A DNA stretch of 38,901 nt, from positions 1 through 38,901 of the forward strand of contig NZ_CATNVC010000018.1 in NCBI RefSeq assembly GCF_951230135.1, in the 5' to 3' direction. The notes under the pieces were generated by a model that saw only the letters and a list, made by a program, of their open reading frames with translations, did no database searches and was not told where the DNA came from. Of this stretch, positions 1 to 38,901 are shown piece after piece (the stretch's first letter is position 1; the number at the start of each line of letters is the position of its first letter). This DNA is from Butyricicoccus sp. Marseille-Q5471. Lineage in GTDB: Bacteria > Bacillota > Clostridia > Oscillospirales > Butyricicoccaceae. The translations under genes were made by a program, and so were the position numbers.

Positions 1-124
1 TACTTGTAAATTGTGTAAATTACTTTAAAAACCTTAACGATGGAACGCCGTATGAGGGGAAACTCTCACGTACGGTGTGGAGTGGGGGAAAATCCTGCGA
101 TTACTTCAAGGGATTACCTATCAC
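1..124 (+). ncRNA. 3' end of a group II intron (domains V and VI)
   Basis: Bases about 44-79 fold as a group II intron domain V. The lower stem pairs CCGTA (48-52) with TACGG (71-75). A two-base CG bulge lies on the 3' side, and the upper stem GAG/CTC is capped by a GAAA-type loop. A domain VI-like hairpin follows (roughly 91-115, AATCC pairing with GGATT), then a pyrimidine-rich 3' end near TATCAC. The reverse transcriptase and 5' domains lie outside the window. The exact 3' splice site (about 124-128) is estimated. Group II introns are retroelements that splice from the host transcript, so the interrupted gene may still be expressed. Confidence 0.8.
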
Positions 125-207
125 TATCGGCTCCGGCAATCCTGTTCGCCTGTTTGGTGTTCACCCTGACAGCGCCATTATACATCTGGCAGGTGCTGGG
201 GATGTAG
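125..207 (+). pseudogene. C-terminal tail of the membrane-protein gene interrupted by the intron (3' exon)
   Basis: Downstream of the intron end, one frame encodes a strongly hydrophobic tail (APAILFACLVFTLTAPLYIW, then QVLGM) and stops at TAG 205-207. It looks like the last membrane helix of a protein whose 5' part is upstream of the intron and outside the window. From its position just before a VirB6/TrbL-like gene it probably belongs to the conjugation or Tad-like secretion apparatus, but I cannot name the family. If the intron splices, the gene may be intact, so 'pseudogene' here only means a partial, interrupted coding sequence. Confidence 0.45.
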
Positions 208-225
208 CGGAGGAAAAGCAATGTT

Positions 226-399
226 TTACTCCTCCTCCGGCTTGTCCATCAGGCGCAGCGGCGTGTCGTCCGCATCCATATACATTTCCTCGCACTCCTG
301 CTGGGCGGTGCGCATGATATGAGCCGCCTGAGAAACGAGTGCCTCGGCATCGGTTACTGCGCTAAACACTTTATGATAAAGTTTTTTGTAATCTGCCAC
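226..399 (-). CDS. Small conserved ICE/phage-type hypothetical protein (57 aa)
   Basis: Reverse-strand gene encoding a short, mostly helical, acidic protein that starts (M/V)ADYKKLYHKVF and contains AQQECEEMYM. From memory, similar small proteins of unknown function occur in clostridial prophages and ICEs. I chose the GTG start at 399 because a strong AAAGGAGGT lies 6 nt upstream; the in-frame ATG at 417 overlaps the sequence just before that ribosome site. A good sigma-A promoter lies upstream on the same strand, which supports a real gene read against its neighbours. It converges on the intron-interrupted gene ending at 207. It has no signal peptide or membrane segment, and its function is unknown. 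Confidence 0.72.
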   Translation of the reverse strand: MADYKKLYHKVFSAVTDAEALVSQAAHIMRTAQQECEEMYMDADDTPLRLMDKPEEE

Positions 400-443
400 A
401 CAAATACCTCCTTTCATTTTTTCGGCGGCCTCCGTTGTGTGGT

Positions 444-472
444 ATTAAAGCTCTAAAAAAGCTGATTGTCAA
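444..472 (-). promoter_or_regulatory. Sigma-A promoter for the small reverse-strand gene
   Basis: Read on the reverse strand there is TTGACA (plus-strand 467-472), a spacer of exactly 17 bp, then TTTAAT (plus-strand 444-449). Transcription would start near 437 and run leftwards into the gene at 399. The rest of 400-563 contains only this promoter and the ribosome site of the next forward gene. Confidence 0.7.
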
Positions 473-563
473 GTCATAAATCAATCCTGCAGCCGCATCT
501 CAAATACCCACTAAAAATGTACTTGGGCTGTGGCTGCGGTGACGAAAGGAGTGATGACTTCAA

Positions 564-1466
564 ATGTTCATTTGGGATTTTATCGCCGACACTGTCCTCG
601 GTCAGATTGTGGATTGGATCTACGGTCAGATTGTGGGCTTCCTCGGCGATTTTTTTATGCAGATGGGAAACATGGGAGCCGACCTGTTCACCATGAGCTG
701 GGTACAGTCCATCGTCCTGTTCTTCTCCTATCTGGCATGGGCGCTCTACGGTGTCGGCCTTGTGGTCGCCGCCTTTGAATGCGGAATCGAATATCAATCC
801 GGCAGAGGCAGCATCAAAGACACTGCCCTCAACGCCATCAAGGGCTTTATGGCCGTTGGCCTGTTTACCACTGTGCCGGTGGAACTGTATAAGCTGTCGG
901 TGTCCCTGCAGGGCAGCCTCACTGCCGGGATTACCGGTCTTGGAACCGACTTCGGCACGGTAGCCGGAAATATCATCACCTCGCTGCAGGATGCCGGAAA
1001 TTTGGAGCAGGCCATGACCAGCAATGTGTTTGGCGGTCTATCTGCTATCACCAGCCCCATCATGATGATCTTTATATTGATCCTAATGGGCTATTCGGTC
1101 ATTAAAATATTCTTCGCCAACCTGAAGCGAGGCGGCATCCTGCTCATTCAAATTGCTGTGGGGAGCCTGTATATGTTTTCCGTTCCCCGTGGCTATATTG
1201 ACGGCTTTGTCTCATGGAGCAAGCAGGTCATCGGCCTGTGCCTCACAGCATTTTTGCAGGCAACGGTGCTGATTGCAGGACTCATGGTGGTGAAAGACCA
1301 TGCTCTCCTCGGCCTTGGGCTGATGCTGGCGGCAGGAGAAATCCCCCGCATTGCCGGACAGTTCGGGCTGGACACCTCCACCAAGGCAAACCTCATGAGT
1401 ACGATGTATGCGGCGCAGACAGCGGTGAACATGACCAAAACGGTGATACAGGCGGTGGCGAAATGA
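564..1466 (+). CDS. VirB6/TrbL-like conjugation channel membrane protein
   Basis: A 300-aa polytopic membrane protein with at least six hydrophobic segments (for example around residues 48-70, 90-110, 165-190 and 205-225, plus a long hydrophobic stretch near 225-265). It matches the conserved TrbL/VirB6-like protein that sits before PrgI and VirB4 in Tn1549-type elements, where it is thought to form part of the inner-membrane translocation channel. The ATG at 564 follows AAAGGAG with somewhat long spacing (about 13 nt). The stop codon overlaps the next start (ATGA at 1463-1466), which indicates translational coupling. The length is normal and no damage is visible. Confidence 0.85.
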   Translation: MFIWDFIADTVLGQIVDWIYGQIVGFLGDFFMQMGNMGADLFTMSWVQSIVLFFSYLAWALYGVGLVVAAFECGIEYQSGRGSIKDTALNAIKGFMAVGLFTTVPVELYKLSVSLQGSLTAGITGLGTDFGTVAGNIITSLQDAGNLEQAMTSNVFGGLSAITSPIMMIFILILMGYSVIKIFFANLKRGGILLIQIAVGSLYMFSVPRGYIDGFVSWSKQVIGLCLTAFLQATVLIAGLMVVKDHALLGLGLMLAAGEIPRIAGQFGLDTSTKANLMSTMYAAQTAVNMTKTVIQAVAK

Positions 1467-2029
1467 GTGAGCATAAGCTGGTCTACATCGCCTCTCCTTA
1501 CGCCGGTGATGTGCTGAAAAATATTGAATTTGCAAAGGCAGCCTGCCGCTATGCAATGAGGCAGAACTGTACGCCGGTAGCTGTGCATCTTTTATATCCG
1601 CAATTTTTGGATGACAACGATCTGGTGCAGCGAAGTGCCGGTCTCACAATGGGGCATCGGGTGCTTCTGGCCTGTGACGAGCTGTGGGTGTGCGGCGAGC
1701 GCATATCCAGCGGTATGGCTGCCGAAATCACAGAGGCAAAAAAGCTGGGTATCCCTGTCCGGGAGGTATCCGCCGAACAAATACAAGGAGGTCTTGCAAT
1801 GGATAAAAAATATGGCGTATGGGCGGTGCGCAGCGCTGCATCGGTCTGCGGTGCGGCACAAAGCTGGTGCAAGCAAGGCGGCAAGCCGATGGAGTTTGAT
1901 ATGATGGAGCAGGCCGTCGAGTATGCTGACCAGCTCAATAAAAACCTCGCTACCATGAATGTACATTATTACCCCAAGGAAATGGAGCCGAAGCTGAGTC
2001 AAGGTTCCGGTTTTTCTATGCGGATGTAA
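1463..2029 (+). CDS. DUF4406 (nucleoside deoxyribosyltransferase-like) protein with C-terminal extension
   Basis: This is a 188-aa product. Residues 1-110 match the DUF4406 family, which is related to nucleoside 2-deoxyribosyltransferases: YIASPYAGD near the N-terminus, LLYPQFLDD in the middle, then CDELWVCGERISSGM and EAKKLGIPV. The catalytic activity of this family is not established. The start overlaps the stop of the VirB6-like gene. Residues 113-188 form an unrelated short domain (begins MDKKYGVWAVRSA) that has its own strong ribosome site and in-frame ATG, so it may also be made separately (see the next entry). The gene lies within the conjugation operon, but its role in transfer is unknown. 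Confidence 0.8.
   Translation: MSEHKLVYIASPYAGDVLKNIEFAKAACRYAMRQNCTPVAVHLLYPQFLDDNDLVQRSAGLTMGHRVLLACDELWVCGERISSGMAAEITEAKKLGIPVREVSAEQIQGGLAMDKKYGVWAVRSAASVCGAAQSWCKQGGKPMEFDMMEQAVEYADQLNKNLATMNVHYYPKEMEPKLSQGSGFSMRM
1799..2029 (+). CDS. Possible independently translated 76-aa protein inside the DUF4406 ORF
   Basis: An AAGGAGGT ribosome site at 1785-1792 precedes an in-frame ATG at 1799 by 6-7 nt. The downstream 76 residues (MDKKYGVWAVRSAAS onwards, with a helical MMEQAVEYADQLNKNL stretch) look like a small stand-alone protein. The DUF4406 domain ends just before it. Either the stop codon of the upstream gene was lost and the two proteins became fused, or both a long and a short product are made. 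I see no catalytic motif and no membrane segment. Confidence 0.55.
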   Translation: MDKKYGVWAVRSAASVCGAAQSWCKQGGKPMEFDMMEQAVEYADQLNKNLATMNVHYYPKEMEPKLSQGSGFSMRM

Positions 2030-2041
2030 AGGAGGTGCCTC

Positions 2042-2311
2042 ATGTATATCTACCCCGACCACTTAAGGGCAAAGGCAACCCTCTGGCTGTGGCAGCTTCG
2101 GGATATCGGCATCATCGGCGTGGCGCTTCTTCTCTCTGTGCTTGCAATTTCCCAGCTTGGACTGGCGCTTCCCATCGTGATGACCGCCGTCTACGCCTTT
2201 TTAACCATACAATTTGAGGACACAAGTATTCTGGATTTTCTCCGGTATGCCTGTGCTTTTTTTATGACCAAGCAGCAATTCTACGAATGGAGGTATACGC
2301 CAAGTGAGTAA
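2042..2311 (+). CDS. PrgI-family (VirB3-like) conjugation membrane protein
   Basis: An 89-aa protein with the PrgI layout: a short N-terminal region (YPDHLRAKATLWLWQLRD), two adjacent membrane helices (about residues 24-60), then a conserved cytoplasmic tail with FEDTSILDFLRYA and a terminal YEWR. PrgI/VirB3 proteins partner with VirB4 in the inner-membrane complex of type IV secretion systems. An AAAGGAGGT lies just upstream of the ATG. The 3' end overlaps the GTG start of the next gene. Confidence 0.85.
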   Translation: MYIYPDHLRAKATLWLWQLRDIGIIGVALLLSVLAISQLGLALPIVMTAVYAFLTIQFEDTSILDFLRYACAFFMTKQQFYEWRYTPSE

Positions 2312-2894
2312 AAAAGCAAAGCAGGAGGCAAAACAGCGAGCCTCCACCCGTCAGCTCATCGGTACCAAGGCTGTCACCGATTACAGCCTGCAGACCTACG
2401 GTCATGGCGAGCTGGTGTATTTTATCATCAAGCCCAGCAACATCTCGGTGCTGTCCGAGGCCAGCATTAGCACCCGAATCTATGCGTTGATGAACGTGCT
2501 TAAAGGCATCGCCGAGATTGAACTGATGTGTTTAAATAGCCGGGAAAACTTCGAGGACAACAAACGGTTTCTCCGCAGCCGCATTGAACAGGAGCAGAAT
2601 CCTGTGGTGCGAAAGCTGCTGGAGCAAGACCTGTCCTTCCTTGACAGGATACAGGTACAGATGGCGACCGCAAGGGAGTTTCTCATTCTCATTCGCCTGC
2701 GGGATGAAAAAGAAAAAGAGGTGTTTCCGTATCTGTCCCGCATCGAAAAGTCCTTGAAAGAGCAGGGCTTTTCCGTAAAGCGAGCCGATAAGGAGGACAT
2801 CAAGCGCATCCTTGCGGTCTATTTCGAGCAGAACGTCACGACCGAAAAATTTGAGGACTTTGACGGCGAAAGGTGGGTGATTTTTAATGAGTAA
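2304..2894 (+). CDS. VirB4 N-terminal-domain-like conjugation protein (196 aa)
   Basis: This soluble, charged protein resembles the N-terminal non-ATPase domain of VirB4/TraC/CagE proteins. It has a lysine-rich N-terminus, a segment like YFIIKPSNISVLSEASISTR, a long helical middle (EQEQNPVVRKLLEQDLSFLD) and a C-terminal EKSLKEQGFSVKRADKEDIKRIL. The GTG at 2304 is the chosen start; GGAGGT lies about 10 nt upstream. It overlaps both neighbours, and the ATPase follows directly, so VirB4 appears to be split into two coupled genes here. The same architecture recurs, fused to an ATPase, at 19153-20490. Confidence 0.7.
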   Translation: MSKKAKQEAKQRASTRQLIGTKAVTDYSLQTYGHGELVYFIIKPSNISVLSEASISTRIYALMNVLKGIAEIELMCLNSRENFEDNKRFLRSRIEQEQNPVVRKLLEQDLSFLDRIQVQMATAREFLILIRLRDEKEKEVFPYLSRIEKSLKEQGFSVKRADKEDIKRILAVYFEQNVTTEKFEDFDGERWVIFNE

Positions 2895-4611
2895 AAACAG
2901 AAGAAAAACAGCAATGCAGGAACCGGAGGATGTGCGCATCCAAGGATTTCTGGATATGATCGCCCCTTCGGTCATCAAATTCAACACCGACCACTTTATC
3001 TGCGGGAACACCTACCGCTGTGTGTGGGCGCTCAGAGAATACCCCACTGCCACTGAGGAACAGGCAATCCTACGGCATTTGGGGGAAAAGGATGGCGTTA
3101 CCCTGCGCATCTACACCCGCCATGTCACCCCGGTGGAGGAAAAGAAAATTATCAGCAACGCTGCCAATAAGAACCGGCTGAACAAATCCAACACCAACGA
3201 TTTACAGCAGACGGTTATGGCCGAAAGCAATCTGCAGGATGTGGCCACCATTGTGGCACAGGCGCACCGGAACCGGGAACCCTTCATCCACTCGGCTGTA
3301 TATATTGAGCTGTCCGCACACGATTTGGATCAGCTGAAGCTCCTCCAGACAGAGGTGATGACCGAACTGATCCGCAGCAAGCTCAATGTGGACAGGCTGA
3401 TGCTCCGACAGCAGCAAGGCTTCCAATGCGTGATGCCAAGCGGCTTTAATGTGTTTCGTGACCAATTTGAACGGGTGCTGCCTGCCTCCAGTGTGGCCAA
3501 CCTCTATCCCTTCAATTATTCGGGCAAAACCGATGCCAATGGTTTTTATATTGGCCGTGATAAGTTCGGCAGCAATGTGCTGGCAGACTTTAATAAGCGA
3601 GCCGATGACAAAACCAACGCCAATATCTTAATTCTCGGAAACAGCGGTCAGGGTAAATCTCATCTGCTCAAGCTCATTCTCACCAATCTCCGGGAATCCG
3701 GCATGAATGTGTGCGCCCTCGATCCGGAAATGGAGTACGAGGATCTGACCAATAACCTCGGCGGCTGCTTTATCGACCTTATGTCCGGTGAGTTTATCAT
3801 CAATGTGCTGGAACCGAAAACATGGGATGAAAACGGTAGCCCGGAGGATAAGGATGCGCCGCAGACCTTCCGGATCAGCAGCAGACTCAGTCAGCATATT
3901 TCCTTTCTCAAGGATTTTTTCCGCACCTACAAGGACTTTTCCGACCGGGAGATCGACACCATTGAAATCATGCTGCAGAAGCTGTACGCCAAGTTCGGCA
4001 TCAGCGATGGGGCTGATTTTGACCGGCTGACAGCTACCGATTATCCTATTCTGTCCGATTTGTATGGGCTGATTTATGACGAGTACAAGGCCTATGATGA
4101 GAGCCAGCGGCAGCTGTATACCGCCGAGCTGCTCCAGAATATCCTGCTGGGGCTGCATTCCATCTGCAAGGGTGCGGAAAGTAAATTCTTTGACGGACAC
4201 ACCAATATCACCGATTCCAGCTTTGTCACCTTTGGTGTGAAAGGACTCTTGCAGGCCAGCAGGAGCCTGAAAAACGCCCTGCTGTTTAACATTCTGTCCT
4301 ACATGAGCAACGAGCTGCTGACCAATGGCAATACCGCCGCCAGCATTGATGAGTTTTACCTGTTCCTCACCAACCTCACCGCCGTGGAATATGTCCGAAA
4401 CTTCTCCAAGCGTGTGCGTAAAAAGGACTCGGCGGTGATCATCGCCAGTCAAAATCTGGAGGACTTCAATATCGAGGGCATCCGGGAATACACCAAGCCC
4501 CTATTCAGCATCCCAACTCATCAATTCCTGTTCAATGCCGGGAATATTGATGCCAAGTTCTACATCGATACCCTGCAGCTGGAGCAGAGCGAGTACAACC
4601 TGATTCGCTAA
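2887..4611 (+). pseudogene. VirB4/TraE-like conjugation ATPase, C-terminally truncated
   Basis: Motor ATPase of type IV secretion. Walker A ILGNSGQGKSHLL lies near residues 247-259, Walker B SIDEFYLFL near 485-493, and an ASQNLEDF sensor-like motif follows. The ORF stops at residue 574, immediately after YNLIR, exactly where homology to a reverse-strand tetracycline-resistance gene begins. The TAA is created at this junction. From memory, family members continue for a few dozen residues, so the C-terminal end is missing. It may be partly active, but transfer is likely impaired. The start overlaps the previous gene by 8 nt. Confidence 0.85.
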
Positions 4612-5773
4612 TATCGTTGCTTCTGGAATCCAATTTATATTGCAAAAGAGGATCTGTTTCCGCCAGTTCCGATAAGGCTTCTAACAGAAAAGTTCTGTCG
4701 GAAGAAAGGACAGGGGAAATGTTCGCCTGCATGATCAGATTATTGTTGTGTAGAATCAAATTCCTTTCAGGAATTGTTCCTATGGAGTCCCCAATCTTTA
4801 GTCGCATTTCATTTGGAAAAATAGCAATATCACCGCATTCGACTTTTTCGGTTTCTACCATTTTTCCATTGCTTGAGGTCTCTAATTTTTTAATTTTTAT
4901 ACTGTCAGAATGATCTTGCAGGGTTAGTACGTCACGTGATTTAATGGAACCTCCAAAAATGCGCATATATGTGCGTTTGTTTCGATTATCATCTCTTTCA
5001 ACTTTGTATACCAATGCAGCAAGATTAGAGTTGGGTGGAGACATAAATGGAGTGAATTCCATGAGAATCGCATCCATGAGTTCTTTCGTGCCAATATGTT
5101 TCAGAGCACTGCCGTGGTAAACAGGCAAAAGAGTACCATCATTTATATTTTTTCTTCTGCTCTCTAACAGTTCCTCCGCCGTAATGGGCTGATCCATAAC
5201 ATATTTTTTTAGCAAAGCATCATCCGTTTCAATAATCGTGTCTTTAAATTCTTCAGACAACGGATTCAGAGTTTTGGGCAAAAGAGAGATTCTATTTGTA
5301 ATGCTCTGCATGATAAGAATATGAGAGGACAATTTAGCTCTGATATCCTCATAGAGGGAATCAAAATCAATATCCGGTTGATCGATCTTATTAATAAAAA
5401 TCAAAGCAGGAAGTTTCCTTTTTCGTATTGCATCGAAAAGGATACGTGTTTGTGCCTGAATGCCGTCTTTGGCAGAGATCAGCAAGATAGCGCCATCCAA
5501 CACATTCAATGAGCGCTCTACCTCTGAATAAAAATCGATATGTCCAGGCGTATCAATCAAATTGACTTTGACATGGCCCCATTGATAAGATGCTATGGAT
5601 GCCTGAATTGTAATGCCCCTTTGCTTTTCAAGTGCCATAGAATCTGTAATCGTTGAACCCCTGTCAACACGCCCGGACTCAGTAATGGTACCGCTGGCAT
5701 AGAGAATACTCTCTGTTAATGTTGTTTTTCCAGCATCTACATGAGCCAAGATGCCGATATTCATTATTTTCAT
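4612..5773 (-). pseudogene. Tetracycline ribosomal-protection GTPase (TetM/O/W-type), C-terminally truncated
   Basis: An EF-G-like translation GTPase. It has G1 AHVDAGKTT near residues 10-18, RGITIQ (G2 region), DTPGH (G3) and NKID (G4), and it opens MKIMNIGILAHVDAGKTT as tetracycline ribosomal-protection proteins do. Homology stops at about residue 388 (DSRSNDIS) of a usual length of about 640. The reading frame then runs 25 more codons antisense through the truncated VirB4 gene to 4532. The C-terminal domains that contact the ribosome are missing, so I do not expect resistance from this copy. GAGGTG precedes the ATG. I cannot assign a tet class. Confidence 0.85.
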
Positions 5774-5795
5774 AAGTCACACCTCATATGATCGT

Positions 5796-5843
5796 TAAAA
5801 GATAAAAGTCCCCTGTGATTGAAATACTTTCATCACAGGGGAC
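5796..5843 (-). terminator. Attenuator hairpin in the leader of the tet-type gene
   Basis: On the reverse strand a perfect 12-bp stem (GTCCCCTGTGAT at 5808-5819 pairing with 5832-5843) continues, after one bulged base, as a further 4-bp stem. It is followed by TTTTATCTTTT leading towards the gene start at 5773. This matches the transcription-attenuation leaders known upstream of tet(M)-type genes. The recombinase fragment begins directly at the outer edge of the stem, so the original promoter appears to have been lost. Confidence 0.75.
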
Positions 5844-5846
5844 TGC

Positions 5847-6512
5847 TACTGCCGGGTCAGCACCGAGCAGGAAGAACAACAGTCCAGCTACGCTGCGCAG
5901 ATTGCTTATTACACCGACAAAATATCCCAAAACAAGGATTGGGAGCTGGCCGGGATATTTGCTGACGAGGGCATCACCGGCACCAGCACCAAAAAGCGTG
6001 ACGAGTTTCTCAAGCTCATGGCGCTCTGTGAAAAGGGCAAGATTGACATGGTGCTGACCAAATCGGTCTCCCGATTTTCGAGGAACACGCTGGATGCCAT
6101 CACCTACATCCGCAAGCTCAAAGCCAAGGGCATCCCGATCATCTTTGAAAAAGAGGGCATCAACACCATGCAGATGGCCAGCGAAATGGCGCTGTGCTTT
6201 CTCAGCGGCTTTGCACAGGCCGAGAGCGAGTCCATCAGCCGCAATGTGACATGGGGCAAGCGCCAGAGCTTCAAGAACGGCAATGTGCCGTTTCAGTATA
6301 AACGCCTGCTGGGTTACGAAAAAGGTGAGGATGGCCAGCCCAAGGTTGTGCCGGAGGAAGCGGAAATGGTCAAGCGAATATTTCGCAGCTATTATGCCGG
6401 AGCCAGCATCAGCAAAATCAAAAAGTCGCTGGAAGCGGACGGTATCCCATCTCCCACCGGCAAAGAGAAGTGGTCGCCGGGTGTTCTCCAGTATATGCTC
6501 CGAAATGACTGA
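5847..6512 (+). pseudogene. Large serine recombinase fragment (both ends missing)
   Basis: In one frame the sequence opens inside the resolvase domain (YCRVSTEQEEQQSSYAAQ, containing the catalytic-serine motif). It continues through GITGTSTKKRDEF, VSRFSRN and an AEMALCFLSGFAQAESESIS helix into the recombinase domain (SISKIKKSLEADGIPSPTGK), then stops at LRND. There is no start codon or N-terminus before YCRVS; the first ATG (6018) lies past the catalytic serine. The zinc-ribbon and coiled-coil C-terminal domains are missing. It is therefore a relic of an earlier mobile-element end, butted against the tet attenuator. Confidence 0.85.
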
Positions 6513-6520
6513 GTTATAAT

Positions 6521-6580
6521 AGACAGTAATCAGAGAAACCTAGTAAACAAGCGGGTTTCACCGATTACGTCTATTTTTTT
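6521..6580 (+). terminator. Rho-independent terminator or leader hairpin before parA
   Basis: AGAC-GTAATC-GAAACC (6521-6540) pairs with GGTTTC-GATTAC-GTCT (about 6554-6572), with small internal loops and a 13-nt apical loop. It is followed by ATTTTTTTAT. It would end transcription from the recombinase relic or attenuate readthrough into parA. Between it and the parA ribosome site are two copies of TTTACCCAA about 15 bp apart (near 6589 and 6604), which could be an operator. Confidence 0.7.
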
Positions 6581-6627
6581 ATACCTTATTTACCCAAACT
6601 CATTTTACCCAAGAAAGGAGTACACCG

Positions 6628-7440
6628 ATGGCAAAAATCATTGCAACTATCAATGAGAAAGGCGGCGTGGGCAAAACTGCCACGGCGACCACGCTTGCCT
6701 ATCTTTTGTCTAAGAGAGGACACCGTACCGCCCTGATTGATTTTGATGGTCAGGGGCATTCCAGTATCATTTTAGGTGTTAGCAACACCAATAAGCTGGA
6801 GGTTACAATCAATACTATGTTACGCAAACTAGTGGAGGGTGAACCCCTGCCCGCCTTGGAGAGCTACATATTTAAGGCTGACAATGGTGTTGACCTGATT
6901 CCTTCCAATTCACAGCTTTTCACCCTTGAGCGAAATCTCTGCAATGTGGATTTCCGTGAGCACATCTTGTCACAATACGTTGATACCTTCAAGGACAGAT
7001 ATGACTACATCATCATCGACTGTATGCCGCAAATGGGTACGCCAATGATTAATGTAATGATGTGTGCTGACAGCATTATAATCCCTACGCAAGCGGAGCT
7101 TTTATCAGCACAGGGACTTTCAGAGATTCTAAAGCATTATCAGATTATCCAGAAAAATAGCAACCACCGTCTGCGTATTGAGGGGATTTTGATTACAATG
7201 GATTCCCCCAACACCATTCTGTCCGCACAGGTAAACGATATGATCCAGCGTGGATTTGCGGATAAGGTTCCTATTTTCAAAACGCACATTCCACGTTCCA
7301 TCAAGGTAGCGGAGTCAGTGGGATATCATCGGACTATCTGCGAGTTCTTACCGGAAAATCCTGCCGCAATCGCTTATGAGCAGTTTGCGGACGAACTGCT
7401 TGCAGGGACGCACAAAAAAATAGTGGAAAGGAGCGCATAA
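6628..7440 (+). CDS. parA: ParA/Soj-family ATPase
   Basis: A 270-aa deviant-Walker P-loop ATPase: KGGVGKT at residues 11-17 with the signature lysine, DFDGQGHSS (Walker A') near 38-46, and YIIIDCMPQMG (Walker B) around 130. ParA proteins bind DNA non-specifically and, with ParB, position or stabilise replicons; ICE copies are linked to maintenance of the excised circle. AGAAAGGAG precedes the ATG. Two bases separate its stop from the parB start. The length is normal and there is no visible damage. Confidence 0.92.
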   Translation: MAKIIATINEKGGVGKTATATTLAYLLSKRGHRTALIDFDGQGHSSIILGVSNTNKLEVTINTMLRKLVEGEPLPALESYIFKADNGVDLIPSNSQLFTLERNLCNVDFREHILSQYVDTFKDRYDYIIIDCMPQMGTPMINVMMCADSIIIPTQAELLSAQGLSEILKHYQIIQKNSNHRLRIEGILITMDSPNTILSAQVNDMIQRGFADKVPIFKTHIPRSIKVAESVGYHRTICEFLPENPAAIAYEQFADELLAGTHKKIVERSA

Positions 7441-7442
7441 GT

Positions 7443-8459
7443 ATGGCTACACCCAAACCGAAAGCCCGTTTTGTAGACTTTGAAGAAATGATGAGTATCG
7501 AACCGCAGCAAGATATCGCCCCTGCTCCTGTGCAGGGCGGTATCTTGGAAATGGATTTCAGCCTTATGGAGTCCTTTCCAAATCACAGGTTTAAGCTCTA
7601 TGAAGGACAGCAGTTAGCGGATATGGTGGAGAGCATTCGCCAGTTTGGTATCCTGCTGCCCATTATTCTTTGGCATACCGAGGACGGGCAGTACATCATT
7701 CTGAGTGGACACAATCGTAAAAATGCCGCTCAACTTGCGGGGCTGACTAAAGGCCCCGTTATTATCCGTGAAAACCTGACCTATGAGGATGCAGTTTTAA
7801 TTGTTACAGAAACCAATCTGCGCCAGCGTTCTTTCTCCGATATGAGCCATTCGGAACGTGCCTATTGCCTTGCCCAGCATTATGAAGCACTCAAATCACA
7901 GGGTAAGAGAAGCGACCTTTTAGCAGAGATTGAAACGCTCTTAAACCCGCATGGCTTCGAGGAAAACTCAACTTCTGTTCAAGTTGAACAGAAGTTGGAA
8001 AGCAGAGAAAAAGTTGGACAGGAATATGGGCTTTCTGCATCAAAAGTAGGACGTTATATCCGTATTTCAAACTTAATTGAACCACTCATTGCAAAGGTTG
8101 ATACGGAAGAAATATCTTTCCTTGCCGCCTATGACCTTTCCTTTGTAGAGGACACGGCAAAGCAACAGCAGATTTCTGACCTTATGGATTCAGACAGCTA
8201 TAAGGTGGATATGAAAAAGGCGGAGTTGTTCCATAGCTACTATGAAACTGGTAAACTGACCGATACTGCTATCGTGCAAATCTTATCAGGCGAGAAAACC
8301 CGCAAACCAAAAAGCAGTAAGCCGCAGCCCGTCAAAATTAAGCCTGCTGTCATTTCTAAATATTTTACCCCACAGCAGACTCAAAAGGAAATTGAAGAAA
8401 CCATTGATAAGGCATTGGCCCTGTACTTTGAAAATCAGAATAAGGAGGTGGCATCTTGA
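7443..8459 (+). CDS. parB: ParB/Spo0J-family partition protein
   Basis: A 338-aa protein with the ParB N-terminal domain (LADMVESIRQFGILLPIILW, then ILSGHNRKNAAQLAG at about residues 80-100). A central helix-turn-helix region follows (SASKVGRYIRISNLIEPL near 195-215), and the C-terminal tail is basic. ParB proteins are CTP-dependent clamps that load at palindromic parS sites. The coding sequence contains a perfect 29-bp palindrome (separate entry). Its stop overlaps the TTG start of the next gene, indicating an operon with parA and the giant methylase gene. Confidence 0.9.
   Translation: MATPKPKARFVDFEEMMSIEPQQDIAPAPVQGGILEMDFSLMESFPNHRFKLYEGQQLADMVESIRQFGILLPIILWHTEDGQYIILSGHNRKNAAQLAGLTKGPVIIRENLTYEDAVLIVTETNLRQRSFSDMSHSERAYCLAQHYEALKSQGKRSDLLAEIETLLNPHGFEENSTSVQVEQKLESREKVGQEYGLSASKVGRYIRISNLIEPLIAKVDTEEISFLAAYDLSFVEDTAKQQQISDLMDSDSYKVDMKKAELFHSYYETGKLTDTAIVQILSGEKTRKPKSSKPQPVKIKPAVISKYFTPQQTQKEIEETIDKALALYFENQNKEVAS
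7969..7997 (+). repeat. Perfect 29-bp palindrome inside parB (candidate parS or operator)
   Basis: Arms CAACTTCTGTTCAA and TTGAACAGAAGTTG flank a single central G. It encodes STSVQVEQKLE, a weakly constrained stretch between the N-terminal and helix-turn-helix regions of ParB. It differs from the Bacillus chromosomal parS sequence. Partition systems often carry their binding site next to or within parAB, so a cis site is a reasonable guess. Confidence 0.6.
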
Positions 8460-11400
8460 GCAAAGTGACCTTTCTTGCCGACCTATATCATAAGTCGGTG
8501 CAGGAATACACGAAAGACCCTGCGGAGTGGAAAGGTTTGCTGTCCTGCGTGGCAAGGTACTATAAACGCTCTTTTGACAACGCTGTGCTGATTTACGCAC
8601 AGCGCCCTGATGCAAGCCAGCTTGCCACCTTTGATGAGTGGCATGACAAGCGGATTAACCGTAACATTAACCGGGGCGCAAAGGGCATTGCAGTCATTGA
8701 CATGGTAAATCCCACAGCAAGCCTCAAGCACCTGTTTGATTTCATGGATACCAACGGTGATGAACAGAGCTTCAAGCGAGTCTTAGGCTACTTGTGGGAA
8801 CTGGAGGATCAGTACAAACCCAGCCTGTTGGTAAAATTCCATGAAAAATACCATACCCCTACCTCCAGTATAGAACGGTGCCTGTATAAGCTGGTACAGC
8901 AGCGGGTGCGTCAGGTGTTGCCGCATTACATGGAAAACTTCAAAGTGAGTGACGAGAGCAGTATGCTTTACGGCGCACCTGCCCAAGCAGTAAAAGCGGA
9001 GTTTATGGAGCTTGTCACTGACAGTGTTGCATATACAGTATTTCAAAAATGCGGACTTTCCACCGAACTGTTTGAAGAAAATGCTTTTACTAATATCAGC
9101 CACTTTAACAACTTAGAGCTTTTTATGGCAATGGGAAGCTGTACAGTGTCCCTTGCCAGACCTATACTGAAAGAAATCCATCAGGAAATACAGCAAATCA
9201 AAATCGGAAGGAGCCAAATTTATGAGAACCGAACCGTTAATGAACCTCACTTATCGGCAGGGCGAGGACGGGATGTTGTACCCCAACCTGCAAATCTCGG
9301 AGAACGAGGAAACCGACCGGATGCCGGTGGGCAGATTCGGGAGCCTGTGGAAAGACTTCATGCTGGAGAACCACCCGCACCGCCTGTCGGAGCTGGTAGC
9401 ACAGGGCAAAATCAACGAAATGATATTGAAGGTGGACGAGGAAGCCGAGAACCGCAAGGAACGGCTGATACAGGAGCTTCTCACCGCCCAGCCGATACCG
9501 GACACCGAGGATACTCTGGAGAGAGCCGGTCACATGAGCATGATAATCTCGACAGCAGAGGAGATCGTAATAACCGAGCTGGTGTTGCAACCCCGATAAC
9601 AGAAACCGCAGAGCCGCCCATAGATGGTAAACAGCCGTCTATGGGCGGCTTTTTTGCTGTACCGCCGAAAGCCGAGCCGGTGGCTCCGGCTTCGATACCA
9701 CCCCAAACGGTTCAGCCACTGGATGAAGAAGAAATTTCTGATCTGATTGATGTAGTGCTTTGCGCAGACGATATTACCCCTGATACGCGCGAATGGGTAT
9801 CAGAAATTCACAAATTCTTTGAGGGAGGACATAAACAGACCACCAAGGCAAAAATCCTGAAAGCCTATTACGGCAAGCTAGACACGGAATACCAGACCAA
9901 AACCGGCGATTATTTTCTGCATATCCTTGCCGACAGCGAAGGGTTGACCTTTGAAACAGAGGGACAGCAGTTTGCTGCCAGCTATGACGAGCTTACAAAC
10001 CGCATTGACAACCTGATTCTAATGGGTGCATATCCGTACAGCTCCGCCGACAGCATGATTGACGATTTTTCCATACCGGATGAAATGGACGAGATGCAAG
10101 GGGTGTCAAATGAGGACGAACCGGAGCCGGAGGAACCTATTGCGTCCGCTGCTTTATCCAAACAGGACAGACAGCAGATTATTGACGAATACCTTCAGCA
10201 CGGCAGCGGCACACAGGGCGGTAGACAGCGGATATATCGAGCCATGCCGTCTATGCCTGCCAAGAAAGATCGGGTTGACTTTATCCGAAAGGAATACGAT
10301 CATTACGGCTGCTATCGTGATTTGGATAACGGTGATCAGTGGCATTTAGAGTCCACTCCGAAAGGTCTGGCGATTGATTACCGCTCCGGCAATCTGGAGC
10401 TGCATGAGATTCTTTCGTGGAATCAGGTGGAAAGCGGTATCTCTGATCTGATCCAAGAAGACCATTATTTGACAGAGGAAGATAAGGCAGAACTGGAGGC
10501 CGAGGGCAGAACCGTATATATCCCTGTTCCCGAACCCGTGCAGGAAGCTCCTGAACGGCAGCTTACCTTATTTGATATGGCTCCCGTTTCACAGGACAGC
10601 TATGAGGACATCGCGGATGATAACAACGACAGCGTAATTGACGGAAACTCCGCAGAACCGTTGCCCTTGCCACTACATGAGGGCGACCGTATCTACTATC
10701 ATGACCGAGTGTTTGAGATCGTCAAATTCCTGCACGACGGACGCACGGTGGAAATCGGTGATATTGCCCAGCTCAAAAACCTGAACCGTCTGAGAATTAC
10801 GGAGCGTATGCCATTATCCGAAATTGCGGACTGCAAGCCCCTGAAAGACCATTATGCCGAGGGTGAGCTTGCTTCCATGGTGGTGGAGGCAGTACAAAGC
10901 GGTGATAACAGCGAAGAAACCAAGGAGACAATCCAAGCCGCAACCCTTATCAATCAGTCAAATGATGAATATAACGATGCCATTATGGATGATTTCCATG
11001 CCCGCGCATGGGGTGAGGGCATCAACTACTTCTATTCCCCTGACCACCACCTGTATGACGGTGGCCCGAAAACCAAATGTAAAAACAATATTGAGGCCAT
11101 CCGGCTGCTAAAGGAATTACAGGTGCAGGGACGCATGGCTATCGCCGAAGAACAGATTACCCTTGCCCGGTTTGTGGGCTGGGGAGGTCTTGCCAATGCA
11201 CTCACTCCTGAAAAAAGCGGATGGGAAAAGGAGTATGCAGAAATCAAGGAATTGCTAACCGATGAGGAATTTCAGGCGGCACAGAAAAGCACTCTGACCT
11301 CCTATTACACGGAGCAGAGCGTTATCAGCCATATTTATCAGGGCTTGGAGAACATGGGCTTTCGAGGTGGGAACATCTTAGACCCTGCCCTTGGCACAGG

Positions 11401-12685
11401 AAACTTTTTCTCCGTCCTGCCGGACAGTATGAAATCCTCTAAGCTATACGGTTGTGAAATCGACCCCATCCCCGGACATATTGCCGAACAGCTTTACCCC
11501 GAAGCGGATATTCAGGTGATGGGCTTTGAACGGGCGGCCTTTTCCGACCATTTCTTTGATGTGATGGTGGGTAACGTGCCATTTAACTCCATTAAGGTAG
11601 ATGATCCGCGCTACAACAAGCACAACCTCCCCATTCACGACTACTTCATAGCCAAATCGCTGGATAAGGTCCGTCCCGGTGGTATGCTGGCGCTGATTAC
11701 TTCCAAATTCACCTTGGATAAGGCTAATTCCAAAATGCGTCGGTACATAGCCGGAAAAGCGGAACTGATCGGCGCAATCCGTTTGCCGAATAACGCTTTT
11801 AAGCAGGTTGCTGGAACGGAAGCCACCACAGATATTTTGTTCCTTAAAAAGCGGGAACGGGAAATTGTGCCGGACGAAGAAAATAGCCCGTGGCTTTCTG
11901 TGGAGCAGAACGCAGACGGCATCCCTATAAACAGTTATTTTATTGACCACCCGGAAATGGTGCTGGGAGAAATGGTATTTGACGAGTCCATGTTCGGTAA
12001 CGAAAAGACCACCGCCTGCCACCCGATTCCCGGAGAGGACTTGAACGAACGGCTGGAGCGTGCTATTTCCTATCTGGACGGCGAGTACACCGAAGCTACC
12101 TCGGAATACGAGGACGAAAAAGAAATGCTGCCGGAATCTATCCCTGCTGATCCCAAGGTGCACAATTTCAGCTATGGGCTGATGGAAGGCGATCTCTATT
12201 ACCGTGAAAATTCCCGGATGTATAAGCAGAATATTACTGGCCGGAAAGCCGAGCGTATCCGGGGCATGTTGGAGATTACGACAGCCATCCGCAGTTTGAT
12301 TGATTTCCAGAACAGTGAATATGCAGACCTCCATGAGTTGCCTACCATGGAATACGAAAAGCAGCTTCAGGAGCATATCGCCCATCTGAACCATGTTTAT
12401 GATGCCTTTGTAAAAAAACAGGGGTATCTCAATTCCTACGCCAACGTTATGGCGTTCTCACGGGATGCCAACGCACCTTTGCTCCGTTCCATCGAGGCAG
12501 AGAAAAAAGGTCAAAAGGACGTATGGGAAAAGACGGCTATTTTCTATAAAGCTACCATCAAACCTATGGGAATAGGTCTTTCCGTTGATAGAAAACCTTG
12601 CATATGCGGGATTATCCGGCGTTTTCTGCGAACCTGCCGTAAGCGTGATGGCTGTAATGACTTCTGTATCCGTGCGGTAGATTAA
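8456..12685 (+). pseudogene. Giant ICE protein: ArdC-like domain plus N6-adenine methylase; helicase half lost
   Basis: The TTG start at 8456 is chosen because AAGGAGG lies about 7 nt upstream and the start overlaps the parB stop. Residues 1-90 resemble the ArdC/LtrC ssDNA-binding domain (FDNAVLIYAQRPDAS, RGAKGIAV). Residues 256-382 are a disordered Gly/Arg/Pro-rich linker. A sliding-clamp-like QLTLFDM lies near residue 700. A methylase domain has LDPALGTGNFF (about 975) and NVPF (about 1038). Family members continue into SNF2-type helicase domains, but homology ends near residue 1368 (KATIKP, about base 12560) where the recombinase trio begins. The last 40 codons are junction sequence. Loss of the helicase half probably inactivates it. 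Confidence 0.82.
9222..9599 (+). CDS. TnpV-family transposon-encoded protein, overlapping the giant gene in another frame
   Basis: A 125-aa ORF in the +1 frame relative to the giant protein, with its own AAGGAG about 7-8 nt before the ATG. Its features fit the TnpV family of clostridial transposons: MLYPNLQISE, GRFGSLWKDFMLENHP, a QGKINEMILKVDEEAENRKE helix and a C-terminal AEEIVITELV. TnpV proteins accompany recombinases, but their role is not established. The overlapped frame stays open throughout and encodes only the low-complexity linker of the giant protein. This therefore looks like true dual coding, or a TnpV gene captured in frame. Codon use looks natural in this frame. Confidence 0.7.
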   Translation: MRTEPLMNLTYRQGEDGMLYPNLQISENEETDRMPVGRFGSLWKDFMLENHPHRLSELVAQGKINEMILKVDEEAENRKERLIQELLTAQPIPDTEDTLERAGHMSMIISTAEEIVITELVLQPR

Positions 12686-12765
12686 CACAATATGAGAAAG
12701 GCGCAGTTGATAGCTTTGTTGCACAGACACGCGCCGGCTACGAAAATCATTTAATATGCCGGTCT

Positions 12766-13788
12766 GTGTACCAAAATGTACGTAAGGTGGCCACCCTATT
12801 AGATGAGTACCACAAAACCGGCAAGATTGAATTGAAGCGTGTTCCCGCTTGGGGGCTTCGAATGCCAAACACGTATTATACCGAGTCAATTAATGCTTTT
12901 TGCCGGGAGAACGAACAGACCGGTGCCCTTGCACATAGTACAATCTCTGTCGCCCATAGTGCGATCCGTAATTTTCTGTTTGAATTAGAGGATATGGGAT
13001 ATGTGGATTTTGACAGAGTAACGCTTCCGGTTGTTAGTGAGTGTATGTCGCATACAGCTAAGCGATATGCCGGTGGGCTGGGTGCCATGCTATTTGCGAT
13101 CCGGTCATTTTTACGCTTCTTACACCGAAATGGCACGACTCAAATCGATCTGAGTATTGCAATGCCAGAAATGGTTGCAAAAAGACGAGTGGTACGCCAA
13201 GGGTTTGGTACAGGAGAAACTGAAAAAATGCTGTGCAGTGCCAACATAAATTCCTCTATAGGAAAGCGTGATTATGCCATTATGCTGACCGCCATACAGA
13301 CAGGACTGCGGGCTGTAGACATCGTGAACTTGAAACGGCAGGATATTGATTGGAGAAACTATGAAATCCGCATTATTCAAAGCAAAACCGGGCATCCGTT
13401 GAACTTGCCATTGGAGTCTGAGACTGGGAATGCCATTGCCGATTACCTGTTGAACGGACGGCCAAAGTGCGATATACCGTTTATCTTTCTATGTGACAAT
13501 CGTCCGTACCGCCCCTTAAAGAATCGCTCAGCCAGTGCAATGATTTCCCGGTATATGCAGCGGACAGGTATCGATAAGTCAGATATCCCCCGGCGCGGCT
13601 TCCACAGTTTCCGGCGTTCTTTTGGTGCCGGGTTGCTTGAATCTGAAATTCCACTGGATATGTTGAGTGAACTGCTGGGGCATACCCACATGGATTCAGC
13701 GAAGCCATACCTTGCAGCAAACGAGCTGGGTCTAAAAAGCTGTGCTATTGGGCTGACTCCCACCCAGAAAGCAGGTGAGGGATGGTAA
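12766..13788 (+). CDS. Tyrosine recombinase, first of the trio (RitA-like)
   Basis: A phage-integrase-family enzyme. Catalytic residues are visible as TGLRAVDI (Arg, about residue 182), SKTGH (Lys), HSFRR (His and Arg, about 280), LGHTHMDS (about 304) and a candidate nucleophile Tyr in KPYLA (about 315). The N-terminal core-binding domain is present. The frame is open upstream to 12661, with plausible protein (YEKGAVDSFVAQTRAGYENH) but no ATG, so GTG 12766 may not be the true start. The natural N-terminus may begin at a rare start codon or have been damaged. The 3' end overlaps the next gene by 7 nt. Confidence 0.83.
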   Translation: MYQNVRKVATLLDEYHKTGKIELKRVPAWGLRMPNTYYTESINAFCRENEQTGALAHSTISVAHSAIRNFLFELEDMGYVDFDRVTLPVVSECMSHTAKRYAGGLGAMLFAIRSFLRFLHRNGTTQIDLSIAMPEMVAKRRVVRQGFGTGETEKMLCSANINSSIGKRDYAIMLTAIQTGLRAVDIVNLKRQDIDWRNYEIRIIQSKTGHPLNLPLESETGNAIADYLLNGRPKCDIPFIFLCDNRPYRPLKNRSASAMISRYMQRTGIDKSDIPRRGFHSFRRSFGAGLLESEIPLDMLSELLGHTHMDSAKPYLAANELGLKSCAIGLTPTQKAGEGW

Positions 13789-14753
13789 ATCGTGTTTTTT
13801 GTAGTCACTTTGCAGGGTTCATTCAGCAATTCATTGAACAGAAGAATGCCCTGGGGTTTCCGTATGAAGAAAGTATTCGTATACTTCATGTGTTTGATCG
13901 CTTTTGCCTGGATAAATTTCCTCATGAAACAGCTTTGACCAAAGAGCTTTGCATGGCCTGGGCGATTCGTAAAGAAACGGAGCAAAACAACTCCTTTCGC
14001 AACCGCTTAATGCCGGTTCGGGAATTTGCCAGATACTTATACAGGATTGGAGAATCAGCATATGTGCTTCCCCCTGATTTGTCTCAAAAAGGTCCACGCC
14101 ACATGCCGCATATTTACTCTGAGGAAGAAATCGCTGCCTTTTGGCACACTCTGGATCTGATCCGTCCGCGCAGGGGCTTCCCCATCCGTCATCTTGTAAT
14201 ACCAACGATTTTTCGTTTGATTTATTGCTGTGGCTTGCGCCCCATAGAAGCGAGGAAACTCCGTGTGGAAAATGTCGATTTGGACGTCGGAATGCTCAAG
14301 ATTATGGAATCCAAGGGGCACAAAGATCGTATTGTCATGATGACTGACGATGTGACAGAACTATTACGGCAATACCATAAACAAGTGAGTTTCATTATGC
14401 CGGGGCAGGAACTGTTTTTCCCTAATTCACAGGGACATTTGTATACAAAGAGATGGATTGAAAAGACATTTCACATCATGTGGGATAAAACCGGTATTCC
14501 AGTATCCGCCGAAAAGCCGCCCAGAATTTATGATTTTCGTCACACTTTCGCAACGCATCGCCTGTATATGTGGCTGCGGGAGGGTAAAGATGTTTCCGCC
14601 CAATTGCCCTATCTCAGCGCATTCATGGGGCACTCACAACTATCTGATACCTATTACTACATCCATCTGGTCCCTGAACTGTTTACAGCTATGTCGGGAT
14701 TGGATTTCACAAAATACGAGAGCTTGCTGCCGGAGGTAGAGATTGATGAATGA
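13782..14753 (+). CDS. Tyrosine recombinase, second of the trio (RitB-like)
   Basis: A 323-aa phage-integrase-family protein. CGLRPIEAR (Arg, about residue 150), SKGHKDR (Lys), DFRHTFATH (Arg and His, about 252), MGHSQLSD (about 281) and the Tyr-rich TYYYIH with the nucleophile (about 290) are all present, so it should be catalytically competent. It starts at the ATG within GAGGGATGG, overlapping the first recombinase, and its own stop overlaps the start of the third. The tight overlaps suggest that the three proteins are made together and act as a complex, as proposed for RIT elements. Confidence 0.87.
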   Translation: MVNRVFCSHFAGFIQQFIEQKNALGFPYEESIRILHVFDRFCLDKFPHETALTKELCMAWAIRKETEQNNSFRNRLMPVREFARYLYRIGESAYVLPPDLSQKGPRHMPHIYSEEEIAAFWHTLDLIRPRRGFPIRHLVIPTIFRLIYCCGLRPIEARKLRVENVDLDVGMLKIMESKGHKDRIVMMTDDVTELLRQYHKQVSFIMPGQELFFPNSQGHLYTKRWIEKTFHIMWDKTGIPVSAEKPPRIYDFRHTFATHRLYMWLREGKDVSAQLPYLSAFMGHSQLSDTYYYIHLVPELFTAMSGLDFTKYESLLPEVEIDE

Positions 14754-15765
14754 TTTTTTCAAGGCCATCAGAAGTTATCTTCTTGAGTATCTGCCCAAAC
14801 AGCGGTGTTGCAGTAAAAACACCATCAAATCCTACCGAAATGCACTGAACTTACTTGTTGAATATCTCCGCACGGAAAAGCAATTAGCCGTTTCCCACAT
14901 TGACTTCGGTCTGTTTAATCGCAAATTGATTCTAGAATATCTGGACTGGTTGGAAAATGTACGCAACTGCTGTGCAACCACCCGAAACCAACGGCTTATG
15001 GTAATACGGGCTTTCTTCAAATACGCTGGTGAGTTAGATTGCACACAGGTAGCTTTGCAACTTGAGGCGAAAGGGATACCCATTAAAAAGGTGCCCGGTA
15101 GAATAGTAGAGTTTCTTTCCGAGGACGCACTGCAAACACTGCTTAGTCAACCTGATGTGAGAAAACGAACGAACCTTCGCAATCGCTTTTTTATGACGCT
15201 CATGTACGAAGCTGCTGCTCGGTGCGATGAATTGCTGAGTATGAAGGTCCGTGACCTACGGCTGGATGTTCGTCATCCTGTCGCATATCTGACTGGGAAG
15301 GGAAACAAAACCCGTTCTGTAGCTTTACTGCCCAAAGCTGTGGAGCATTGTAAACAATACCTGCAAATATTTCATGCTGATACCTGTAAAGATGATTTCC
15401 TGTTTTTTACTGTTATTCATGGAACAAAACAAGCGATGTCACCGGATAATGCTGCCGCATTTATGAAAAAGTACGGTGAAATGGCACGCCAGATTTGCCC
15501 AGAAGTTCCTGAAAGGGTACATCCTCATCAACTGCGGCATACAAGGGCGATCCATTTATACCGTGATGGTATGCCGCTGGCCGTATTATCTGAATTTCTT
15601 GGCCACGTTGATCCAGAAACCACAAAAATCTATGCATATGCCGATGCCGAAATGAAGCGCGCGGCTATGGAAAAAGCTGAACACTTGCGAAAGGGGGTGC
15701 CTGTTCCCATACCTATTTGGAAGGACAATGAGGATATGATTCTGGAATTGTCCGGACTTAAATGA
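14743..15765 (+). CDS. Tyrosine recombinase, third of the trio (RitC-like)
   Basis: A 340-aa phage-integrase-family protein. It has an N-terminal SAM-like core-binding domain (NTIKSYRNALNLLVEYLR), then AAARCDELL (Arg, about residue 156), GKGNKTR (Lys), HQLRHTRA (His and Arg, about 263), LGHVDPETT (about 287) and KIYAYAD with the nucleophile. All catalytic positions are intact. It is similar to Tn554-type and XerD-like enzymes. Two adjacent start codons (ATGATG region at 14743) precede it. It ends just before the inverted-repeat array that I take as the right end of the element. Confidence 0.87.
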   Translation: MMNDFFKAIRSYLLEYLPKQRCCSKNTIKSYRNALNLLVEYLRTEKQLAVSHIDFGLFNRKLILEYLDWLENVRNCCATTRNQRLMVIRAFFKYAGELDCTQVALQLEAKGIPIKKVPGRIVEFLSEDALQTLLSQPDVRKRTNLRNRFFMTLMYEAAARCDELLSMKVRDLRLDVRHPVAYLTGKGNKTRSVALLPKAVEHCKQYLQIFHADTCKDDFLFFTVIHGTKQAMSPDNAAAFMKKYGEMARQICPEVPERVHPHQLRHTRAIHLYRDGMPLAVLSEFLGHVDPETTKIYAYADAEMKRAAMEKAEHLRKGVPVPIPIWKDNEDMILELSGLK

Positions 15766-15769
15766 TTTG

Positions 15770-15833
15770 TTATCCCGAAGTTTTCATGAAGAAGCGGCCT
15801 ATTAAGCGGCTTTCTCGTCTGACTTCGGGATAA
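15770..15833 (+). repeat. Inverted repeat after the recombinase trio
   Basis: TTATCCCGAAGT (15770-15781) and its exact complement (15822-15833) flank 40 bp containing two direct copies of AAGCGGC. There is no T-run, so it is more likely an end or recombinase-binding site than a terminator. Confidence 0.65.
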
Positions 15834-15850
15834 TTATTTCTTCGGTATTA

Positions 15851-15882
15851 TCCTGATTATCCCGATATCGGGATAATCAGGA
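15851..15882 (+). repeat. Perfect 32-bp palindrome at the right end of the trio element
   Basis: TCCTGATTATCCCGAT is followed directly by its exact complement. The palindrome contains two more copies of the ATTATCCCG unit seen in the preceding repeat, giving four copies in alternating orientation within 115 bp. Its last bases fall on the CAG-GAC codons of the methylase fragment that follows, so it marks the junction. Confidence 0.75.
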
Positions 15883-17083
15883 CATTTCCATTGCAGGACG
15901 CATGGAAGGTCTTAGAGGAAGCCGAAGCGGACTGTTTTTTACAGTCGTTGGCCTGCTCAAAGGCACGAATCCCGAAGATCGACCCCAGCAGCTTATCGTT
16001 GAGAACGTTAAGCATCTGCTGTCAAGCGAGCGTGGAGGGGCATTTACCACTGTTCTCACTGAATTATGGGAAGCTGGGTATGACTGTGAATGGCAGGCCG
16101 TCAATTCAAAGGATTTCTTCGTCCCCCAGCATCGGGAGCGGGTGTACCTTGTTGGACATCTTGGAGGAATCCGTAAACGAAAAGTATTTCCTGTCGGCGG
16201 AACAAACAAGACGCCTGTTAAGCAGCTTATCGGAGGAAGCCAAGGAAAACGAGTCTATGATATAAGCGGCGTTTCTGTTACTCTGACGGCAGAGGGCGGC
16301 GGCTTTGCCGGGCGCACGGGGCTTTATGCCGTGTCCGTCAACCGCAGGGAGGGAATCACCGGGGCAATCAGCCACGCCCACACCCTGACTGCCAGCGATA
16401 CCCGTGGCTTAAACCGCAATCAGGATCAGAACGCCATACTTTCGGAGATTGAACCTTGTGCGGCATTCATTGATCTGACCGCAGAACCGAAGATTACGGA
16501 AAACGCCCGGTGTATCCGGGCAAGGCAATACTCAGGCATTGGCAACCACCGGGGGGAAACCTCCGGTGTTTTTTTATGCCATGGACACCCGGACTGCGTG
16601 ATGGCAGTCATCACCCCTGAGCGCATGAAAAAGCGGCAGAACGGCAGAAGATTCAAAGAGCCGGGAGAACCCAGCTTTACGCTGACAACGCAGGATCAGC
16701 ATGGTATTCTGCTATGCTGCTGTGAAGGGTGGAAGGACGGTCTGCCTATTCGGGAAGCCAAAAAGAACGGCTGCACGATGGCATATCCCGGCGATGGAAT
16801 CAATCTGGCCTATCCCAATAGCAAATTAAGCCGTGGGCGTGTTGGACGGCAGTGTTCCCAAACCCTGCTCACAGGCGGCAGTATGGGCGTTCTCTTGTGC
16901 TGCCGTATCCGCAGGCTGACGCCGAGGGAGTGCTGGAGGCTTCAGGCGTTTGAGGATTTCCTGTTTGAACGTGCGAAAGCAGCCGGAGTCAGCGATGCCC
17001 AGCTCTATCGTCAGGCAGGAAATGCTGTGACCGTCAATATTGTTTATGAAATCGGAGCGCGTCTGCCGGGAGGCAGCCTATGA
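15881..17083 (+). pseudogene. C5-cytosine methyltransferase, 5' end missing
   Basis: The frame picks up at DISIAGRMEGLRGSRSGLF, immediately after where the catalytic PCQ motif should be. It continues with VENVKHLLS (ENV motif), FFVPQHRERVYLVG (motif VIII) and QAGNAVTVNIVYEIGA (motif X). Motif I and the catalytic cysteine loop are absent, removed by the palindrome-ended element. Translation from ATG 15902 would give 393 aa without a catalytic cysteine, so it should be inactive. The stop overlaps the next gene (ATGA). Originally it was probably an ICE-borne protective methylase. Confidence 0.85.
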
Positions 17084-17655
17084 GGTTCGGTGTGCTTTAT
17101 TTAGATCCCCCATGGGCGTACAAGGTCTACTCCAAAAAGGGCGAAGGCCGCAGCGCCGAGAACCATTACCGCACCATGAACGCCGAGGATATTTACAATC
17201 TTGATGTGAACGGAATAGCGGATAAAGATTGTGTGCTGTTTCTATGGGTGACATTCCCCTGTTTGCTGGAGGGGCTGGAAGCTATTCGACGCTGGGGTTT
17301 TGTTTATAAAACTCTCGGTTTTTGCTGGGTCAAGCGGTGTAAGAAGCAGACGCACAAATGGTTTTGGGGACTTGGCTTCTGGACGAGAGCCAACCCGGAG
17401 CTGTGTCTGATTGCCACAAAGGGAAAACCGAAGCGGTTATCAAAAGCGGTTCATTGCCTTCTGGATACGCCGGTGGAACGGCATAGTAAAAAGCCGGACG
17501 AAGTTCGCCGCCGTATTGAACTGCTTATGGGAGATATACCTCGTGCGGAGCTGTTTGCCAGACAGCGGCATGACGGTTGGGTGTGCCTTGGCAACGAAAT
17601 CGACGGCCTTGATATTCGGGAGGCGATTACGAAACTGAAAGAAACGGAGGAATGA
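17080..17655 (+). CDS. MT-A70-family N6-adenine DNA methyltransferase
   Basis: A 191-aa protein with the MT-A70 catalytic motif LYLDPPWAY (DPPW at residues 9-12). It also has CVLFLWVTFPCLLEGLEAI, ANPELCLIATKG and a C-terminal RPDEV-like KKPDEVRRRIELL region typical of the family. It methylates adenine N6, probably to protect element DNA. It starts at the ATG overlapping the stop of the truncated cytosine methylase, so it depends on transcription through that region. It looks complete. Confidence 0.88.
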   Translation: MRFGVLYLDPPWAYKVYSKKGEGRSAENHYRTMNAEDIYNLDVNGIADKDCVLFLWVTFPCLLEGLEAIRRWGFVYKTLGFCWVKRCKKQTHKWFWGLGFWTRANPELCLIATKGKPKRLSKAVHCLLDTPVERHSKKPDEVRRRIELLMGDIPRAELFARQRHDGWVCLGNEIDGLDIREAITKLKETEE

Positions 17656-17656
17656 T

Positions 17657-18259
17657 GTGGCATTTGAAGAACGACTTTTTCTGCCTTTGATGAATTGGAA
17701 CGCTGATTGTATCAATCCCTTTCTCGCCTGTGTTCTGCTTGCTTTTTTTGCTGGCGGCCTTTGTGATATAGCGCTGGCAAGGCTTATCAAACAGGATGGA
17801 ACACCTAAAACCGCCGTTTACAGCATGACTGTGACGGCGGTTTTTCTTGCCTTATACGGCTTTACTCCCTTGGCTCTTCGCTGCATTCTGCTGTGTGAGG
17901 TGCTGATTATAGTAGGTGTGTTTGACCTTGCGACCTATGAAATTCCTGACTTTCTGCACATTCTCATAGCCATGGCGGGACTGATAGACTTTCAGCCCCT
18001 GCCTGCGCTTTTAGGATTTTTGCTTGTACCTTTGCCGTTTCTGATTGCCGCTCTAAAAACAGAGAAAATCGGCGGCGGGGATGTGAAGCTCATGGCGGCC
18101 AGCGGATTTGCCATCGGTGTGACAGGAGGTATCTGGATGATGATATGGGGGCTTGCGGCGGCACTGCTCTGGAACCATGCTTACCGCAGAGGGCAAAAAA
18201 GCCTGCCCCTTGCGCCCTTTCTGGCCTTTGGCTGCTTTCTGGCGCTTATGCCAACTTAA
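17657..18259 (+). CDS. Type IV prepilin peptidase (A24 family, TadV/CpaA-like)
   Basis: A 200-aa multi-pass membrane protein with both catalytic aspartate regions of A24 peptidases: VFDLATYEIPD near residue 88 and GGGDVKLMA near 138. It would cleave (and perhaps methylate) prepilin-type leaders at the inner face of the membrane. The GTG start lies 6 nt after GGAGG. With the next two genes it forms a Tad/Flp-like secretion module, which is common in this ICE type. The N-terminal zinc-binding methylase domain of larger enzymes is absent, as in Tad-type peptidases. Confidence 0.87.
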   Translation: MAFEERLFLPLMNWNADCINPFLACVLLAFFAGGLCDIALARLIKQDGTPKTAVYSMTVTAVFLALYGFTPLALRCILLCEVLIIVGVFDLATYEIPDFLHILIAMAGLIDFQPLPALLGFLLVPLPFLIAALKTEKIGGGDVKLMAASGFAIGVTGGIWMMIWGLAAALLWNHAYRRGQKSLPLAPFLAFGCFLALMPT

Positions 18260-18282
18260 AACTGATATGGAGGAAAAACAAA

Positions 18283-19134
18283 ATGAAAAATCTACTGAAA
18301 AACCGAATTGTGGTGGGGCTGCTGTGCATCATTACAGCCCTTGTCATCTGCTTTGGGCTGACGCCCATGTTTAACGATGCCTTAAAATCCAAGGTGGAGC
18401 TGGTGCGTGTCACCTCGGAAATCAAGACCGGCGATGAAATCACCGCGGGCATGATTACCACCGTGGAGACAGGCGGCTACAATCTGCCCTCTGATGTGGT
18501 ATACAAAAAAGAGGATGTCATCGGCAAGTATGCCAACGCCGACCTTTACAAAGGTGACTATATTCTGAAAAGCAAGCTTGCCGACACACCTATGCTGAAA
18601 AATGAATATTTAAGTGGACTGGACGGCACAAACCGCGCCATTTCCGTTACCATCAAAAGCTTTGCGGCTGGCTTATCCGGCAAGCTGGAGCGTGGGGACA
18701 TTGTTTCTCTGATTGCCAGCGATGTGGGAGAAATGCGCGATACCCTGATTCCTAAGGAGCTGCAATATGTTGAGATTATCGCTGCCACCGACAGCAGCGG
18801 CAATGACCGGGAGGTACAGCAGGAGACAGAGGATGGTGAGGACACAGAGCTTGCCAGCACCATCACCGTTCTTGCTACCCCTGAACAGGCAACCTTGCTT
18901 GCAGAACTGGAGCAGACCGGAAAGCTCCACGCCGCCCTTGTTTACCGTGGCGGTTCGGAGAACGCGCAGAAGTTTTTGGATGAACAGTCAAAGGTGCTGG
19001 AAGCGCTTTATCCTGTGAAAAGTGAGGGGCTTACCTATGAAAGTCAGCCGGACAATAGCACACAAGCATCGTCAGCCGGTGATTCTGCCGACGCCGAAGC
19101 AGAAAACAGCACGGCTTCTGACAAGCAAAACTGA
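18283..19134 (+). CDS. CpaB/RcpC-like SAF-domain pilus assembly protein
   Basis: The start is ATG 18283, 8-9 nt after GGAGG; a longer in-frame ORF upstream overlaps the peptidase gene and is ignored. The 283-aa product has one N-terminal membrane anchor (VVGLLCIITALVICFGLTPM) and an exported SAF domain (EIKTGDEITAGMITTVE, YKGDYILKSKL). A second conserved region (AISVTIKSFAAGLSGKLERGD) follows, then an acidic Ser/Asp-rich C-terminal tail. CpaB proteins act in Flp pilus assembly. The gene sits between the peptidase and the CpaE-like ATPase. Confidence 0.83.
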   Translation: MKNLLKNRIVVGLLCIITALVICFGLTPMFNDALKSKVELVRVTSEIKTGDEITAGMITTVETGGYNLPSDVVYKKEDVIGKYANADLYKGDYILKSKLADTPMLKNEYLSGLDGTNRAISVTIKSFAAGLSGKLERGDIVSLIASDVGEMRDTLIPKELQYVEIIAATDSSGNDREVQQETEDGEDTELASTITVLATPEQATLLAELEQTGKLHAALVYRGGSENAQKFLDEQSKVLEALYPVKSEGLTYESQPDNSTQASSAGDSADAEAENSTASDKQN

Positions 19135-19152
19135 GAAACGGAGGCGGAGCGT

Positions 19153-20592
19153 ATGGAACAGGAAAAAGTAATTGCCGTCATGGGCAGTCAGGGCAGCGGG
19201 AAAACCACCGCTGCCCTTAAAATTGCTCTTGCACTGGCAGCAGAAAAAAAGAATGTGATTGTGGTATTCTGCGACCCGTTTACACCGGTAATGCCTATCG
19301 TATTACCGGCAGGGGCAGGCCATGACACCTCGCTGGGGAGCCTTTTGACGACTCCGGCACTGACGCAGGAAAACATACTGAAAGCCTGTGTGCCGACCGA
19401 GAAAAATGAATACATCAGCCTGCTGGGATATCGCGCCGGGGAAAGCCTGATGCACTACCCGCAGATTACAAGGGAAAAGGCGGTGGAGTTTTTTGTCCTG
19501 CTCCGGTATCTGGCGGACTATATCATCATTGACTGCACCGCAACCTTTGAAGCAGACCCGGTTTCTATTGTGGCAATCGAACTGGCGGATAGGGTTTTCC
19601 GCTTGGGAACCGCCAACCTAAAAGGAGTATCCTACTTCCTCACCCACGATCCCATGCTGGCAGACAGCCGGTTCCGCAAGGACTCCCACCGTACCGTTAT
19701 CGGAAACCTGAAAGCCGGTCAGGACTGGGAAGCCGTAGCCCAGCAGTACGGCGGTGCGGATTTTGTGCTGCCTTATGTGCCGGAGTTGGAACAGCAGTAC
19801 GATGAGCTGGCACTTCTGATGCCCCTGATCCAGCCGGAGAGCGCAGGCTACACAGCAGCGATTGAGCGGCTTTTGAATATCCCGCAGGCAAAGGCAAAGC
19901 CGGGTGCTGCCAAGAAGCAGGCCAAGGCTGCCCCAAAGCCGGGTTCCAATGCGGATACCCCACAGGAGTCCCCGAAAAAGGCAAAAGGAAAGCCTTCGTT
20001 TACCAAGGACGGATTGGTGCTGACCTATCTGCGCGTTCACGCAATCAGCATTGACCTTTACAGCAAAGCGGAAAAAAACACTCTGATTAAGCAGCTTACC
20101 GCCGAGCTGTCCGACATTCAGTATCCGTTTAAGTTTATAGCAGTCAGCAGGCCCGTGGATATTTCACCCCTTATCTCCGATATGCAGGGAATGCTGAAAA
20201 CCGCTGATGACAGGCGTAAGGAACTTTTACGGCAGGAGATTTTACAGATGAGCAGTTATGCGCTGTCCGGCGAAATCGTGGAGCGCCAGTTTTATATTTC
20301 CCTTTGGGATCGGTATGAGGACGGCGCGGAAAAAGATTTACTGAAATGCGCATCCTTGCTGGCGGAGAAGTTCACCACCAATGGGATTGGCTGTGATGTG
20401 CTTTCGGAAAAGGAGATTGTGCGGCTTCTGAATCTCGTAAACAACCCCTCCTACACGCATTTAGAGGATACGGAATTTGAAGCCAGCATCCCAATGCTAC
20501 GGATAAGCCTGATATTGAAGTGCACTCTGTCCGTGTTGATGATGGATACAGCGGTGCTAATTTTGACCGCCCGGCCTTTCAGCAGTTGCTAA
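19153..20592 (+). pseudogene. CpaE-like ATPase fused to a VirB4 N-domain-like region, 3' truncated
   Basis: Residues 1-235 form a CpaE/MinD-like ATPase: MGSQGSGKTT (Walker A, residues 10-19) and YIIIDCTATFEADPV (Walker B, about 118-132). A Lys/Ala/Pro-rich linker (about 237-275) leads to about 170 residues built like the VirB4 N-domain protein at 2304-2894 (TYLRVHAISIDLYSK, ELLRQEILQMS, YISLWDRYEDG). Homology ends near ASIPML (base about 20490), where a serine-recombinase sequence is joined; the final 34 codons are its out-of-frame reading. GGAGGCGGAG precedes the ATG. Expected downstream CpaF/TadB/TadC genes are missing. Confidence 0.75.
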
Positions 20593-22034
20593 AGGACATC
20601 CGAAGCGGTCAGATTGATTGTGTCATCGTAAAGGATTTGTCCCGTTTTGCAAGAAATTTTGTAGAAGCGGGGCGATTCCTGGATCAGGAGTTTCCGCTGT
20701 ATGGAGTCCGTTTTATTGCCATTAACGATGGCTATGATTCTATTCAGAGAAAAGGCGGAGCAGATGATATTGTACTTCCCTTCAAAAATTTGGTGAATGA
20801 TGCTTACTGTCGTGATATTTCTGTAAAAATCAGGAGCCAGCTTGAAGTCAAACGAAAAAAGGGAGACTTCATCGGCTCCTTTGCCGTATACGGGTATCTG
20901 AAAGACCCTGATGACAGGCACAAGCTTGTCATAGACGAATATGCCGCCGATGTGGTACGGGATATATTCAAATGGAAGCTGGAGGGACTCAGCCAGCAGC
21001 GTATTGCAGAACGCTTGGATGACCAAGGTATCCTATCCCCTATGGAGTATAAGCGTTACTGCGGTATGAAGTATAAGAGCGGTTTTCAAATCAATCCAAA
21101 AGCAAGATGGACGGCTGTTGCCATAGGCCGTATCCTGAAAAACGAATTTTATGTTGGTACCTTGGTGCAGGGTAAGCGAAGCACCCCGAACCATAAAATC
21201 AAAAAGCTCATGCAAAAGCCAGAAAATGAATGGGTTCGCATTGAACATAACCATGAGCCGATCATTGAAAGAGAAATCTTTGATACGGTAAACCGCCTAC
21301 TTATCAAAGATACCCGGATTGCACCGCAGGAGCAAACGGTATATCTGTTCAGTGGCCTGCTGTTCTGCGGGGATTGTAGACACAGTATGGTGCGAAACAA
21401 CAATAACCGTGGCGGTAAAATCTATACCTACTATATGTGTGGCAACAACCGAAACACGAAGATTTGCTCCAGTCACAGAATCAAAGATACCCTGCTGGAA
21501 CAATCAGTTCTTGCCAGTATCAGAAGTCAAATTGATGCCATCCTTGATGTTGATAAAATGCTGAAACGTATTGATGATATGCCCTACCGCAAGAGTATAG
21601 TCAGTCGGACAGGGATTCAGGCAGAGCAGAAAAGAGAAGAAATTGAGCGGTATAAACGCTTGAAAAAGGCTTTGTTTGAATCCAAAGTGGAAAAGCTCAT
21701 TTCAGAAGCAGAATACTTTGAGATGAAGCTTCAATACGATGAACAGCAAAAATCAGCCGAAGATGATTTGCACAGGCTGGAAAAGGAGCTTCATACCGCC
21801 ACTTTTAGCCTGAAAGAAAATAATAACTGGATAGAGATATTCCGGCAGTACCAAAATATTACGGAGCTTACAAGGCCCATTGTGGTTACTCTGATTGACC
21901 ATATCAATATCTATGAAGGAAACCGCATTGAAATCGTATTTCAGTATCAATACGATTTTGAGCAGGCACTGAAAGTCATTTCCTGTGCAGAAACTGCCGA
22001 TGCCACCTCACCGGAAGAAGCGGAGGTGGTCTAA
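20493..22034 (+). pseudogene. Large serine recombinase 1, N-terminally truncated
   Basis: The frame enters at NATDKPDIEVHSVRVDDGYSG, after the catalytic-serine motif (Y-x-R-x-S), which is lost at the junction with the CpaE-like gene. The remainder is complete: VKDLSRFARNF, the recombinase domain (YGYLKDPDDRHKLVIDEYA), a zinc ribbon (CGDCRHSM and the paired YYMCGNN...C), a long coiled coil near residues 360-430 and a C-terminal IYEGNRIEIVFQY. GTG 20520 could still start a 504-aa product, but it would be catalytically dead. The stop is directly followed by the second recombinase gene. Confidence 0.85.
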
Positions 22035-23129
22035 ATGGCGAGAAAGAGCAGACAAAACGCTATTGCCGCTTCTCTAAGCGGAGTAGCGACAGAAAGCGTT
22101 GCTTTACCGGAGCGAATTTATAATACGGCTATTTATGTGAGACTTTCCGTAGAAGATAACAATTATGGCGCAGAAAGCGAGAGCATTCAAAACCAGCAGC
22201 TTATGCTGGAACGCTTTGTAAGTGAGCAATCAGATATGCGGCTGTGCCAGATATTCTGCGATAATGGATTTTCAGGCACAGACTTTGAGCGTCCCGATTT
22301 TGAAAAGATGATGGATGGAGCCATGGCAGGGCGGATCGACTGTATTGTAGTCAAGGATCTGTCCCGTTTTGGCAGAAACTATGTGGAAGCCGGTTATTAC
22401 ATCGAAAAGACCTTTCCTACCATGGGAGTACGATTTATAGCGATGTATGATGGTTATGACAGCCTTACAGATGATGGAAGCAATTCCATGATTATTTCGC
22501 TGAAAAATCTAATCAACGATTTTTATGCCAAGGATATTTCTCGAAAAATCAATACTTCCTTGGAAACAAAACAGCGAAAGGGCGAGTTTATCGGTGCTTT
22601 TGCCCCCTATGGTTACAAGAAATCACCCGAAGATAAACATCAGCTTATTCTTGATGAAGATACGGCACCTATCGTATACCAGATTTTTCAGTGGAAGGCA
22701 CAAGGGATTGGAAATACTACTATCGCTCGAAGGCTCAATGAAGCCAATGTGGTATCACCCTCACTATATTTATATCAAAAGGGCGAAATCCAAAAGAAGC
22801 CCAAAAATGAACTTTGGCAGGGGCAAATGATAAAAGTTCTTACGGATAATCCTATCTATACAGGCGTAATGGCACAGGGTAAGACCAAGAAGGCACTTTG
22901 CGACGGACTCCCAACCACAAAGGTTCCCCGTTCTGAGTGGATTGTAGTTCCCCATACCCACGAAGCCATCATAGACGAGGAAACCTTTGAGAAGATTCAG
23001 CAGCAAAAGGAACAAATCCGACAGCAGGCTGTAGCGTTAAGGGGAAAGTATGATAAGCATGGGAAAAAGGAGAATATTTTCGCAGGACTGTTATATTGCG
23101 GAGATTGTCACACAAAGCTGGTACGCTAA
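22035..23129 (+). pseudogene. Large serine recombinase 2, C-terminally truncated
   Basis: The N-terminal catalytic domain is intact: IYVRLSVEDNN with the likely nucleophile Ser38, FSGTDFERPDF, and VKDLSRFGRNYVE. The recombinase domain is also present (FAPYGYKKSPEDKHQLILDED). It stops at CGDCHTKLVR, just inside the zinc ribbon, where sequence of a third recombinase is joined out of frame. The coiled coil needed for regulated integration and excision is missing. ATG 22035 follows the upstream stop directly (GGAGGTGGTCTAA-ATG), indicating that the recombinases formed one operon. Confidence 0.85.
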
Positions 23130-24096
23130 GATAGCGGTTCTTTTGAATAAAGAAAAGATACCTTCACCACTGGCTTATCGCAAACAGAACGGTACAGACC
23201 TTGACCGTGGGTGGAAAGTGGCGGATGACCGCCTGTTATGGACACGATTTGCTATCAAGCGGATTCTTTGTGATGGGCGATACACCGGGAAATTGGTTAG
23301 CTATAAACGGACAAAAGCGGATGTATCAACAAAGCGAACAAAGGTGAATCCAAAATCAGAATGGATTGTTGCTGCGGATACGCATGAGCCGATTGTAACA
23401 CAAGAGCTATTTGAAAAAGCTGGTGTTTGGTTTCCAAAGAGGGAAAATTGGCGCAAAACTGTTCCATCCAGAGGGTATCCGCTGACTGGGATTTTAAAGT
23501 GTGGGTATTGCCATCATAATCTGACCCGTGCCAGTGTAAAACTGCCCTATTATCACTGCTACATGGCTAAGTATGAAGAAAGCACTCCATGCAGTACAAT
23601 CAAAGCAATGGAAACGGCATTTAGTGATATTCTGCTTGCCATCATCAACAAGCAGGTTAGCATGGTACTTCGTGATGGTAGAAATCCTTCGGAGTTCACC
23701 TTGACCAACCATGAACGGATACAAAGTCTGCAAAAGGAAATCCAGCTCAGACAGCAGGAAATTGAAAAGTTTCGTGTAGCTAGGAAAAATGCCTTTGAAG
23801 AATATTGCTTTGAACACATTTCAAAAGAGCAGTACGCAGCAATGCTCGAAGCCAATACCCAGCAGATGAACCTGATTTCAGAAAAACTCAAGGAACTGCA
23901 AACAGAATGTTCCTTGCTTACAGAAGATAAGCAGGAAACTGAGTATCAGCAAGTCCACCAAAAGTATGAGTTCGCCGATCAGCTTACCAAAGATATGGTG
24001 CTGGCCTTTGTGAAAGAGATTTCTGTATTTGAGGATGAACGATTTGAAATAGTGTGGAATTATGAGGACTATTATAAAATGACAGACCTGTTGTAG
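23127..24096 (+). pseudogene. Large serine recombinase 3, N-terminally truncated
   Basis: Only the middle and C-terminal parts survive: AKIAVLLNKEKIPSPLAYR, RFAIKRILCDGRYTGKLVSYKRTK, a zinc ribbon (CGYCHHNL and the paired C), a coiled coil (QKEIQLRQQEIEKFR) and a C-terminal EDERFEIVWNYEDY. The whole resolvase domain is gone. The join with recombinase 2 lies within about five bases of GGTACGC (23120-23127), so a deletion fused two neighbouring genes, possibly by recombination between related recombinase genes. The open frame upstream to 23050 is out-of-frame recombinase 2 sequence. Confidence 0.82.
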
Positions 24097-24306
24097 ATAT
24101 GGAGGTAGAAATGAAAAAATGTTGGCTCTATGCAAGAATGCCAATAAAGATGATATAATTTTAGGATTTTCAAGAATTGGAAGAGTAATGATAGGTGTAT
24201 TGTAGGGAAAGCGAATCAATGATAAGTGCGTTTATTTCTGTGTAGATAACTTACAATATTGTCTTTGTATGTTCTTGATCCAATGTAGTTGCTTTTCTAA
24301 AACACT

Positions 24307-24375
24307 AATACCCGTATCAAAACAGCCAGCGTCAGCCAAATCATTGCTGAAGCTGGCTGTTTTGATACGGGTATT
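24307..24375. repeat. 23-bp perfect inverted repeat between recombinases and defence operon
   Basis: AATACCCGTATCAAAACAGC-CAG (24307-24329) is exactly complementary to 24353-24375. The 23-nt loop itself contains TCAGC/GCTGA, so a long single hairpin forms. There is no adjacent T-run. The remainder of 24097-24425 holds no convincing gene. The hairpin sits precisely between two DNA segments of different base composition. It could be a recombination site, an old transposon end or a bidirectional terminator. Confidence 0.75.
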
Positions 24376-24425
24376 CAGCGACTGATATTCAGCAGCTATT
24401 ACGAATAACACCATAGGGGAATTAA

Positions 24426-24454
24426 TTGACAATTTAAACTTTGTGTTTTATAAT
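24426..24454 (+). promoter_or_regulatory. Perfect consensus sigma-A promoter of the defence operon
   Basis: TTGACA (24426-24431), exactly 17 bp, then TATAAT (24449-24454). It is the only clear promoter before the XRE gene, and the following seven genes are closely packed, so it probably drives the whole operon. Such a strong promoter next to a regulator gene suggests repression by that regulator. Confidence 0.88.
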
Positions 24455-24471
24455 TACAATATAATGTTTCA

Positions 24472-24495
24472 AATGTAAAGGCGAATGTAAAGGTG
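24472..24495 (+). promoter_or_regulatory. Tandem 12-bp repeat, candidate operator of the XRE regulator
   Basis: AATGTAAAGGCG and AATGTAAAGGTG are directly adjacent, differing at one base. They lie between the -10 box and the start codon of the XRE gene, and the second copy contains the ribosome site. The position fits autorepression by the encoded regulator. Confidence 0.5.
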
Positions 24496-24502
24496 ATAGT
24501 AG

Positions 24503-24712
24503 ATGACTATATCAGAACAAATTAAGGTTTTGTGTGTTCGTTCCAATATAAGCGTATCTGAATTGGCACGGAGAGTAGGTACTTCTCCGCAGAATTTTAA
24601 TGCAAAAATGAAGCGTGAAAGCTTTACAATTACAGAATTAGAATTGATAGCAAGTGCCGTAGAAAGTAAATTTGAGCGTAATTTTGTACTTGAAAATGGT
24701 GATAGAATTTAA
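24503..24712 (+). CDS. XRE-family helix-turn-helix regulator (69 aa)
   Basis: A small Cro/CI-type DNA-binding protein. The helix-turn-helix is visible as ISVSELARRVGTSPQNFNAKMKR (about residues 16-38), followed by FTITELELIASAVESKFERNFV. AAAGGTGAT precedes the ATG. It is the first gene of the defence operon, transcribed from a perfect sigma-A promoter and preceded by a tandem 12-bp repeat, so it is probably the operon's (auto)repressor. XRE-like regulators are common in front of defence systems. Fourteen bases separate it from the short leader ORF that follows. Confidence 0.85.
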   Translation: MTISEQIKVLCVRSNISVSELARRVGTSPQNFNAKMKRESFTITELELIASAVESKFERNFVLENGDRI

Positions 24713-24726
24713 GGAGAATGCATTTA

Positions 24727-24831
24727 ATGAATGTTATTAAGTATAACGAATTTCCTTATGTTCAGGATCAAAACTGCTCAAATACAAATTTTAGAATACT
24801 TGAGCAAGGGGATTGTTATGAAGAGAGATAG
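24727..24831 (+). CDS. 34-codon leader ORF overlapping the methylase start
   Basis: The ATG at 24727 has a good AAGGAGA about 9 nt upstream. The ORF encodes MNVIKYNEFPYVQDQN and ends with TAG at 24829-24831, so it overlaps the start of the cytosine methylase gene (ATG 24818) by 14 nt in a different frame. The methylase has only a modest CAAGGGG site of its own. The arrangement suggests translational coupling that sets methylase output. I recognise no domain, and it may have no function as a peptide. Confidence 0.45.
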   Translation: MNVIKYNEFPYVQDQNCSNTNFRILEQGDCYEER

Positions 24832-26077
24832 TCTGAATTTTATAGATTTATTTGCTGGAGCAGGGGGACTATCCGAAGGTTTTATGCAGAAAGGATTTAA
24901 TCCAATTGCCCACATTGAAATGAACCAATATGCAGCAATGACCTTAGAGACAAGAAGTATATATTACTTTTTAAAAAAAGTTCGCAGATTAAATGTCTAT
25001 TATGACTATTTAAGAGGTGATATTACACGAGCACAACTGTTGGAAGCAGTTCCTCCGCAGGTATTGCAAACAGTAATTTGTGAAGAAATGTCTACAAAAA
25101 CGATTTTTAATATTTTTGAGCAGATTGATTTAATTATGGAACAGGATGGCATAAATCATGTTGATGTGGTTGTTGGAGGTCCACCATGTCAAGCATATTC
25201 TCTTGTAGGCAGAGCACAAAGTAAACATATGGACACTCCGATGGAGCAAGACCCGAGAAACGAACTTTACAAAATGTACACTAGGTTTTTAACAAAATAC
25301 CAGCCTAGGATGTTTGTATTCGAGAATGTAGCAGGAATAAAAACTGCAAGAAATGGAGCGGCATTCAGGAACTTGCAAAGCCATCTTAAGCGAGTTGGAT
25401 ATGTAATTGAATATAGAGAACTGAATGCAAGTGGCTTCGGGGTTCTTCAAAATAGAAAACGAATGATTATTATTGGATGGAGAAAAGGAACAGATTTTAG
25501 ATATCCGGATTTCCCTATCGTAAATTCACACGCCATAGTGAGTGACCTGTTGGTGGATTTACCCGCATTGGAGAGAGGTCAAACCTTAAATGAGTATCGG
25601 CCTAATGTACCGATTAATCAATATCTGAGACGATTTAGAATTAGAACTGAACATGATGTTCTTACGCACCATGTCTGCAGACCGAATACGGATAGGGATG
25701 TAGAAATTTATAGACGGGTAATTGAACTTTGGAATGACAATCATAGTCGACTAAATTATAATCACCTACCAGAAGAATTGAAAACGCATAAGAATAGATC
25801 ATCTTTTGTTGATAGGTTTAAGGTTGTTGAGGGTGATATGCCATATTGCCATACTGTCTTGGCACATTTATCTAAGGATGGGCATTATTTTATTCATCCA
25901 GATATAGAACAATGCAGGTCAATTTCCGTAAGGGAAGCAGCAAGGCTACAGTCTTTTCCTGACAGCTATTATTTTGAAGGTCCACGGACAGCTCAATTCG
26001 TGCAGATAGGAAATGCAGTTCCTCCACTTATGGCAAAAGGAATCGCAACACAAATAAAAGCACTTTTAGATGATTGA
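24818..26077 (+). CDS. drmMII: C5-cytosine DNA methyltransferase (DrmMII-like)
   Basis: A 419-aa enzyme from ATG 24818. The ORF is open from 24731, but the extra residues do not resemble the family. All key motifs are present: FIDLFAGAGGLSEGF (motif I, residues 8-22), VVGGPPCQAYS (catalytic Cys, about 124), FVFENVAGI, QNRKRMIIIG (motif VIII) and QIGNAVPP (motif X, about 396). It transfers a methyl group to cytosine C5 in a specific site. C5 methylases (DrmMII) belong to class 2 DISARM, where they mark host DNA; here the enzyme opens an operon with class 1 components. The recognition sequence cannot be read from the protein. Confidence 0.85.
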   Translation: MKRDSLNFIDLFAGAGGLSEGFMQKGFNPIAHIEMNQYAAMTLETRSIYYFLKKVRRLNVYYDYLRGDITRAQLLEAVPPQVLQTVICEEMSTKTIFNIFEQIDLIMEQDGINHVDVVVGGPPCQAYSLVGRAQSKHMDTPMEQDPRNELYKMYTRFLTKYQPRMFVFENVAGIKTARNGAAFRNLQSHLKRVGYVIEYRELNASGFGVLQNRKRMIIIGWRKGTDFRYPDFPIVNSHAIVSDLLVDLPALERGQTLNEYRPNVPINQYLRRFRIRTEHDVLTHHVCRPNTDRDVEIYRRVIELWNDNHSRLNYNHLPEELKTHKNRSSFVDRFKVVEGDMPYCHTVLAHLSKDGHYFIHPDIEQCRSISVREAARLQSFPDSYYFEGPRTAQFVQIGNAVPPLMAKGIATQIKALLDD

Positions 26078-26091
26078 ATTAGGGAGATTCT

Positions 26092-28692
26092 ATGGATAAC
26101 TTACTGATAAGGGAATACGGTAAAATCAAACGTCAAGAACTAAATACTAACCCATACAGCTGTCTTGATTCTGAAAAAATTGATATTAACCCACATCAGA
26201 TAGAAGCTTTTATGTTTGCACTTTCTGCTATTCGCACAGGGGGTGCGATTTTAGCGGATGAGGTTGGCCTTGGCAAAACAATTGAAGCAGGTCTTGTGTT
26301 GAAGTATTTATTGAAAAACGGTTACAAAAAAATATTGCTCATTATGCCAGCCAGTCTTAGAAAACAATGGCAAATAGAACTTGAAGAAAAGTTTTCTATT
26401 GATACAGTTATCATAGATAGTCAAAACTTTGACTCTTATTACGAATTTTCAAAGAGAGAACATGGTGTGTTAATCACTTCTTACAATTTTGCTGCAAAGA
26501 GAAGAGACCTTCTTTCTAAGATATCTTGGGATTTCATGGTCTTTGATGAAGCACACCGCTTGCGGAATATCCATAAAAATAGTAGCAAAACTGCAAATAA
26601 GATATATGATCTTTCAAAAGGTATTCCCAAGCTAATGCTGACAGCTACGCCAATGCAAAACACGTTGCTGGATATGTTCGGTTTAGTGCAGTTTATTGAT
26701 GATAAAATTTTTTTAGATAAGCGTGTTTTTAGCCAAAAGTATATTAAAAATCAAGACTACGCAGAACTCAAGATTATGCTTGAACCTGTTTTGCAAAGAA
26801 CACTTCGTAGCGAGGTTGCGGATTATCTTCAGTTTAAATCAAGAATAGGTATTAGTGTAGACTTCTCGCTTACTCCTATGGAGGCTATATTATATAAGCT
26901 TGTTAATGATTATCTAAAAAAAAATATATTGTATGCCATCCCCTCTTCAAACCGTAGCTTAATTACAATTGTAATTCGTAAGTTATTAGCATCTTCCAGT
27001 TCTGCTGTTGTAAATACATTTGAGGTTTTAAAAGAGCGTTTGCAGAAGCTGAAAGAAACTACAAGAACGGAATCAGTAGATAAGAGTCTTGATTATTTCT
27101 TTGATTTTTTGGATGATGATTTTGATGAAGAAGAAGCAGAAACAGAAGAGACAGTAGAACTTTATGACAGAGATAAGGTTAATGAATTTATCCAGCATGA
27201 AATAGATGAGGTTGATGAAATTATAACAGTTGCGAATAAAATAAAAACCAACGCAAAGTTGAATGCTTTGAAAAAGGCAGTACAGATTGCATTTAGCAGA
27301 CAAAGAAAAATGGGCATCAGTGAAAAGGTTGTTGTGTTTACAGAATCTGTTAGAACCCAAAGTTACTTATTTGAAGAACTATCTGTATTAGGGTATGATG
27401 ACTCTATGCTCATGTTTAACGGCAATATGTCTGATAACAAGACGAAAGAAATATATCGCGCATGGAAATCGAAAAACTACGGTAAAGATTTAGGCAGCCG
27501 AAGTGTTGAAATTAAAAATGCTATTGTGGAGACTTTTAAGAACGATTATAGAATCCTGTTGGTTACTGATTCTGGTTCAGAAGGTTTGAATTTGCAATTT
27601 TGCAATACTGTAATCAACTATGACTTGCCCTGGAATCCACAGCGAATTGAGCAAAGAATCGGCAGATGTCATCGGTACGGGCAAAAAAATGATGTAGTTG
27701 TAATTAATCTTCTCAATACAGAAAACGTAGCGGACAGACGAGTCTATGAGATTTTATCCCAGAAGTTTGAACTATTCCAAGGTGTATTCGGTGCTTCGGA
27801 TAAGGCAATCGGTCTTTTGGAAAGTGGGGAGAACTTTGAAAAACGTGTTCTACAGATATACCAGCAATGCAAAAATCCAACTGAATTCAATAAGGAATTT
27901 AAAATTTTGGAAAAAGAGCTGGAAAGAAAACGTAATGCGAAATTTCGGGAACTAAAAAACTTGATATCAAAGGCATCAGAAGAAGCACACAAACAAGAAT
28001 TGCAGGAAATTTTTGTTGAAGTCAACCGCTATTTTGAGGATAAAACATTTTGGACAAGCATTCCAAATGATATCTCGATTGCACAATATCCCATTGCTTA
28101 TAAAACGAATAATATAGGCATAAATGATGAGGTACGGCATGGACATATAATCATTGGAGGATTCTATAACAAGCAAGAGTTGTTATTTCCAATATTGGAA
28201 GTGCTTGATCTTAACAATAACCGTGTTTTATTAACGGAGGGTGATGTCATTCAGATGCTATCATCCTTAAGTGACGAGGATTTAGAGAAACAGGATCTCG
28301 ATCAAAGCCTTGTGGTGGAATTCAGTAATGCTATTTTTGATGAAAAATTACGGAAATATCAAAATAGTTACCAAAAGCTTGTTTTGAGGAACAATATAAA
28401 AATAGATAACTGGGTTGCACTTCGTTGCGATGGATATAACTTGCAAATAAATGAATTTAAAACAAAACTGGATGAACTGAACTCTGTATACATAGAAGAA
28501 AAGAATTTTAAGGCGAAGATTGAAATTAAAAAACAAATGGAGCAACTTAAGCAAAAGCAGGGTGAGATGAGCTTTAGTTTCCATGAATTCACAGCAGAGG
28601 TGCAAGCTGAAGCTACAGAAATGAAGCTGGCGTTTGAAAAACAGTTCGCCATAGAACCAATGCTTATAGCAAAAATAGTGGTACAATTTTGA
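26092..28692 (+). CDS. drmD: SNF2-family helicase (DrmD-like)
   Basis: An 866-aa RapA/SNF2-type ATPase. ILADEVGLGKTIEAG (Walker A, about residues 54-68), FDEAHRLRN (about 152-160), LTATPMQN (motif III), GLNLQFCNTVINYDLPWNP and RIGRCHRYGQ (motif VI, about 522-531) are all intact. An Asp/Glu-rich insertion (about 340-365) and a coiled-coil C-terminal half (EEKNFKAKIEIKKQMEQLKQ) follow. SNF2 proteins translocate along DNA. DrmD is the class 1 DISARM signature helicase, and the context supports that assignment. A stand-alone RapA-like helicase attached to the type III pair is the alternative. The gap to the methylase is 14 nt. Confidence 0.8.
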   Translation: MDNLLIREYGKIKRQELNTNPYSCLDSEKIDINPHQIEAFMFALSAIRTGGAILADEVGLGKTIEAGLVLKYLLKNGYKKILLIMPASLRKQWQIELEEKFSIDTVIIDSQNFDSYYEFSKREHGVLITSYNFAAKRRDLLSKISWDFMVFDEAHRLRNIHKNSSKTANKIYDLSKGIPKLMLTATPMQNTLLDMFGLVQFIDDKIFLDKRVFSQKYIKNQDYAELKIMLEPVLQRTLRSEVADYLQFKSRIGISVDFSLTPMEAILYKLVNDYLKKNILYAIPSSNRSLITIVIRKLLASSSSAVVNTFEVLKERLQKLKETTRTESVDKSLDYFFDFLDDDFDEEEAETEETVELYDRDKVNEFIQHEIDEVDEIITVANKIKTNAKLNALKKAVQIAFSRQRKMGISEKVVVFTESVRTQSYLFEELSVLGYDDSMLMFNGNMSDNKTKEIYRAWKSKNYGKDLGSRSVEIKNAIVETFKNDYRILLVTDSGSEGLNLQFCNTVINYDLPWNPQRIEQRIGRCHRYGQKNDVVVINLLNTENVADRRVYEILSQKFELFQGVFGASDKAIGLLESGENFEKRVLQIYQQCKNPTEFNKEFKILEKELERKRNAKFRELKNLISKASEEAHKQELQEIFVEVNRYFEDKTFWTSIPNDISIAQYPIAYKTNNIGINDEVRHGHIIIGGFYNKQELLFPILEVLDLNNNRVLLTEGDVIQMLSSLSDEDLEKQDLDQSLVVEFSNAIFDEKLRKYQNSYQKLVLRNNIKIDNWVALRCDGYNLQINEFKTKLDELNSVYIEEKNFKAKIEIKKQMEQLKQKQGEMSFSFHEFTAEVQAEATEMKLAFEKQFAIEPMLIAKIVVQF

Positions 28693-28702
28693 GGAGGACA
28701 AT

Positions 28703-30250
28703 ATGCAGAAAAAAGGAAGGCTGGAGTTGACTTGGGTCGGAAAATACGACGAAGAAAAGCTGGAACCAAGAATTCTGGTTGAAGATAAGACAAAATCATA
28801 CGGTGACACTAATACTGAAAATATGCTTATCCACGGGGATAATTTGTTATCATTAAAAGCACTTGAACAAGATTTCGAAGATAAAATCCAATGTATTTTT
28901 ATAGACCCTCCCTATAATACAGGAAGTGCCTTTGAACAGTATGATGATGGTGTGGAGCATTCGATTTGGTTATGTATGATGTATTCTCGCTTAGAAATCA
29001 TGAAAACACTATTAAGCCAAAAAGGTTCTATTTGGATTTCAATAGATGACAACGAGTGTCATTATCTAAAAGTTATGTGTGATGAAATATTTGGTCGCAA
29101 AAATTTCTTAGGAACGATTATTTGGGAAAAATCAGACAGTCCAAGAATGGACGCTAAAATTTTTTCATCTAGACATGATAGTATTTTAGTATATGCTAAA
29201 GATGTTAATTCCGTAAAAATTAATAAAATTATTATTGAAGATGAAGCTTCATTAAAACATTATAACAAAACAGACAAAGCTGGAAAGAAGTATTATCTGA
29301 AGCCTTTAAGAGCGATTGGACCAGAGAGCACACGAGAGGCTAGACCAACGTTATATTATGGGATTATTGCACCTGACGGAACAGAAGTGTTTCCTAAAGC
29401 TCCTGATGGTTCAGATGGCAGATGGAGATGGAGCAAGGAAAGAGTAGAGCGAGATATTGATAAAATTGAGTGGATAAAGGGAAAAAAAGGTTGGTCTGCA
29501 AATTATAAGATTTATGCTGAGGCTAATCCTACAAAGCCCCCAGAGACAATATGGACCCATGGAGAATGTGGGAGCAATAGAATTTCCAAATTAGAAGTAA
29601 GAGACTTTGTAATAGATGGTGAAAGACCATTTGATACTCCTAAACCAGAGAAATTAATTCAACGAATTCTTTCAATAGGTAGTGATGAAGGGGAACTGGT
29701 GCTCGACTCGTTTTTGGGGTCTGCAACCACAAGTGCTGTAGCTCATAAAATGAATCGCAAATGGATAGGAATTGAACTAGGTGAACATTGTTATACGCAC
29801 TGTATTCCAAGAATGCAAAGAGTTGTTGATGGTGAACAGGGCGGAATTTCTCAAAATGTAAATTGGCAAGGCGGTGGCGGCTTCAAATTCTATGAACTTG
29901 CAGAACCATTGCTAGTTAAAAACAAAGTTCTCCCTATTTATCAGCTGAATTCATGTTACACCTTTGACATGGTGGTGGAAGCAATCTGTAAAATTGAGGG
30001 CTTCAAATACAGTCCCATCGGTGAATTCCACGGATTCTCTTCCGAAAATAGATTTATCCATGTTACCACAGAGTTTGTAAACAGTAAGTACATTATGTCT
30101 CTTATGAAATCTTTGGGAGAAAATCAATCACTGCTGATTTACTGCACAAAGCTACAGAGGGATATGAATATCCCAGATAATATAGAAGTGAAAAAAATAC
30201 CTAAGGATTTACTGAAAAAATGTAATTTTAAAAGTGAGGTGGAACAATGA
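28703..30250 (+). CDS. mod: Type III restriction-modification Mod subunit (adenine methylase)
   Basis: A 515-aa beta-class amino-methyltransferase with motif IV first: IFIDPPYNTG near residues 65-74, and motif I late as VLDSFLGSATTSAVA near 333-347. This order is typical of Mod proteins. A region of about 200 residues between them carries the target-recognition function. The C-terminal part (from about 375) has the Mod-type tail. GAGGAGGA precedes the ATG. The stop overlaps the Res start by 4 nt (ATGA). Mod both recognises DNA for Res and protects host sites. In this operon it occupies the position of the class 1 DISARM methylase DrmMI, but it belongs to the Mod family. Confidence 0.86.
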   Translation: MQKKGRLELTWVGKYDEEKLEPRILVEDKTKSYGDTNTENMLIHGDNLLSLKALEQDFEDKIQCIFIDPPYNTGSAFEQYDDGVEHSIWLCMMYSRLEIMKTLLSQKGSIWISIDDNECHYLKVMCDEIFGRKNFLGTIIWEKSDSPRMDAKIFSSRHDSILVYAKDVNSVKINKIIIEDEASLKHYNKTDKAGKKYYLKPLRAIGPESTREARPTLYYGIIAPDGTEVFPKAPDGSDGRWRWSKERVERDIDKIEWIKGKKGWSANYKIYAEANPTKPPETIWTHGECGSNRISKLEVRDFVIDGERPFDTPKPEKLIQRILSIGSDEGELVLDSFLGSATTSAVAHKMNRKWIGIELGEHCYTHCIPRMQRVVDGEQGGISQNVNWQGGGGFKFYELAEPLLVKNKVLPIYQLNSCYTFDMVVEAICKIEGFKYSPIGEFHGFSSENRFIHVTTEFVNSKYIMSLMKSLGENQSLLIYCTKLQRDMNIPDNIEVKKIPKDLLKKCNFKSEVEQ

Positions 30251-32919
30251 GCGTTATCAGTAAAATAAATTGGGCAATGAGTCTGCGTGAACCACAGTTT
30301 GAGGCCTTGCAGTACTTTGATGCTATCAGTTCCAACCTTGACTATAAAACAACCACAAGAGAAAACGCAGAAAAGCTTGCTAACGAAAATTGCGAAAATA
30401 AAAAAGATATTAAGGTGGATAGAGAGTTCCATTTTCCTTCTTTTTGCTTTGATATGACCACAGGGATTGGTAAAACGCGGTTAATGGGTGCAACTATATA
30501 TTACCTGTACAAAACTAAGGGGTACAAGCACTTTTTTATTCTTACTCCAGGCAATACGATTTATGATAAGCTGAGAAAAGAAACTGTCCCCAGCCATCCG
30601 AAATATATGTTTAAAGGCTTAGAGGCCGAAATGGGTAGACCGAAAGTTTATGATGGCGAGAATTATTTATCCTATCCGGTAAAATATGAGCAGGGTGAGA
30701 TCGTATTAGAAAGGACTTCTGAAATTCAGTTGTTTATTTTTAATATTGGTAAGATTTTTACTCGTGGTGATGTGAATTTTAAATTTCACGATTTTAATGA
30801 GAACTTGGGCGGATCTTTTGCAGATGTGTTAAAAAATTTTGACGACCTTGTTATTTGTATGGACGAGGCACATCGCTATTATGCACCTGCATCTATGAAA
30901 GCTATCGACTATCTGAATCCTATTTTGGGTTTAGAATTTACAGCTACGCCTAAAGACAGTAACAAAAACATTATATATCGTTATGATCTTGCCAAAGGTG
31001 CTGGGAAATATCTGAAAATTCCAGTCGTAATGGGCAGAACGAACACAGCAGGATATTCTGCAGATGACATTGAGGAAATGAAGCTAAAAGATGGTATCAA
31101 ACTACATGAACGCCGAAAAGCCGTGGTGTATAAGTATTGTGTGGATAACAATTTGGAGCAAGTAAAACCAATTGTGTTAGTTGCTTGTAAGGACACGACG
31201 CACGCAAAGAAAATACGAGAAAAAATTGATTCGGATTCTTTCTTCGGCGGCAGATATGTTGGTAAGGTTATTCAGATTGACTCCAGCACTGGAAGTGTTG
31301 AAACGGAGGAGAACATCCAAAAACTGCTTACCATTGAGGAAAACACGAATCCTATCGAAATTGTTTTACATGTTTATAAGTTAAAAGAAGGATGGGATGT
31401 AAACAATCTATTTACCATTATCCCATTAAATGCAGCAAAAAGTGATATTTTGGCATTGCAAACCATTGGTCGTGGGCTTCGTCTGCCTTTTGGACAGATT
31501 ACTGGTGTTGAGGAAGTGGATACTCTAGATATTGTTGCGCATGATCATTATCGTGAAATCATTGATGATATTAAGGATAATCCTATTTTCAGGAACAAAG
31601 ACCTTGATAAAGAGGATATTCCAGATACAACATTGGTAGAAATCAATATAAGCTTTGAAAATGAGCAGCTATCATTGGTTGATACCGCTATCCAAGAAAC
31701 AAAGGTTAAGTCTTTTCAAGATTTCAATGATGCACGGACAGTTGAAAGTATGTATAAGTCTTATTTGTCTGAGTATGCAAAGAAAATAACTGCTTCAAAT
31801 AGTACAAAAAGTACGCAAGGTCAATTATCACTCTTTGACCTTGGAACTACCATAAAGGCCGATACTGAAACGCAAACGAAGACATTGGGTGATTCAAGCA
31901 AAGTTACTGAGGCACCCGTATCTAATAAAACAAAAAAGACAATAACTCCTGCACTGAAAAAAGAGGAATTTGAGCAGAAGTTAAAACAGTTGTCGCAGGT
32001 TGCAATTTCAGTACCCAAAATCAGCATCAATTACAGTTCCACTATAACATTCAAGCCTATTAACGTTAAAAAAAATCATATGGAGTTTGATGTAGCGGCA
32101 TCTCAAATAGAAAGATATGACGTTATCAATGAAAGGCTTTTATCTGTCGTGGAAGCGGATGCGTTAATAGAAGATGAGCCGGAAAACGCTCTTGCCTGTA
32201 TGCTCCTTGAGGAGATACCTGAATTTAGTGCAGATGATGCGGAGTATATCCTTGATGTAGTAAATCAGTATATGTCGTTAATCGAGGGCGATTACGAGCA
32301 AAAGAAAAAGGTCATCAGAAGATATGCAACGGTCATTATCAATGATTTAAAGAAACAGATATATGCTGCAAAAGAGGAACACACCGAGTTTGTACATCAA
32401 GTTCAGAAAGACTTGATTTTATTTGGCAGATTTATTAAGAACATGAAAGTTGACGGCAGAGTTAATTTTAAGAAAGAAGTTGACGATAAAAAGAACATTC
32501 GCCAGTATCTGTTTGAAGGGTACAAAAAATCGTACTATCCAGAAAATTCTTTTGACAGCGATGATGAACGTAGATTTGCCGTAATTCTGGAAGATGACTC
32601 GGAAGTATTAAGGTTTATTAAGCCACCGTTAAATCAGCTTGGTCTTTTTTATAAGGCGGGCAAACAATATAATCCAGATTTCTTGGTAGAAACAAAAGAT
32701 ATGAAATATATGATCGAAGTCAAGGCTTCTAATCGCACTGCTGACGAAGATGTTCTTGAAAAGGCTTATGCTGCAATTAAGTGGTGTGAATGTGCCACAA
32801 GTGTCGATTCCGATTCAAAAGTTTGGCATTTTAGGCTGATACCCGGAGAGGATATTGTAATAGGTAGTTCATTTAAATATACGGCAGGTCGAGCTGTGGT
32901 AATAGAGGAGGAACTATAA
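30247..32919 (+). CDS. res: Type III restriction Res subunit (helicase plus nuclease) with clamp-binding motif
   Basis: An 890-aa SF2 translocase: MTTGIGKTRLMG (Walker A, about residues 68-79), ICMDEAHRYY (about 202-211), EFTATPKD (about 230) and QTIGRGLRLPFG (motif VI, about 405-416). The C-terminus carries a PD-(D/E)XK nuclease (NPDFLVETKDMKYMIEVKAS, about 808-828), so cleavage ability appears intact. In a low-complexity linker (about 515-570) lies QLSLFDL, which matches the bacterial sliding-clamp-binding consensus. It is translationally coupled to Mod. Two bases separate it from drmA, so the type III pair is embedded in the DISARM operon. Confidence 0.87.
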   Translation: MSVISKINWAMSLREPQFEALQYFDAISSNLDYKTTTRENAEKLANENCENKKDIKVDREFHFPSFCFDMTTGIGKTRLMGATIYYLYKTKGYKHFFILTPGNTIYDKLRKETVPSHPKYMFKGLEAEMGRPKVYDGENYLSYPVKYEQGEIVLERTSEIQLFIFNIGKIFTRGDVNFKFHDFNENLGGSFADVLKNFDDLVICMDEAHRYYAPASMKAIDYLNPILGLEFTATPKDSNKNIIYRYDLAKGAGKYLKIPVVMGRTNTAGYSADDIEEMKLKDGIKLHERRKAVVYKYCVDNNLEQVKPIVLVACKDTTHAKKIREKIDSDSFFGGRYVGKVIQIDSSTGSVETEENIQKLLTIEENTNPIEIVLHVYKLKEGWDVNNLFTIIPLNAAKSDILALQTIGRGLRLPFGQITGVEEVDTLDIVAHDHYREIIDDIKDNPIFRNKDLDKEDIPDTTLVEINISFENEQLSLVDTAIQETKVKSFQDFNDARTVESMYKSYLSEYAKKITASNSTKSTQGQLSLFDLGTTIKADTETQTKTLGDSSKVTEAPVSNKTKKTITPALKKEEFEQKLKQLSQVAISVPKISINYSSTITFKPINVKKNHMEFDVAASQIERYDVINERLLSVVEADALIEDEPENALACMLLEEIPEFSADDAEYILDVVNQYMSLIEGDYEQKKKVIRRYATVIINDLKKQIYAAKEEHTEFVHQVQKDLILFGRFIKNMKVDGRVNFKKEVDDKKNIRQYLFEGYKKSYYPENSFDSDDERRFAVILEDDSEVLRFIKPPLNQLGLFYKAGKQYNPDFLVETKDMKYMIEVKASNRTADEDVLEKAYAAIKWCECATSVDSDSKVWHFRLIPGEDIVIGSSFKYTAGRAVVIEEEL

Positions 32920-32920
32920 T

Positions 32921-35900
32921 ATGGTAGATGAATTGGCATTCAAATATGCAAAGGCAAGGGAAGAAATTCTTAAAGCGGTCCGTATGGATTTAATTGGACC
33001 CCAAGGCGAAAATGAAGAATTGGATGAAATGCCTACCAACAGCTATATTACGGGTATGCTATTTCCTTCTGACGCCGAAATGTCAGAAGACGAGAATTAC
33101 AATACGCAAAACTTTGAAACGGATTTCAAAGAGGACAACGATACAGGCACCATTATGGAAGATGTTGATCCGGATGACAACAAACCGAAGGGTGGATTCA
33201 AAAAGCAATCTTCCTTGGGCGTATCTTGCTATGTCAGTTCCGAAACTACAAAGCTAAATATAAACATTGCTTGGGGCAGATATGAAAAAGAGTCCGTAAA
33301 AGTGATGGCCATGGTTAAAGGCATAGAAAAAGAGGTAAATAAGACTCTGTATATTAGAGAACAAGAAAACGATACGCTTACCATTGATCTACAGTCGTTT
33401 GATAGGTTTACTAAAATCCCTCTCAACATAGATCCACACTTAGTTATTCATATTATTAAGGTAAACTTGGAAAATCATAACACTATGCTTTCCGTATATC
33501 TGTATAACCAACGTCCAAATGGCGATAACGAAAAAGAATATGAGAAAGTTCTTTATCAAGTTGAAATGACGCTATATGATAACAAGCAATCCCCTGTTTT
33601 TCTGCCTGAACACAAATGCAGAAAACTTGAATTAGAGGATGAGTATTATTACGAAAATCGAGCAGTGTATGCCAGAGGTCGCGGATGTGCTGCAACATGG
33701 GAGAAGACAACGGATTCAGAAAATGCAATTGTGATAAAGAGTGTGTTTATTCCAGACTATGAAATTAACGGAGTTAGCCCTAATATACCTGATTTTAATA
33801 AAAACATGTTTTCGATGCGCTTTATGTCATTATCAAAAAACAGGGCAGCAACGATTGAACGTCTTTCTATCCTTTCTAATCTGTATAAAAAATGGATTGG
33901 AGATCTGAATGATAGTTCTCATATGGAAAACTCATCTTTTATACCCAAAGGACAGAAAATTATAGCAGAATGCCAAACCGCACAGCAAAGAATTCAAAGA
34001 GGCATAAACTTGCTTGCCACCAATGATAATGCTTTTGAGGCGTTTTGCTTTATGAATCAAGCAATGTATATGCAAAGAAGCATTTCTATGTTTGGGAAGA
34101 AGAACAGTCAAGGTATATCTTGCAGCTTAAGCGATTTTACGAAAGAAGATCACAGTGAATGGCGTCCTTTCCAGATTGCATTTGTCCTTTTGAATTTGTA
34201 TGGTTGTATTGAGCCAACCTCCGATGAAAGAAAAAATGTAGATTTGTTATATTTCCCTACGGGAGGCGGCAAAACAGAAGCTTACCTAGGATTGATTGCA
34301 TTTGTTATAGGATATCGTAGGCTGACCGCATCAATGTGCGATGAATATGAAAAAGATGGCGGCGTAACAGTGTTTTTGAGGTATACCTTAAGACTTTTGA
34401 CCACTCAGCAGCGCGACCGTTTAATGAAGCTGATTGTTGCGGCGGAAATGCTCCGAGAAAAACACCCGGAATTGTATGGTAAAAGCAAAATTTCCATCGG
34501 GTTCTGGGTTGGTGGTGGCGTTACACCTAATAATTTCAGCGATTATGATGACCGTGAGAAACGGAAAGACTTCATGCGAAAAGTATCAAAGCAAGTAATT
34601 GTATGCCCTTGCTGTGGGAAAACTATTGAGCAATCCGATTACGAAGTGGATTCTAAGTTACAGACTGTAAAAATTACGTGTTCTAACAACAAATGCTATT
34701 TTTACAAGCATAACAACCATACACTACCTGTATATCTTGTTGACAGTGAAATCTATAGAAAGTGTCCTACTGTAATCATTTCTACTGTTGATAAATTTGC
34801 AAGATTGCCATGGGATGAGAAAACGGGATTACTTTTTGGAAATTCGGACAGGTATTGTGCCAGATGCGGATATATTGCTAAGGGAGAAGAACACAAAAGC
34901 CGACATAATAAGACGGCTGACCTCCCAAGAGTTGATGTTGTTGATGTTAAACCGTTCTATCCTCCAGAACTGATTATTCAAGATGAGTTGCACTTAATTA
35001 CAGGACCACTAGGGACTATTTATGGTGGTTATGAAAATATTGTTGAAGAATTATGCGCCATAACTCAAGGCAATAAAAAAACTTTGCCAAAGTATATTGT
35101 CTCTACGGCAACAATCAAAAATGCCGGGGAACAAATAAGGTGTTTGTATGGTAGAAATTGTTATAGCCAATTTCCACCGAGTGGATTTGATATTCGGGAT
35201 TCGTATTTTATCAAGGAAATTCCCCTTGAGGACAAACCTTTTAGAAAGTATGTTGGCATTTGTGGTAATGGGCAATCAGTGAAGACCACATTACTTCGCA
35301 CCTACTCTATTATTCTTGAAACAGTGTTTAATTTATCTAGACAGGAAGAATACAAGGATTTCATTGATCCTTATTATACCTTAATTGGCTATTTTAATAG
35401 CATCAGAGAACTTGGCGGTGCAGTACGTTTGCTTGAGGACGATATTAAGAGCCGAATAGAACGGTTACAGAAAAAGTATGGACATGAAATGCAAAGATAC
35501 CTTAAGAGAACCAAGGAAATTACATCTCGAATTCAGTCCTATGAAATTGCAAAAATACTGGAAGAATTGACAACGCCATACGACAATAATAAAGCGGATA
35601 ACAAGCAGGATTGTTATGATGTAGTTATCGCAACAAATATGATTGCGGTAGGAATGGACGTTGACAGATTAGGTTTGATGACGGTCGTTGGCCAACCAAA
35701 ACAAAACGCTGAATACATTCAGGCAACAAGCCGAGTAGGACGTAGTTTCCCAGGCATCGTATTCACGGTATACAATCCATACAGGCCACGAGACTTGTCT
35801 CACTATGAAAATTTTGAAGGTTTCCATTCGCAATTGTATCGTTATGTAGAAGGCACAACTGCAACACCTTTCTCTGCAAGAGCAAGAGATCGCGTGCTTC

Positions 35901-36280
35901 ATGCAATTGTTGTGGCTTTGTTAAGGCTGCAAAATGAACAAATGGCCCCTAACACAGGTGCTAATGAAATTGGGAATATTTCGGAATCCACTTTGAAGCA
36001 AGTCAAAGCGGAAATATTAAGCAGAGTTAAGATCGTTGCGCATAAGGCGTATTACGATGTGGAAAAGGAAATCGACCTGTTCATTGAAGACTGGAAAACA
36101 CTGAGTACCGAAGAAAAGACACTTACATATTTTACAAGTGATGTAGGCTTAGAGCGATTCAATCGTTTGCTGAATTATTATGATAAATTCTGCACCCCAA
36201 AGGAGAAGCCAACACTTAACTCAATGCGTGAAGTCGAGCGGGCATCCACCATATATTATTTTAACGAGGAGGATAACTAA
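32921..36280 (+). CDS. drmA: DISARM helicase DrmA
   Basis: A 1119-aa SF2 helicase, core component of all DISARM systems. FPTGGGKTEAYLG (Walker A, about residues 444-456), IIQDELHLITGPLG (motif II as DELH, about 684-697), ATNMIAVGMDVDRLG (motif V) and QATSRVGRS (motif VI, about 932-940). Cysteine clusters between motifs (CPCC...C...C about 563-590, YCARCG about 644) look like zinc ribbons. The N-terminal 400 residues are acidic and specific to the family. DrmA binds and translocates on DNA; known DISARM work places it in a complex with DrmB. GAGGAGG precedes the ATG, and drmB follows without a gap. Confidence 0.9.
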   Translation: MVDELAFKYAKAREEILKAVRMDLIGPQGENEELDEMPTNSYITGMLFPSDAEMSEDENYNTQNFETDFKEDNDTGTIMEDVDPDDNKPKGGFKKQSSLGVSCYVSSETTKLNINIAWGRYEKESVKVMAMVKGIEKEVNKTLYIREQENDTLTIDLQSFDRFTKIPLNIDPHLVIHIIKVNLENHNTMLSVYLYNQRPNGDNEKEYEKVLYQVEMTLYDNKQSPVFLPEHKCRKLELEDEYYYENRAVYARGRGCAATWEKTTDSENAIVIKSVFIPDYEINGVSPNIPDFNKNMFSMRFMSLSKNRAATIERLSILSNLYKKWIGDLNDSSHMENSSFIPKGQKIIAECQTAQQRIQRGINLLATNDNAFEAFCFMNQAMYMQRSISMFGKKNSQGISCSLSDFTKEDHSEWRPFQIAFVLLNLYGCIEPTSDERKNVDLLYFPTGGGKTEAYLGLIAFVIGYRRLTASMCDEYEKDGGVTVFLRYTLRLLTTQQRDRLMKLIVAAEMLREKHPELYGKSKISIGFWVGGGVTPNNFSDYDDREKRKDFMRKVSKQVIVCPCCGKTIEQSDYEVDSKLQTVKITCSNNKCYFYKHNNHTLPVYLVDSEIYRKCPTVIISTVDKFARLPWDEKTGLLFGNSDRYCARCGYIAKGEEHKSRHNKTADLPRVDVVDVKPFYPPELIIQDELHLITGPLGTIYGGYENIVEELCAITQGNKKTLPKYIVSTATIKNAGEQIRCLYGRNCYSQFPPSGFDIRDSYFIKEIPLEDKPFRKYVGICGNGQSVKTTLLRTYSIILETVFNLSRQEEYKDFIDPYYTLIGYFNSIRELGGAVRLLEDDIKSRIERLQKKYGHEMQRYLKRTKEITSRIQSYEIAKILEELTTPYDNNKADNKQDCYDVVIATNMIAVGMDVDRLGLMTVVGQPKQNAEYIQATSRVGRSFPGIVFTVYNPYRPRDLSHYENFEGFHSQLYRYVEGTTATPFSARARDRVLHAIVVALLRLQNEQMAPNTGANEIGNISESTLKQVKAEILSRVKIVAHKAYYDVEKEIDLFIEDWKTLSTEEKTLTYFTSDVGLERFNRLLNYYDKFCTPKEKPTLNSMREVERASTIYYFNEEDN

Positions 36281-38032
36281 ATGAATTGGAACAAGCTAGG
36301 AGAAGTTAGACCGAATCAGTTAATTACGACTTATGGCCCCGGCTCTATTATGGACGCAAAGAACGACTCGGTAACAGTTCTGGATATTGATTACTGGAGA
36401 GATACCGGGAAAACAATTATTGATAACCGCCTTGCGAATTACTTGGGAGTTTATAATTTCAAAACCCCTAAAACAACAGAATATGATGATATTCCGGTGG
36501 TGTCGTTTCCTTATTATCATGTATGTGCAAATTCCAAATGCAACGCCCTATTTGATATACGTGATGGATTTGATAGAGATAAATACATAAAAGACAAGGG
36601 GCCAAAATGCCCTTATTGCGGCTGGGATGCGTATCCTGCAAGATTTATTACTGCCTGTGAAGACGGGCACATGGATGATTTTCCTTGGTCACGATGGGTA
36701 CACAGAGGTGACTCAACTTGTACAGGAAGGTTGAAACTATATTCTACAGGTAGAACGTCTTCATTGGGTGAAATGTTTGTTGAGTGTTCATGTGGTGCTA
36801 AAAGAAGTATGGCTGGTGCTATGCAGCGCGAAAATCTGGATGGCTTGGTCTGCTCAGGTCATCACCCTCATCGTCCATTGGATCAGAATAAAAAGTGCAA
36901 AAAGTTAGCTATTCCATCTCAAAGGGGTGCGTCAAATGTCTATTTTCCTGTAATTCGCAGTGCAATTTCTATTCCACCGTGGACTAACCCTATTAATGAT
37001 ATTATCAATGCCAATCGCAAGGTGATCGAGTCATATGAAGAAGACTTTGGGGAGGTCGGTTTGCAAAAGGTATATGAAAAATATTTTGCAAGTAAATTTA
37101 CAAGACAAGAATTTGATGAGGCGTATATAAGAATTAAAAACAAAATTCAAGAGTTTTCAGAAATCAAGGAGATGGAATACGCTGCAATTGTAAATCATAC
37201 GGACTTAGCTTATCAGCGAGATGTTAAGTACTTCAAGGCAGAAGAAGTAGATATTAATAACGGCTTGAATAGGTATTTTTCCCGTATTATTAAAATCCAT
37301 AGACTGCGAGAGGTTATGGTTTTACTGGGGTTCATGCGGATGGAAGCACCAGAACCTGAAGTTGATGACCCTAATCATATCTGTAAACTTAACAAAAAAG
37401 CAGGACATGAGTCTTGGTTGCCTGCTGTTGAGATAAATGGTGAAGGTATTTTCGTTGAATTTAATAAAAACCAAATTTCAAAGTGGATGAGTACACCAGA
37501 GGTGATGGCTCTTTCTGATAAGTACAGAGACTATTATAATGAGTTTTGCAAAAGCAAAGGATGGACGATGTACAAAGAAAGAAATGCGGAATATGTTCTC
37601 TTGCACACGTTCTCTCATATTTTAATCAAAGAGATGGCTATGCAATCGGGGTATTCATCCACAGCTATCAAAGAGAGAATATACAGCAGTAATGCAATGT
37701 GCGGTGTTCTGATTTACACTGGTAGTTCTGACAAAGAGGGGTCTCTGGGTGGATTGGTTGAGTTAGGTGAAATGGACAAGTTTTTGCTACTGTTAAAAGA
37801 GGCTCTTCAAAATGCTCTCACCTGCACGACCGATCCTGAATGCTTTATGAATTTGCCGACAAAAGACAGAATAAATGGTGCTGCGTGCCATTCTTGTACA
37901 ATGATATCAGAGACAGCTTGCGAAAATGGGAACAGACTGCTTGATAGAGCATTAGTGGTTCCGGTACCGGAAAGGGAATCTTGTGGCTACTTTAGAGAAT
38001 TGGTGAATGAATTATGTGGCACGAAGATTTAG
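36281..38032 (+). CDS. drmB: DISARM protein DrmB (DUF1998)
   Basis: A 583-aa protein starting with the characteristic GEVRPNQLITTYGPGSI. It has several cysteine pairs (CANSKCNALF and CPYCGWDAYPARF; ECSCGAKRS; ACHSCTMISETAC near 548-560), probably zinc-binding. The DUF1998 domain is at the C-terminal side (YVLLHTFSHILIKEMAM about 446-462, GVLIYTGSSDKEGSLGGLVEL about 478-498). DrmB forms the DrmAB complex, in which it stimulates DrmA. The start immediately follows the drmA stop, with GAGGAGG at the end of drmA. It overlaps drmC by 19 nt. Complete length. Confidence 0.92.
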   Translation: MNWNKLGEVRPNQLITTYGPGSIMDAKNDSVTVLDIDYWRDTGKTIIDNRLANYLGVYNFKTPKTTEYDDIPVVSFPYYHVCANSKCNALFDIRDGFDRDKYIKDKGPKCPYCGWDAYPARFITACEDGHMDDFPWSRWVHRGDSTCTGRLKLYSTGRTSSLGEMFVECSCGAKRSMAGAMQRENLDGLVCSGHHPHRPLDQNKKCKKLAIPSQRGASNVYFPVIRSAISIPPWTNPINDIINANRKVIESYEEDFGEVGLQKVYEKYFASKFTRQEFDEAYIRIKNKIQEFSEIKEMEYAAIVNHTDLAYQRDVKYFKAEEVDINNGLNRYFSRIIKIHRLREVMVLLGFMRMEAPEPEVDDPNHICKLNKKAGHESWLPAVEINGEGIFVEFNKNQISKWMSTPEVMALSDKYRDYYNEFCKSKGWTMYKERNAEYVLLHTFSHILIKEMAMQSGYSSTAIKERIYSSNAMCGVLIYTGSSDKEGSLGGLVELGEMDKFLLLLKEALQNALTCTTDPECFMNLPTKDRINGAACHSCTMISETACENGNRLLDRALVVPVPERESCGYFRELVNELCGTKI

Positions 38033-38706
38033 GGATAGATGTAATCGTTCAAACGTTAAAGGATGAAATTGAGCAGTATAGACTTTTGAATGCGACAGAT
38101 GCGTTTAAAAAATCCTTAATTTTAATTCAAAAAAAGTTTCCAAACTGTTCATCCGGAGAAATTATGGATATATTACAGATGGCTTGTAAGCTATATGCTT
38201 GTACTTCAGGTGAACAATGTGAATTGGTAATCACAGCACCTAGTAGTTTCAAACTGAAAGCACGTAAAACTAAAGTAGTAGTAAATAATATTTTATTATA
38301 CGCAGAAAGAAACATTACATTAACAGGATATTCAATTTCTGAATATTTTGGTGAAATGATAGAACTAATTATTCAGAAAAGTACACAAGGAGTTTATGTC
38401 AATCTCTATTTAAATGATACTCAAAAACACCAAGATGTCATTGAACGACTAAGTACTTATGCAAGCAAATTTATAAAAATATTTAGCTACAACCAGCAAG
38501 ATGGTGATAAGATGTCAGCATTACATGCAAAGCTGATTGTCGTGGATGGACATACTTCATTAATATCGTCTGCCAATCTCTCATATCATGGGATGCAAGG
38601 CAATGTTGAAATGGGTGTATTGATTGAATCACCGGAAAAAGCACGAGAAATTGAGTCATTGCTTAAAACATTAAGAGAGCAAAAGGTATTTAAAAAACTC
38701 AGATAA
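38014..38706 (+). CDS. drmC: DISARM phospholipase D-family protein DrmC
   Basis: A 230-aa protein with one PLD (HKD) motif, HAKLIVVD followed by SSANLSYHGMQGNVEMG (about residues 170-195). A single motif implies a dimeric active site. The N-terminal 60 residues are helical (SGEIMDILQMACKLYA). DrmC is the third DISARM core gene; in known systems it was found dispensable against some phages. PLD-family members include nucleases. The ATG at 38014 lies within the drmB 3' end. No terminator is evident after the TAA, and 38707-38774 holds no gene. Confidence 0.86.
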   Translation: MWHEDLGIDVIVQTLKDEIEQYRLLNATDAFKKSLILIQKKFPNCSSGEIMDILQMACKLYACTSGEQCELVITAPSSFKLKARKTKVVVNNILLYAERNITLTGYSISEYFGEMIELIIQKSTQGVYVNLYLNDTQKHQDVIERLSTYASKFIKIFSYNQQDGDKMSALHAKLIVVDGHTSLISSANLSYHGMQGNVEMGVLIESPEKAREIESLLKTLREQKVFKKLR

Positions 38707-38774
38707 AAAGCCAAGTGATGGAATCGATAAGAATAAAGAATTGATATTAAATACACAATGCTAGAAATCGCAAC

Positions 38775-38901
38775 TGACCTGATCCCGAAAAACTGATCCA
38801 GTGGAAATGTTAGTCACGATATGATAAACTGAGAAAAATGGAGTGATTGACATGAAACAGAGATTCACAGAAGAGCAGATTATCCGAATTTTAAAAGAGC
38901 A
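38775..38901 (+). mobile_element. Left end of an IS3-family insertion sequence
   Basis: TGACCTGATCCCGAAAAACT near 38775 looks like the terminal inverted repeat of an IS3-family element (IS407-like). It lies 77 bp before an OrfA-type transposase start. The right end is outside the window, so the exact boundary and any target duplication cannot be checked here. Confidence 0.65.
38852..38901 (+). CDS. IS3-family transposase OrfA (N-terminus only)
   Basis: The first 16 residues, MKQRFTEEQIIRILKE, are the typical start of IS3-family OrfA helix-turn-helix proteins, which bind the element ends. The gene continues past the window edge. A weak GGAG lies about 8 nt upstream. Confidence 0.8.
   Translation, partial: MKQRFTEEQIIRILKE

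Follow-up and report, generated by a model that had tools for sequence, protein, structure and literature searches.

Class 1 DISARM comprises DrmD, DrmMI, DrmA, DrmB and DrmC, and class 2, as defined in PADLOC, comprises DrmMII, DrmE, DrmA, DrmB and DrmC. According to the accessible text of the DISARM structure paper, the ATPase activity of DrmAB rises with unmethylated DNA and falls when m5C is present. In type III restriction systems (EcoP15I and kin), a Mod with a DPPY motif and a middle DNA-reading segment is encoded by a gene overlapping that of Res, which carries an SF2 motor and a PD-ExK motif; for EcoP15I, the part of the literature consulted states that DNA is read by the middle domain of Mod and that Res is contacted by its C-terminal domain. 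ARMADA (Bell et al., 2025, PMC12458937), in the portions of that article covered, contains a YprA-like helicase, a BrxHII/RapA-like helicase and an adenine methyltransferase. The same portions mention 'many uncharacterized DISARM-like' classes, none of which is described there as the operon type reported here.

The operon analysed here was found in Butyricicoccus sp. Marseille-Q5471; the window (the whole stretch of DNA that was analysed) is an entire 38.9-kb contig. DrmMII, DrmA, DrmB and DrmC are shared with class 2 DISARM, and DrmMII shares 61-62% identity with its counterparts in the class-2-like loci L196 and L197 and 42% with the one in L145, but DrmE was not seen, and an SNF2 motor and a type III Mod-Res pair stand between DrmMII and DrmA (DrmA itself is ~34% identical to that of L196). 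Like class 1, the operon has DrmA, DrmB, DrmC and an SNF2-type helicase preceding an adenine methyltransferase; however, the latter is a type III Mod of 515 aa, whereas L146 and L147 carry an MmeI-like methyltransferase of 1342-1484 aa, and Res and a C5 methylase are added. In contrast to EcoP15I and its kin, the type III pair is joined by an SNF2 motor and located within DISARM. ARMADA, in the portions covered, resembles the operon in its two helicase types and in having an adenine methyltransferase, but differs in that this enzyme is PglX-like and by a helicase that is typically a single protein, as opposed to DrmA plus DrmB here.

Gene content and layout

Seven close-packed genes (24731-38706, + strand) encode DrmMII, SNF2, Mod, Res, DrmA, DrmB and DrmC, and are preceded by a consensus promoter-like site and a small HTH gene (Table 1). 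All eight genes named in the original prediction were found on the + strand within 24426-38706. From the coordinates, the gaps are 18 bp (HTH to DrmMII), 14 bp (DrmMII to SNF2), 10 bp (SNF2 to Mod), 1 bp (Res to DrmA) and 0 bp (DrmA to DrmB); Mod and Res overlap by 4 bp (ATGA), the coupling that had been predicted, and DrmB and DrmC by 19 bp. Promoter-like sites are not raised in total across the region (56, shuffle mean 52.7). The HTH protein is probably a regulator; as a conserved part of the operon it was rejected, since the gene occurs in only 1/9 other loci of the subtype, namely the near-copy L139.

Table 1. Features of the operon, in positions of the window
Feature	Coordinates	Strand	Evidence
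Promoter-like site	24426..24454	+	12/12 sigma-70 consensus (TTGACA-17-TATAAT)
Small Cro/C1-type HTH protein, 69 aa	24503..24712	+	
DrmMII, cytosine-5 DNA methyltransferase	24731..26077 (likelier start 24818)	+	PDLC02649, 554 bits; PPCQ at 151
SNF2/RapA-like motor, NCBIfam 'DISARM_DrmD_b'	26092..28692	+	NF038318, 1233 (cut-off 950); GLGKT at 59, DEAH at 152
Mod, type III adenine methyltransferase, beta class by motif order	28703..30250	+	PDLC03636, 572; DPPY 68-71
Res, type III restriction subunit, SF2 motor and C-terminal PD-x12-ExK motif	30247..32919	+	PDLC03648, 376
DrmA helicase, short form	32921..36280	+	NF038325, 1269 bits (cut-off 950)
DrmB, MrfA Zn-binding domain (formerly DUF1998)	36281..38032	+	NF038324, 589 (cut-off 240)
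DrmC, PLD-type nuclease	38014..38706	+	PDLC02616, 291 bits; one HxKx4D at 171

DrmA, DrmB and DrmC occur together, as in DISARM of any class, and DrmMII is the methylase that marks class 2. Homologues of DrmMII align from about residue 32-36, which makes the inner ATG the likelier start. DrmC was called by PADLOC only, its NCBIfam DrmC score being under the cut-off (113 versus 133); this PLD-type protein is a second nuclease candidate beside Res in the operon. Neither DrmE nor DrmMI was among the best 25 of up to 61 families for each of the seven proteins, and there is no intergenic room for DrmE, whose absence from the operon had been predicted.

The type III pair

Both genes of the pair are present with intact motifs. 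Res carries TGIGKT at 72, MDEAH at 205, QTIGRGLR at 405 and P810-D811-x12-E824-x-K826, a nuclease motif that is intact as claimed beforehand. The endonuclease domain scored under the Pfam cut-off (20.3 versus 23.4) and its model was moderate; the top structural match of Res was EcoP15I Res. The Res motifs were complete in all six operons with an embedded pair.

Loci, counts and trees

Loci were obtained from a scan (the best 80 of 560), one viral-contig scan and genome searches. Four of the short search loci (L107-L114) were lengthened to give L116-L119, and L112-L114 were unused. Operons were counted once: L115 equals L023 (100% across 19.5 kb), L123 matches L126 at 99.9%, and by contig name L124 is L103 and L126 is L104; the incomplete L123 and L139 were uncounted. 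In L024 the contig ends within DrmC. The 17 comparison DrmA loci came from 16 genomes, several being cut at contig ends.

For the census of SNF2 genes outside DISARM, 78 complete loci were collected and the 53 with at least 8.5 kb downstream were assessed (only 3 were kept when 9.5 kb was required). The whole-length Mod, SNF2, Drm and segment trees were quick trees; seven short SNF2 rows were left out of the SNF2 tree, and the SNF2 proteins of L130 and L131 are identical. Among plasmid records, none reached 80% coverage of the SNF2 query, and no phage record matched Res. The DrmA scan of viral contigs gave zero matches, though three such operons occur there; having missed these, an empty scan is weak evidence.

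The SNF2 motor and its family

The operon had been predicted to combine parts of class 1 and class 2 DISARM. The SNF2 protein scored 254 bits with the class 1 DrmD model NF038317 (cut-off 610), and a class 1 origin of its gene was rejected because it is 24-26% identical to the class 1 DrmD of L146 and L147 and stands far from them in the tree, in a separate clade. The top family of the adenine methylase was type III Mod, with no DrmMI among the best 25 of 51 families.

Outside DISARM, Mod and Res both lie downstream of this SNF2 gene in 44/53 assessable loci, drawn partly from the best 80 of 560 (42/51 without L105 and L106, which were found using Res as query). The other nine have neither gene downstream, and no locus has just one: the pair is directly upstream in L061 and L084 and on the opposite strand in L134, Mod lies further along in L085, and five loci are without any. 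These stand-alone SNF2-Mod-Res systems, for which no name was found in the literature searched, have these three genes on one strand, arranged as in the operon (26 loci of this size and 18 of a larger kind, again partly from the best 80 of 560), but DrmA is absent from the stretches examined and the Mod C-terminus is different. The class mixture was not upheld, since the SNF2 protein is distant from DrmD and its family mostly adjoins type III Mod-Res outside DISARM; judged by its gene content, the operon combines a DISARM core, whose methylase is of the class 2 type, with an SNF2-Mod-Res restriction system.

Recurrence and descent

The identical seven-gene order was found in five other loci (L021/L120, L023/L205, L141/L204, L103 and L104), with proteins 39-68% identical to those described here. 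Mod-Res is therefore not a one-off insertion, and the recurrence of the union in distantly related operons makes it look like a real composite immune system. A type III pair is present in 9/9 complete operons with this SNF2, inside in six; in L022, L024 and L125 an unrelated pair lies directly upstream of DrmMII. As the embedded pair is lost in 3/9 operons, no particular type III pair is required. Mod was found at 0/17 other DrmA loci (phylum sample) and 0/8 plasmid DISARM loci. A weak Res-like helicase (50 and 55 bits) lies near two of the 17.

The SNF2 proteins of the nine operons form one clade (9 rows, SH-aLRT 100), as do Res (6 rows, 100/99) and the Mod C-terminus (6 rows, 100) of the embedded pairs; the Mod middle segment does not, and DrmMII of the nine operons is not firmly one clade (79). 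The branches uniting this operon with L023 and L021 with L103 are common to the SNF2, Res, Mod C-terminus and DrmA trees, in which these four parts are of like descent. By its segment trees, Mod is mosaic: the end that contacts Res was inherited with the operon, and its DNA-reading domain is like that of the stand-alone systems. Seven SNF2 proteins that lack Mod-Res make up the sister of the SNF2 clade (97 where the two groups join and 80 within the seven, with long branches); the SNF2 gene and Mod-Res may therefore have been acquired separately.

The predicted complete Mod-Res pair inside a DISARM operon was thus recovered here and elsewhere, and it is reasonable to call the operon a 'distinct DISARM subtype', given that Mod-Res is built in, DrmE was unseen in the operon and the arrangement is conserved. 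No description of this operon type was found in the literature searched; that coverage does not extend to the original account of DISARM (Ofir et al., 2018), whose supplements may list such operons.

Interpretation

The sequence itself shows which genes are present and how they are arranged, that the arrangement recurs, that the motifs are intact, that SNF2, Res, the C-terminus of Mod and DrmA are of like descent, and that the DNA-reading domain of Mod has been exchanged. We consider it fairly probable that this is a composite anti-phage operon, in which a DISARM core and a complete SNF2-Mod-Res system between DrmMII and DrmA form one inherited unit; the best reading is a new DISARM variant with two predicted DNA marks and its own motor-nuclease. 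On host DNA, Mod would place m6A at a site that is asymmetric, and DrmMII would place m5C. Unmarked incoming DNA would be travelled along and cut by Mod-Res, aided by the SNF2 motor, and DrmAB, an unwinding machine presumably restrained by methylation, would load on unmarked DNA or on cut ends and then unwind; DrmC may act as an additional nuclease. The type III part would supply the second mark and the cutter. We put forward more tentatively, as a plausible extension, that every complete operon of the subtype must have a type III pair, although one pair can replace another (SNF2-linked inside, or unrelated upstream), that the pair provides a second self-mark and a cutter whose ends feed DrmAB, and that its DNA specificity is refreshed when DNA-reading domains of Mod are swapped with those of stand-alone SNF2-Mod-Res systems from other phyla.

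Genes that share an operon need not form a single machine. DISARM and the type III system might be two independent defences under one promoter, travelling together with additive effect and without mechanistic contact: SNF2-Mod-Res occurs without DISARM and DISARM without SNF2-Mod-Res, so each part can work alone, and three operons use a pair from an unrelated family. We regard this as rather unlikely in view of the constant presence of a type III pair in the complete operons, the spacing of the embedded genes by 1-14 bp and the branches shared by SNF2, Res, the Mod C-terminus and DrmA. It is highly improbable that Mod is a mere DISARM self-mark replacing DrmMI and that Res is a sensor or motor and no longer a cutter; Mod-Res does sit between the SNF2 gene and DrmA, the place of the adenine methyltransferase in class 1 L146 and L147, but P810, D811, E824 and K826 are invariant in 22/22 aligned Res. 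That the arrangement arose in this genome through a chance insertion of recent date or a fault of assembly, a thought invited by an operon that stops 195 bp from the end of its contig, was rejected as next to impossible, being contradicted by the repeated order in the five other loci (one in a single-contig genome) and by an even G+C across the six large genes (0.35-0.40). The refuting outcome set beforehand, a Mod-Res confined to this genome and bearing signs of recent insertion, was not observed.

As to how DISARM destroys DNA, the accessible text of the structure paper describes DrmC as dispensable and the route of DNA degradation as a mystery. With a restriction nuclease and a matching predicted mark in one operon, the link between marking, unwinding and cutting is testable by gene deletions. 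The census also suggests that the 'DISARM DrmD b' protein belongs to a family mostly adjoining type III genes, so stand-alone SNF2-Mod-Res systems and partial DISARM may be mixed up when DrmD models are used for annotation.

The operon and its neighbourhood

The window is an entire contig. The operon of the original prediction was confirmed on the forward strand, with seven closely spaced genes (see table). Its products are, in order, DrmMII, an SNF2 motor, Mod, Res, DrmA, DrmB and DrmC, and the intergenic gaps are 14 bp or less, or short overlaps. The G+C content of the operon genes (0.32-0.40; 0.35-0.40 for the six large genes) differs from that of the first 24 kb of the window (0.48), and by this measure the genes are foreign to their neighbourhood and resemble one another. 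Neighbouring genes include those for conjugation, ParA/ParB, tyrosine integrases and serine recombinases.

Features of the window and of two class-2-like DISARM loci (L196, L197)
Position	Strand	Feature
4532-5773	-	413-aa GTPase, similar to the initial portion of tetracycline ribosomal protection proteins; 458 bits, below the family cut-off of 775; looks incomplete
8456-12685		1409-aa protein with N6 methylase domain (flanking mobile region)
12766-15765		Row of three tyrosine integrase genes
15902-17083		C5 methylase piece (flanking mobile region)
17080-17655		MT-A70 protein (flanking mobile region)
20520-24096		Three serine recombinase genes, two CcrB-like and one without resolvase domain
23128/23129		Recombinase region; L139, a near-copy of the window, is ~1.2 kb longer here (L139 2494-3714)
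24307-24375		Inverted repeat: 30-nt arms, 97% complementary, 9 nt between; separates recombinases from operon promoter
24426-24454		Perfect sigma-70 consensus; small HTH gene next downstream
24731-38706	+	Seven-gene operon
L196 7869-12207; L197 6593-10958		~860-aa unknown and ~590-aa protein between DrmMII and DrmA

Recurrence and rarity of the arrangement

The seven-gene order recurs in five further loci: L021/L120 (same genus as the window), L023/L205 (Anaerovibrio sp. RM50), L141/L204 (a single-contig genome), and the IMG/VR contigs L103 and L104. Identities of these loci to the window were 63-65% (DrmMII), 44-57% (SNF2), 49-60% (Mod), 57-68% (Res), 50-55% (DrmA), 59-63% (DrmB) and 39-42% (DrmC). 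In three other operons (L022, L024, L125) SNF2 adjoins DrmA with nothing between, and DrmMII is immediately preceded by a type III pair of another kind. The upstream Mod of L024 belongs to the PADLOC type III family PDLC03645, its upstream Res matched no PADLOC family at 1e-20, and the upstream Res of all three operons matched PF04851 (56-58 bits). Embedded pairs (between SNF2 and DrmA) and upstream pairs were separated by HMMs built from these proteins, with training proteins that included the operons tested. With six embedded and three upstream pairs, all nine complete operons with the window-type SNF2 thus carry a type III pair; SNF2-based searches alone reach all nine, so this count is no effect of using Res as query.

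NF038318 exceeded its cut-off in 3/394 genomes (order sample), 2/398 (phylum sample) and 2/189 (order of genome G776), samples that overlap in genomes. The Res profile scored 1884 bits in the window, 1873 bits in genome G021 and at most 443 in the other genomes of the 394-genome sample. DrmA (NF038325, E up to 1e-100) was found in 18 of the 398 phylum-sample genomes. Neither Mod nor a window-family SNF2 was detected at 1e-10 in 17 other DrmA loci (from the 16 phylum genomes other than those of the window and G776), two of which had a weak Res-like helicase nearby. Eight plasmid DISARM loci had neither Mod nor Res; three gave weak hits to the SNF2 profile (88-180 bits), each of them annotated drmD. 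The DrmMII-DrmA slot varies among DISARM operons, as observed in L196 and L197; the ~590-aa protein of L196 matched NERD-UvrD in a scan of that locus.

Identity of the SNF2 protein

The original prediction was confirmed for a DISARM operon with a type III pair and was not supported for the SNF2 protein as a class 1 part: identity to the DrmD of two class 1 loci (L146, L147) was 24-26%, and these lay distant from it in the 101-protein SNF2 tree. The family's tie to DISARM is already catalogued, as its NCBIfam name is DISARM_DrmD_b. The predicted model (mean pLDDT 82.7) had RapA as best structural match.

Outside DISARM, SNF2 relatives mostly precede type III genes: of the 53 loci whose downstream sequence was long enough, 44 had both Mod and Res downstream on the same strand (26 with an SNF2 of the window's size, 18 larger), none had one alone, and nine had neither, two of these with the pair directly upstream instead. 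This three-gene system is widespread, in two size classes, across many phyla and plasmids (L026, L031, L034, L037, L040, L044, L058, L066, L069, L077, L105, L106 and others), and no name for it was found in the literature searched. The stand-alone SNF2 of L026 scored 687 bits on the DISARM_DrmD_b model (cut-off 950) and 676 bits on the PADLOC DrmD model.

Mod and Res

Mod is a mosaic. At residues 381-515 the window Mod shares 64-72% identity with the other five embedded Mods, against 37-46% with a selected comparison set of five stand-alone Mods. Over residues 181-305 it shares 50% identity with L103, and its identity to the remaining four embedded Mods is 13-25%; here the L021 Mod is 66-68% identical to stand-alone L116 and L041, and the L023 Mod 76% to stand-alone L043 (Alistipes). 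Segment trees of 40 Mods agreed: the six embedded C-termini formed one clade (100), and the middle segment called for five changes, of which starred branches account for at least three, a number no lower than shuffled labels often give (124/500). In EcoP15I, DNA recognition falls to the Mod middle domain, and one Mod contacts Res extensively through its C-terminal domain (PMC4490356). This is the pattern expected of a type III system that changes target and retains its partner Res.

All six embedded Res have intact motor and nuclease motifs, and P810, D811, E824 and K826 do not vary across the 22 Res aligned (4 embedded, 18 stand-alone). The predicted Res model is moderate (pLDDT 72.8, pTM 0.48); its helix-strand run at 772-866 is read here as a PD-(D/E)xK-like fold. 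The best solved match to the whole model is EcoP15I Res, the nuclease domain of which is disordered in the crystal (PMC4490356), so the nuclease assignment rests on the motif.

Descent of the operon genes

The nine SNF2 proteins formed one clade (100), in which window+L023 (99) stood against the rest (100). L022, L024 and L125 nest as one subclade (100) within the rest. This history is read most simply as an original embedded pair that was lost once, with an unrelated pair gained upstream. The DrmA tree joined L022+L024 (94) and left the placement of L125 open. The sister of the nine, seven SNF2 proteins classed as lacking Mod-Res (97 at the join, 80 within, long branches), speaks against a simple history. 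The six embedded Res grouped as a single clade (100/99) nested in the stand-alone Res family and well separated from the upstream Res. Window+L023 recurred in the trees of SNF2, Res, DrmA, DrmB, DrmMII and the Mod C-terminus; L021+L103 in those of SNF2 (80), Res, DrmA and the Mod C-terminus (84), not DrmB; and L104+L141 in those of SNF2, DrmA, DrmMII, DrmB (88) and, weakly, Res (89/69).

Relation to known systems and proposed mechanism

PADLOC requires DrmD with DrmMI, or DrmE with DrmMII (PMC9252829), and Bell et al. (2025) refer to many DISARM-like classes that are uncharacterised. In Cutibacterium a DISARM is interrupted by an island that carries a type III system (PMC7365801), an arrangement different from the window operon. 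In the portions covered, BREX-related systems (PMC12839542) and MORC operons (PMC2292703) differ too, and PMC13335696 reports no DISARM. In the portions of the literature searched, which did not include the 2018 DISARM paper, nothing was recognised as a DISARM operon with a type III system built into it. From gene content and phylogeny, the window operon is a conserved DISARM variant, the added part being a whole predicted SNF2-Mod-Res restriction system.

Cleavage by type III enzymes yields short 5' overhangs. The ATPase activity of DrmAB rises with unmethylated DNA and falls with m5C, the proposed trigger is unmodified 5'-overhang DNA, and DrmC is dispensable (PMC9142583). The main rival explanation, and a plausible one, is that two independent systems share one operon. 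In the proposed joint mechanism, Mod and DrmMII would mark host DNA, Mod-Res with SNF2 would cut unmarked DNA, and DrmAB would act on unmarked or newly ended DNA.
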